From positions 4,152,483-4,216,482 of the forward strand of contig JAJEKV010000071.1 in assembly GCA_021234155.1 (NCBI GenBank): DNA of 64,000 nt. Direction: 5' to 3'. Origin of the DNA: Isoetes taiwanensis (taxonomy: Eukaryota; Streptophyta; Lycopodiopsida; Isoetales; Isoetaceae). The position numbers and the translations under genes were made by a program. The notes beneath the pieces were generated by a model that saw only the letters and a list, made by a program, of their open reading frames with translations, was not told where the DNA came from and searched no databases. Positions 1 to 64,000 of this stretch are shown here, piece after piece (position 1 is the stretch's first letter; every line of letters begins with the position of its first letter).

Positions 1-241
1 AAATGCCAGCATCATTTGACAGCCAACAATGTCATAAAACTGAACTGCAATATTTCCACTACTTTAAAATGAGCCTAAAGCCATGTTGACAAATAATCTC
101 AGTGGGTTCTTCATTTCTAACATGGACTTGTATGCATAGTTGTCTCTACCATCATTCAAATTGAATCTCTTAGATTTCCACAACTATACTTCAGAGCATT
201 ATACCTGTGTAATAGACCAGCCTGGAAACTTAGAACAGCTG

Positions 242-400
242 GATAATGCAGAAGACCTGATTAACAGCATGCCATTTCAACCTGATGCAGCTTTATAAAT
301 AGCATTGCCTGTTGCATGCAAAACCTATGCAGACGGAAACGAGGAGAGCATGTTGCAGACCCTCTTTTCAGATTGAAGCCTGATGATGTTGGAGAAGTCT
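242..400 (+). pseudogene. Decayed PPR E-motif fragment (copy 1)
   Basis: In one frame the sequence reads AEDLINSMPFQPDAAL, then a TAA where the family has Trp, then a stretch resembling the family's ALxxACK-x-Y/H-x-DVKRGE pattern. This is the E motif that follows the last PPR repeat in PLS-class organelle RNA-binding proteins. No repeats precede it within the window. It is a remnant of a different PPR gene from the one starting at 945. Copy 2 has the same fragment with the ADVKRGE part still in frame. Confidence 0.65.
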
Positions 401-944
401 CTAAATTACTTCTTTTGCTAAATTAACTGCAGTGAAAGGCACACAATGCATGCAGATTTGCTATAATGGTATTATCATTTGGATCTGTGACAAGATAAAA
501 TCGCTAGAGTTCATTTACAACCATGACAATTGTGCAGAGGGAGGCAAAGATTTGATGTAAGTGTTCAATCTGACCAGGGTGGTTGATTATTGAACTTGAT
601 TTACAGTAGAATTTTGCTGGAGCTAGCATCAACAACAAATTACCTCCACATGGTTACTTTTGTCTTCTATTGAAACAAAATGTTTTGGTAGATCCAACAT
701 TATTTGTCTGTCTCTGCTGCCTTTTACATGTATATAGGCATTTCTAAGCACTTTCAAATGAGGTCTTCTGTTTTTAGTTCTGCAACTTATTCTATTGTCA
801 TACTTCTAGCTGACCATATGGGCTCCTTTACTGTCGAAAGGCGATCCTGGATACTGGCAATCTGTGTATGCGAGGTATTATTCTTGCCTCATTCTCCATG
901 ATTTTGAGACGAATTAATTCTTAACACTTCTCCTATCTGCCAGG
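401..944 (+). other. Non-coding interval upstream of the PPR pseudogene
   Basis: AT-rich sequence without a convincing reading frame. It is almost identical at 18278-18833, where copy 2 has an extra 11 bp near 18671. I see no TATA box or repeat I would defend. Confidence 0.5.
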
Positions 945-2769
945 ATGGTAGGATCCTTAGCATGTGTAGAAAATACTGGGGAATTCATTGAGAATGGAGA
1001 AGGACTTCAAGCTGTTGAAATCATGGAAAAGCAAGGGACATCAATATCTAGGGACATAGCATATTGCCTTCTAAAGAAGTGCTTTGAAAAGAAGGATCCT
1101 GGAGCTGGTAGGCAGGTAGAGTCACTTGTACTTCGTGGTGGCCTTGATTCAATTGCCATTTTAGGTGGCCATCTTATACGTCTGTTTGCCTACTGCGGGA
1201 GCCTTTGGGAAGCAAATCGAGTATTTTCTAGAATTGCCAATCCTAGTTTGTTTACGTGGACTGCAATTATCTCAGCAAATGCAAACCTTGGAGATGGCAG
1301 GGGAGCCCTTGAATTATTTGACAGAATGCAGCCATCATTTATGAACTGCAATAAACATGTTTACATTGCTCTTCTTAAAGCATGTGCCATGAGAGAAGCT
1401 ATTGAGCAAGGCAGGTTGCTCCATTACCAGATTATAAGAAGGGCACTTGAGGATGATGTTTTTGTTGGCAATACTCTTCTTGATACGCACAAAAATGCAA
1501 GAGCTTAGGTGAGGCACGAAAAGTATTTGATGATTTGCAAAATCGAAGTTTAGTTTCCTGGGTGGCAATGATTGGAGGATATGCCCAGCATGGATATTTA
1601 GTTCTTGCTTTGGAGCTTTTTGAGAAAATGCAAGAAGAGGGCATAAAGCCAGAGAGAGTTGCATATCTGAATGCCTTAAAAGCATGTGCAAATCTTGGAG
1701 CTATGGATCAAGCTAAGCAGATACATCATCAAATTATCGAGTGTGGCCTCATAGAAGACGTGCTGATTGGGAGTGCACTTGTGGACATGTACGTCAAATG
1801 TGTAAATTTGGAAGAAGCTCGCAAGGTGTTTCATCTTTGCTGAATAGAAATGTGGTATCATGGGCTGCAATGATTGCAGGGTATGCCAATCAGGGTGATA
1901 GTGATCTAGCTGGGCAGTGCTTTGATGAGATGCAAAGAGAAGGGATCAAGCCAGATGATGTTATTTTTTCAAGCATGTTGGCTGCCTGTAGTCATGCAGG
2001 CCGGGTGGATGAAGGCCATTAATATTTCAAATCTATGAAAGAAGCTCATAATATTACTGCAGATATAACTCAGTATACCTGCATGATTGATTTTTTTGGT
2101 CGTGCAGGGCTGCTGGTTGAAGCAGAACAATTACTTCAAAATATGAAAGCTGACATCATTGGATGGAAAACCTTACTCACCGCATGCAGAACATATGGTA
2201 ATGTAACTATAGGGAAGCGATCTTTTGATAAAGTTGTCCAGTTGGATGCCCATGATGCTGCTGCCTATGTACTCATGTCAAACATCTATTCTGATGCCCA
2301 GATGTGGAATGAGGTTTCAAGAATAGAAGAGCAGAGAAAATGTATTGGTGCATGGAAGAAGGCAGCAAAAGCATGGATTGAGATCAATGGGAAGGTGCAT
2401 GAGTTTATTGTTGGAGATAAAAGCCACCCCCAAAGTGATGAAATTCATACCTTGTTGAAGAGATTGCATAAGCATATGAAGGATGAAGGTTACGTGCCAG
2501 AGCTTGGTTTAGTGTTTCAGACAATGTCTGAAGAAGGCAAAGAAGATGTCTTGTGTGGACATTGTGAAAAATTGGCCATAGCTTTTGGACTTCTCAGTTC
2601 ACCTCAAGGCGCAGTAATCAGGATCACAAAGAATCTTCGTGTATGCACTGATTGCCACAATGATGGTAAAATTGTGTCTAAGATGAAGAAGAGGGAGATT
2701 GTAATCAGAGATGTCTATCGCATTCACCATTTCAATAATGGAGCATGTTCCTATGGGGATTACATTTGA
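945..2769 (+). pseudogene. PPR-DYW protein pseudogene (copy 1)
   Basis: PLS-class pentatricopeptide repeat protein; intact relatives bind organellar transcripts and carry out C-to-U editing. Repeat signatures such as LLDT, EARKVFDDL, SWVAMIGGYAQHG and IKPERVAYLNALKACANLG cover about 1050-2010. The E region is near 2035-2330 and a DYW domain fills 2400-2766. The deaminase HxE is seen as HCEKLAIAFGL and the CxxCH as CTDCH, so the first zinc site is kept. The C terminus reads CSYGDYI instead of CSCGDYW, so a cysteine of the second site and the final Trp are lost. Breaks: a 1-base loss near 1487 that is private to this copy, a frameshift at about 1840, and a TAA at 2020-2022. The last two are shared with copy 2 and so predate the duplication. 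No intron boundaries were seen that would remove them. Confidence 0.9.
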
Positions 2770-2789
2770 GTGTGGACATCTTTCTTGAT

Positions 2790-3030
2790 CAATGTCCACC
2801 TCAAGGCTTTTGGACTTCTTAGTTCACCTCAAGACACGGTAATGAAGGATTTATCAATGCCATAGCCGTTTCACCTCAAGGCACAGTAATCAAGAGGAAG
2901 AATCTTGGGTATTCAGTGACTGCCACAATGCTGGTAAGATTATGTCTAAAATGGAGAAGAGGAAGACTGTAATCAGGGAGCCAAACTGCATTCACCACCA
3001 TTTAAACAATGGGGCATGATTTGGTAGGGA
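2790..3030 (+). pseudogene. Second, heavily decayed DYW C-terminus (copy 1)
   Basis: Just downstream of the DYW stop the sequence repeats pieces of the same domain: a 'FGLLSSPQ'-like stretch near 2806, a 'DCHNAGKIMSKMEKRKTVI'-like stretch near 2920-2970, and 'IHHHLNNGA' followed by GRDY near 2990-3030. Several frames and stops are involved. It is a tandem partial duplicate of the DYW domain, present in both copies and therefore older than the segmental duplication. Confidence 0.75.
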
Positions 3031-3394
3031 TTATGATCATATGTCTCTAAAACTACCTCTTAGAATGAGTGAAGGTAATGATAACTACTGATTTCACCAT
3101 TTTAATACCGTATGTTTGTGGAATTCCAAAACTGAGTGGAGAACTTCCAATATTCAACATGGGACAGGCTTGTTATATCAAAGTTGAGTGTGGTCATTAT
3201 GGGGATTCCAGTATGCCTTGATTCTTTGATCTGGATATGGCCTGTCGTTCATTGTACTTGCAGCTGGTCGTTCCTTCTTTTAGGTCTTTGATTACAGAAT
3301 TCTGATCGCGATTTTGCTGTACTATAAACACAAAGCAAAGATGTAAATAACAGTAACACTGACTTGAAAATAAGATTGGCACCAATGGGGCTTC

Positions 3395-3967
3395 TCACTT
3401 GGCCAGGGCTCTAAATAGCTCCACTTGTTTATTGACTACTATGGGAATCCGAGGAAACCCTATTGATGAAGCCGGTGTTCTTAGCCTTGTCCATGCTTGC
3501 CATAACATAAAGCAGCTTAATCTCGGTGATTATATTCAAGCAACAAGCAAACCTGTATTGGAAAGTTTAGTCGACCTTATTAAATATATGCATTGTGAGC
3601 TCCAAACTCTGAGCATCGCTTCAGGCGCTCCAACATACTCCCTGCAACATCACAAGATTAGAACTTAGTAACTGATGATTTCATGCAGAGGTTGGGCCTC
3701 ATACTTCAATCCAGTAGCTGCCAGATTAAATACTTGGATTTTGAAAGATCGATCCGGCCGGCAACGGATATCCGACCTATTACAGAAGCACTCAAGGCGC
3801 AGGACTCCGACATTCAAACTCTGGTGCTAAATCATAACCCCCTTAGGGATGACAGACTTGAGCTTCTGGCTGATGTGCTGGCTCAACCCAATTGTAAGCT
3901 GGTTGATCTGCGCATCCGGGTTCTGAAAAATCCAATCGAAGAGGGAAAAATGAAAGCAAGCGTCTAA
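3395..3967 (+). pseudogene. Leucine-rich-repeat (RNI/NLRC-type) gene fragment (copy 1)
   Basis: Reads as ribonuclease-inhibitor-like LRRs: GNPIDEAGVLSLVHACHNIK, QLNLGDY, then CQIKYLDFE and IQTLVLNHNPLRDDRLELLA. The N-x-L/I-x-D-x-G-(x)-L spacing is that of 28-residue RNI repeats. No kinase or NB-ARC domain is visible. Compared with copy 2 an 11-base stretch is missing near 3667, which breaks the frame. The role is unknown; it could be an exon of a larger LRR gene. Confidence 0.65.
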
Positions 3968-5260
3968 TCCACCACGTCCAACCGACCACGTCCAACCGAT
4001 CAGAGCCGTCCAATATGCCACGTGTATATTTAGAGGGCCCAGATGGCCCCAATTATCAGCATCCAGGCAGCCCCTTATAAAAATATATATAAGTCAGATA
4101 TATATAAACTATCTTTGTATATTCCAACTTGATATCTTTAAAATATCTTTTTCTGTAAATTAATTTCTTATTGGCATAAAAGTATTCTTCGAGACCATCG
4201 GGAATGGCATGGTGAATTTTTGGGAAATTATTAATAGCCATGGATCTGGCACAATACTAAGAATATGCCGCCAATCAATGGCTCCCAATCAACGTTGAAT
4301 AAAAAACCCATATACTTGAAAATAGAGAATAAACCATAGCATTAACAATTTCTACAAAACCATGGTCTCTCTGCTAAACCAGACTGCCTGTGCTAAGCCA
4401 AACTGCCCCAATCGACCCTGCACTGTTCCCCCAATTAATCCTGCAGTCAATCCAAAATTTCGAAATGCTTGAATGAATCCTGCTGCCAAAATCAATCTTG
4501 CACAATCTCGGAATCAACCTCGGAATCAATCATCTTCATAGCAACCGGATGCACTGGTATAATGTACGAACATGCACATTTTACACGTGGTCGGAGGATT
4601 CAAACCTCAGGGCCATGTCGGCCTCACGTAACCCCCTTCTACTTCATCGCCATCTTACCTATCTCGCATAAATGCAAGTCAAACAACAAACAAAGCCGAC
4701 ATGCAAACAACAAACAGCAGCAAAGCTACAAGCAGCAAACAGCAGCAAAGCATGCCACAAATTAGTGCCGCCATAGCCGATGGCTTCAACCGCCAAAGCA
4801 TCTGTGGGCTTCATCGCCATAGCTCTTTGCTCTCTACCTCTCTTCATCGCCATACTTCCCCCCACCTCTCGTGCTTCGCGCCCACTCCACTACCCCAAAA
4901 AAGAAGGAGCATCCGCTTTCTATCCCCGAAGAAAAACGGCCTCCAAAAAAAAATTTATTCTTCCTAACATTTCAAAATAAAAGTCATATAAAAACCCAAA
5001 AAAGCAACATCACCTCTAAATGATATTAAGCTCCTTAAACATAGCAAGATATACGATTTTTTATACAATACGCCACAGAAATCTTAGCCCAACCATGCGA
5101 TCACAAATACCAAACTCAAACGTTGGAAGTTTATTGGCATAAAAGTATTCTTGTATAAATTAAAATGCTGTGAAATCTTTTCCATTGTATTTAGAATTTA
5201 GAATACTCTTTAATTGCTAAATTAGGAAAAATATTGACTTAAAAATCAAAATTGGGCCTC
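3968..5260. other. Interval between LRR fragment and relic gypsy region
   Basis: Mostly AT-rich. It holds a short ORF at 4780-4980 whose N terminus looks like a signal peptide (SVGFIAIALCSLPLFIAI after a short polar start) and which recurs at 26443. The tail diverges, so I do not call it a gene. Direct CAGCAAA-type short repeats lie near 4720-4750. This is where a histone ORF would sit if the relic element had one; none was found. Confidence 0.4.
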
Positions 5261-5261
5261 A

Positions 5262-5737
5262 AGTCAGGACTCTCAGGGCCACTCCGCGCCAAAGGCCCTC
5301 GTGGTCGCAAACGCAGAGCCTCTTCCATTAAGTGATCCGAGTCACTCGATTTAGAGCAAATTTGATCCAATTTTTGTATTAAAAGATGTTAGAATACTTA
5401 GAATTTCTCTAGGAATGTAGAATAGCACTTAATTTTTGTTAAAAATGTCAAAGAGTAGCTAAGATCAGGCCACTCCGGTCACTCTGCACCAATGACCCTC
5501 TGCCGCGAACGCACTTTTCGCGAAGTGACTCGAGTCACCCATATTTGCACTTTTAGATGTCCTTTTAGCATGCAATAAGTTGCTAGTCAGTCTAGAATTG
5601 ATCCAAATAGGTATTTTTGTATCTTATCACTCTTAGAAATGTTCACTTGTGGTAGAAATTAGGCCACTCCGGTCACTCCGCGCCAATAGCCTCTGCGTCA
5701 CGAACGCAGATCCCTTTAGTGCGAAGTGACTCGAATC
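5262..5737 (+). repeat. Three hairpin-forming repeats of the relic gypsy element (copy 1)
   Basis: Units at about 5262-5348, 5466-5538 and 5661-5737. Each starts GGCCACTCCGGTCACTC or a variant, includes CGCGCCAA or similar, has an inner CTGCGT..ACGCAG stem, and ends GCGAAGTGACTCGA, which pairs with the start. They lie upstream of a TATA box and ORF B, the same position as hairpins in elements 1 and 2. Confidence 0.75.
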
Positions 5738-5915
5738 AACCAAGTTTGACCATGAATTGCCCAAATTTGACCCAACAAACTGCCATGTAGTGTTTCTTGA
5801 TTTGTTTTGCTTAGATTTGCACTTCTTGTTACCTTGTTTGGAGATCCATAGCCTTAGAACATAGGTCTACCTGATCAAGAACCCTTGTGCACGAAAACCT
5901 AGGCAGCCGTAGTCT

Positions 5916-5924
5916 ATATAAGGG
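5916..5924 (+). promoter_or_regulatory. Putative internal TATA box before ORF B relic (copy 1)
   Basis: CTATATAAGGGG about 115 bp before the ATG at 6033 and about 180 bp after the third hairpin. Elements 1 and 2 have TATAAATA at the matching place. Prediction from sequence and position only. Confidence 0.5.
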
Positions 5925-6032
5925 GACCTCATTTGCCATTTTCTCTTCACCAAACTTGCTCTCATCCTCTTAAGCGATTATCTAGCTCCTTGTCAATCCT
6001 TCCAAACCATTTTCTGCACTCATCTATGCTCC

Positions 6033-7513
6033 ATGGCGCCCACGAACTTTGTTCAATGGTGCGATAGTGCCAACCACATCCGTGGATTTTCTGCTAGAGA
6101 GGCCTTTCATGTGTTTGACCATCGGTTCGACCTCCATGCAACTCTGACTAGAACCTCGTACTACACTGACATAGTCTATCAGTATGACCAGCAAATCTTA
6201 CCCTGAGAAGTCAGCCTTCTCCCAAGAGGATGGAAGTGGATATCCTTGGAGTCGTTGAGCCAAGTCATAGGGGGGTTTCAAAGTCAAAAAAAAGTCAGGC
6301 GTGGGATAGGACAAAAGAACATGCGATTACATGAGTTGTAAGGTTCACAGCATAGGTATGTCTCACGATGCGGCTCTCTCCTTATTCATGCATTACAGTA
6401 AGTCCAGCGGGGGGGGAGCCTTCGATCCGGCCACGGACTTGGTACCACTCAACACAAGGATAGATCACGCGGCGGATCCGGGGAGATTCAATGCCGGAGT
6501 ATGTTACCATGGCGACGGCATCGGGGGCACTACAAATCGAAAGCAAGACTATGAGCGGAAGGGGAGGAAACCCAGCATTGGGAGAGCAGGGGATGCGGCA
6601 AGAATGGAGAGGCGATAGCAAGGCATGATGATGACATTAGGCGGGCCAATGAACCACCAATCGGCATCACAGCTCTATCGCCGATAGTAATCAAAGGGGA
6701 GGAGTATATCTTGGCAAATGACATCCTCTACCTCCCATACTACCTAGAAGAAGGGTTCAGAATCGACAAGCTCTTAGGTCTCATTGCAAAGGAGCAAGCC
6801 AGCCGACTTCATCGACCACTCATATCGGGAAATTCCAAGAGAAGTAGCCCGGCGGCACTCTTACCTTTGGTGAGGCGATGTCCACGCCGCGCGATAATGA
6901 AATACATAAGGGAGATATATCATCGACAGTAGCCAGTCATCCCAGAAGAATAATTCCAAGCCACCCAAAGCAGAATGTACAAATCAGGGAAAGGCCCGAG
7001 CTCTAACCGAACCGTTCGATCGCAAAGCATGCGGGAGGCATCCAACAGCATCAATCTGGACAGTGGAACCACCATCTGGAGGGACCATGAAGACCTCTTA
7101 GCACTAGACGTCTACAGCGGAGCGGCTCAAAGGAAGGGAACAGGCACACAAGCAATAGGAAGGAGAAAGGCGCTTCGATACTATCTTCTAGTCCTCAGTC
7201 AAGGACAGATGATAGTTTTTCACAAGGAGTTTAGCCCACAAGGGGAGGAGGCGTGGGGTCCTAATAGCGATCTCAAGCTTTGGGCGGTGGAAACAAGCAC
7301 CTGCGGATCATATCATTCTTTTCAAGAGATCCATAGTGCTTTACAGCCTCGACTTCGCCAGGGGTCACTTGAAAGATGCGCCAGTGACGGTCATCGTCGT
7401 CACAACACCTCGAGGGTGGATCAGCCAGGAACATCCTGTTGAACGTCATTAAAGGCCTCCGACTCAAAGACATGAAGAATTTTTTCAAATCCATGAAGGG
7501 CTCTTGTCGATGA
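6033..7513 (+). pseudogene. ORF B/C relic of Ty3/gypsy family (copy 1)
   Basis: Broken frame related to ORF B of elements 1 and 2. It opens MAPTNFVQW, matching MATADFSRWY in element 1. The middle has a GEEYILANDILYLP stretch matching GEEYLLLSDIQNLP. The later part has VFHKEFSPQGEE matching VIHRKFSPRGEE. Many stops and small indels separate the pieces. Function unknown. Its survival in a third lineage shows that the ORF is a family trait and not an accident of one copy. Confidence 0.7.
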
Positions 7514-7709
7514 ACACTTCTTGTCCATATGTAATATTAAATGTATAAAAATGTTTTAAGATTTCCATGTACTATTACCTATCCCTCTATAATGTAAAAC
7601 TTCTGATGTATCAATTATCATAACTCATTGTTAACTTGGAAGTTGAATTTCAACTTGATTTCTTTTATGGTTAACAACAATTGACCTGTAAATGATGTTA
7701 TATGATGTA

Positions 7710-9108
7710 TCTTTATATTATAAAAATATAGCGTGTGTCTTCCATGGAGACCTAGATCGAACGGTTGAGGATTTGATCAACCAACGGTGAAGATGACATG
7801 TGCGCGACTTCAACCAAGATTTCATCTTGACTGTTCCTTCAATATGATAAACTCAATCCGATAGTCAAGGGATGAAATGGGAAAGGGAAAGGGAAAAGGA
7901 AAAAAAAGGAAAAAATGGAGAAAAAGGAAAAGGGAGGGAAAAGGACAAAAGGAAAGGGAGAAAGGAAAAAAGAAGAAATAGGAAAATAAAAATAAAAAAA
8001 AGGAAAAAGCGAAAATAGAAAGAAAAGGAAAGGGGAAAAGGAGAAAAGAACAAAAAAATGGAGTAGGAAAAAAGGGAAAGGGAAGGAGAAAATGATAAAG
8101 GGAAGGCAAAAGGGTCAAAGGAAAAGGGAAGACAAAAGGGCCGAAGGAAAAGGGAGAAATGAGAAAAAGTGGAGAAAAGGGAAGAAAAAAGGAAAGGTAA
8201 AATGGCCGAAGGAAAAGGGAAGACAAAAGGGCCGAAGGAAAAGGGAAGGAAAAAAAAGAGAAGAGAAAAAAAAAAGTGGAGAAAGGGGTTGGGAAAAAGG
8301 GCTTAGGAAAAGAGAAAGAGAAAGAGAAAAAGAAAGGGCCAAGGGAGGGGGAAATGGAAGGGAAAAAGGGGAAGAGAGAAAGGATTGGGAGAGGAGGAAA
8401 AGGGCCATTGGGAAAAGGAAAAGAGAAAAGGGAAGCAAAGGGAAGGGAAAGAGAAGGAGGAAAAGGAAAAAAGGAAGGTGAAAAGAAGGGGGGAAAATAG
8501 GAAAAGAAAAAAGGGAAAAATGGGGAGTGAGAAAATGAAACATTGGGGAAAAAGAAAAGGAGAATGGAAAAAAGGGAAGATTGGGGATGGGCAAACAAGA
8601 AAAGGAAAAAGAGAAAAAAAAAGAGAGTAAAAACAAGAAAATAAAAATGGGAGGGGAAAAAAAAGAGAGAAAAAGGGGAAAAAGAAAACACGACGAATGT
8701 AATAACAAAAAAGGGAAAAGGGAAAAAGGGGAAAAGGGAAAAGGGAAAAGGGAAAAAAGGAAAAAGTAAAGGGCAAAAAGAAATGGGAGAAAAGGAAAGG
8801 GAAAAATAGAAAAAGGAAAAACAGGAAAGGGGCAAAAATGGGAAAAGGGCAACGGAAGAAATGGGATAGTGGAAAAAGGTAAACGAGAAAATAGAAAAAG
8901 AAAGGAAGGATAGAGGTGGAAAAAAAATGGAAAGCAGAAAAAGGCAAAGGGGAAAGGGAAAAAGCTTGGGGAATCTTGGGAGAACTGGAAAATGCTGTTG
9001 AATGCTCTTAATTGTGCAATCTAAAAAATGTGAGTTCATTTAACAATTGCTCCAATGTATCATTTATTGTTCCTAGCTATGCCCAGCAACGCTAGGCTCC
9101 ATTTCTAG
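7710..9108 (+). mobile_element. Non-autonomous Helitron (copy 1)
   Basis: The 5' end is TCTTTATATTATAAAAATAT after an A. The 3' end has an imperfect GCCCAGC-AAC-GCTAGGC hairpin, eight bases, then CTAG followed by T. This matches Helitron rules (5' TC, 3' hairpin and CTRR, insertion between A and T, no target duplication). No Rep/helicase ORF is present, so it depends on helper elements. The interior is a polypurine tract. The same element sits at 29960-31315. Confidence 0.7.
7862..8968 (+). repeat. About 1.1 kb polypurine (GGAAAAGGG-type) tract (copy 1)
   Basis: The plus strand is almost all G and A, in irregular GGAAAAGGG, GAAAGGG and GGCCGAAGG units. Long open frames on both strands (Lys/Glu/Gly-rich forward, Phe/Pro/Ser-rich reverse) are by-products of this composition and not genes. 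Long homopurine tracts can form triplex (H-DNA) structures. Confidence 0.95.
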
Positions 9109-9419
9109 TAACTTAAATAACAATGCTGGTACTAATACTTGCAGCCAGGAACACCGACTCAGGGCTCCAAGGTCTAGGCCGGCAACATTAATGTCAGCCC
9201 AGGAACTTGTTCGGCAGAGAGCAGGATGAAGAACAAGACATGTCAGTCGAAGCTGTGAATACAATGCTGACACAGACGAGAAACCAAATGCAACAGCTCT
9301 TGGAGTGAGCTACATCATTGATGCATGCCCAGGAATATGGACCTCCACCACCTCCACCACCAAGAGGTCTCGATGAAGCTCCTTAGCCAGAGAGGGAGGA
9401 AGCCCTGGCTCCCAAGAAG

Positions 9420-9977
9420 AACAAGAAGAGAAAAAGAAGAGGTAGAATGAGTCCATCTCCTTCCACCTCTAGCAAATCAGATACTTCAGGAAGTGAATCG
9501 GGAAGTAGCTCGGAGAGTGGGTCAGAAACTTCTCAGGGCAGGAATAGGAACAAGAGAACAGATTTACTACAAAAAAAAAAAAAGAAGGTAGACAAAACGC
9601 AAAGAGCAATGTGTGAAAGACAAGAAAATTAGGTTAGTTCTCGGGCAAGGGCAGGTCAGGCATGGAAGCAGAAGCAGGGCTTGATGAAAATGGAAGAATT
9701 CAGAAACTCTTATAGAATGAAGGATAAAGATATAGGCAAGGTGGCAACAACGAACTTGATTGGGCCAGCCAGAATATGGTGGAAAGATTACGAAAAATCA
9801 AACAAGTTAAGGAGAAACAACTACAGGTTCAGGACATTCAGCAAAGCATTCCGTAAGCATTATGTTCCGAGATCCCATACTAGCAGACAAATACAACAGT
9901 TCTATAGGTTGGATCAGGGTAACTTTTCTGTGGCTAAGTATACAGAGAACAAGATTGCATTTGAAACGGGGTCCTGA
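9420..9977 (+). pseudogene. Ty3/gypsy gag fragment (copy 1)
   Basis: A Ser/Glu-rich stretch (near 9447-9560) precedes a retrotransposon gag core with RMKDKDIGKVATTNLIGPAR, IWWKDYE and FSKAFRKHYVPR, matching element 2 gag (YGMKDKDKGRVATANLKGAA). It breaks off at about 9960, where copy 1 joins the minus-strand gene. No zinc knuckle, protease or RT follows, so this is a dead relic. Confidence 0.85.
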
Positions 9978-11439
9978 TCGAACAAGGTAAACTTTTCAAA
10001 GTCGGAAGGTTCAACCGATAAGCGCCTTCCACATCACCAAGGTCCATTCTTTTCGAGCAAGCTTCAGAAGGTGCATGAAACCTTCAGGAAGGTCTTTGTT
10101 TTTTTTCTTGTTCTCTACACATGCAATTGAAGTTAAGTATTGGACAATTAGCTGAAGAAAAAAAGAAGGTCCACAAGGTAGAACATTATACCCAGCCTTC
10201 AAAATTAGGAGCATATTGTATAATGCGTTCGTCTGAAGTGGCCATAGGGTAGAGCTCCTTACACCTTTCCCACGATTGCACATTCGGTTGTTCCATCAAG
10301 CATATCCGGCATGCAATGATGTTCTTTTAGTTAAAAAAAATAGGTAGACACATTACATTGATACGGAATACACTATAGTTAAAAATTCAAAAGTATTAAG
10401 CACAAGACATTAACGTGATTCTCGGAATACACTAAGCTTACTTTGTGCAATTCCTTGGACATCTCTTCCAAGGTGAACTCTTTATCCACCACCGGAGTAA
10501 TCTTTCAACTATGGTGGTGTCGATTGAAGCCCCCTCCCTCCAAACTCAGAATTGTCATTTTTTTTGGCACGTCATTGCCTTTTTCTTTTCGATGCTTTTA
10601 CCTTTGCTTTTTAATTCTCCCCTTTCAAAAGCAGTAAAAATTTCGTTTTGCAAGTCCCAAATCTACAACACAACAACTTATTGTCAGCTCAGTGTATTCC
10701 GGAATACAAAATATTAAGTCACCATGAAGATAAACAAAATACTAAAGAGCAAGGACTATTCGAATGGGATGTGCTTACCACCGCGCCATCCTTGAAGGCC
10801 GGTTGAAACAATTATAAGTGGCTGATCGAGAAGTGCCTCTTATTTGCCTCATCATATTTAAGGCGGCACTCTATTGCACACGCCTCCTTTAGCTCCAGAG
10901 ATGGCCCAGGTTTCTTGAGCTCTTCACCATACTTTTTCTTGAAAATTAAATACTCTCTGTGCATAAATCTGATTTTATCAACAAAACTCTTTTTAGTGCG
11001 TACTTTCGTTATTAGCGTTATGTGTATTGGCCACTATCTTACGCCTCTTAATCGGTCGGGCCGCAATACAATACGAGCGGAGAGGTATCTAGGATACATT
11101 TCACTTTGAGCGGTTACTGCGCCCTTGAAGGCGTGGTTTCCCCCGGCACATAGTGTGTGTGTTAATCGACACACTCTCTGTCATAACCTGTAGAGGCGTT
11201 ATGTGTATTGGCCACTATCTTAAGCCTCTTCGTCGGTCGAGGCCGCAATACACGCCGTGAGAAACGGAGAGGTTTCTAGGATTGTTTCACTTTGAGCAGT
11301 TTACTGCGCCCTTGAAATTTGTGGTTTCCCCGGCACATAGTGTGTGTCTTGTCGGCACACTCTCTGTCATAACTTCTGCGGGTCCATGCAGCGGCTTTGT
11401 CAACAAAGCACAACTATTGGGCGACATGTGCATTTGGAT
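9961..11439 (-). pseudogene. Truncated copy of multi-exon minus-strand gene (copy 1)
   Basis: Corresponds to 35206-36495. Coding exons on the minus strand lie near 9961-10117, 10190-10305, 10440-10670 and 10785-11439. The splice acceptor ending TGTAG before the IWDLQNEIF exon is still present here but deleted in copy 2. The first exon is cut at 11439, where the segmental duplication ends. A 181 bp stretch of that exon is tandemly duplicated (11015-11195 and from 11196). Not functional. Confidence 0.7.
11015..11375. repeat. Tandem duplication of about 181 bp inside the exon
   Basis: Two consecutive units starting GCGTTATGTGTATTGGCCAC (11015 and 11196) with small differences. Copy 2 has one unit only (from 36249). 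The duplication is private to copy 1. Confidence 0.8.
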
Positions 11440-12010
11440 TGCTCCTTATCCGATCCTTCAAGTTTCTAACGTGGTCAGCGTAGATCTTTCTCACTTGAAG
11501 TGGCCTCTCTCCTGTCTCATCCTTAGGTGGCAGCATGCAGATGACTAGAAGGTAAATGACACCTTGGACTTATTTATGCTTGTTTATTTCTTCCATCGCT
11601 CTGCTTGGTTTGTCAATCTTTTTCTTTCATTTGCAACCCGGGGCCTTGCCCTTCCCCTTTGTCTTTTTGCTAGTTTCCTGGGGTGCATCTTCTATTGCCG
11701 GTGGCACGGTCTTTCGTTTTTTGGGCTCCTTAGCAGCCACAGTCTGCCTTTGCTTCTTTAGTGGTGGTGGTCACAACAAGAGAATGGGCTTTTAGCGACG
11801 TGGGCCGGCGGCGTCCCGCGACGTGGCGCGCAATTGACGTGACCAGTCCGTCTTTGCGACGTCAGCGTCGCGGGACATCATATCGACGTCCAACCGGCGT
11901 TGGGCGTGACACGCAGCGGCGTCTCACGACCACGTCGCGTCGCGGCGTCACTTTTTGCGACTTGGCGTCTGGCTGGGCGTCTAGTGTACTTTGTTCTTTT
12001 GGAGAACAAG
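11440..12010. other. Spacer right of copy 1, with CGACGT-rich cluster
   Basis: No gene recognised. 11788-11960 is GC-rich and dense in GCGACGT, GACGTC and CGTCGCG words, similar to the clusters at 14046-14098 and 15798-15905. An open frame at 11761-12285 follows this composition and shows no known domain. Confidence 0.4.
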
Positions 12011-13866
12011 GGTGGTCTTCGGCCCGAAAAGTTGGTCCCCGGGTAATGTCGATATTACGAGTCCATTGGAAGAGCCAAATCATGGTTTTGGAGAGGGAAA
12101 TTGCTTCGTCCATCGCCGGGCCTTTAAGAAGAACTTTTGTGGCGGCATGTGAGCTCACGGAAGACTTCGGGCTATTTCATCGTGCACCAACCTTTGCATA
12201 TATCCTAGTGAAATGTTTTCTCATGTCGGCAAGAGGCCCGGCGAGAATGGAGTTTGGATCTGTACTCCCCGTTGTGGCGGTTTGATGTAAAGGCGGCTTT
12301 TACATTAGCAAGACATTCATAAATTAAGTAATTAATGCATAGTAAAATTAAATTCTGATTTTTTGTCGTGAGGCTTCCTCGGTCGCCATTGTCTGAGGCG
12401 ATTTTCAAATTTTCGGACAAGGTTTAGATCAAAGTGTTTGCATTAGTGCGGTCAGGGCGACTGTTGTTGGGCGGCGGTAGCTTTACTGCCCAAGTCAAAC
12501 AAGGCGAGGGACCTTGCAAAGGCCACCTCGTTAGAGGGGAGAGTCCGAACCCCAAGGCGAGCCCCAAAAAAGTTTCAGTGACCTTTTCTGGTAGCTCCCA
12601 GGGGGCGATGCGCTAAAGACCACACTCCGGATCTCGGTTCCCCTATCCGGCCAGTTGAATCCAGCCGTTCAAGGGCCACGGCACCGATAAGGTCCAAAAA
12701 ATCCAACATCCGTGGGAGAACTTTTCAAACCAGCTGGCGTCTGCGTCGGCCGTGTAGAAACCAAAGTGTTTTGTCATTCGGACATTGCGGAGGCTCGGGA
12801 ATGGCGATTCGACTTCGCCACATCGTCCGGGAGACTGAAATTACCCAAGAGACCAAGTTGCACGGTCAATTTTGCAAAAGAAAGAAACACTTACGCCCTA
12901 CGTTGCGGTATTCGATGACCACCTCCTAGGCCAATTGACTACGAAGGTGTGTTGGACATGAGATAGTTTGACGCTTCCTCGAGAAGGGGTGGTCTTAAAG
13001 CCCACGAAACTTGGTCCCCGGGGCAATGTCGGCGTTCAATCCATTGGCGAGCTGAATCACGATTCGAGAGGGAAGTTGCCGTCCGTCGCCGGGGACGCCG
13101 GGATAGGACTTTTTGGGGCAAGCCGCTTCCGGTGGTTTTAGGGTCCGCGTGCTCGGCGTCAACACCCCCTCTACGTCAAGACGCGGCGCAAGATCCTAGT
13201 CGAATCGACAAGGATAGAGCCTCCAAACGTAAACCCTATGAGTTGCGAGGGTTCCAGCGGGGTTTTGCGTTTTGGGTGCCGAAGTTACAGTCTTTTGCAC
13301 TTAGGACTTGGCGATAAGATGCGATTGAGAACGCGAACTCAAGCGCGGGAAGGCGGCGGAATGGAGTTTGGATCGTACTCCTCCAGATTGTGGCGGTTAA
13401 GTAAAGGCGACTTTTGCGGTAGCAAGACATTCATAAATTTGTAATTAATGCATGATGCGGAATTAAATCGATTTTTTGTCGTGAGCTTCCTAAGTCATCG
13501 CCAACATACGAGGCCGAGTTTTCAAAATTTTTAGGACAAGGTTTAGATCAAAGTGTTTGCATTAGAGCGGTCCGGGCGGACTGTTGTTGGGCAGCGGTGA
13601 GAAATGGGCACACTTGCCCAAGTCAAACAAGGCGAGGACCTTGCAAGGCCGCCTCATTAGAGGAGAGTCCGAACCCGGGGAGGCGAGCCCCAAAAAGTTT
13701 CCCGAGGCAGCCTTTCCTGGCAGCGCTTCCCCGGGGGGCCATACGCTAAAGGCCACACTCACGGATCTCGGTTCCCCTATCCGACCGTTGAATCCTTCGT
13801 TCAAGGGCCCTCGTTCGATAAGGGCCAAAAAAATCCAACATCCGTCCGGGAGAACTTATCAAACCG
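12011..13866. repeat. Two direct repeats of roughly 0.7-0.9 kb
   Basis: Units 12011-12732 and 12988-13866 share GGTGGTCTT, TTGGTCCCCGGG, GGAGTTTGGATC, CAAGACATTCATAAATT, GGTTTAGATCAAAGTGTTTG and AAAATCCAACATCCGT in the same order. Divergence is high, with many small indels. No TG..CA ends or primer site were found, so I do not call them LTRs. Confidence 0.7.
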
Positions 13867-14045
13867 CCACCCCAGGCTCAAACATATCCCGCTTACATTC
13901 GTAAGTAGTAGCAATAGAAGATTGGTTAAATCCGGAATGTGATTTTACTGCATATATGGCTCGGGAATGTCCAAATTAGCATAAGGACAAACTTTCATGA
14001 CCATCAGATGAAAAAAAAAGCACCAAAAAATTAAAAAAGTGTTAG

Positions 14046-14165
14046 ACGTCGCTATAACAAAATACGTCGCAGACACGTCGCATGCGACGTTAAACCGTAT
14101 ATACGATTTTGAAATCGTATATCACGATTTTCAAAATACGTTAAGCGATTGACGTCGTTGTACTA
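14046..14165. repeat. CGTCGCATGCGACG palindrome cluster
   Basis: Includes ACGTCGCATGCGACGT, a perfect 16 bp palindrome, and nearby CGTATATACGATTTTG / ATCGTATATCACGATTTTG inverted stretches. The same palindrome reappears at 15798-15905, so the two could be ends of one fold-back element of about 1.8 kb. Confidence 0.5.
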
Positions 14166-14336
14166 CGGTCCGCTGGCCATCTTTTCGGGACCATTCCTAG
14201 GCTTCCTTCTATCGACTATTTTGGGCGATCTTCCATTCGACCTTGAAGCGACTTAAAAAAGCACTCTTTTAAGGTTAGTAGATCATGGTTTTGGATTGAA
14301 TGGTTTTTGGATTGAATGATTTAGTGTAGATTTCAA

Positions 14337-14680
14337 TTTTTTTTTTTCTATCTCTTTCCTTCTTTTTCTTCTTCTTGTTTCTTCATTCTTCTTCTTTTTC
14401 CTTCTTTTCTCATTTCTTTCTTGATTCTTCCCTCATTTCACTCTTGATTCTTCCATTCTTCTATCTTCTTCCATTTCATTCTCTTATTTCTTCCATTCTT
14501 CTCTTTCTTCCCCTAATTTTTTTTTTTTTCTTTCCCCTTCTCTTCTTTCTCCACCCTTCTCTTCTTCTTTGATTCATTCATTTTTTTTTTTTTCTTGTTT
14601 TACTATTTCTTCATCTTTTTTTTTTTTTTTTTTTTTTTTTCTTCTTGATCTTTTTTCGTTGTTCTTATTCTTCTAACTCT
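14337..14680. repeat. Pyrimidine-rich (CTT/T) tract
   Basis: About 340 bp of mainly T and C on the plus strand with T runs of more than 10. Low-complexity; the ORF across it is a by-product. Confidence 0.9.
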
Positions 14681-14807
14681 TTGTTGCTTTCTATTTCGAT
14701 TTGGACCCGTCGGGGATCTTGTTACACACGTCCTTCTTTTGGTAAGTTGATCACACTTGCATTTTATTTTTATAATTTTAAGTAGGTTAAAAAAATTGAT
14801 GGACCGG

Positions 14808-15092
14808 GAGTGGCTTGTTCAAGGGCACGGGTCGGCTCCACCTAGAGTGGGGAGGACCATGTACAGGGTTCAAGTCCACTTCACTACGATCATATATTTT
14901 CCTAGGTTAAGGAGTGGCTTGTTCAAGGGCGGTACGGCTCCACCGAGAGTGGAGAGGGCCCCGCGTGCAGGGTTCAAATCCCTGACCACTTGTTATTTGT
15001 TAGGTTTAAAATAAAATTGTAGTGGCTTGTTCAAGGACGCAGTAGGCTCCACCTCGACAGTGGAGAGGACCGGTGTTGGGTCCATGTCAACT
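14808..15092 (+). repeat. Three tandem tRNA-like (SINE-type) units
   Basis: Units at 14808-14882, 14912-14990 and 15020-15092 each begin AGTGGCTTGTTCAAGG (A-box-like TGGCTTGTTCAAGG). The first two contain GGGTTCAAGTCC or GGGTTCAAATCCC, a good pol III B box; in the third the B box is decayed. Each is preceded by a TAGGTTAA-like stretch. The units do not fold as full tRNA genes, so tRNA-derived SINE heads fit best. Confidence 0.6.
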
Positions 15093-15797
15093 TTTCTTGT
15101 AATTCTTAGGTAGAGGTGGCCAAATCTAGCTTATAACCCTAAAGCCTATGTTAGCCAACTCTGGCTTTTAATCCGACTAATCAGTTTGGAAGGGGCTCAT
15201 TTAGATGATGGGGGAGCCCGAAAAAGAAGGTACATGACCTAGTCATAGTCTTATTTTTATTCTTTTGTTTTGTGTTAATCTATCGATTTATAGAAAAGGC
15301 AAAGAGTGATTGCAAAATTGAAGTCGAATGCCAAAAAATTGGGAGGCGATTAGTCAAAGGTCCCTAAACCACTTAATCTGTCCATAAGGAAGATATCAAG
15401 GTATTTGTTATTTGTTGCCATTCGTTCAATTCGAAATAAGACATTTAACTTGTCATGTTGTATTCCTTGCAATCAGATCACTTTCGAACGTGCAAAGGAT
15501 TCCAAGAAAAAACATCTGCCTCACGGACTGCCAAGGCAACTTCAAGCAAACGAATTCCGTCTCACTTGGGTTCCGGCGGCCGAAAAGGCTTTTTACATAG
15601 ATTCGTAAGTGCTATAAACTCTTAGTTCACATTAACTTTCAATGTCATTGTCTAATATTGGTTGTATTGTTATAGAATTGGCTATATGGGTTTCCCCTAA
15701 TAGGGAACACGTAAAGATAGCCACTACTCGCCTCTTGCCTCTTGTATATGATATTGTAATTAACTATTAAAATTCTTTCCATTTTTTTTTTTTTTCG
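15093..15797. other. Spacer, no gene recognised
   Basis: Short overlapping frames near 15405-15608 show no known motif. A second short T run occurs near 15783. Confidence 0.35.
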
Positions 15798-15905
15798 TAC
15801 ACCACGTCGCACGCGACGTCACGTCGCATGCGACGTCTGAGTCACGTCTGAGTCACGTCTGTGGGACGTCTGGGTCACGTCTGCGACACGTCGCATGCGA
15901 CGCCA
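15798..15905. repeat. CACGTC / CGACGT short-repeat array
   Basis: Two perfect CGTCGCATGCGACG palindromes flank repeated GTCACGTCTG words. It is related to the cluster near 14066. Confidence 0.7.
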
Positions 15906-17126
15906 CGTGCTTCAAGTGGCTCATATGGAACTTGATAATCTCATGTTGCTATGGTAATCGTTTGTTTGTAACAGCCATTTGAGGCTTAGTATTAAGTCAA
16001 TCTTATTGAGCAGTTCTTACAACATGCAGCTATCCTATTGAGTATATTGAAACTGACTAACAATTCTTACAACATCTAACATGATGCATATAGGATTGGA
16101 ATTTTAATTATTTAGCTTTAGACTAGATTTGCCTTGCTATATGACTTGAATATATGATCTCTGCAGTCATCTTCTTTTTGATGCATATAAACTTGGAATT
16201 TTAGTTGTGTACTTTTTTAAAGACTAGATGTGCTTGCAATATCTCTTCCTATTCCAATGCTACAAGAGAGAATGCATCAACGAATGCAATAGAGATTGCT
16301 ATTCCTATGAGAGTGAGGATTTGCATGCCTGTTTTGCACATTGCTCAAAGTGCATAACAATTGTGTAGCAATTTTATAACTTTTGTGGTAATGCAAAAGT
16401 TACTACATAATCCACTACATTATATCTTTTCTATTCTTGGACAAAAATCGTTGCATTTATATTTATTCAAATCTATGTCATTCATGTTGTTTTGAAGATA
16501 CATAATTGCTCCCACCCATGTTGCTCCATGTCTACGAGTATCAAGTTGTTTTAAAGACACATGATTGCGATAAAAGATCCCACCATGTTCCTCCATGTCT
16601 ACAATTACCAAAATAAGCGGTGTCACGATATATTGCAATAAACAATGTCGCCATAGTACGCTACATTCAATGATGAGAGACAATACTTTCTTTAAAGACA
16701 TCTATGAAGATATAAACTGCAAGAATGAAAGGCTTCATTATAATGTTCAATCTAAGGTCTTAGCTAGAGAGAGCATTGTACCGAATGTTGCGGCTAAACT
16801 TACCATAAAATCGTCAAGATAGAAGTACCAATACAATGGGAATATCCATACTTGAACGTCCATAATGGAACAGCTATCAAATATGCAACTTCCTATCCAT
16901 AATCAATTGGAGATGGCAAGCTTGACAAATCAATAAAACAATAGGCTAGCAAAAATCTAAGAACAAAAGACAATGCAGTGTACATTCTATGCCATGATCT
17001 CAAAGATTCAATTCATAATTTTAGAGATAGTGGTTTTGTATCTTTATCAATAAATTCTCAAGCCCCTTGCCCTTGGGGGGCATATTGTTTATTCTAGCTG
17101 AAGATGAAACAACAAGCTCTTTAAAT
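15906..17126. other. AT-rich spacer, probably the body of a Helitron
   Basis: No coding evidence. Two related stretches at about 16480-16540 and 16545-16600 (TTGTTTTxAAGAxACAT..TGCTCCATGTCTAC) form a small direct repeat. The Helitron 3' end at 17164 implies that some of this belongs to that element, but I could not place the 5' TC end. Confidence 0.35.
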
Positions 17127-17136
17127 TGTTACTAAA

Positions 17137-17164
17137 GCCCGGCAACGCCGGGCTATGTTACTAG
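17137..17164 (+). mobile_element. Helitron 3' terminus
   Basis: A perfect GCCCGGC-AAC-GCCGGGC hairpin, seven bases, then CTAG followed by T. This is the clearest Helitron 3' end in the window. The hairpin core matches the ends at 9108 and 31315, so it belongs to a related family. Confidence 0.7.
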
Positions 17165-17878
17165 TTAGAAAATATGTCTAAAATGGCAAGGTTTCAAGTT
17201 TTTTTGTTCTTCTTATTCTATTGTGTGTAGGTCAAAGAGGAGCATTGGAGACTGGCAAGGTTTTAGTACTCGAATCTTTGACGGCAGATCAAAGTATGGC
17301 AACAGGGTGGATTTAGGAAGGGTTAATATGCGAAATTGAGTAGTCCCTCAAAAGTAGCCTATGGATTTTGGCATTCATAGCATTTGTAGCGGCAACAATG
17401 TATTTTAGAATCTTAGAGTGTGCTTTCTTAGATACATCAAATGGAGGGTATGCATGGATTTTGAACTAGGTAGGTGAACTTGCATAGGATGCATTTCAAG
17501 TTCATGTGTTGCTTGTTCTAAGATGGTGCATGTTAAATTTTGTGGCATCTTATTTTTAAACAAATAAATTCCTCACATATATTGGGGTCATTAAAACAGA
17601 TACACGTATATACTACTACTACGCGCTATCAACGAACTATGAGCAATTCATGTCATACTTGCCACCATAATATACCATCGTACGGTGCATTGTTCTTTCA
17701 TTGCCTCAATCAGTTTGAAGAACACACAACAATTAGCAAGTACTTCAACAGGCTACAAATTCTTGAGAGTCTGGTATACATTTGAAGGAATACTTTGTGA
17801 ACAGACTATGCAAATATTCTAGAATAACAGGAATAAGGTTGTATTGGCTCACCAAAAGTGGGCATCACCTGTAAATGA
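17165..17878. other. Spacer between Helitron end and copy 2
   Basis: AT-rich with no convincing gene. It precedes the first base of detectable copy 1/copy 2 homology. Since the window begins at the matching base of copy 1, it may also belong to the duplicated unit. Confidence 0.4.
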
Positions 17879-18119
17879 AAATGCCAGCATCATTTGACAG
17901 CCAACAATGTCATAAAACTGAACTGCAATATTTCCACTACTTTAAAATGAGCCTAAAGCCATGTTGACAAATAATCTCAGTGGGTTCTTCATTTCTAACA
18001 TGGACTTGTATGCATAGTTGTCTCTACCATCATTCAAATTGAATCTCTTAGATTTCCACAACTATACTTCAGAGCATTATACCTGTGTAATAGACCAGCC
18101 TGGAAACTTAGAACAGCTG

Positions 18120-18279
18120 GATAATGCAGAAGACCTGATTAACAGCATGCCATTTCAACCTGATGCAGCTTTATAAATAGCATTGCCTGTTGCATGCAAA
18201 ACCTATGCAGACGTGAAACGAGGAGAGCATGTTGCAGACCCTCTTTTCAGATTGAAGCCTGATGATGTTGGCGAAGTCT
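18120..18279 (+). pseudogene. Decayed PPR E-motif fragment (copy 2)
   Basis: Counterpart of 242-400. The ADVKRGEHV part stays in frame here, while copy 1 has lost one base. The TAA in place of Trp is shared. Confidence 0.65.
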
Positions 18280-18833
18280 CTAAATTACTTCTTTTGCTAA
18301 ATTAACTGCAGTGAAAGGCACACAATGCATGCAGATTTGCTATAATGGTATTATCATTTGGATCTGTGACAAGATAAAATCGCTAGAGTTCATTTACAAC
18401 CATGACAATTGTGCAGAGGGAGGCAAAGATTTGATGTAAGTGTTCAATCTGACCAGGGTGGTTGATTATTGAACTTGATTTACAGTAGAATTTTGCTGGA
18501 GCTAGCATCAACAACAAATTACCTCCACATGGTTACTTTTGTCTTCTATTGAAACAAAATGTTTTGGTAGATCCAACATTATTTGTCTGTCTCTGCTGCC
18601 TTTTACATGTATATAGGCATTTCTAAGCACTTTCAAATGAGGTCTTCTGTTTTTAGTTCTGCAACTTATTGTTTAACAATCTATTGTCATACTTCTAGCT
18701 GACCATATGGGCTCCTTTACTGTCGAAAGGCGATCCTGGATACTGGCAATCTGTGTATGCGAGGTGTTATTCTTGCCTCATTCTCCATGATTTTGAGACG
18801 AATTAATTCTTAACACTTCTCCTATCTGCCAGG

Positions 18834-20628
18834 ATGGTAGGATCCTTAGCATGTGTAGAAAATACTGGGGAATTCATTGAGAATGGAGAAGGACTTCAAG
18901 CTGTTGAAATCATGGAAAAGCAAGGGACATCAATATCTAGGGACATAGCATATTGCCTTCTAAAGAAGTGCTTTGAAAAGAAGGATCCTGGAGCTGGTAG
19001 GCAGGTAGAGTCACTTGTACTTCGTGGTGGCCTTGATTCAATTGCCATTTTAGGTGGCCATCTTATACGTCTGTTTGCCTACTGCGGGAGCCTTTGGGAA
19101 GCAAATCGAGTATTACGTGGACTATTATCTCAGCAAATGCAAACCTTGGAGATGGCAGGGGAGCCCTTGAATTATTTGACAGAATGCAGCCATCATTTAT
19201 GAACTGCAATAAACATGTTTACATTGCTCTTCTTAAAGCATGTGCCATGAGAGAAGCTATTGAGCAAGGCAGGTTGCTCCATTACCAGATTATAAGAAGG
19301 GCACTTGAGGATGATGTTTTTGTTGGCAATACTCTTCTTGATACGTACGCAAAATGCAAGAGCTTAGGTGAGGCACGAAAAGTATTTGATGATTTGCAAA
19401 ATCGAAGTTTAGTTTCCTGGGTGGCAATGATTGGAGGATATGCCCAGCATGGATATTTAGTTCTTGCTTTGGAGCTTTTTGAGAAAATGCAAGAAGAGGG
19501 CATAAAGCCAGAGAGAGTTGCATATCTGAATGCCTTAAAAGCATGTGCAAATCTTGGAGCTATGGATTAAGCTAAGCAGATACATCATCAAATTATCGAG
19601 TATGGCCTCATAGAAGACGTGCTGATTGGGAGTGCACTTGTGGACATGTACGTCAAATGTGTAAATTTGGAAGAAGCTCGCAAGGTGTTTCATCTTTGCT
19701 GAATAGAAATGTGGTATCATGGGCTGCAATGATTGCAGGGTATGCCAATCAGGGTGATAGTGATCTAGCTGGGCAGTGCTTTGATGAGATGCAAAGAGAA
19801 GGGATCAAGCCAGATGATGTTATTTTTTCAAGCATGTTGGCTGCCTGTAGTCATGCAGGCCGGGTGGATGACGGCCATTAATATTTCAAATCTATGAAAG
19901 AAGCTCATAATATTACTGCAGATATAACTCAGTATACCTGCATGATTGATTTTTTTGGTCGTGCAGGGCTGCTGGTTGAAGCAGAACAATTACTTCAAAG
20001 TATGAAAGCTGACATCATTGGATGGAAAACCTTACTCACCGCATGCAGAACATATGGTAATGTAACTATAGGGAAGCGATCTTTTGATAAAGTTGTCCAG
20101 TTGGATGCCCATGATGCTGCTGCCTATGTACTCATGTCAAACATCTATTCTGATGCCCAGATGTGGAATGAGGTTTCAAGAATAGAAGAGCAGAGAAAAT
20201 GTATTGGTGCATGGAAGAAGGCAGCAAAAGCATGGATTGAGATCAATGGGAAGGTGCATGAGTTTATTGTTGGAGATAAAAGCCACCCCCAAAGTGATGA
20301 AATTCATACCTTGTTGAAGAGATTGCATAAGCATATGAAGGATGAAGGTTACGTGCCAGAGCTTGGTTTAGTGTTTCAGACAATGTCTGAAGAAGGCAAA
20401 GAAGATGTCTTGTGTGGACATTGTGAAAAATTGGCCATAGCTTTTGGACTTCTCAGTTCACCTCAAGGCGCAGTAATCAGGATCACAAAGAATCTTCGTG
20501 TATGCACTGATTGCCACAATGCTGGTAAAATTGTGTCTAAGATGAAGAAGAGGGAGATTGTAATCAGAGATGTCTATCGCATTCACCATTTCAATAATGG
20601 AGCATGTTCCTATGGGGATTACATTTGA
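18834..20628 (+). pseudogene. PPR-DYW protein pseudogene (copy 2)
   Basis: Same gene as 945-2769. The frame through LLDTYAKCKSLGEARKVF is intact here where copy 1 is broken. Copy 2 instead has a loss of about 35 bases near 19115 and a CAA-to-TAA change at 19567-19569. The frameshift near 19700 and the TAA near 19880 are shared with copy 1. The DYW part keeps HCEKLAIAFGL and CTDCH and ends CSYGDYI. Each copy therefore gained private lesions after duplication on top of an already dead ancestor. Confidence 0.9.
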
Positions 20629-20649
20629 GTGTGGACATCTTTCTTGATC

Positions 20650-20890
20650 AATGTCTACCTCAAGGCTTTTGGACTTCTTAGTTCACCTCAAGACACAGTA
20701 ATGAAGGATTTATCAATGCCATAGCCGTTTCACCTCAAGGCACAGTAATCAAGAGGAGGAATCTTGGGTATTCAGTGACTGCCACAATGCTGGTAAGATT
20801 ATGTCTAAAATGGAGAAGACGAAGACTGTAATCAGGGAGCCAAACTGCATTCACCACCATTTAAACAATGGGGCATGATTTGGTAGGGAT
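20650..20890 (+). pseudogene. Second decayed DYW C-terminus (copy 2)
   Basis: Counterpart of 2790-3030 with nearly the same sequence and the same GRDY ending. Confidence 0.75.
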
Positions 20891-21382
20891 TATGATCATA
20901 TGTCTCTAAAACTACCTCTTAGAATGAGTGAAGGTAATGATAACTACTGATTTCACCATTTTAATACCGTATGTTTGTGGAATTCCAAAACTGAGTGGAG
21001 AACTTCCAATATTCAACATGGGACAGGCTTGTTATATCAAAGTTGAGTGTGGTCATTTTGGGGATTCCAGTATGCCTTGATTCTTTGATCTGGATATGGC
21101 CTGTCGTTCATTGTACTTGCAGCTGGTCGTTCCTTCTTTTAGGTCTTTGATTACAGAATTCTGATCGCGATTTTGCTGTACTATAAACACAAAGCAAAGA
21201 TGTAAATAACAGTAACACTGACTTGAAAATAAGATTGGCACCAATGGGGCTTCTCACTTGGCCAGGGCTCTAAATAGCTCCACTTGTTTATTGACTACTA
21301 TGGGAATCCGAGGAAACCCTATTGATGAAGCCGGTGGGTGTTCTTAGCCTTGTCCATGCTTGCCATAACATAAAGCAGTTAA

Positions 21383-21760
21383 GGCCCCATCCCCATTAGC
21401 CCAAAAATTCGAGGCACCTTTGCCATGTGGCGAACCCGGTTCTTCAATTTACGTTCCTATTGCTTTTTTTTTTCTGAACTTGGTTGACGTGGCCGGGTTA
21501 CCTTCCCTTTTTCCAGAAGTGATCGAACACTTCTGAGTTCCCCATTTGCGAACCCGGTTTATCGTTTTGTGAAGGGCAGATTGTCGTTTTGCGAATCCGT
21601 TTTGTCGTTTTGCGAACCCAGACCGTTTCTTTCCGCCATGTGGCGAAATTAAATTTAAGTTCAATGAGAATAGTAGGCGGTCGAAAAAAAATTGCCGCCC
21701 TTAATTTGCTGACGTGGTTGAGTTAGGAAAATGAGTTCGGACGTTAATGGGAATGAGCCC
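21383..21760. mobile_element. MITE, PIF/Harbinger-like, 378 bp
   Basis: Flanked by TAA on both sides (21380-21382 and 21761-21763). Terminal inverted repeats GGCCCCATCCCCATTA and TAATGGGAATGAGCCC match at 14 of the first 18 positions. No ORF. The matching site in copy 1 has a single TTAA and no insert, so the element arrived after the duplication. A 3 bp TWA target and GGC/GGG ends fit PIF/Harbinger. Confidence 0.85.
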
Positions 21761-21866
21761 TAATCTCGGTGATTATATTCAAGCAACAAGCAAACCTGTA
21801 TTGGAAAGTTTAGTCGACCTTATTAAATATATGCATTGTGAGCTCCAAACTCTGAGCATCGCTTCA

Positions 21867-22073
21867 TGTTAGAATATAGGTTATATGATCATATAGATCA
21901 AGATAGATGACATGGCAAGTGCCATGTGTACACGCCAATGTGGCAGTCCTAGTCATGAAGAGAGTCACGACTTTAGATGAATAGACGTGTCCCATCCAAC
22001 ATATTTGTATATGCTACGTTGGGGGCTATTCCCAATCTAGTCCAATCTATTCCAGCATTCTATATATTTATCA
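21867..22073 (+). repeat. 5' LTR of LEA-carrying element
   Basis: 207 bp, begins TGTTAG and ends ATCA. Directly preceded by CTTCA and followed by the primer-binding site. Confidence 0.93.
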
Positions 22074-22086
22074 TGGTATCAGAGCC
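22074..22086 (+). promoter_or_regulatory. tRNA-iMet primer-binding site
   Basis: TGGTATCAGAGCC directly after the 5' LTR, complementary to the 3' end of initiator tRNA-Met as in many plant copia and gypsy elements. Confidence 0.9.
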
Positions 22087-22123
22087 ACCGTGCTCTTAAT
22101 TTGAATCCTGGGAGAAGAAAGCT

Positions 22124-23058
22124 ATGAAGGACCAAGTAGGGGAGCCTCCTCCCGAAATGAAGAGTTCCAGAAAGAATAAACGGTTTCTATTGAAGATGCG
22201 ATTAAGGAAAAGCTTTAAGGTATTCACCTCAAAAGCTAAAACTGTAATAACCGCCTGTTTCTCTATTACGGCATCTTTTCTTCAAGAAGAACAGGTACTG
22301 GCACGAAAATTTGTTGAAGATTATGATGCCGTCAAGTACCCACCCTATCAAGAAACTAATTCGTTGGAGACATTAGGGATTGTCAGGGCTCTTATAAATT
22401 ATGGCAAGACTCTGAAGACCCAGGGAGGCACGTTGCTGCAGATGCCTCACTCCATTATGCAGATGCCATGGAAGAGGTTGTAGAAGAAGTGGAAGCCAAA
22501 TCTGGCTTGGAAGGAGTTGGTTCTTTGCAAATTGCAGATGAAGGCCTGAAGAATACTCTAGAAGACACAATTGATGTCAAAATTTATGTCAGAGCAGAAA
22601 TTAAAGGAGATGTATCCGATTTTAAAACCCAAGCCGATGTTATTGGGGCTGCTGGAAGTGCCGTTGATGGATTACAGAAGGCTGTTGAAGACCAAGCACA
22701 AGGCCAAAGAAAAGCTGGAGATTTAACTCAGGGTGCAAAAGCAATGGGAGAAGGTGCAAGAGATAAAACTGCTCAATTCTCAGAGAGTGCAAAGGATAAG
22801 GCTGGCCAAGCAAAAGAAAGTGCAGAGCATAAGGCTGAAGGTGCGAAGCACAGAACAGGTGAAGCTGCAGATGCTGCTAGACAAAAAGGCCCAGAAAGTA
22901 GAGAAATTGCAGCCAAGGAGAATACTGAAGCAGCCAAGGAGAATGTGAAAGGAAAGGCCTCATATATGATGCAGATGGATCTGAAGTCAAGAACAGATGG
23001 AACTAAAGAATCGGTGAAGATGCCCAAAATTTTTAAAAAGAAAAGAAGATGCCGTTAG
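22124..23058 (+). pseudogene. LEA-like (group 3 / LEA_4-type) coding sequence inside the retrotransposon
   Basis: Two overlapping frames (22124-22483 and 22468-23058) join through a one-base shift near 22430. The second has 11-residue-type repeats rich in Ala, Lys, Glu and Gln: KDKAGQAKESAEHKAEGAKH and TGEAADAARQKG near 22795-22900. Such amphipathic repeats typify late-embryogenesis-abundant group 3 proteins, which protect cells during desiccation. The N-terminal part (KVFTSKAKTVITACFS) is not recognised. It lies directly behind the primer site where gag would be. It is probably host sequence picked up by the element, though an odd Lys/Ala-rich gag remains possible. Confidence 0.65.
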
Positions 23059-23838
23059 AAGACATCTCATTGTCTCTGATAAAGATCAGTCAAAACCTGT
23101 GGGAAGGGCATTCAAGATGTTGCATCGCGAATACCAAGCAAGAGATTGTCAATGGAAAAATCTTTGAAATAGCCATTGTTCAAGCAGCTTGAACCTGTAA
23201 ATGCAAAACCTGATATTGCAAGAAGATGCTGCGGGTTTGGAATGACAGGAAATGAATCAAGCTCCCTCACCAAAGATTCTGCCACCGTATTGGGTTCCCT
23301 AAGGGCTAAGAACTTGGGGTGATAACGAGCTGAAGGCATCTGAACCTATTAACAAAAACCCTACATATTTGCTAGAGGGCCTTCCTTCAATGGGTCAAAA
23401 TGAGGAGCATAAATAACAAAGAATGGCAGAACGTTTGGCCATCGAAAGTGAATGATCCAAGAATCAGGAAAAAATGAGGGGCTTGAAATTTCGCCCCTAA
23501 AGCGGACCCGGATTATCAGGAGAGAATGAAAAACGAGAATCCTTTCTTCACCCGATTGCAGCTCTGGTCGCTCCCGAATCTTGGCCCGGATGTAAGGCTG
23601 CGAGATTGATCTGTAAATTTGTGAGGTTAATCGATTCGCCCCCCGGCAGAGTCCCCAGGAAAACAACGGTGATAGAAAATTGGGGCAAATTTCAAGCCCC
23701 TTTTTTCATCGAAAAATTTTTAGATCAACATAAAATTTTCTGAGGAAAGGGCTTCGTGCAGACCCAGGTACGACCCCGCAAAACTCACTTGGCGGCGCCG
23801 CCCATTACTCCAAAGAATTATTTTATAATGTCATTTCG

Positions 23839-24595
23839 GTGGCGGCCTTGAGAAAAATTTCTTCGCTAAATTACCCAACTGTTGGACGAGAAAATTACTA
23901 CTTCGGACAAAGCATCATGGATTTGGAAGAAGCGAGCATGTACATGATTCATGTGCAACATGAACAAATAGAAAATATAAATGAAGAGCTAAGGGAATTT
24001 TGTTTTGAGAGGATGCCGCTACCGCAGAAGCTTCGGGAAACCCGCAGGCACTTCGCGGAAGATGCCCAAATCAAATTTTATTCCGAAAAGAAGCATGGCT
24101 GCCAGAAAAAGATCAAGCAGATGGAAAACGAAGATGGAGCCGATAGAACTAAGCCCACTGGCAAAATAGAGACAAAAAGAGGATATTCGAGACGTCGTGG
24201 ATCTATTTGGAGATGATCCAGAGATACTGCATGCCTTAATTCAAGATAATGGAGCAGCAGCACTAATGGACGAAATCCTATTCACAGAGCCAACCATTCT
24301 GACAGCAGACCTCACGGATAGGGATGCCCTGTGTATAGCTCCGAAGATGAAGCTAGGAGCAGAGGAATTTGTGTGTCCAACGGCAAGTAATGATACTCCA
24401 AGAAAAGCACGAACCGAAATAGGGTTGATAACAAGAGAGAAATTTATGCCCTTTCTGCCCGTTGTTATTAATAGAAAAGACGCAGAAAAAGTCGTTCTTG
24501 GAGCTGTTGCAAAACCCTACTTGCGCAGAAATCGCGAGAAGGCCAATATTACACAAGCTTCACCAATCTTAGAAAAAGGGCGTGAAGATTTCTAA
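23839..24595 (+). CDS. Two overlapping unrecognised ORFs in the LEA-carrying element
   Basis: Frames 23839-24216 and 24197-24595 overlap by 20 bp. The first is charged with a helical stretch (IENINEELREFCFERMPLPQ). I recognise no domain. They may be one captured host gene fragment with a frameshift. The minus-strand frame at 23361-23666 is also open but has no recognised motif. Confidence 0.3.
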
Positions 24596-25048
24596 GAGAG
24601 AAAATATTCTAGTGAGAGTCACCGACACAGAAAAGCAGGGTTGGAGAAGAAAAGCAACCCGCCTATCACTTAAAAGGTTTGTAGTAGCAATAAATAATAA
24701 CACAAGGGATAACACAAACATATAAATTTCCACTCGAATACTATGAGGAGAAAATTTTAGTGTTACCCTTAGGAAATTCTATTCATGACGAAGGCCCATG
24801 TTTGTTGGGAAAAATACTCTAAACAAAATATGTGAAGTATTCTAGAGTCATTTAAACATCCTATAATTGAGGTCCCGTGTAATGGTTAAGCCTAATGGAT
24901 GCTTGATCAAGGGGGAGAAATATGCCTAATATATGTGATCAAGGCATCCTCATAATAGTATAGTCTAGAGGAAAAAATTTCAGTTCTTTTTATTAAGGGG
25001 GAGAGAGTTCATAAACTAGAAGTTCTAATCATTCTTGATCTATTGATC

Positions 25049-25264
25049 AAGGGGGAGTGTTAGAATATAGGTTATATGATCATATACATCAAGATAGATG
25101 ACATGGCGAGTGCCATGTGTACACGCCAATATGGCAGTCCTAGTCATGAAGAGAGTCATGACTTTAGATGAATAGACGTGTCCCATCCAACATATTTGTA
25201 TATGCTACGTTGGGGGCTATTCCCAATCTAGTCCAATCTATTCCAGCATTCTATATATTTATCA
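25049..25264 (+). repeat. Polypurine tract and 3' LTR of LEA-carrying element
   Basis: AAGGGGGAG (25049-25057) primes plus-strand synthesis and abuts the 207 bp 3' LTR (25058-25264). CTTCA follows. Confidence 0.92.
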
Positions 25265-25640
25265 CTTCAGGCGCTCCAACATACTCCCTGCAACATCACA
25301 AGATTAGAACTTAGTGGTAATGACTTAACTGATGATTTCATGCAGAGGTTGGGCCTCATACTTCAATCCAGTAGCTGCCAGATTAAATACTTGGATTTTG
25401 AAAGATCGATCCGGCCAGCAACAGATATCCGACCTATTACAGAAGCACTCAAGGCGCAGGACTCCGACATTCAAACTCGGTGCTAAATCATAACCCCTTA
25501 GGGATGACAGACTTGAGCTCGGCTGATGTGGCCGGCTCAACCTAATCGGGTTGATCACGGTTGATCTCAGCGATCCGGGTTCGAAAAATCCAATCGAAGA
25601 GGAAAAAAATGAAAGCAAGCGTCTAATCCACCACGCCCAA

Positions 25641-26930
25641 CCGACCCACGCCCAACCGATCGAGCCGCCCAATATGCCCGTGTATATTTAGAGGGCCCAG
25701 ATGGCCCTAATTATCGGCATCCGTGCACCCTTTAAAAAATATATATAAGTCGGAAATATATAAACTATCTTTGTATATTCCAACTTGATATCTTGAAAAT
25801 ATCTTTTTCTCGTAAATTAATTTCTTATTGGCATAAAAGTATTCTTCGAGACCATAGGGAATGGCATGGTGAATTTTTGGGAAATTATTAATAGCCATGG
25901 ATCTGGCACAATACTAAGAATATGCCGCCAATCAATGGCTCCCAATCAACGTTGAATAAAAAATCCATATACTTGAAAATAGAGAATAAACCATAGCATT
26001 AACAATTTCTACAAAACCATGGTCTCTCTGCTAAACCAGGTTGCACATTGCTAAGCCAAACCGCCCTTAATCGACCCTCACTTGACCGCTCCCCAATTAA
26101 TCCTGTAGTCAATCCAAAAATTTGAAATGCTTGAATGAATCCTGCTGCCGAAATCAATCTTGCACAATCTCGGAATCAACCTCGGAATCAATCATCTTCA
26201 TAATGGATGCACGGCATAGCGTCTGAGACATGCCTGTTTACACGGGTACGGAGGATTCAAACCTCCGGGCCATGTCGGCCTCACCAGAACCCTTCTACTC
26301 TACTGCCATCTTACCTATCCTGCATAAATGCAAGTCAAACAGCAAACAAAGCCGACATGCAAACAACAAACAGCAGCAAAGCTACAAGCAGCAAACAGCA
26401 AACAGTAGCAAAGCATGCCACAAATTAGCGCCGCCATAGCCGATGGCTTCAACCGCCAAAGCATCTGTGGGCTTCATCGCCATAGCTCTTTGCTCTCTAC
26501 CTCTCTTCATCGCCATACCTCCCCACCTCTGTGCTTCCGCCTCTACTCCGCTACCCCAGCCAAAAAAGGAAGGGAGCATCCGTTTCTATCCACGCCCCAG
26601 AAAAACGGCCTCCAAAAAAAAATTATTCTTCCTAACATTTCAAAATAAAAGTCATATAAAAACCCAAAAAAAGCAACATCACCTCTAAATGATATTAAGC
26701 TCCTTAAACATAGCAAGATATACGATTTTTTATACAATACGCCACAGAAATCTTAGCCCAACCTTGCGATCACAAATACCAAACTCAAACGTTGGAAGTT
26801 TATTGGCATAAAAGTATTCTTGTATAAATTAAAATGCTGTGAAATCTTTTCCATCGTATTTAGAATTTAGAATACTCTTTAATTGCTAAATTAGGAAAAA
26901 TATTGACTTAAAAATCAAAATTGGGCTCGA
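25641..26930. other. Interval matching 3968-5260
   Basis: Same AT-rich interval as in copy 1, including the short signal-peptide-like ORF at 26443. No further gene recognised. Confidence 0.4.
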
Positions 26931-26932
26931 AG

Positions 26933-27412
26933 TCAGGCCTCTCCGGTCACTCCATGCCAAAGGCCTCTGCGTCGCAAACGCAGGCCTCTTCCATGCGAAG
27001 TGATCCGAGTCACTCGATTTAGAGCAAATTTGATCCAATTTTTGTATTAAAAGATGTTAGAATACTTAGAATTTGTCTAGGAATGTAGTATAGCACTTAA
27101 TTTTTGTTAAAAATATCAAAGAGTAGCCAAGATCAGGCCACTCCGGTCACTCTGCACCAATGGCCTCTGCGTCGCGAACGCAGACCCCTTTCGCGTGAAG
27201 TGATTCGAGTCACCCATATTTGCACTTTTAGATGTCCTTTTAGCATGCAATAAGTTGCTAGTTAGTCTAGAATTGATCCAGATAGGTATTTTTGTATCTT
27301 ATCACTCTTAGAAATGTTCACTTGTGGTAGAAATTAGGCCACTCCGGTCACTCCGCGCCAATAGCCTCTGTGTCGCGAACGCAGATCCCTTTAGTGCGAA
27401 GTGACTCGAATC
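26933..27412 (+). repeat. Three hairpin-forming repeats of the relic gypsy element (copy 2)
   Basis: Units at about 26933-27016, 27133-27213 and 27336-27412. Better kept than in copy 1: the inner CTCTGCGTCGCGAACGCAG stem is perfect in unit 2. Spaced about 200 bp apart upstream of the ORF B relic. Confidence 0.8.
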
Positions 27413-27589
27413 AACCAAGTTTGACCATGAATTGCCCAAATTTGACCCAACAAACTGCCATGTAGTGTTTCTTGATTTGTTTTGCTTAGATTTGCACTTC
27501 ATATTACCTTGTTTGGAGATCCATAGCCTTAGAACATAGGTCTACCTGATCAAGAACCCTTGTGCACGAAAACCTAGGCAGCCTTAGTC

Positions 27590-27599
27590 TATATAAGGG
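27590..27599 (+). promoter_or_regulatory. Putative internal TATA box before ORF B relic (copy 2)
   Basis: TCTATATAAGGGG about 115 bp before the ATG at 27708; counterpart of the site near 5916. Confidence 0.5.
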
Positions 27600-27707
27600 G
27601 ACCTCATTTGCCATTTTCTCTTCACCAAACTTGCTCTTATCCTCTTAGGCGATTATCTAGCTCCTTGTCAATCCTTCCAAACCATTTTCTGCACTCATCT
27701 ATGCTCC

Positions 27708-29180
27708 ATGGCGCCCACGAACTTTGTTCAATGGTACGAACCACATCCAGGATTTCCCTGCAGAAGAGGCCTTTCATGTGTTTGACCATCAGTTCGACCT
27801 CCATGCAACTCTGACTAGAACCTCGTACTACACTGACATAGTCTACCAGTATGACCAGCAAATCTTACCCTGAGAAGTCAGCCTTCTCCCAAGAGGATGG
27901 AAGTGGATATCCTTGGAGTCGTTGAGCCAAGTCATAGGCGGGGGTTTCAAAGTCAAAAGTCAGCTGTGGGATAGGACAAAGAACATGCCTGATTACATGA
28001 GTTGTAAGGCTCACAGGCATAGGTATATCTCGACGCATGCGGCTCTCTCCTTATTCATGCATTACAGAGCAGTCAACAGGGTGGGGGAGCCTTCGATCCA
28101 GCCCCTGGACTTGGTACCACTCAACACAAGGATAGATCACGGCCAGATCCAGGAGATTCAATCTTCGGAGTATGTTACCATGGCACGGCATCAGGGGCAC
28201 TACAAATCGAGCAAGACTATGAGCAGGAAGGGGAGGAAAACCCAGATTGGGAGAGCATGGATGCAGCAAGAATGGAGAGGCAGATAGCAAGGCATGATGA
28301 TGACATTAGGCGGGCCAATGAACCACCAATCGGCATCAAAGCTCTATCGCCGATAGTAATCAAAGGGGAGGAGTATATCTTGGCAAATGACATCCTCTAC
28401 CTCCCATACTACCTAGAAGAAGGGTTCAGAATCGACAAGCTCTTAGGTCTCATTGCAAAGGAGCAGCAGAGCGACTTCATCGACCACTCATATCAGGAAA
28501 TTCCAAGAGAAGTAGCCGAGCGGCACTCTTACACTGGTGAGACGATGTCCACGTCGCCGCATACGAATACATAAGGGAGATATATCATCGGCAGTAGCCA
28601 GTCATCCCAGAAGAATAATTCCAAGCCACCCAAAGCAGAATGTACAAATCAGGGAAAGGCTCGAGCTCTAACCGAACCGTTCGATCGCAAAGCATGCGGG
28701 AGGCATCCAACAGCATCAATCTGGACAGTGGAACCACCATCTGGAGGGACCATGAAGACCTCTTAGCACTAGACGTCTACAGTGGAGCGGCTCAAAGGAA
28801 GGGAACAGGCACGCAAGCAATAGGAAGGGGAAAGGCGCTTCGATACTATCTTCTAGTCCTCAGTCAAGGACAGATGATAGTTTTTCACAAGGAGTTCAGC
28901 CCACAAGGGGAGGAGGCCGTGACAGTCCTAATAGCAGTCTCAAGCTTTGGGCAGCAGGGCAGCAGGACCACGGATCATATCATTCTTTTCAAGAGATCCG
29001 TAGTGCTTTATAGCCTCGACTTCGCCAGGGGTCACTTGAAAGATGCGCCAGTGACGGTCGTCGTCGTCACAGCACCTCGAGGGTGGATCAGCCAGGAACA
29101 TCCTGTTGAACGTCATTAAAGGCCTCCGACTCAAAGACATAAAGAATTTTTTCAAATCCATGAAGGGCTCTTGTCGATGA
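27708..29180 (+). pseudogene. ORF B/C relic of Ty3/gypsy family (copy 2)
   Basis: Better preserved than 6033-7513. The piece 28257-28574 contains the conserved IKGEEYILANDILYLPYYL stretch. 28640-29119 contains VFHKEFSPQGEE and continues towards a basic C terminus (KDIKNFFKSMKG). The family resemblance to element 1 ORF B and the following ORF C is clear in order and spacing. Function unknown; still broken by stops in 27850-28250. Confidence 0.7.
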
Positions 29181-29261
29181 ACACTTCTTGTCCATGTGTA
29201 ATATTAAATGTATAAAAATGTTTTAAGATTTCCATGTACTATTACCTATCCCTCTATAATG

Positions 29262-29836
29262 CAGGGATAGGTTCAATACGCTGTACGTTTTATACGGAAT
29301 ACGTATGAATTGTATGATACGGCACATATTTGCCGTGATAAAACGAAAAAATACGAAAAAAAAAAATTCCGGCTGTCCGGAAGATTTTCGGCGACGCTGA
29401 AAACAACGTGAAAGCGTCGCGAAAATTTTTTGGCGTTTTCGAAGACGTGAAAACCGGCGAAAACCGCTGTATGCGCATTTTTTTTACAGACGCTAAACCT
29501 TCTGCGTAATGGCAGCGAAAATACTTTCACAGACAAGATTTAAGAATTACAGACGAAAAAAATTCAAACCGTAAAAAATAAAAAATAATAAAAAAAATTA
29601 CGATTTGAATTTTTTTCACGTCTGTGAATTTTTCCAGATCTCAGCGTCGCGAAAATACTTTCGTGGCACGCAGATGTAAGGCTTCACAGACTTGAAAAAA
29701 AAAAAAATTTGCATTCGCAGACGCTGGTTTCACTTTCACAGACGCTAAAAAACTTCAGACGTGACTTTCCGAAAAGGTTTCAGCGACGCCGTAAATTTTT
29801 TTTCTGAATTTTGTACGCGTACAGAACCTATCCCTG
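29262..29836. mobile_element. hAT-type MITE, 575 bp
   Basis: Perfect 13 bp terminal inverted repeats CAGGGATAGGTTC / GAACCTATCCCTG, flanked by 8 bp duplications CTATAATG (29254-29261 and 29837-29844). Copy 1 has one CTATAATG and no insert (near 7597). An 8 bp target and CAGGG ends define hAT. No transposase. The interior is rich in CAGACG and AAAAATT words in both orientations. Confidence 0.93.
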
Positions 29837-29959
29837 CTATAATGTAAAACTTCTGATGTATCAATTATCATAACTCATTGTTAACTTGGAAGTTGAATTT
29901 CAACTTGATTTCTTTTATGGTTAACAACAATTGACCTGTAAATGATGTTATATGATGTA

Positions 29960-31315
29960 TCTTCTTTATATTATAAAAATATAGCGTGTGTCTTCCATGG
30001 AGACCTAGATCGAACGGTTGAGGATTTGATCAACCAACGGTGAAGATGACATGTGCGCGACTTCAACCAAGATTTCATCTTGACTGTTCCTTCAATATGA
30101 TAAACTCAATCCGATAGTCAAGGGATGAAATGGGAAAGGGAAAAGGGAAAAAAAAAAAGAAAAATGGAGAAAAAAGGAAAAGGGAGGGGAAAAGGACAAA
30201 AGGAAAGGGAGAAAGGAAAAAGAAGAAATAGGAAAATAAAAATAAAAAAAGGAAAAAGACGAAAATAGAAAAAGGAAAGGGGAAAAGGAGAAAAGAACAA
30301 AAAAATGGAGTAGGAAAAAAGGGAAAGGGAAGGAGAAAATGATAAAGGGAAGGCAAAAGGGTCAAAGGAAAAGGGAAGACAAAAGGGCCGAAGGAAAAGG
30401 GAGAAATGAGAAAAAGTGGAGAAAAGGGAAGAAAAAAGGAAAGGTAAAATGGCCGAAGGAAAAGGGAAGACAAAAGGGCCGAAGGAAAAGGGAAGGAAAA
30501 AAAAGAGAAGAGAAAAAAAAAGTGGAGAAAGGGGTTGGGAAAAAGGGCTTAGGAAAAGAGAAAGGGCCAAGGGAGGGGGAAATGGAAGGGAAAAAGGGGA
30601 AGAGAGAAAGGATTGGGAGAGGAGGAAAAGGGCCATTGGGAAAAGGAAAAGAGAAAAGGGAAGCAAAGGGAAGGGAAAGAGAAGGAGGAAAAGGAAAAAA
30701 GGAAGGTGAAAAGAAGGGGGGGAAATAGGAAAAGAAAAAAGGGAAAAATGGGGAGTGAAATGAAACATTTGAGAAGGGAAAAAGAAAAGGAGAATGGAAA
30801 AAAGGGAAGCGTGGGGATGGGCAAACAAGAAAAGGAAAAAGAGAAAAAAAAAAAGAGAGTAAAACAAGAAAATAAAAATGGGAGGGGAAAAAAAAAGAGA
30901 AAAAAAGGAAAAAGAAAACATGACGAATGTAATAACAAAAAAGGGGAAAAGGGAAAAGGGAAAAAAGGAAAAAGTAAAGGGCAAAAAGAAATGGGAGAAA
31001 AGGAAAGGGAAAAATAGAAAAGGAAAAACAGGAAAGGGGCAAAAACGGGAAAAAGGCAACGGAAGAAATGGGATAGTGGAAAAAGGTAAACGAGAAAATA
31101 GAAAAAGAAAGGAAGGATAGAGGTGGAAAAAAAATGGAAAGCAGAAAAAGGCAAAGGGGAAAGGGAAAAAGCTTGGGGAATCTTGGGAGAACTGGAAAAT
31201 GCTGTTGAATGCTCTTAATTGTGCAACCTTAAAAATGTGAGTTCATTTAACAATTGCTCCAATATATCATTTATTGTTCCTAGCTATGCCCAGCAACGCT
31301 GAGCTCCATTTCTAG
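29960..31315 (+). mobile_element. Non-autonomous Helitron (copy 2)
   Basis: Counterpart of 7710-9108. Starts TCTTCTTTATATTATAAAAA after A; ends with the GCCCAGC-type hairpin and CTAG before T. It was present before the segmental duplication. Confidence 0.7.
30122..31170 (+). repeat. Polypurine tract (copy 2)
   Basis: As 7862-8968, but about 60 bp shorter through loss of repeat units, for example the GAGAAA run near 30560. The large ORFs on either strand are by-products. Confidence 0.95.
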
Positions 31316-31619
31316 TAACTTAAATAACAATCTTTGGTACTAATACTTGCGACCCGGGGAACACCGCTCAGGGGCTCCAAGGTCTAGGCGGCAACATTAA
31401 TGTCGGCCGGGAACTTGTTCGTGAGAGAGCGGGATGAAGAACAAGACATGTCGGTCGAAGTCAAAATACAATCTTCGACCTGACGAGAAACCAAATGCAC
31501 TTGACTCTTGGAGTGAGCTACATCATTGATGCATGCCCAGGAATATGGACCTCCACCACCTCCACCACCAAGAGGTCTCGATGAAGCTCCTTAGCCAGAG
31601 AGGGAGGAAGCCCTGGCTC

Positions 31620-32150
31620 CCAAGAAGAACAAGAAGAGAAAAAGAAGAGGTAGAATGAGTCCATCTCCTTCCACCTCCTAGCAAATCGATGCACTTCGGG
31701 AAGTGAATGGGAAGTAGCTCTGAGAGTGGGTCGAAACTTCGGGCGGGGATAGGAACAAGAGAATGCAGGGCGACTACAAAAAAGAAGGTAGACAACGCAA
31801 TGAGCAATGTGTGAAAGACAAGAAAATTAGGTTAGTTCTCGGGCAAGGGCAGGTCAGGCATGGAAGCAGAAGCAGGGCTTGATGAAAATGGAAGAATTCA
31901 GAAACTCTTATGGAATGAAGGATAAAGATATAGGCAAGGTGGCAACAACGAACTTGATTGGGCCAGCCAGAATATGGTGGAAAGATTACGAAAAATCAAA
32001 CAAGTTAAGGAGAAACAACTACAGGTTCAGGACATTCAGCAAAGCATTCCGTAAGCATTATGTTCCGAGATCCCATACTAGCAGACAAATACAACAGTTC
32101 TATAGGTTGGATCAGGGTAACTTTTCTGTGGCTATACAGAGAACAAGATT
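31620..32150 (+). pseudogene. Ty3/gypsy gag fragment (copy 2)
   Basis: Frame 31879-32208 holds GMKDKDIGKVATTNLIGPAR, IWWKDYE and FRKHYVPR. The homology to element 2 gag ends near 32150 as in copy 1, but a different 3 kb follows here. Confidence 0.85.
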
Positions 32151-32151
32151 G

Positions 32152-35100
32152 CATACATGCATACCCCACAAACGAGGATCGCTATGTACGGTCCAGATCT
32201 TGGAATAAAGGGCAAATATGCCCATCCGACAGCTCTCGTTGCCCGAAGTAACCCCCCGTGTGAATATGCATCCAAACCAAAGGGGGTTTAAGGGGGATTT
32301 GAATTTAAATGTGTTAAATGCAATGGTTTGTGTTAATAATTGTAATTGTAATTGTATTAATCAAGCCATTTAGGCCCCCAGGCCTCTATGGCAAAGTTTT
32401 ACAAAACTAGTACTAGTAAGCGCTCATTCTAGAGCATTATTAAATTCATATTCTTCCATAAGATTGAACAAGCCAATTATGTCTTCTCTTTCTTTCAACA
32501 CTAATGTTAATAGTAGTTGTGTGTTGATTGTTATATTAAAAAAAAAATTTGGGCCCTTCGGGCCCTAACCATAACACATGGTGAATGATAGCGGATGGTG
32601 AGCCATTGCGAATGCTAACGATACCATTAGATGAACAAATAGCATATATATCTCGTTATATTTACATTTATGTGTTATATTTACATGTACATGCAGCATC
32701 GAATCCAAAGTACTCCAAAAGGTAATTTGAGACATATATGTACATGGTCCTTCATGGTCAATCATGCTAAAAACAGAAAACAATTCATACCATTTAGACA
32801 TCGACTAGAGACAATGATACCATGTGGTAAGCATGTATTGTTGTTTGATATTCGATGCCCAACTAGCTGCAGATCTTGCTGCTTGGATTCCAAGAAGCAG
32901 GAAGAAAAATGAAAGACACCATGAATCCAACCAATGCAAGACTTTTGAGATTCACCCCATCAATTCTAAAGCATCTGAAGGCCTTATTTGGGCATGCAGC
33001 ATTGCCAATAAAATCCTTAGAAAAGGAGCAAGAAATTGCTTTCCAGAGATTCCTGACATGCATTATTGTTGATCTTATCATCGAAGCAGAAAAAACCATA
33101 GAACCCAAAAGAACACCAAGCCATACCAGGCAACTCACCAGTTCTGGGATAAGGAGCTTTAGCAATACTGGTGGCCAATACTGGTCCCAATGTTGCAACA
33201 AGTAAACATGAAACTAGAATATCATAAAAACTATTCAACCTTCTTTCCTTCGTTTCATTGTTGCTTCCTCCAATAGCATGCATAAGACTGTTATTAGAGC
33301 CTCCATAAACCCCTAATAGTCCAGAACCTGTCTGATCCAGTAAAACTGGTTTTCCATCAAGAAGTGTTTTAACATAGAAATCCTGCCATGCTGAGTAGAC
33401 CTACGGTACCTTTAGTCACAAAAGCTATGGCCATGTAGACATCATCATTTTGCTCTCTAACCCATCTTCACAGGTCGAAGTTTTTTATGACAGTCCTGCA
33501 ACCTCAACAGGAATGAAAAAATTACAGAGCCCATATCCAAAACCATGTGGTAAGCATGTATTGTTGTTTGATATTCGATGGCCAACTGGCTGCAGATCTT
33601 GCTGCTTGGATTCCAAGAAGCAGGAAGAAAAATGAAAGACACCACGAATCCAACCAATGCAAGACTTTTGAGATTCAACCCATCAATTCTAAAGCATCTG
33701 AAGGCGTTATTTGGGCATGCAGCATTGCCAATAAAATCCTTAGAAAAGGAGCAAGAAACTGGTTTCCAGAGATTCCTGACATGACATGCACTATTGTTGA
33801 TCTTATCATCGAAGCAGAAAAAACCATAGAACCCAAAAGAACACCAAGCCATACCAGGCAACTCACCAGTTCAAATATACTGGGATAAGGAGCTTTAGCA
33901 CCAACCTGGATCAGAATGGCCAATACTAGTCCCAATGTTGCAACAAGTAAACAGGAAACTAGAATATCCTGAAATATGTTCAACCTTCTTTCCTTCGTTT
34001 CATTGTTGCTTCCTCCAATAGCATGCATAAGACTGTTATTAGAGCCTCCATAAACCTTAATAGTCCAGAACCTGTCTGATCCAGTAAAACTGGTTTTCCA
34101 TCAAGAAGTGTCTTTGACATAAAAATCCTGCCATGCTGAGTAGACCTACGGTACCTTTAGTCACAAAAGCTATGGCCATGTAGACATCATCATTTTGCTC
34201 TCTAACCCATCTTCACAGGTCGAATTTTTTTATGACAGTCCTGCAACCTCAACAGGAATGAAAAAATTACAGAGCCCATATCCAAAACTGCCTGATCAAT
34301 GGGCACCAAAGGAAGGGGGTTGCCAAAACAGAGCAAACAAAACCCCTATTCTTGAAGAAAGAGGCTTCCAAACCAAAGCTTGGAAATGGGGCTTCCGTTA
34401 GCTTGACAAAAAAGGCCGCCATTCTTGGGATTGGACCCTCTGTTTCTTGCAACCATTCATTCTTCAGAAAAGGGGGCTGCCGAACTAAAGCAAAGCTTGA
34501 ATGTTTCAACAAGAAAAGTAAGAAAATGTGGGAAACAAGCGTGGATCAAAGCCAAAGGGAAAGAGTGAAGACGATATGAAAAACCAGAAAACCTAACTGT
34601 ATTCCCAAGTTAAGCAGAGCAGAATCGGACAGAATCGTCGATTTGGTAAAACAAGTGTAGAAAGGCGTCTATTCAATATAAAATTGCTGCTAATTCTCAG
34701 GTTTTTGCTATCATAGAAATCCACTAGCGGTTTCTGATTATGCATGCACATTCTCTGCCCTGTTTGAAACCCTAATTCTGCAATTGTCGCTGAATGTTAA
34801 TACCTTAGATCTCAAAGCAATCTACATCGTGATCGCCATGGCTAAGGCTAGAAGGTCATCAGGAAGCTTCTTTCAAAAGACTGAACGGCTATATATTCAC
34901 AGCCTGTAATCTTATCTTGCTAATCCCTGTTGTTGCAGATTTGCAAGGCCTGTTTGGTGCTCTAAAATGCTATCCACAAGGCTTGCATGTTCAGCCCCTA
35001 AAATAAAAAGAGGGCTTTTGTTGTGAGCCCTTGATATTGGACCATTGAAAAAAAAAACCTAAATCAACGATTAAGAAATGGTGCACTCTAGATGTACGCA

Positions 35101-35200
35101 TTAGTACATCCATTCGAATACACCGTGAAATCTTAGGAAAACCTTTGTGAAAAGCGTACAAACACACAAAGAAAACCCCCTGTTATTATGCTACATATTG
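32152..35200. other. 3 kb block missing from copy 1
   Basis: Copy 1 joins the sequence left of this block directly to the right side with a short CAT overlap. No target duplication or terminal repeats were found, so a microhomology deletion in copy 1 fits better than an insertion in copy 2. The block contains the tandemly duplicated membrane-protein-like fragments (32819-34286), an uncharacterised AT-rich stretch (32272-32810) and a gene-poor stretch (34290-35130). Confidence 0.6.
32819..34286 (-). pseudogene. Tandemly duplicated membrane-protein-like fragment
   Basis: Two direct units (from 32819 and from 33542, offset 723 bp) of nearly equal sequence. On the minus strand both encode hydrophobic helices: NIFQDILVSCLLVATLGLVL and SCLVWLGVLLGSMVFSASMI in the unit at 33675-34028, with a diverged match at 33017-33283. 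I do not recognise the family. Two to three membrane spans per unit are visible. A further minus-strand frame at 34267-34512 lies upstream and could be an exon of the same gene. Frames are interrupted. Confidence 0.45.
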
Positions 35201-36800
35201 AAACGGGGTCCTGATCGAACAAGGTAAACTTTTCAAAGTCGGAAGGTTCAACCGATAACTGCCTTCTGTCAGCCAAGGTCCATTCTTCACGAGCAAGCTT
35301 CAGAAGGTGCATGAAACCTTCAGGAAGGTCTTTGTTTTTCTTCTTGTTCTACACATGCAATTGAAGTTAAGTATTGGACAATTAGCTGAAGAAAAAAAGA
35401 AGGTCCACAAGGTAGAACATTATACCCAGCCTTCAAAATTAGGAGCATATTGTATAATGCGTTCGTCTGAAGTGGCCATAGGGTAGAGCTCCTTACACCT
35501 TTCCCACGATTGCACATTCAGTTGTTCCATCAAGCATATCTGGCATGCAATGATGTTCTTTTGACTGGTTAAAAAAAAATAGGTAGACACATTACGTATT
35601 CTGGAATACACTATATAGTTAAAAAATTCAAAAGTATTAAGCACAAGACATTAACGTATTCTGGAATACACTAAGCTTACTTGTGCAATTCCTTGGACAT
35701 CTCTTCCAAGGTGAACTCTTTATCCACCACCTTCTGGAGTAATCTTTCAACTATGGTGGTGTCGGTGAAGCCTTGCAGCTCCCTCCAAACTGTAATTGTC
35801 ATTTCTTTTTTTGGCACGTCTAAACCTTTTTTCTTTTCTGATGCTTTACCTTTGCTTTTTAATTCTCCCCTTCCAAAAGCAGTAAAAATTTCGTTTTGCA
35901 ACAACACAACAACTTATTGTCAGCTCAGTGTATTCCGGAATACAAAATATTAAGTTACCATGAAGATAAATAAAATACTAAAGAGCAAGGGCTATTCCAG
36001 AATACAGATGTGCTTACCCTGCCATCCTTGAAGGCCAGTTGAAACCAATTATCGTGGCTGATCGAGAAGTGCCTCTTATTTGCCTCATCATATTTAAGGC
36101 GGCACTCTATTGCACACGCCTCCTTTAGCTCCAGAGATGGCCCAGGTTTCTTGAGCTCTTCACCATACTTTTTCTTGAAAATTAAATACTCTCTATGCAT
36201 AAATCTGATTTTATCAACAAAACTCATTTTGAGTCTGTACTCATTATTAGCGTTATATGTATTGGCCACTATCTTCGCCTCTTCGTCAGTCAGGCCGCAA
36301 TACACCGCACAGAGAACGGAGAGGTTTCTAGGATTCTGTTTCGCTTTGAACAGTTGCCTGCGCCCTTGAAGCTGTGGTTTCCCTCCAGCACATAGTGTGT
36401 GTACTGATCAGCACACTCTCTGTCATAACCTGCCAGGTCCATGCACTGGCTCCTGTCAACAAGCACAACTATTGGAGCAACATGTGCATTTGGATAGAAC
36501 GATGTAGTCGAGGTCTTGAAGGACAGTCTTGCCTGTTGCTTGAACTGCCCAGCAACAGACTCCACGTGCTGTATTGAGCCCATGCACTCGAGCTCAGAGT
36601 CATCGTATCTTTTTTGTCCAGGGCTGCGACAAACATACAAGAAAGTGACATTGCTGTATTTTCCTGCGAAACCTCTAGTGACAAACCATGGCGTCTGAAA
36701 GTTCTCGTAGACTTGTGGCGCAGCAGTCTCCTGATCCTTTTCAGACGTGTGTTTCCTGCTAGAGATCTTGATGGTTCTTTTCCTCTTAGAGACACCTTGT
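35133..36800 (-). CDS. Multi-exon gene of unknown function, divergent from the DUF7869-like gene
   Basis: Minus-strand exons with GT/AG borders: exon 1 from about 36800 to 36018 (donor GTAAGC), exon 2 about 35900-35681 (donor GTAAGC), exon 3 35539-35426, exon 4 35348-35133. Motifs read in order: WFVTRGFAGKYSNVTFLYVC, PIVVLVDRSQCMDLAGYDRE, VYCGLTDEEAKIVANTYNAN and FKKKYGEELKKPGPSLELKE. I do not recognise the family. A one-base shift within exon 1 near 36385 and loss of 12 bases at the exon 2 acceptor (kept in copy 1 near 10660) suggest damage. The head-to-head position with the plus-strand gene suggests a functional pair, perhaps the two genes of a DNA transposon. Confidence 0.55.
35594..36006. 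repeat. TGTATTCC(G/A)GAATACA palindromes inside introns
   Basis: Copies at 35594-35610 and 35654-35670 (intron 2) and at 35929-35944 and about 35991-36006 (intron 1). The copy at 35929 is the perfect 16 bp palindrome TGTATTCCGGAATACA. Introns 1 and 2 of the minus-strand gene each carry two. Confidence 0.85.
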
Positions 36801-36858
36801 TCTTGCCTGCAACATCACAGTGGCTGACTGCTTTAGTACTAGCAATGAAAACAGAAAA

Positions 36859-37088
36859 TTATATTCCGGAATAACAGTGACTAAAATCTAGTACTAAAGC
36901 GCTAAAAAAAGGCTAAATTTGCACTAAATTTAAGGTTTTTATAGGGAAATTAAAGCAAGCTGAAGGCCAAAGTATATTCCGGAATACACTTTGGCCTGAC
37001 AGAAATGGCCGGAAGTGTATTCCGGAATACACTTTGGCCTTCGGTCTGGCCCTGAAGGCCAAAATGTATTCCGGAATACACTTTGGCC
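36859..37088. promoter_or_regulatory. Bidirectional promoter region with three long palindromes
   Basis: Three units of 32-33 bp (36965-36996, 37007-37039, 37057-37088) centred on TATTCCGGAATA with GGCC(A/G)... outer arms ending CTTTGGCC. Two have a single mismatch between arms. A shorter palindrome lies at 36859-36874. They sit between the divergent gene starts (about 36800 minus, 37445 plus). They are likely protein-binding sites, for a transposase or a shared regulator. Degenerate half-sites continue to 37400. Confidence 0.75.
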
Positions 37089-37444
37089 TCTACCTAAACA
37101 ACACTTTTGAAAAATGCCCGTACATTGTACTTTTACCGCTTACCTCTCCATGCTTCATGCTATGCAAACCGAAATAAGCTTTTGCAGAAGAATTCGAAGG
37201 CACTAGATCGGAGTGGCTGGAGCTGTGAATGCAGAATACACGACTGAGCGCCAAAAAATTTCCTTTTAAAGGTCACCTTCGGACACATCCTTAATTCTAT
37301 GTAAATCGGAATACGTGTGATTCAAAATTTGTGCTAACACATATTACGGAATAGCAGACTTCTCCTTGGGTTGACACTTTGTATTCTCGAATAGCAAACT
37401 TGCAGAAGTTGCGTCCGTCTCTCTACTAGTTCCAGTTATTGAAG

Positions 37445-37916
37445 ATGGTTAACCGCATCCAGAACAGACTTCCACCACCTTTTGTTGCACCTAGTTCCTC
37501 TACTTCAGAGGAAATGCCCGATGAGCATGTGTTTTTGCCTGGTGCCCAGGCTTCCTCATCTCCTGCCTCAGCAACATCCTTGTTACTCCTAGACGATTCT
37601 GACGATTCTCCAAGTCCAACACACAACAGACTGCCACCACCTTTCCAACCGTCACCGAGCCCTTTAAGGAGTAGGTTGCCTTCTCCCTTCGTTCCATCTC
37701 CACTTGTACATAGTAGGCTACCACCTCCTTTTGTACCATCACGAGAAGCTGCAGATGCTGCACCACAACAGGTGTTTCAAAAGAGACTGCCCCCACCATT
37801 TGTAGCTTCTCTTCCAACAGGAAGAAGTACAAGATCTGCAACACGCCCACAAGAATGTGAAGTTTTCCATCACTTTTCTCACCATGACTTGTCTACAAAT
37901 GAAGACGATGTTGTAA
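37445..37916 (+). pseudogene. DUF7869-like gene, 5' part with RLPPPFV repeats
   Basis: The ATG at 37445 (VNRIQN) opens a Pro/Ser-rich N terminus with five RLPPPFV-type repeats (two as RLPPPFQ and RLPSPFV) spaced 20-40 residues apart, ending in an acidic STNEDDVV. The frame is cut by element 1 at codon GTA-A. Joined across the element it continues without a stop into 51269. The repeats look like short linear docking motifs in a disordered region. The gene is divergent from the minus-strand gene at 36800. Confidence 0.6.
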
Positions 37917-39590
37917 TGTGACGTTCCAAAGCCGCGATATCGCCCGGGGCGTACACCGTCTTGCTTTGCCGTCGCAGCGTATACGCCACTCCAGCTGACG
38001 TGTACGCTAGCGTATAGCCAGGTGAGTAGCCCTAGGGGGCAACTTGCCAGAAATATGTGCAACTATTAATGTGCACATTTTCCAATGTACACACTAATGT
38101 GGGCACACATTTCCAAGTGGACACTTCATGCCAAGTGGGCCACACCCATAGGTGCAATTAATGTGCACATTTTCCAATGTACACATTAATGTGGGCACAC
38201 ATTTCCATGTGTGCACATTTGGCCACCTAGCCCTTAAAGGCAAGTGGGCCCATTTCCAAATTATCCCACATGCCAAAAGGGGATAATTGGAAACCCTAAC
38301 CAACCCCCTTGTCTATATAGGGTGGGAAACCCTAACTAGCCCAATTTTCGATTTTAGGGCTTTTAGATCTGTTTTGGGCATGCTTTACCAAAACCGCCTC
38401 AAAACTACGCTTGGGAGAATTGCATCCTTAGTTTTCATTGATTCGAGCGTCTTGGCAGGATGGTCGAGCTCAGGTCAGGAGGAGCCCCTCAAGGATCAGG
38501 TATTTGGGCAATTAGATAGTCTAAACCCTATTTTAGTCATTGAATCAGTAGGTTTAGCCTATTAAATTGCCCATAGCAGCCTCCTAGATCTCTAGATGCC
38601 AGCCTCTAACTAAAGAACCTAACTCTATGATATAGATTAAATCTTGTTCTTTAGTTCTCTATGATGTATATGGATGATGTATCTCTACGAACTCCTTGTA
38701 TTGGGAAGGGGGGTAGAGACCTAAAGCTTTGTAGATGATGCTCCTAGATTAGCCTCTCTAGCACACAATAGATTCGGCCTGTGCACAAGAGCCCCACCGG
38801 GATGTGGGTGAAGGGGCCAGACTGGCTGAGAAAGAGGTTCATGTCCTGACTCTTGAACGGTTCCTCTGGTGTGTAAGGCCTACCGGGAATCATTGTGACT
38901 AGGTCCAATGGCTTGCCACTGCGTGCGGGCAAGGCATGGGCTCGACACCCGTGAAGTGGTGTTCACTTTCCGATGGGTTCAATAACACGGGCAAAGGCGG
39001 GGCCCTCTAGTCACCTTGAGTCAAGATGTAGATCTCGGAGGAGTGATCCCTACCCGCCCCATCGGAATCGGGAAGATGAGCCCGTGAGTAGCCCCTTTGG
39101 CTATGCATCGGGCGGAGCTCTGGTGGGTCCCGACACTTTTCGCACCACTCGCAAAGTGTGCATGGGAGGGGCGGATGGAGTGGACAACCCTAAGCCATGT
39201 TCATATGCCCAAATCCATTGCCATGAATTTCGCTTTGCAATGAACTCACGGAGACCCAAGCCGTCGGTCATCCCTTTGAGTCCGAGCCTTGGGTAGGATT
39301 CCCTATGTGATGTGCTGATCCTTGTCTATGCAGAGATATGAGGAGGACCATCCTTCGTGATGGTCATATGATGTTGATGTATGTGCTACCGACATGTATG
39401 TTTACGCTTCGCAGCCTAGGTAGGCCCCGAGGGAGGCGGGGTGCAATGACCCTTCCACTCTTCCCACTTTGGAACCCGCCACGGTTGCGGTGTCATGTGG
39501 AGGGCCCCAGATTAGCATGGAGCTGGTATGGGGATGAACTCGCTTGTATACGGTGAGGGCACCGCATTACACGAGTAGGGGACGTCCACG
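37917..39590 (+). repeat. 5' LTR of element 1
   Basis: About 1.67 kb. Starts TGTGACGTTCC and ends GACGTCCAC (GACGTCACA in the 3' LTR). TATA-like CTATATAGGG at about 38314. Two direct repeats built on AATGTGCACATTTTCCAATG (from 38070 and 38159) lie upstream of it. It differs from the 3' LTR mainly in clusters near 37930-38020, 38370-38490 and 38930-39300. Confidence 0.92.
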
Positions 39591-39591
39591 G

Positions 39592-39602
39592 TGGTATCGA
39601 GC
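39592..39602 (+). promoter_or_regulatory. Primer-binding site of element 1 (damaged)
   Basis: TGGTATCGAGC, where element 2 has TGGTATCAGAGCC. The missing A falls in a CAG context. Initiator tRNA-Met primer. Confidence 0.8.
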
Positions 39603-39790
39603 AATGTTCTTGGAGACCAAGAGCAAAATCGCCATGTTCCCAGTAGCACTAACTTGATAGGATCCTCAAACCTCGAAAAATGAGAAATTTTTTTCTCATT
39701 TTTTGTAGTATGCTAAGCTAATAATGATTAAAATGAATAAAAATGTAAAAAGATTAAAAATTAATGAGCCAACATCCAAAAGTAGGGGTG

Positions 39791-40041
39791 GTCTCACACG
39801 CCGCGCCAGATGCGATTTCTAGAATCTTAAATCGGCCGGGCATAACGGTGAGACATTCAAATTTTGACACCAAAAAGTTGTAAATTACAGTAAAACACCT
39901 TGATAATTCTAGATTTAAGCTAAGAATTAGTAGATTTAGCATGTTACATGTTAATTTAATAGTGGGCCCCACCATGTCTCACACGTCGCGCCCAGACGGG
40001 TTTCTAGATTCTAGGAATCGGGCCGGGCTTAGCGGTGAGAC
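39791..40041 (+). repeat. Hairpins H1 and H2 upstream of ORF A (element 1)
   Basis: H1 39791-39854 and H2 39976-40041. The outer arms begin GTCTCACACG and end (C)GGTGAGAC; inside are CGCGCC and a GATTTCTAGA / ATCTTAAATC-type inner stem. Each folds into one long imperfect hairpin. H2 ends 75 bp before the TATA box of ORF A. Confidence 0.8.
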
Positions 40042-40115
40042 CTTGCTTAATTAGGTGTTTTTAGGTGCTCTAGACAACCCAAAAAGGTAGTTTAAAAGTT
40101 GACCTAAAATTGGCC

Positions 40116-40124
40116 TATAAATAG
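40116..40124 (+). promoter_or_regulatory. Putative TATA box of ORF A (element 1)
   Basis: TATAAATAG, 109 bp upstream of the ATG at 40225. Element 2 has TATAAATAGA at the same distance from its ATG. Positional conservation between two diverged elements supports a real internal promoter. Confidence 0.6.
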
Positions 40125-40224
40125 AACCAGACCCCTTCCATTTTTCCTGTTCTTCCCTAGAACTTCGCCGCGGATTGTCAAAGGCGATCTTCGGGCGCTT
40201 TAGCTCCGATCGACAAACCGTAAG

Positions 40225-41510
40225 ATGATGGCATCGCATAAAAACAGCATCGCCGAAGCCTAGCCGGCCCGGATCCTCAGCCGCTCCTAGGCCCTCTTCG
40301 AGAATCTTTCGAGAACGCCTCCATGAAGGCTAATCTTCTTCGAGCGAGAGGGATGCAGTTCTGACAGAGCGATCGCCGACAGAAGCTCTTGGAGGACGAC
40401 CGGCCTGGACGCCATGAACCGTGATCCTAAATTTAAATTGCACTGTGAGGAGGGAAGAAGCGGACAGCAAGCAGGAGCAACCTCGAGGACGCCAACCCAC
40501 GAGGGAGCAGAGGGAACAAAGGACCAATCGATAGGCGAGGAGCAACACCGTGAAGAGACCCACACCGGGAGGAGCAAGGTAGAGAAGAGCAAAGAGTCAC
40601 CGGCTCACCCAAGAGGAAGAGGCCGACCTCGCACGCTTCGTCCACAAGTATGAAGCCAAAGAGCGCCGCCGGGAGCGGAGAACAAAGAGTCGAGAAGACG
40701 ACCCGACCGCAGCCAGCGGGTCCAAGAAAAGGAAGGCCAAAGCCATAAAGGCAGGCAAGAAGAAGGTGGTGAAGGTTGGGAAGCGGGCAGTGGATCTCGT
40801 CATCAACGAGCCGTCGGGAGAGGAGACCCCGCCCACCACCGACGACTTCTGATAAGACTACGTGCCGGGCGCAGACGGGCAAGCTCTTCAAAGCCCCGGT
40901 CAGAGGAAGAGGTCCCGAGCAGCAGCCCCAAGAACAGGAGGAGACCGGGCAGCTAGCGAAGCCCCCACCTTTTCCGACGTGGGATAGGGTTAAAGCCCCG
41001 CGACCCCAGCGAGAGGCCTATGTGATAGACCCCGTAAAGGTCTATCAGAAGAGGATTAGAGAGCACAACTCCTATATGGCGAAGTGGGAGGCCTACAATA
41101 CCTATTACCAGGAGCACAGGGTGAGGGCAGTCGAAGGTGGAGTACCCCCGAAGCAGAATCTGAAGCCACCCCCACCGAAGCCCAAGCCTCCCAGAGCACC
41201 AGGGAAGAAGCGGGCCGGCAAGAAGAAACTGGAGAACAGAGCCCTGAAGGAAATCCGGCACTTCCAGAGGAGTTACGGACTCTTGATCCCCAGGGCACCG
41301 TTCCAACGTTTGGTCCGCGAAGTTATGCAAGAATATAACACAGACATGCGCGTGACCGACGAGATGCTGTTGTGTTTACAAGAGGCGGCCGAAGCGTTTA
41401 TAGTAAAGCATTTTGAAGACTCAACGGCCTGCACGGCGCACGCGAAGAGGGTTACCCTCATGAGGCAGGACATGTATCTTGCCAGGCACATCAAGGGAGA
41501 ACGCCCTTGA
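40225..41510 (+). pseudogene. ORF A: histone H3-like protein (element 1)
   Basis: The last open frame, 40776-41510, gives 244 residues. Residues about 155-244 are a full histone H3 fold: ALKEIRHFQRSYGLLIP (alpha N), PFQRLVREVMQEY (alpha 1), LQEAAEAFIVKHFED (alpha 2), [16 protein letters not shown] (loop 2 / alpha 3) and the C-terminal KGERP. Loop 1 has the length of canonical H3, not the longer loop of plant CENH3, although ALKEIRHFQ, LLIP and RVTLMR are CENH3-like. Before the fold lie a Lys/Pro-rich stretch and a VYQKRIREHNSYMAKWEAY segment. Further upstream an Arg/Lys-rich linker (KKRKAKAIKAGKKK near 40725) is in other frames, so 2-3 frameshifts break this copy. Expected role: nucleosome incorporation or chromatin targeting for the element. 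Confidence 0.88.
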
Positions 41511-41652
41511 ATTTTGTAAATAACTGGAAATTTTGTTAATATAAAGAAAATTTTGTGTAAATAAAGTGTCAAACCCTGTTTAAATAGGTTAAGATATCGA
41601 TCCCTAACTTTTGTTTTGATTAAATTGGAGCTTTGAGCAAAATTGAGACGAT

Positions 41653-41918
41653 GTCTCACACGTCGCGCCAGGACAGATTTCTACATTTTAGGAATCGGGC
41701 TGGGCGCAACGTGTGAGACCATGCCCAAAAATGCCCAAAACAGCTCCAAATCGACTAAGTAAGGGGTCAATTCTGCCTAACTCGATGAGTTTAGTGGAAT
41801 TACAGCCTTAGATCACTTAAATTGAGTAAGCCTAGCCCAATTAGGACCCATGTCTCACACGTCGCGCCAGGACAGATTTCTAGATTTTAGAAATCGGGCT
41901 GGGCGCAACGTGTGAGAC
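41653..41918 (+). repeat. Hairpins H3 and H4 upstream of ORF B (element 1)
   Basis: H3 41653-41719 and H4 41852-41918 differ at only a few positions. Outer arms GTCTCACACGT / ACGTGTGAGAC pair perfectly; then GCGCC pairs with GGCGC, and the inner GATTTCTA pairs with TAGAAATC in H4. Possible stem of roughly 28 bp. The two lie about 180 bp and more before the ORF B TATA box. Confidence 0.9.
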
Positions 41919-42096
41919 CTCGTACTATCTCTTCACCAAATGATCTCCAAATTGTACAAAAGGTTCAGTAGCTATCCTTAGCATGCTCAAACCCTAGAAA
42001 TAGTCTTCAAACTTGCAATTGCATCCCTTAATAGGTCAGAATTGCCTAATCTTAGTAAATTCTAGGTCATCCAAAAATTAGGGTTTCCCCCTTTTC

Positions 42097-42104
42097 TATA
42101 AATA
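42097..42104 (+). promoter_or_regulatory. Putative TATA box of ORF B (element 1)
   Basis: TATAAATA, 115 bp before the ATG at 42219. Element 2 and the relic have TATA boxes at matching places. Confidence 0.6.
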
Positions 42105-42218
42105 AGTCCCCCATTTCTCAATTGGCACCCTGCAAATTTGCTCTACACCGCTTAGGCGATCTTTCAGCTCCCTGAGGCGCTTCTGCATCCGTTTGATACC
42201 CCCTTCTTTGCTAGATCA

Positions 42219-43270
42219 ATGGCCACTGCTGACTTCAGCCGATGGTACAGCGCCAGTGCTCACGCTGCTGAGGCAGATGTCAATGACATCTTCCAAGTCT
42301 TTGGCAAGGAAATTGACATTCAAGCTACGCTAAATGCAACCCCAGCATATAGGCAGGTGCTAGCAGAATTTCAAGCTAGGGTAGGACCTTCCCTTGTCCA
42401 AGTCCCCCCTTGCATAGGATACTTCGTTCCCCGCCCATCCCTTCAAGCAGCCTTGGGCGATGTCCCCAACATCGCCAAGTATTTGACTAACAAGGCGCAG
42501 AGGCTGCCTGACTACATGGTCTTGACAGCCAATAGGACGAAGTACTTCTCTTACACCGCAGCCCTAGCCATCTTCTTATCCCACCGCGCCGAGAACCCGA
42601 TGGGGGCAACCTCTATCCCTCCGATGGAGGTAGACCCCATAGCAGTGCAAGAAGAAGAGCAGATGCTGTTACAGTATCAACAGGAACAGGAAGCAAGAGA
42701 GGATGAAGAGGAGTCAGACAACGAAGGATACACGAGCTCGACTCGCATCTAAGAACGGCGCCAAGGAGAGCAGGGAGCCGATCGGGCTTCGAAAGCAGAG
42801 CCGGCAGGGCATCAGAGTTGCTCCCCCACTCGGGCTAGGCATCACAAGCCTAGCCCCTATCATCATCAACGGAGAGGAGTATCTACTCCTCAGCGACATC
42901 CAGAACCTTCCCGAATGCAGGGAGAGGGAGCTCAGGTTGGACGAACTGCTCCACCAACTGCGGCAGACCGACATGGACGACTTCATCGTCCGGGGAGCCT
43001 CAGACTTCCCGCTTCAAGTAAGGGAGGCCGACACCTACACTGTGGGAGACGACCTCCCATATCCGTGCCTACAAAGAAGATCAGGCAATTGATGGACGAG
43101 CTGGAGTCGCCAACAGAGGAGGAGTTCCTCGCCCTCCAAGAACAGATGGGGATCCGTGGGAAGACCACGAAGCATCCTAATGCCAATCCTCCAACATCAC
43201 CCCCGCCTAAAAGGAGAAGGAATCGACTCGTGGAGGCTCGACCGCACAATGGAAGACTACGGTGGAGCTA
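42219..43270 (+). pseudogene. ORF B: conserved accessory protein of unknown function (element 1)
   Basis: Starts MATADFSRWYSASAHAAEAD. The first open part (42219-42752, 177 residues) is globular with an acidic tail. It continues in other frames through LGITSLAPIIINGEEYLLLS (42703-43092) and a EEEFLALQEQMGIRGKTT segment (42915-43271). Element 2 and the relic show the same three segments in the same order, so this was one protein of roughly 350 residues that is frameshifted here twice. No known domain recognised, no catalytic signature evident. It has its own TATA box and hairpins and lies directly after the histone ORF. Confidence 0.65.
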
Positions 43271-43745
43271 ACTGAAATTGAAGTCGACGAGTACTGGGCG
43301 ACATGAGCCGGAGGCCAAACAAGCGAGAAGCTTCGCGACACACAAATAACGACAAAGTCGCCAGTACTACTTGCCGCTGCCGACGGATGGGGAGAATAGC
43401 GGTAATACACCGCAAGTTCAGTCCCCGAGGTGAAGAAGGAGTGTTCATGCCGACAGAATCGCCGCGGGCGCGGCGTGCATGCTCAATAGCAACAAATGTC
43501 GACTATGCCGTTTTAGTCAAGAGGGCAATGGCACTCGACCTTCGACCGCCATACCCCACCGACGCCAGCGAGATTATTATGATCGCGGCCCTACATCCGA
43601 CCCGCAGAGTAGAAGACCTGGTGAGAGCCATCCAGGAGGCTCGCCGCCAGCATCATCAGAACTTGGGTCACCTTCGGTAGGGACGCCCAAGTTAAGAAGT
43701 TTCTTGAAGACAACCCGTCTTACCGGCGATTTCAAGACTAGTTAG
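43271..43745 (+). pseudogene. ORF C: C-terminal accessory segment (element 1)
   Basis: Frame 43303-43680 has AVIHRKFSPRGEEGV, matching VFHKEFSPQGEE in the relic (28640-29119), followed by Arg-rich helices (VRAIQEARRQHH). Element 2 lacks it: its ORF B passes straight into gag. It may be the C-terminal part of ORF B. Unknown function. Confidence 0.5.
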
Positions 43746-43907
43746 ACTCTTGATCCCGGAAACTTTTGTATCTGAAATATTATATGATATATGAATATAA
43801 ATCCTATTGCACTTTAAATGCTTTGTTGATGTATTTTTGCCCCACAACTATACCAACAAACATAAATAATGCAAGAGAACAAATGAAACTAATCATATAG
43901 CCATGAA
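43746..43907. other. AT-rich spacer before gag
   Basis: Holds nothing coding. The relic has a similar AT-rich spacer at 7514-7709, where its Helitron inserted. Confidence 0.4.
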
Positions 43908-45130
43908 TTGCTTGTGTATGCAGCTAGAGGCCTAAACGCAGGGGAACGACAACTGCGAGACCTTATAGAAGAGCAAACCCCGCCCAGACCACCCCCGGCA
44001 AGGAACCTATTTGCAGATATAGAACCCATGACCCCAGAGGAAGAGATATCCCAGATGAGGACGGACCTGGAGCAGATAAAGGCTCTTTTAGCCGCACAAG
44101 CAGGAGCAGGTTCGGTGGGCAATGCTCAATTGCCACAAGCATCAGCCCGGAAAACGGGAAGAGACAAGAAGAGGAGCAAGAGAAGGAGATCCCCGAGCTC
44201 GGATTCCTCCGACTCAAGCTCAGACTCAGAATCCGACTCCGAGGAAGAGGAAGAACAGAACCAGGACTGAACTGATGGAAGGCAAAGGAACACTGAAGAG
44301 GGAAGGCAGAGGAACACCCCGTGATGGACGACAAAGAGACACCTGTGGCCTCGACACCGAAGAAGGTAGATTCCGTGACCGGGCAATGTATGGAAGGCTC
44401 TGAATCGAACAGCTTCTCGGGGAGAACAGTCGATTAGAAGCAGAGGCATGGCTGGGACGAAATGAGTGAGTACGCAACGCTTTATGGCATGAAAGATAAA
44501 GACAAAGGCAGAGTTGCAACAGCCAACTTGAAAGGAGCCGCTGGATTTGGTGGAAGGGTTATGCAAAGGCACATGGCTTAAGCAGGATGCTTGTAAGTTC
44601 AGAAGTTTGCTAAAGCCTTCAAGCCATTACGCCCCAAGGGAACATAAGTCCAAAGATGATGCAAAGCCAGTTCTATAGGCTCCAACAGTGGAAACAAATC
44701 AGTCCGTAAATATACGTAAGAATTCATGAGGCTAAGGTCAGAAAAGCCGGGGTTGGGAGAGAAGCATGCAAAGGGAAAGCTATATCGAAGGGTGAATGAG
44801 GAGATCCGCAAGCTTGTGAGAGCAATAAACCCTAGGATAGTATCGGCAGAGTCCAAGGCTATAAGCTTTGCAGTGGGTCGGGACCTCGAGAATAGCGGGA
44901 GGGCAAAGAACATTTCGGTGACAAAGGCAAGGCGACAGGAGCTATAGCCCTAGGGCAGCAAATCCAGTCCAGCTAGAGCCCATATGGGGGGCAAACCGGG
45001 AAACAAAGCAGGAGAAGAAGCGTGTGTCCTTCAAGGACAAGCGGGGAGGGGTCAAACTACTCCAAAGCGGGCGATCCTTTTTGTGCCATGCCCAAGGAAA
45101 AGAGGCAGGAGTGCATAGAAAAGCAAAGGT
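43908..45130 (+). pseudogene. gag of element 1 (frameshifted)
   Basis: The N-terminal part (43908-44270) has a coiled stretch EEEISQMRTDLEQIKALLAA, a basic RDKKRSKRRRSPSS patch and an acidic Ser-Asp-Glu tail. The retrotransposon gag core follows in pieces (44470-44900: ATLYGMKDKDKGRVAT; then VNEEIRKLVRAINPRI) with at least four small indels compared with element 2. The zinc knuckle is at the start of the next frame ([11 protein letters not shown] near 45135). Confidence 0.75.
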
Positions 45131-45133
45131 TTC

Positions 45134-48100
45134 GTGTGCTTCCAGCCAGGCCATAGGACAGCAAACTGCCCCTACGTCATGAGTGCAGCTCTAGCGGAGT
45201 TGGGAGATTGGGACACTCTGTCTGACAACGACGGCGAGGAAGCCCGTGACTACATTCAGGGTGAGTGTCATATCTTTGCCGCAATAGATACAGAGCAAGC
45301 AGAGAGCCAGTATAAAGTAATTTCCACAGTAGGGAAAGCTAAGACCAAGTCATTCATAGTCTTAATAGACTCAGGAAGTAGCCATAACTTTGCATCCCCC
45401 AGAATGGTTCAAATGTTGAAGTTGAAACCATTAAAGTCAAAGCCAAGGCCCGTTGTCTTAGCAAGTGGTGCAGTAAGGCAGACGGCAGGAAAGAGAATTA
45501 ACTTCGACATCGACTTGCCAGGGATTGGTATCCAGATGGGGGCAGAAGTAATGGGCATTGGCAAGTACGACTTGATCATAGGGATGGAGTACCTTGGGCC
45601 AGCAGGGGCCATTATCGATTGTGGAAAGCGGAAGGTGACCTTCCCAACACCCGACGGCAGGATTATTGAGATAACAGGTAAGGAAGTCGTTTCCATCATG
45701 CAGTGTATGTCTTCTAAACGGCTGTTCAAGTGCATCAAGAGTGAGCAAGTGGCATATATCTTCAAGCTTGAGATTAGTGAGCCGGAATCGGAAGGAAGCA
45801 AAGAAGACAAGGTGCTCAGCAAGTTGCCGAAGCAAATAGCTAAGCTGATCACGGAGTTCCATGATCTCTTTCCAGATGAGATCAAGCAGCTCCCTCCTTA
45901 TAGGGGAGTTGAGTGCGAGATTGCACTCGAACCAGGAACAAAGCCAACGAGCAAGGCTCCATATAGAATGACAACGCAGGAATTGTCGGAGCTGAAGAAG
46001 CAGTTGCAGGAGCTGCTTGACCTAGGTTTTATTAGACCTAGTGTCTCGCCATTTGGAGCGCCCATCCTCTTCGTTAAGAAGAAGGATGGCAGTTTAAGGA
46101 TGTGCATAGACTATAGGCAGTTGAATAAGCACACCATTAAGAACAAGTACGCGCTCCCTAGATCAGATGACTTGATGGATCAGCTCCAAGGGGCAAAGAT
46201 CTTCTCCAAAATCGACTTAAGGTCAGGTTATCATCAGATCAGGATAAAGGAAGAAGATATCCATAAGACCGCCGTAACGCGCAGACGGGCACTATGAGTT
46301 CACGGTAATGCCTTTCGGCTTATCGAATGCCCCCGCAACGTTCATGAGGCTCATGAACGACATCTTCAGGGAGTTTTTAGACACCTTTGTGATTGTTTTC
46401 TTTGATGACATTTTGGTGTATAGCAGATCCCTTGAAGAGCACGTTCAACACTTGAGAAGAGTGCTGGAGAAGTTGATGAGGCACCAGTTGTACGCCAAGT
46501 TGTCAAAGTGCCACTTCGCAACAGAGAAAGTGGAGTATCTAGGTCATGTGATCTCAGCAGAAGGCATCTCGACGGATCCTGCAAAGATTGAAGCCGCTAT
46601 TCAAAGGGCGCCACCAAGAATGTGCACGAGGTCGAAGTTTTCTGGCCTAGCAGTGGTACTACAGAAGTTCGTGAAGAACTTTGCTAAGATAGCAGCCCCT
46701 TTAACTGCAGACCTGACGAGGGCAGAGAAGGTGAAAGATTGGGTAGAGCATTGGCACAAGAAAGCCCAAAAGGGGTTTGAATTGTTGAAAGAAGCTCGAC
46801 GATTTACTGCCTTGACCTTGCCGGACCCGAGAAAGATAAGCTTGTAGCAACAGATGCAGTAAGATAGCTACAAAAAGGCTTATGCAAGAAGAGCATGTGG
46901 TAGCATATGATTCCGTGAAGATGAACGACGCCGAGACGCGCTTACCCAACGACGCATCAGGAGTTGCTTGCGGTTGTCGTGGCATTAAGAATATGGAGGC
47001 ATTATCTCTTGGGAAGGAAGTTCCAATTGATACCCACCATCGAGCCTCCAATATGTATTCACGCAACCACACCTTAACTGAGAGGTGAGGAGATGGATGG
47101 AGTTCCTCAAGAATATGACTTTGATATAGTCTACAAGCCGGGAAGCTCAATGTGGTAGCAGATGCGCTTTCAAGGCATCCCCCGACAACTAGAGTGCATT
47201 GCAATGCAATTTCGACGCCTCCAAATGACTTTGGTAAGAGGATTGAAGAGTCCTTGCCAACGGATGCGGATTTCAAAGAAGTATGGGCAAGCCTTTCTAA
47301 GGAGGCTAGAACAGATAAAGAGCGGGAGGCCTTCAAGCATTATAAGAAGGAAGGCAACCTGTTATACCATAAGAACAAGTTGTGCGCACCGAATCATCGG
47401 TGTAAGGAAGTTGATCCTCCATGACACGCACAACAGCCCAATAGCTGGCCATGCGGATTCATGAAAACATATTTCAAAGCGCAGCAGCCTATTATTGGCC
47501 AGGAATGAAGAAGCAAATAGCTCGCTACATCAAGGAATGTCAGCTATGCCAGCAGACGAAGGCGGAGCAGCTTCGAATTCCAGGGGCATTAGAGCCATTA
47601 GCGGTGCCAAACGCTAAGTGGGAGGTAATCAGCATGGACTTCATCACGGGACTCCCAAGGCGAAAGAAGAGGGAAGGATGCCTTGATGGTAGTGGTCGAC
47701 AAGTTGTCTAAGATGGCACATTTTGTGCCTTTGTGACCACGAGATACAGCTATGGATACAAAGAAAGCTCTTCACCAAAGAGATCTTCGTGCTTCATGGC
47801 ATGCCAAGGGAGATCATCTCCCATGTGGATCCGAAGTTCATGAGCGCCTTTTGGCAAGACCTCTTTGGCGACAATCCGACGGCTATCCATGAGCACGCAT
47901 ATCATCCTCGACGGATGGCCGCATCGAGCGGACCAACAGATTCTAGAGGACATGCTACTTAAACTATGTCCGAATAAGCAAAGTATGTGGGAAGAATTTA
48001 TTCACTTGGTGGAGTTTGCATACAATAGCACCAAGCAGAATCATCCCAAATGTCGCCGTTTATGATCAATTACGGCTATCGCTGTTTAACCCGCACACTT

Positions 48101-48747
48101 GGCACAACCCCCGTGTCAAAAGTGGAAGTTTCGCAGCCAGATGTTGGCGGATATGCAGCAGCCTTGTGGAAGAAGTTCGAGGGTATCTCACTGGCAAAGA
48201 AGAAGTCGCCAAGAGCATCGCCGACAAGCATCGAACAGTCAGAGAGTTCAAAGTTGGAGATGATGTTTGGCTCAAGATCAAGGTAAAGCAGGCAAAGCTC
48301 AGGATCGGGAATTGCAAGAAACTTGCTCCAAGGTGGGCTGGACCCTTCAGAATAGTCAAGAGAGTAGGCAATCAATCCTACAAGCTAGACTTGCCAGCAC
48401 ACCTAAAGATTCATAAAGTCTTCCACGTAAGTTTGTTGAAGAAGCATACTCCCAATCCAGACGAAGTCTTGGATTCTCCAACGTTGTTGGAAATGACGGA
48501 GGAGCAGCTGGAAATAGTTCCGGAATTGATTCTTGATAAAGCTTTCAAGAAAACGAGGAGATCAGAATTCCTCCAGTATTTGGTCAAGTGGAAACACTTA
48601 CCAGTGGAAGACGCGACATGGGTACTTAAGAAAGATTTAGTAAAGCAAAGATCCACAGCTTTATGGAGCAATGGGGACGGCAAGGTCATCTCCTCAAGAA
48701 ATCGGCTCGTGCATGTCGATTTGTGTAGGTTAATTCTGTGTAATTAA
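45134..48747 (+). pseudogene. pol of element 1: protease, RT, RNase H, integrase, chromodomain
   Basis: 45134-46297: zinc knuckle end, aspartic protease ([15 protein letters not shown]), then RT start ([33 protein letters not shown]). One frameshift at about 46285. 46308-46847: [12 protein letters not shown] and catalytic FFDDILVYS. RNase H (46850-47170) is worn down. Integrase 47400-48050 keeps the H..C zinc part (CQLCQQTKAE) and MDFITGLP, but the D35E region is degraded. 48016-48747: GDDVWLKIK, APRWAGPFRIVKRVGNQSYK, FHVSLLKKH and a C-terminal chromodomain (LQYLVKWKHLPVEDATWV). Chromovirus type; chromodomains direct integration to marked chromatin. Copy inactive as read. Confidence 0.93.
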
Positions 48748-49583
48748 GATTAATCCACGATGCCACCTATGCTTGGTATGGGTCGCATGCGTTGTTACTA
48801 ATGATGGGACCACTACGGTGATCCCTAGGGCGTGGTGTAATGTCAATGTAGGCATGACCCTGCGTTTTTGGGCGAAAGTGGAAGGTAGATTAGAAAGTCT
48901 ACTGGCCCCACGGAAGTAGACGGCCTCGAGAGAAAGGAGGTCATTGAGGAATGCACCGACAGAAAAGCACCTCTAGCCCCATATATGCTTTGATAGGAGG
49001 AATCAGGCCTTCACGCCCATATACGGAAGGACCTATCCTCCACGCTGGGCAACTAGGGTGTAGGCATGAGCGCATATAGGCACATAGGCGCTGTCTCCAC
49101 GGCCATAATGGAAGATTCACCCTCTTCCTACGCCGGGAGATTAGCCATGCATCCATGTAGATAGGTGGAGTGGTCACCTTATAACCAAAATTTTATTAAT
49201 AATTAAATGGTACTAACGTAGTGTCGACCTGCAGGCCAATAGAGCGCGCCGGAGGGCAAGGAGGTCGAGCTACGAAGACTTGCAACACAAATTTTGTTGG
49301 AATGTGTTGCAAGGAATGAAGAGTACCTCGAACGCTAATCTTAAGTTTGATAAACTTAAATTGTCATGATAAGTGAATTATTGGGAAACCTGTTTTAATG
49401 ATGTTATGAATTGATAAGTTATTTCATAATATAACGTTGAATAATGTCCTAAAAATATTACCTTAAGGTAATCTTAATAAATGTGTAGGGACTATGGTAG
49501 TTATCGATGTATCGTGTTGATTTGCGGTGTTACGATGATCCCAAGGTGGAGACCCACGATGTCAGCTGGACAAAGATCATTTC
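48748..49583. other. 3' untranslated interior of element 1
   Basis: No gene. AT-rich end with runs like TTGATAAGTTATTTCATAATA. The matching interval in element 2 is 53684-54600. Confidence 0.6.
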
Positions 49584-51263
49584 AAGGTGGGGAGAATGTG
49601 ACGTTCAAAGACAAAGATCGCCCGACGCATACACCGCATCGCCGCCACACGCGCACACGCCACTCCGGTGACGCGGTACGCTTAGCGTGATAGCCAGTGA
49701 GTAGCCCTAGGGGGCAACTTGCCAGAAATATGTGCAACTATTAATGTGCACATTTTCCAATGTACACACTAATGTGGGCACACATTTCCAAGTGGACACT
49801 TCATGCCAAGTGGGCCACACCCATAGGTGCAATTAATGTGCACATTTTCCAATGTACACATTAATGTGGGCACACATTTCCATGTGTGCACATTTGGCCA
49901 CCTAGCCCTTAAAGGCAAGTGGGCCCATTTCCAAATTATCCCACATGCCAAAAGGGGATAATTGGAAACCCTAACCAACCCCCTTGTCTATATAGGGTGG
50001 GAAACCCTAACTAGCCCAATTTTCGATTTTAGGGCTTTAGAACTCTGTTTTGGCTGCCTTAACAGCCAAAACCGCCTCCCGTGACCGCTTTGGGAGAATT
50101 GCATCCTTAGTTTTCATTGATTCGAGCTTGCCTTGGGGGATGGTCGAGCTCAGTCGAGGAGCCCCTCAAGGATCAGTATTTGGGCAATTAGATAGTCTAA
50201 ACCCTATTTTAGTCATTGAATCAGTAGGTTTAGCCTATTAAATTGCCCATAGCAGCCTCCTAGATCTCTAGATGCCAGCCTCTAATTAAAGAACCTAACT
50301 CTATGATATAGATTAAATCTTGTTCTTTAGTTCTCTATGATGTATATGGATGATGTATCTCTACGAACTCCTTGTATTGGGAAGGGGGTAGAGACCCAAA
50401 GCTTTGTAGATGATGCTCCTAGATTAGCCTCTCTAGCACACAATAGATTCGGCCCAGGCACAAGAGCCCCACCGGGATGTGGGTGAAGGGGCCGGACTGG
50501 CTGAGAAAGAGGTTCATGTCCTGACTCTTGAACGGTTCCTCTGGTGTGTAAGGCCTACCGGGAATCATTGTGACTAGGTCCAATGGCTTGCCACTGCGTG
50601 CGGGCAAGGCATGGGCTCGACACCGTGAAGTGGTGTTCACTTTCCAATGGGTTCGGTCCGAACACGGGCAAGGGGCCCTCTAGTCACCTTGAGTCAAGAT
50701 GTAGATCTCTCGGAGGGGAGGATCCCTACCTGCCCCATCGGAACCGGGAAGATGAGCCCGTGAGTAGCCCTTTGGCTATGCATCCCGGCGGGCTAAGGCC
50801 GGGTCCCGACACTTTTCGCACCACTCGCAAAGTGTGCAATGTGAGGGGCGGATGGAGTGGACAACCCTAAGCCATGTTCATATGCCAGCCAAATCCATTG
50901 CCATGAATTACGCTTTGCAATGAACTCGAGACCCAAGCCGCCACCATCCCTTTGAGTCCGAGCCTTGGGTAGGATTCCCTATGTGATGTGCTGATCCTTG
51001 TCTATGCAGATATGAGGAGGACCATCCTTCGTGATGGGCATATGATGTTGATGTATGTGCTACTGACATGTATGTTTACGCTTCCGCAGCTAGGTAGGCC
51101 CTGAGGGAGACGGGGTGCAATGACCCTTCCACTCTTCCCATCGAACCCGCCACGTTGTTTAAAGTGTCATGTGGAGGGCCCTGTATTAGCATGGAGCTGG
51201 TATGGGGGATGAACTCCTGTTTGTATACGGTGAGGGCACCGTACACGAGTAGGGGACGTCACA
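49584..51263 (+). repeat. Polypurine tract and 3' LTR of element 1
   Basis: AAGGTGGGGAGAA (49584-49596) abuts the 3' LTR 49597-51263 (1667 bp), which ends GGGGACGTCACA. TGTAA follows. The LTR ends form an 8 bp inverted pair TGTGACGT / ACGTCACA. Confidence 0.93.
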
Positions 51264-51268
51264 TGTAA

Positions 51269-52123
51269 GGTCCCCACCTCTTCCCACAACTGTTGTGACA
51301 CATGGGTTTGCAGAATTTCAAACAACAATAAGAGAAATGTTTGATAGGAAACCTAGTCAATATAATCCCACAACATCCTACGGCCCATCACCTACATTTA
51401 ACATTGTTCCTCTGAATTTTCTGGGTACTGTGTCACGTGGTTTATTTTCCTCTAGAAACACACCACTAAGGGTAGAGGAGGTCACTCCTAGAGTGGAACT
51501 CTCATCAGAGGATGAAGACCCTGACAAGGAACAACGAGATTACATGTTCTCTAACCAATCTTCAAAGAAATTTAAAGTGGATTTCAGCTTGAGAGCATGT
51601 TCTTCTATAAGAAGAAGAAATCTGATGGACGAGCAGAAAATGAGAAAAATTCTAAGGACTCCATGCTGTTCATTGGGTTGCATTAGCAAATTCAACATGC
51701 ATGGCTAAACTTCGTGTAATTAGAGACAATTATAGTTCCATGACAATATCAGATCAGAATGACTACTTGGCTATTCATGTAAGACCAGACAGGCACATCT
51801 TCTTGCACTATATCAATCGTCAAGAAGTGTGTCAAAAATGCTTCATGGTCGTACACCGCTTGGGTTCCTCCAGAATGTCTCGAATACATAAAAGATTAGA
51901 CAAAAACCCTAGCATTGATGACTACTGCGGGCCAGGAAGAGTTGTAACAATGCATGCCCTGGCTGCTGTGGCTTGGATGGAGAAATACTTTAGAGAAACG
52001 TGTGAAAAATTGCCAAACAGCAATATGTATCATTTGACAGATAACATCACAAAAAAAGATGTCTTCAAAGAATACAAAGAGACATGCAGTCAGTCTCAGC
52101 ATATCTCTTACCCACATTTCACT
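51269..52123 (+). pseudogene. DUF7869-like gene, middle part
   Basis: Continues the frame of 37445-37916 across element 1 (V-R-S-P-P follows directly), through MFDRKPSQYN to PCCSLGCISKFNMHG, then shifts frame at a CATGCATGG (near 51695) into AKLRVIRDNYSSMTISDQ. Cys pairs (CC..GC, CQKC) and the pattern GSSRMSRIHKRL resemble the N-terminal part of large DUF7869 proteins found in many eukaryotes, often in transposon-like copies. The frame is cut at ACT by element 2. Confidence 0.6.
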
Positions 52124-53683
52124 TGTGACGTCCCCTACTCATATATGGTGCACTCACCGTATACAAACAGGAGTTCATCCCCCATACTAGCTCCATGCTG
52201 ATACAAGGCCCTCCACGTATCAGTGCAACCTTGACGAGTTCCAGTGGGAAGAATGAAGGGGTCATTTTACCCTGTCTCCCTCAGGGCCTATCTAGTTGCG
52301 GAAGCGTAACTCACATGTAAGTATACATACATCAATACCACATGACCATCACGAAGGATGGCTCACCACATATCTGCATAGACAGAGATCAGTACATCAC
52401 ATATGGAGATCCTACCCAAGGCTCAGACTCAAGGGGGATGACTGACGGCTTGGGCCTCCAGGAGTCATTGCAGACAGAATTCATGGCAAATGGATTTGGC
52501 TGGCATAAGAACATGGCTTAGGGTAGTCCACTCCATTCGCCCCTCCTGTGCACACTTTGCAGAGTAGGTTGAAAAGTCTTGGGACCTGACTGTAGCCCGC
52601 CGGATGCGTAGCCAGAGGGGCTACTCCTGGGTCCCAGTTCTGATGGGGCAGGTAGGGATTACTCCCACCAGAGGTTGGCATGCTGACTCAAGGTGACTAG
52701 AGGGCCACTGCCCGTACTCGATTGAACTCCATGGAAGGTGTACACCACCCCAAGAGTGTCGAACCCATGCAAAGCCTGCACGCAGTGGTAGAGCATTAAT
52801 TAGGTCTAGTGCACTGTAGTCCCCGATAGGCTTTACTACCAGAGGGACGTGATCATGAGTCAGGACATGAACTTCCTTATAAGCCAGTCTGGCCCCTCCA
52901 CCCACAACCAGGTGTGGCTCTTGTACACAGGCCGAATTTAATAGTGCATTAAAGAGGACTAGCTAGGAGCATCAACTACTAGGCTTTTAGGGCCTCTACC
53001 CCCCTTCCCAATACAATGATTCCACGGAGATCGTCATCACATACATATCATAGAAGAACTAAAGGATAAGATTTAATCTAAATCACAGAGTTAGGTTCTT
53101 TAGTTATGGCTTGATATCTAGAGGTCTAGATGGCTGCTATGGGCAATTCAATAGGCTAAACCTACTTAGGGCTATGTCTGGGAGGCGGATTAGACTATTG
53201 AATTGGCAAAATACCTGATCCCTGGCTTGCTCCTCCTGCTCTGAACGCGTCCATGCTGCAGAACTGCTTGAAGATGAAGCCGGAAAGGAAAGCTGATGAG
53301 CTAGGCTACTCAGACAGACTTCGGGAGTCGAGATTGGCTATTGGAGTAAGCAAAACGGAGCTCTAGAAGGTTGTGGACGAAAATGGAAAGTTAGGGTTTC
53401 GGATGCCTTATATAGGCTATAAGTTAGGGCTAGGGTTTCCATCAACCATTGAGCTTGTGGGATAAATGAATGTAGCCCACTTGCCTATATTAATTAAGTG
53501 GGCTAAAGTGCACACATGAATAAATGTGCACACTTTCAAGTTGCCCCCTAGGGTGCTACTTGCTTAGCTACACGTCGGCGTACATGTCAATCGGGATGGC
53601 GGTGTACATGGACGATGCAAAGACAAGATAATGCGCCTTGGGACCGTGATATCGCGGCCGGAACGTCACATTCTCTCCACCTT
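52124..53683 (-). repeat. 3' LTR and polypurine tract of element 2
   Basis: The LTR is 52124-53670 (1547 bp), reading TGTGACGTCCCC..GAACGTCACA on the plus strand. The polypurine tract (minus strand AAGGTGGAGAGAA) is at 53671-53683. TATA-like TTATATAGGC near 53412. Confidence 0.93.
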
Positions 53684-54633
53684 GAAAGTGACGCTGTCCA
53701 CAGCATCGTGGGTCTCCCCACCTTGGGATCTTCTTGTCCTACAACCAACTTGATGCATACAATTTATTATTATTATACTCACAGAATTATTAAAATTACC
53801 CTAAGGCAATATTTTTAAAACATTACTACGACATCACATTATACCAATAACTCATCAATTCATACTCCATTAAAGTAAGGTACTTACTAGCTTCACTTAA
53901 TACAACATTGAGGTTTATCCAGATTTAGCAATTTCATATACAATTATCCTTCGAGGTACTCTTCATTCCTTGCAACACATTTCAACAAAAATTGTGTTGC
54001 AAGTCTTCGTAGCTCGACCTCCTTGCCCTCCCGAGCTCTATTGGCTCCGCAGTCGGTACTCACGTTAGTACCATTTTAATTATTAATAAAATTATGGTTA
54101 TAAGGTAACCACCCATCTAATTAACTAAATGAATGCATGACTAATCTCGCGGCGTAGGAAGAGGATGCTTCTTCTATCGTGGCCGTGGAGACAGCGCCCT
54201 ATAATGCCTATACCACGCACTCGATCATGGCCCATGAGGGTTTAAGCGTAAGGGTCGTTTAAGACGATCCTATCATAGCCCATGATTGGGTGCTACCTTA
54301 TGCATGACCTCCCTGATCCTGCATACCCCAGTGCATCATGGCCCAAAGGGTTTAAGCTAGAAAACATCCCTGATGATCTCATCCTCGCCCATGTTCACTT
54401 CTACCTTTAATCGCATGTCCTTCCCCTATGGACATGCTTACATTACGGTGCAACATTGCTCATGTTCACCATTTGTCTAACTAATTCAAGGAACACCGCG
54501 GTCATATCTACAATGACATTACACCACGTCCTAGAGATCACCGTAGTGGTCCCATCATCGGTAATTACACATGCAACCCATACCTAGCATAGGCTGCATG
54601 CGTAGATTAATATTAACTACACATGAAATTAAT

Positions 54634-56383
54634 CTAAACATAAATGGACATGCCTGAGCCGACATTTTGAGATGACCTTGCTGTTCCATTGCTCCATGAA
54701 CTGCTGGCATGCTTTATCAGGTCCTTCTTAAGTACCCATGTCGCGTTTTCCACCGCAAGTGTTTCCACTTGACCAAATATTGAGAAACTCGATCTCCTTA
54801 TCTTCTTGATCACCTTATCAAGGATCAAGTCCGGGACTATCTCTAGTCGCTTCTTTTCGTCATTTCCAACAACGTTGGCGGTCCAAGACTTCTTCCGGTT
54901 TGGAGTATGCTTCTTTAGCAAACTCACGTGGAAGACTTTATGAATTTTCGTGTGTGCCGGCAGCTCTAACTTGTAGGATTGGTTACCTACTCTTGGCTAT
55001 TCGGCGGGGCCAGCCCACCTTGGAGCAAGCTTTATATTTCCGGGATGAGCTTTGCCCGCTTCACTTTGATCTTGAGCCGATGTTGTCGCCAACCCGAACT
55101 CTCCTCGACCGCTCGGTGCTTATCGGCGACGCTTCTTTTTGTCGACTTTTTGCCGCAAGAAGATATCCTGACCTCTTCTACCAGCCGCCGTGATGTCGGC
55201 CAACATTTGCCGCAAAACCTCTACCTTTGACACAGGATTGTGCCAAGTGTCCGAATTATACATTGGTAGTCAGAGTTGATTATGAACGGCCATATCCGGG
55301 ATGATTCCTCGCTTGGTGCTATTATGTTTAACTCAACCAAGTGAATGTAATCTTCCCACTTACTATGCTTGTTCCGGACATAGTTTCTTAGCATATCTTC
55401 CAAGATTCTCGTTGGTCCGTTCGTTTGCCCATCCGTCTCGAGGATGATAGGCGTGGTTTCATGGACGCCTTTGTCCGGATCGTCGAAAAAGATCCCCGCC
55501 AAAAGGCACTCATGAACTTCGGTCTCGGTCGAAGATGATCTCTCAAAGATACCATGGAGCCTCAAGATTTCCTTTGTGAAGAGAGCCACTCGCCAGATCC
55601 AAGGCCGCGGTCGTTGGTCCCGCAAGGCACAAAGTGTGCCATCTTCGACAGCCTTGTTCCACCACAACCATCGTGGCATCTTTTTCCTCTTGCCGCCCCT
55701 CGGAGCCCTGTTATGAAGTCCATATCGATGACTTCCCACTTAGCGCTCGCACCGCTTAATGGTTCCGGATGTTCTGAATTCGGTTGCTCGCTTTTTATCT
55801 GACACAACGGACACTCTTTGATGTAGCGAAGCTATCTGCTTCTTCATCCCTGGCCAATAATAACTGCTGCGCACTTTGAAATATGTCTTCATAAATCCTG
55901 CGTGGCCAGCTATTGGACTGTTGTGTCCTTATCTGTTCTTGCCTCCTTGCACAAGCTCGCCCACACTTCCTTGAAGTCTGCATCTGTCGGCAAGGTTTCT
56001 TTGATCTTCTTCCGGGTCGCCGGTGAGTGCCGAGATTGGCGTTAAAGGTAACTCTTGTTGTCAGAGGATGCCTTGAAAGCGCATCTGCTACCACATTGAG
56101 CTTTCCCGGCTTATAAACTATAATAAAGTCGTATTCTTCGAGGAACTCCATCCACCTTTGCTGCCTCAGGTTGATATGTGGTTGCGTGAACACGTATTAG
56201 AGGCTCTGATGGTCCGTATCCAGATGGAACTTCCTTCCCAACAGGTAGTGCCTCCAAATTCTTAGTGCTCTGACAACTGCAAGCAACTCATGAGTCGGGT
56301 AGCGCGTTTCGGCGTCGTTCATCTTCCGAGAGTCATAAGCTACTACCCTCTCTTCCTGCATGAGTACTGCACCTGTTTTGGTA
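54634..56383 (-). pseudogene. RNase H, integrase and chromodomain of element 2
   Basis: From the right: RNase H (AVLMQEERVVAYDSRKMNDA, then HELLAVVRALRIWRHYLLGR) at 56383-56197; YKPGKLNVVADALSRHP near 56100; integrase in pieces across 55900-55230 (ILEDMLRNYV, WEDYIHLVE); chromodomain near 54840-54700 with ENATWVLKKDLIK. Several frameshifts. No RT core lies between protease and RNase H. Confidence 0.85.
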
Positions 56384-57085
56384 ATTTGCTGAGCACCTTC
56401 TCTTCGTTGTTTTCTTCTGACTCGGGCTCTTCGATCTGAAGCTTGAAGACATAGGCTACCTGCCTGCTCTTTATGCACTTGAGCAGCCGCTTACTAGACA
56501 TACACTGCATGATAGGAACAACTTCCTTACCTGCAATTTCTATGATTTTGTCGTTGGGCGCCGTCAAGGTCACTTTACGGTTCCCACAGTCGATGATGGC
56601 CTTTGCTGGAGCGAGGTACTCCATGCCGATGATCAAATCATACTTCCCTATGTTCATCACTTCTGCTCCCATTTGGATGTTGATCCCTGGCAAATCGATG
56701 TCAAAATTTATCCTCTTGCCTGCCGTGTGTCTCACTGCCCCGCTTGCTAACACCACGGGTCTCGGCTTTGACTTCAATGGCTGAGCTTCAACATCTCAAC
56801 CATTCTTGGAGACGCAAAGTTGTGGGTGCTCCCTGTATCTATCAGGACTATGAAAGATTTGGCCTTGGCCTTCCCTACTGTGGAGATTACCTGATACTGA
56901 TTTTCTGCTTGGTCTGAATCTATGGCAGCGAAGATGTGACATTCACCCTGAATGAAGTCGCGTGCTTCCCCGCCGTCGTCGTCAGAGGGAGTCTCCCATC
57001 CACCCAACTCTGCTAATGCCGCATTCATGACAAAAGGGCAGTTTGCTGTTCTGTGGCCTGGCTGGAAGCACCTGAAGCAGAGCTG
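56384..57085 (-). pseudogene. Protease region of element 2
   Basis: Frames 57028-56774 and 56777-56343: zinc-knuckle linker (ALAELGGWETPSDDDGGEAR), protease FIVLIDTGSTHNFAS, then [20 protein letters not shown]. At 56383 VLSKLPKQ is followed directly by RNase H sequence, whereas element 1 has about 1 kb of RT there. Confidence 0.88.
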
Positions 57086-57831
57086 TTTCTCAATGCACTC
57101 ATGCCTCTTTCCTTAGGCATTGCTTGCAAAAAGGATCGCACCGCTTTCGAATAGTTTGACCCTTCTTGCTGCGGCTTATCCTTGAAGGATACCTGTTTCT
57201 TTTCCTGCTGCTTCCCATAACTGCCATTGTATGGAGCCTTTGCTGGTCCTGGACTAGCTGCTCTAGGGCTATAACTTCCTGTTGCTTTGCCCTTATCCTG
57301 GTAGTAGTGTTGTTTCTGCCCACTGTTCTGAGGGCCGGATCCTTGCAGGCTGACTGCTTTCGATTTCGCCTCTGATATTCGAGGATTAATTGCTCTTACC
57401 AGCTTCCTTATCTCATCGTTTAATCCTTCGATATACCCTTCCACTGCATGGCATTCACTCAGCTTTGGCACATAAAGCCTCAGTTTCATGAACTCTTCCG
57501 TGTATTTCTGCACGGACTTGTTGCCCTGCTGTAGCCGATAGAATTGTTGCATCATGTGGCATTTGTGCTCCCTTGGCACATAGTGGCGCTTGAATGCCTT
57601 TGAAAATTTCTTGAATCTGCAGCTATCCATGCTCAAGCCATGGGCCTTGGCATAGCCCTTCCACCATATCCTGGCTGCTCCTTTAAGGTTGGCTGTAGCC
57701 ACCCTGCCTTTGTCTTTGTCCTTCATTCCGTATGCATTCCCGTATTCCCTCATCTCGTCCAGCCAGGCCTCTGCCTCCATGCCTGACCGACTGTCACCTG
57801 AGAATTGTTCGAGCTTTCTTGCCTTCCACAT
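57025..57831 (-). CDS. gag of element 2
   Basis: 268-residue open frame, the best-kept gag in the window. It contains SGMEAEAWLDEMREYGNAYG, AARIWWKGYAK, FSKAFKRHYVPR, MMQQFYRLQQGNKSVQKYTE and RKLVRAINPRIS, then a basic linker. The CCHC knuckle ([13 protein letters not shown]) follows in a neighbouring frame near 57060. Gag forms the virus-like particle of the retrotransposon. Confidence 0.88.
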   Translation of the reverse strand: MWKARKLEQFSGDSRSGMEAEAWLDEMREYGNAYGMKDKDKGRVATANLKGAARIWWKGYAKAHGLSMDSCRFKKFSKAFKRHYVPREHKCHMMQQFYRLQQGNKSVQKYTEEFMKLRLYVPKLSECHAVEGYIEGLNDEIRKLVRAINPRISEAKSKAVSLQGSGPQNSGQKQHYYQDKGKATGSYSPRAASPGPAKAPYNGSYGKQQEKKQVSFKDKPQQEGSNYSKAVRSFLQAMPKERGMSALRNSSASGASSQATEQQTALLS

Positions 57832-59054
57832 ATTGCTCAGTGCGGAATATACTTTCTTCTGGTAGTCTGAGGTCCTTGTGTTCCTGAGTCTGCCATCTCT
57901 ACGTGTTGCACCTCTTCTACCTCTTCCTCGGAGTCGGAGTCCGATTGTGAGCTTGTATCGGAGGAGTCCGTGCTAGGGGGTGAATCTCCGTCAGGTCTCT
58001 GTGGTCCCTTATTGTTGATGCGATTCTTGTGAGGTCAATCTCGCCTCTTCTCTGAACACCTGTGGGAGCTGGTGTCGAAGGACTTGGCATCAAAATATTT
58101 GTGGTCTTGCCATGGATCCCCATTCGTTCTTGGATGGCGTAGAATTCTTCTTCTGAAGGCAGGTCCCGGGCTGTCATCAATTGCCTGATGCTGCTATATG
58201 CCTCAATATCTGAAGTCGACTCCCCGGTGTAAGTGTCGGCTTCTCTTACATTGATTGGGAAGTCGAAAGCCTCCCGATCGATAAAATCATCCAGATCTGG
58301 TTGTTGCCACATAAGGTACAGCAACTCATCGAGTCTATACTCCATGTCTCTGCATTGAGGAAGGTTCTGGATGTCACTGAGGAGCAGGTACTCCTAGCCG
58401 TTGATGATGATGGGGGCTAGGTTTGTGATACCTAGCCCGAGCGGGGGAGCGATCCCGTGAGTCTGCAGGTCCTGGTCGAAAGAATGTATCTCCTGCTCCG
58501 CTTGTTGCCGCTCCTGGTCGGGGTTGAACTCGACGTAGTCTTCATCGTCTGAATCGAGCTCTTCGTCTTCAGCTCTTCCTCTTTGCTCCGCTTGATATTG
58601 CAAGAGGAGCTGACCTTCTGCTGGAGAGGCTAAGGGATCCACATCCATGGCCAAGATGGAGGGTTTCCCGATTGGGTTCTGGGCACGGTGAGAGACGAAG
58701 ATGGCTATGGCAGCAGTATAGGAGAAATATTTGGCCCTATTAGTTGTCATGACCATGTAATCTGGCAACCTAGCAACTTTGTTGTTCAGGTACTTGGCAA
58801 TGTTCGGGACATCACCCAAGGCTGCTTGGAGGGATTTCTTAGGAACAAAATATCCTGTACAAGGGGGAAGCTGTACTAAGAATGGTCTTTACCCTAGCTT
58901 GGAACTCAGTCATGACTTCCATATAGGATGGGGTTGCCTGCAAAGTGGCTTGGATGTCTATCTCCTTCTGGAAAACTTGGAAAATGGTATTGATATCAGC
59001 CTCAGCCACATGAGCACTGGCGCTGTACCAGTGCCTGAAATCTGCAAGTGCCAT
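57832..59054 (-). pseudogene. ORF B of element 2
   Basis: Starts MALADFRHWYSASAHVAEAD at 59054, matching element 1 MATADFSRWY. The first frame ends at 58839 and resumes at 58819 (GDVPNIAKYLNNKVARLPDY) to 58394 (LGITNLAPIIING), where a TAG interrupts. It then continues 58345-57917 (EYRLDELLYLMWQQPDLDDF; SEEEFYAIQERMGIHGKTT). Same segments and order as element 1, roughly 380 codons. Unknown function. It passes into gag without an ORF C. Confidence 0.7.
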
Positions 59055-59166
59055 TGATCTTGACTGAATGAGGCTAGCAAATAGCTCCTGAAGTGCCTAA
59101 GGGGTTTGGAAAATTGCCTAAAAGCTGGGAGCAAACCTGTAAGATGTTAAGTGAGATATGGGGGCC

Positions 59167-59175
59167 TATTTATAG
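59167..59175 (-). promoter_or_regulatory. Putative TATA box of ORF B (element 2)
   Basis: Minus strand TATAAATA, about 115 bp upstream of the ATG at 59054. Confidence 0.6.
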
Positions 59176-59370
59176 GAAAAAGGAAAAAACCCTAATTTTT
59201 GGAAAACTTGGAAAATTTTTGGGTTGGGCAAATCTCACCTATTTTGAGGTCAAAATGAGGATTTGAAGGCTAGTTTGAGGGTTTGAGCATCAATAAGACT
59301 ATCTAATGAACCTAGTGCAACAAATTTGAGGTCAATTGGAGGTATTATGGAAGAGATAATGCTGAAAATA

Positions 59371-59631
59371 CTTGCGCTAGAGGGCTGACCTAAAATTTAG
59401 GTCGAGGTCCTGGCACATACCGTGAGTAATTCGGCCCTATTTGGTCAAAACTTATCTAAACAGGATGAACTAAGGGTCAAAACATGATGGTCTCACCGAG
59501 ATATACAAGATTGACCCCTTAGTCGGCCGATTTAGAGATGGTTAGGACCCTTTCTGATGTGAAATACTCACGGTGTGCGCCTGGGGCCTGACCTAAATTT
59601 TGGGTCGATGCTCTGGCACATACCGTGAGTA
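59371..59631 (-). repeat. Hairpins between ORF A and ORF B (element 2)
   Basis: 59371-59427 and 59565-59631. In the second, TACTCACGGTGTGCGCC pairs with GGCACATACCGTGAGTA. The inner part of the first, GACCTAAAATTTAGGTC, is palindromic. Same place as H3/H4 of element 1 with different sequence but a shared GCGCC-type core. Confidence 0.88.
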
Positions 59632-59774
59632 AGTTCTCACTCCTTGACCATATGAAGTCCATTTTAACTAAAACAAAAAGCAATTACTGCTAATTCAACC
59701 TCATTAACAACATTTATGAACTTAAAACTTGTTCTACAAAACTTTTTATTTACAAAATTTATTATTTACAATAT

Positions 59775-60990
59775 TTAGCGTTCTCCTTTAATAGAACTTG
59801 CCAAGTGCATGTCCTTGGTCATTAATGTTACTCTCTTGGCGTGTAAAGTGCACGCCCTCGAGTCCTCAAAATGCTGCACCAACTTCTGCTCTTCTGCTTC
59901 CTATAAGGCTAGCAGCGTTTCGCCTGTGACTCTCATGCTCGTGTCGAACTCTTGTACGACCTCCTTGACGAGTCTGGCGAATGGTGCTCGGGGAATGAGA
60001 AGGCCAGAACTTCTCTGAAAATGCCGGATCTCTCGGACTGCTTGCGACAGTCTCGATCCGGGCTTCTTTGCTACTGGCTTCTTGGGCGGGATGGGTTTCT
60101 CTGGAGGTGGCTTGAGGGTCTTCTTCTTTGATGGCCGTCCTCCTTCGACATAAGTTTCCTTATTGGCCTGGTAGTAGGAGTTGTAGGCCTCCCACTTCTT
60201 CATATATTCCTTATAGGCCTTCAATTTCTTCTGGTAAACCCTGAGATGGTCTACCACGTACGACTCCCGGCAGGTCGGGTGGGGTAGGGTGGGGGGTACC
60301 TATACCTGCTGATCCTCGGCCGCCGGTTTCGAGGAGCTCCCTACTTCTTGGTCTCCTCTGGGGAAGGGCTGGTAATCCTCGTCATTAGAGTCGTCAGAGG
60401 ATGGGGGCTGGTCGGCTGCTGTTCCTTGATGACGAGCTTGACCGTGGGTGTCTTCTTTAGCTTCTTCTTGGGCTCCTCCTTGCCCTTCCCTTTGAGCTTT
60501 TTCTTTGCTTCTGCCTCCTGTTCTTCTCACTTCCTTTTCTTCTCGGCCCTTCTCCTCTTCTTGCATTGTGACTTCGTCTCCTGCATTTGAATCCATGCCT
60601 CGATCTCTTCTTCTAAGGTGGGTTCGGGAGTGGGCTCCTTTTGTTCTTCCTGCTCATTGGCAGCCTGCTCCCGTTCTGCCCTCTCCTGCTGTCGTATCTC
60701 CTCTTCAATTTGCTCGGATACCCTGCGGGTTTCTTCATCCATTGAACCCTCAGAGTCAATGTCTGCTTCTTCGTCTAAGCGCTGGTTGATGATGTCGACT
60801 AGTTCCTCCAAGGATTCCTGCCTGGACTCCTCCTTCAGTGGTCGTCAGACATACTCTCTTCTGCTGACGAAGATGGGTCTCCTCCTGCGAGAAGCTGCTC
60901 CCGAAGTAGCTGCTGCATCCTCCTCTTGTCTTAGGCGCTAGCCCTTTCACCTGATCGATGCTTGCGTGCTGTCTGTTTGGTGCGCGCCAT
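59775..60990 (-). pseudogene. ORF A: histone H3-like protein with true H3 tail start (element 2)
   Basis: The ATG at 60990 gives MARTKQTARKHRSGERA; residues 2-10 equal canonical H3 residues 1-9, including K4 and K9. A long charged linker follows in shifting frames (60811-60527: LEEEIEAWIQMQ and KKRRRAEKKRK; 60596-60300: basic and Ser/Asp-rich). 60257-59901 gives VYQKKLKAYKEYMKKWEAYN, a Pro/Lys linker and the H3 fold: VREIHFQ-type alpha N (VREIRHFQRSSGLLIP), FARLVKEVVQEF, then a TAG replacing CAG, and in the same frame [29 protein letters not shown] and the end KGER. A TAG also interrupts near 60300, and frameshifts occur near 60940 and 60600. About 405 codons in all. Confidence 0.88.
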
Positions 60991-61090
60991 GCTTTACTTC
61001 AAGTCAAATGGAGCTCTGGCACCTAAAAATCGCCTCAAAGTGTGGGAGCTATCTTCTAAGCAGAAAGTCTACAAATGAGAAGGGTTTGGG

Positions 61091-61100
61091 TCTATTTATA
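61091..61100 (-). promoter_or_regulatory. Putative TATA box of ORF A (element 2)
   Basis: Minus strand TATAAATAGA, about 100 bp before the ATG at 60990 and about 105 bp after the nearest hairpin. Confidence 0.6.
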
Positions 61101-61205
61101 GTTTGGGTAAATTTTAGGTCAAATTCTAAGTTACTCATTTTCATGAGTCAAGGCACATATTAACTTAAAACATGTACTTACTTTAGAGTTTTCTAAGTAA
61201 AATTA

Positions 61206-61468
61206 CTTATGGTGTGCGCTAGAGGACTGATCTAATATTTAGATCAAGGCTCAGGCGCATACCTTGAGCATTTTTGCATTTTAGACTAAAATTATATAAC
61301 TTGACATATTCCTAGGGGTGTGATATACAAATCTCGTTAAACCTTTCCTTAAAACTCGATCTAGCATATTATCTTGTTCAAATTCTTCAAGTTTCAAGGT
61401 GAATTTGGTATGATGTGCGCCTGGGGCCTGACCTAAATCTTAGGTCGATGCTTGGCGCATATCGTGAG
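61206..61468 (-). repeat. Hairpins upstream of ORF A (element 2)
   Basis: 61206-61268 and 61406-61468. Arms GGTGTGCGC / GGCGCATACC and GATGTGCGCC / GGCGCATATC, inner ACCTAAATCTTAGGT-type stems. They mirror H1/H2 of element 1. Confidence 0.85.
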
Positions 61469-61660
61469 CAATTTCCACACTTGGTCAAAGTTTAGTTCAA
61501 CTTTTTAGTTTGGTTTTCAATTCTTCTAACTATTACTAGCTTAGCATAACTACAAAAAATGAGAAAAAAAAATTTCCCACTTTTTCGAGGTTTGAGAATT
61601 CTACTAAGTTAGTACTACTGGGAGCATGGCCAGTGCTTTGCTCTTGGTCTCCAAGAACAT

Positions 61661-61673
61661 GGCTCTGATACCA
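61661..61673 (-). promoter_or_regulatory. Primer-binding site of element 2
   Basis: Minus strand TGGTATCAGAGCC next to the 5' LTR; initiator tRNA-Met primer. Confidence 0.92.
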
Positions 61674-61674
61674 C

Positions 61675-63207
61675 TGTGACGTCCCCTACTCATATACGGT
61701 GCACTCACCGTATACAAACAGGAGTTCATCCCCCATACCAGCTCCATGCTGATACAAGGCCCTCCACGTATCACTGCAACCTTGACGAGTTCCAGTGGGA
61801 AGAATGAAGGGGTCATTTTACCCTGTCTCCCTCAGGGCCTACCTAGCTGTGGAAGCGTAACACACATGTAAGTATACATACATCAATATCACATGACCAT
61901 CACGAAGGATGGCTCACCACATATCTGCATAGATAGAGATCAGTACATCACATATGGAGATCCTACCCAAGGCTCAGACTCAAGGGGGATGACTGACGGC
62001 TTGGGCCTCCAGGAGTCATTGCAGACAGAATTCATGGCAAATGGATTTGGCTGGCATAAGAACATGGCTTAAGGGTAATCCACTTCATCCGCCCCTCATG
62101 TGCACACTTTGCAAAGTAGGTTGAAAAGTCTTGGGACCTGACTGTAGCCCGCCGGATGCGTAGCCAGAGGGGCTACTCCTGGGTTGCATCTCCCCAGTTC
62201 CGATGGGGCAGGTAGGGATTACTCCCACCAGAGGTTGGCATGCTGACTCAAGGTGACTAGAGGGCCACTGCCCGTACTCGACTAAACTCCATGGAAGGTG
62301 TACACCACCCCAAGAGTGTTGAACCCATGCAAAGCCTGCATGCAGTGGCAGAGCATTAATTAGGTCTAGTGCACTGTAGTCCCCGATAGGCTTTACTACC
62401 AGAGGGACGTGATCATGAGTCAGGACATGAACCTCCTTATAAGCCAGTCTGGCCCCTCCACCCACAACCAGGTGTGGCTCTTGTACACAGGCCGAATTTA
62501 ATAGTGCATTAAAGAGGACTATCTTGGAGCATCAACTACTAGGCTTTTAGGGCCTCTACCCCCCTTCCCAATACAATGATTCCACAGAGATCATCATCAC
62601 ATACATATCATAGAAGAACTAAAGGATAAGATTTAATCTAAATCACAGAGTTAGGTTCTTTAGTTATGGCTTGATATCTAGAGGTCTAGATGGCTGCTAT
62701 GGGCAATGCAATAGGCTAAACCTACTTATGCTATGCCTGGGAGGCGGATTAGACTAATTGGCAAAATACCTGATCCCTGGCTTGCTCCTCCTGCTCTGAA
62801 CGCGTCCATGCTGCAGAACTGCTTGAAGATGAAGCCGGAAAGGAAAGCTGATGAGCTAGGCTGCTCAGACAGACTTCGAGAGTCGAGATTGGCTCTTGGA
62901 GTAAGCGAAACGGAGCTCTAGAAGGCTGTGGACGAAAATGAAAAGTTAGGGTTTCGGATGCCTTATATAGGCTATAAGTTAGGGCTATAGGGTTTCCATC
63001 AACCCTTGAGCTTGTGGAATAAATGGATGTAGCCCACTTGCCTATATTAATTAAGTGGGCTAAAGTGTACACATGAATAAATGTGCACACACTTGCAAGT
63101 TGCCCCCTAGGGTGCTACTTGCTTAGCTACACTTTGGCGTACACGTCAATCGCGATGGCGTGTACGCGTGACGATGTTGTACAGTATACGTCTTGGGACC
63201 GTATACT
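61675..63207 (-). repeat. 5' LTR of element 2
   Basis: About 1.53 kb and very close to 52124-53670. Compared with that LTR, its outer end lacks the last ~20 bp (GATATCGCGG..GTCACA): it stops at GGGACCGTATA, beyond which the host gene resumes. Confidence 0.9.
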
Positions 63208-64000
63208 ACTGAATTTGGTCTTGTGAAAATTCCTCGAAGACATAGAATGTCTGTGTGTTCAACGTGTGCAGAATTGAAAAGTCAAAAAGAATTTGCAAGG
63301 ACAGAGGTCGAAAAAAGTAAGTTCAAGTTCTTCATTCTCGTACTTGCATCATGTAATTGTTTTGACCTGCTTCCTTCAACAGACGTTGTGCAGCAGAAGC
63401 TTGCTAAACACCGTGACCAACAAGCAGCTGAGATAAGGAAGCTTGCTAAGCATAGAAAAAAAGCTCTTGAGCGTCCACTAGAGTACATGTCCGTTGTGAT
63501 TGATGGAATGGATAAAAAAAAGACAACTCTACCTCATTTCTTGAATATTCCAAAAGATGTGTCAGAAGAATGCTTTGTCAAGGTCCACCTTGTAGGGGCC
63601 ATGGTCTTCAATGGGAGTCTAAGTTGCAAAGACTTCTTAACATATCCTAATTTGCATGGTGATCCGAATCTCACAATTACAATTCTTAACAAGTTCTTTG
63701 TGAGCAACAGCAGTTACCACCAGTGCTCTTGCAACTTGACAACACTACCAGGGAGAACAAAAATCAAACACTCTTTGCTTACTGTGCCATGCTAGTGGAG
63801 CTAGAGATTCTCAGAAAAATAAAGCTCAGCTTCTTACTGGTAGGGCACACACACGATCAAATAGACCAGATGTTCAGCAGGTTTTCGGTGCGTCTCAGAA
63901 GGAAAAAAAACTTTTTGTCTTCCCACTTTGGTTCGAATCATTGAAGACTCTTACACTCCCATGCCAGTGGTTGAGCTTCTAAAGGAGACTGCCGACTTCA
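63208..64000 (+). pseudogene. DUF7869-like gene, 3' part (runs off the window)
   Basis: Resumes in frame (ACT GAA TTT GGT) after element 2. A likely 66 bp intron lies at 63317-63382 (GTAAGT..TTCAACAG). Then come EYMSVVIDGMDKKKTTLPHF, KVHLVGAMVFN, a frameshift near 63700, VLLQLDNTTRENKN and LLVGHTHDQIDQMFSRFS. The three acidic blocks (IDGMD, QLDN, GHTHDQID) look like an RNase H-fold DDD/E nuclease core, so the protein may be a transposase or derived from one. This is an inference; I name DUF7869 from memory of the GHTHxxxDQ pattern. Confidence 0.6.

Follow-up and report, generated by a model that had tools for sequence, protein, structure and literature searches.

Can a retrotransposon carry a core histone gene of its own? 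This question is raised by a 64,000-nucleotide stretch of Isoetes taiwanensis DNA (GCA_021234155.1, contig JAJEKV010000071.1, positions 4,152,483 to 4,216,482 of the forward strand; hereafter the window), in which the initial annotation had placed a histone H3 fold inside a Ty3/gypsy retrotransposon. Host chromatin is usually viewed as acting on retrotransposons. If a family that is abundant and under selection encodes a core histone, this would mean that an element can itself provide a share of the nucleosome, and questions become testable: how silencing is escaped, how integration is targeted and where odd H3 variants come from. Nucleosome biology would in addition gain natural H3s in which a linker of ∼320–340 residues separates tail and fold.

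The element and its histone gene

The open reading frame at 40776–41510 is present, starts with TTG and encodes 244 amino acids. It matched the Pfam Histone family at 5.5e-28, with 98.1 bits against a cut-off of 26.4, and H3.3 of solved structures (PDB) at 7e-30, which confirmed the H3 fold. The extent first given to it stood only in part: the frame exists, but it covers only the 3′ portion of the gene. The whole gene is longer and starts at ATGATG (40225), the start position of intact relatives, and the window copy is frameshifted between ATGATG and the open frame. The features are as follows (coordinates in the window).

37912–37916 and 51264–51268, no strand: target site duplication TGTAA, left and right, the same 5 bases on both sides
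37917–39590, plus: 5′ LTR of element 1 (3′ end approximate), starting TGTGACGT, aligned to the 3′ LTR
39592–39606, plus: primer binding site, TGGTATCGAGCAATG in the window copy, recognised in 25 of 30 loci
39791–39854 and 39976–40041, plus: two imperfect palindromes 5′ of the H3 gene, at least one upstream in 29 of 30 loci
40116–40122, plus: TATAAAT box, a putative core promoter for the H3 gene
40225–41510, plus: element 1 H3 gene, with a frameshift in the window copy, open over 414–440 codons in relatives
41238–41507, plus: histone H3 fold (Pfam PF00125, 5.5e-28; PDB H3, 7e-30; median dN/dS 0.036)
41560–41565, plus: AATAAA, possible polyadenylation signal
41653–41719 and 41852–41918, plus: two further palindromes 5′ of ORF2, at least one 3′ of the H3 stop in 30/30 loci
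42097–42103, plus: TATAAAT ahead of ORF2
42219–43738, plus: ORF2, frameshifted in the window copy, without a Pfam match
44359–45130, plus: gag region (approximate), aligned to the gag ORF of element 2
45134–46847, plus: protease and reverse transcriptase in two frames (Pfam RVP_2 and RVT_1)
47451–48747, plus: integrase parts (Pfam H2C2, SH3_Tf2-1) and chromodomain (48517–48648)
49597–51263, plus: 3′ LTR of element 1, with a purine-rich tract just before it
59778–60269, minus: H3-fold relic of element 2, between its primer binding site (61673) and ORF2 (59054), with one internal stop

Element 1 is a 13.3-kb Ty3/gypsy chromovirus by its LTRs, target site duplication, primer binding site, domain order and chromodomain, with exact outer ends at 37917 and 51263. 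The defined ends and target duplication described in the initial annotation were borne out by TGTAA on both sides, the two LTRs and the primer binding site at 39592. The LTRs have the form TGTGACGT...ACGTCACA and align to each other at 92.5%, with 58 mismatches and 48 gap openings. In other copies and in element 2, the primer binding site is mostly TGGTATCAGAGC or TGGTATCGAGC. Because the Isoetes assembly is described as built with Nanopore reads (PMC8566536), sequencing errors may underlie some of the frameshifts in the window.

The order of element 1 is primer binding site, H3 gene, ORF2 and gag-pol. Pfam searches on pieces of elements 1 and 2, together with their alignment, placed gag, protease, reverse transcriptase and integrase in Ty3 order: gag of element 2 matches Retrotrans_gag (4.2e-17) and the chromodomain at the integrase end matches Chromo (8.8e-09), while the integrase core had no Pfam match as such in these pieces. 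The H3 gene does lie between the 5′ LTR and gag, as first proposed, but the next ORF, at 42219, was rejected as gag; the Pfam profile search returned no match to it, and gag lies downstream near 44.4–45.1 kb. ORF2 is 507 amino acids long in five of the ten relatives checked.

Eight relatives are full length (L013, L015, L016, L017, L022, L023, L024 and L026), running over 414–440 amino acids from MMARTKQTARK to the fold end and aligning at 85–92% to the first of them. They consist of a canonical H3 start, a long charged linker of ∼320–340 residues and an H3 fold that is 58% identical to host H3, and so differ in length and layout from an ordinary H3, which has 135–136 amino acids and a near fold. 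A basic linker stretch, KKRKAKAIKAGKRKVVKVGKR, is almost invariant across the eight copies, and most other modifiable tail residues are gone. Twenty-four of the 30 loci have a recognised start, ATGATGGC; 18 of these 24 encode exactly MMARTKQTARK, with synonymous codon changes, and the tail is altered in the other six. In the 24 start sequences, A at −3 and G at +4 flank the second ATG, and initiation there would yield a native H3 N-terminus.

All 30 folds align gap-free to host H3 over 89 residues, 52 of which are alike by majority. C110, H113, R116, D123, L126 and I130, which we take to be residues of the H3-H3′ bundle, are kept in 30/30 folds, and R129 is H. Presumed DNA contacts are likewise retained (R69, R83, K115, R116 and T118 in 30/30, R72 in 29/30). 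In every fold R63 is changed to P, F84 to V, Q85 to T or I, and S86 to D. The HRYRPG stretch of host H3 is replaced as well; these substitutions may mean a weak grip on DNA or no nucleosome at all. Structure prediction, one of the checks suggested at the outset, was partly informative: AlphaFold placed helices at 152–166, 173–186, 195–212, 216–225 and 230–239 of the window ORF, with a mean pLDDT of 50.4, a low-confidence model too weak beyond these helix positions.

The gene is flanked by recurrent putative transcription signals. TATAAAT was found 5′ of the H3 gene in 29/30 loci (that of L005 was entered by hand and lies at an odd distance), and it lies 105–109 nt 5′ of the ATG in each of the 24 loci whose start was recognised. 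TATAAAT also follows the H3 stop in 28/30 loci, and this second box lies 117–126 nt 5′ of the ORF2 ATG in the 26 loci where both were found. An AATAAA occurs 50–53 nt 3′ of the H3 stop in 16/30 loci. Both TATA boxes are preceded by palindromes of ∼67 nt, two each (upstream in 29/30 loci, between the genes in 30/30), and a pattern search counted 99 of them in the 30 loci, with a mean of 14.2 of 16 outer bases matching. Judged from these signals, the H3 gene is probably transcribed from its own putative internal promoter, and the palindromes are a possible binding site of a regulator. They have the form GTCTCACACGT-GCGCC...GGCGC-ACGTGTGAGAC and start at 39791, 39976, 41653 and 41852 in the window.

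Prevalence, selection and a second family

A search of the genome (1,658,258,908 bases in 1110 sequences) returned at least 150 matches to the window ORF (the best 150 of 11418 first-look candidates), which are 70–100% identical, spread over many different contigs and nearly all extend to its last residue. We compared two sets of 30 loci, each including the window copy: one fetched with H3, the other taken from at least 150 matches to ORF2 alone. In the ORF2-fetched set, an H3 fold lies ∼640–730 bp 5′ of ORF2 in 29/30 copies, some of the folds being decayed.

Among the 30 H3-fetched copies, the fold gave a median dN/dS of 0.036 and a pooled value of 0.054 (NG86, 429 pairs), and the part of the linker examined gave 0.144 and 0.234. 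The ORF2-fetched folds gave a median of 0.064 and a pooled value of 0.195 in the 26 of 30 copies that were alignable, decayed ones included, and 0.043 and 0.068 in 19 copies after seven were set aside by eye as decayed. Median dS among the copies compared was 0.65–0.80. All dN/dS values are pairwise rather than tree-based and, the copies having been picked by best match, are biased towards intact ones. The initial annotation had tied chance capture to family members lacking the ORF at this place, or to a gene free of constraint that matches a single host H3 pseudogene; neither held, with the fold present in 29/30 copies and median dN/dS of 0.036–0.064. The position of the fold 5′ of ORF2 and the purifying selection upheld the claim that the gene belongs to the element. 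These results strongly support an H3 gene that is the element's own and under purifying selection.

With Arabidopsis H3.1 as the query, the genome gave 15 matches at 96–98%, and the 12 of these that were fetched are all complete 136-amino acid host H3 genes. At least 135 further matches, among the best 150 listed, lie at 71–86%, many in frames of 400–567 amino acids. Five copies picked from these for their long open frames (L043–L047) represent a second family, F2. All five have the primer binding site TGGTATCAGAGCCGTG and an H3 ORF with another N-terminus, likely starting MAITK, MANTK or MANIK; the ARTKQTARK tail is absent from the five copies read. The F2 fold is 85–88% like host H3 (three copies compared), with dN/dS of 0–0.053 at dS of 0.10–0.94 (five copies, ten pairs). 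Because F2 lacks the ARTKQTARK tail and yet has an equally constrained fold, the selected common part is the fold.

Downstream of the H3 ORF, one F2 copy has gag, protease and integrase by eye, with the reverse transcriptase missing in that copy, and a chromodomain-like stretch containing a stop. The F2 ORF2 is a distant relative of the window-family ORF2 (25% identity, E 2e-9, single comparison), and the F2 LTR has pieces in common with the window LTRs; H3 gene, ORF2 and gag-pol are therefore an arrangement of at least two families. We do not claim a single capture behind the two folds, the window family and F2 as one clade having a p-AU of 0.0896 in a 24-row tree.

An origin from CENH3 was considered but not upheld. 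The element H3 and CENH3 sequences have in common LKEIRHFQ, LLIP.APF, R.T.E.L and VTLMR.D, and a 36-row tree gave a clade with CENH3 (96/89). The 24-row tree, with the longest rows left out, failed to uphold it: no CENH3 clade appeared, and a single clade was not rejected (p-AU 0.354). Unlike plant CENH3, the element H3 has no longer loop 1 (30/30 gap-free folds) and bears a canonical rather than a diverged tail. The host CENH3 was not picked out among the best 150 rows, which comprised host H3 and many long-frame H3 copies.

Possible roles of the element H3

What might such a protein do? Since F2 is tail-less and its fold equally constrained, whatever function the two families have in common should reside in the fold and thus in binding H4, H3 and DNA; for this reason we prefer a nucleosomal variant to a tail decoy. 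We put at about even the chance that the gene encodes a true H3 variant, selected on the element and nucleosomal, that acts on element chromatin. The variant would be made from the element's internal promoter, and its fold would pair with host H4 and with itself and wrap DNA as an unusual H3. It would take the place of host H3 on element DNA, be it new cDNA, fresh insertions or silenced copies; the resulting chromatin state would aid expression or insertion of the element, and the very long linker would stand in for most of the modifiable tail. Retention of K9 is at odds with a mere evasion of H3K9 silencing. An abundant element with a strongly preserved H3 of its own suggests that part of its chromatin is self-supplied. 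More tentatively, and with chances somewhat short of even, a Ty3/gypsy lineage may run a private chromatin programme in which its copies express the long H3 and combine it with host H4 in nucleosomes on element DNA; families would have shaped different H3s, and the long H3s of other organisms may be the same strategy.

Other readings were weighed against the nucleosomal variant. The protein could be a histone mimic, soluble and outside nucleosomes, that titrates host H3 writers, readers or chaperones by offering the ARTKQTARK tail and an H4- or chaperone-binding fold. H3 residues 1–9, exact in 18/24 copies despite synonymous turnover and borne on a long charged linker, speak for such a decoy, as does the loss of most other modifiable tail residues; the five F2 copies do without that tail while their fold is equally constrained, and the presumed H3-H3 and DNA contacts of the fold are mostly retained, so that we consider a decoy rather unlikely. 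Somewhat less probable still is a virion or cDNA protein, which would act alongside Gag in the pre-integration complex, binding nucleic acid or serving nuclear import, and not on chromatin. The near-invariant basic stretch in the eight full-length copies and the position of the gene ahead of gag would suit that role, but the protein comes from a separate ORF with its own TATA box outside gag-pol, and the strongest constraint lies in the fold (median dN/dS 0.036 versus 0.144 in the linker part examined).

An integration guide is likewise improbable. Here the H3 variant would mark element chromatin for recognition by the integrase chromodomain or another reader and bring new copies near old ones, as the chromodomain itself (Pfam Chromo, 8.8e-09) and the retention of K9 and its neighbours in most copies would allow. 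The aromatic-cage sites of a chromodomain bind methylated H3K9 (PMC6317226). In the element 1 chromodomain, LEIVPELILDKAFKKTRRSEFLQYLVKWKHLPVEDATW, two of the three, the first and the third, are missing by eye, which makes it doubtful that the integrase reads methylated K9 directly and weakens the partnership with the pol chromodomain suggested in the initial annotation; the 150 listed matches, moreover, lie on many different contigs. That the gene is a passenger, a host H3 or its cDNA captured by chance and carried along without function, is very improbable. Capture of gene pieces by plant LTR elements is on record (PMC7264820), but a dN/dS of 0.036–0.064 at high dS, a fold in 29/30 copies, a fixed promoter spacing and occurrence in two families all stand against it. 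On constraint and prevalence we reject chance capture or a pseudogene for the family; single decayed copies are dead.

Precedents and relatives

No LTR retrotransposon with a core histone was found in the literature covered (bioRxiv and most subscription journals were outside its scope), in agreement with the initial annotation; in a broader sense, however, a transposon with a histone-like gene is in print. The nearest precedent, from the part of the paper available, is a hAT DNA transposon of the fungus Pyrenophora tritici-repentis that bears the H3-like gene H3L (PMC3538342). There too an extra H3-like ORF sits in a transposable element and is amplified with it, but the hAT is a DNA element with terminal inverted repeats, and its reference genome holds 26 very similar H3L genes. 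The Isoetes element is, by contrast, an LTR retrotransposon with at least 150 copies, a median dS of 0.65–0.80, two families and a long linker. It has LTRs, reverse transcriptase and integrase parts, and Pfam found no hAT domains on ORF2 and the element pieces searched.

Single viral H3 or H4 genes, such as the xenomavirus H3 and the bracovirus H4 (PMC9145170), are likewise host-like core histones in mobile or viral genomes and are thought to enter host nucleosomes; their carriers are DNA viruses and descendants of these, unlike an LTR element, and the main text of that review, as available, has no word beginning with 'retro'. Plant LTR retrotransposons with additional ORFs, including an orchid Ty3/gypsy m6A-demethylase family (PMC9289625, PMC7264820), also have a conserved extra ORF, and an antisense ORF is reported to have its own promoter. 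No histone ORF appears among them in the accessible text: the word 'histone' is absent from PMC7264820, and its two occurrences in PMC9289625 do not refer to an encoded protein. 'Histone' also occurs 0 times in the main text, as available, of the genome papers of Isoetes taiwanensis (PMC8566536) and I. sinensis (PMC10541799).

A search of 5.8 billion proteins gave 562 matches, and the best 120 were mostly 'ena' proteins of ∼240–480 amino acids. In those read, a long linker joins an H3 tail to an H3 fold, or the start is missing. Residues 1–300 of one 'ena' H3, its tail and linker, gave 748 matches as the query, the best 120 being listed. An H3 tail opens 151 of the 233 protein records collected, and a few of these 151 are ordinary H3 fusions of other eukaryotes. 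The long H3s number in the hundreds, and P0010, P0036, P0043, P0144 and relatives have a conserved linker block, LTLPT.P...T....F..FF..HG....A.

The 'ena' linkers did not match the window-family linker, and a common origin of the two was not seen, the fold alone aligning. Nor was the 'ena' linker seen in the Isoetes genome, where at least 93 matches cover the fold part only. Because their linkers match neither the window family nor this genome, the 'ena' long H3s should stem from other organisms. Two scans of viral contigs contained none of this type. The 'ena' H3s are known from protein records, and we do not claim a retrotransposon setting for them. As a candidate grouping, the window family with the 'ena' H3s had a p-AU of 0.348 in the 36-row tree and, unstarred, 55/99 in the 24-row tree; window family, F2 and 'ena' H3s together had a p-AU of 0.354 in the 36-row tree. 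For ORF2, one relative was found among the matches listed (8000 candidates scored): P0234, of 501 amino acids, 45% identical over 99%. Its contig, 2007 bases long, comes from the 'lgn' source.

The window holds further elements and repeats. Element 2, on the minus strand at about 63170–52124, is related to element 1, the larger aligned DNA pieces being 71–80% alike, and has the same gene order, starting with an H3 fold that is decayed and continuing with ORF2, gag and pol, with the primer binding site TGGTATCAGAGCCATG at 61673. ORF2-like coding stretches of further elements lie at 6033–7253 and 27727–29035. When the window was searched with two H3 proteins, no H3 fold turned up in their vicinity; ORF2 may predate the H3 gene or occur more widely. 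Two large duplications were also seen. Positions 1–3520 and 17879–21382 are 99% identical and contain PPR-like genes, and positions 3615–7594 and 25261–29261, at 93%, hold the ORF2-bearing stretches.
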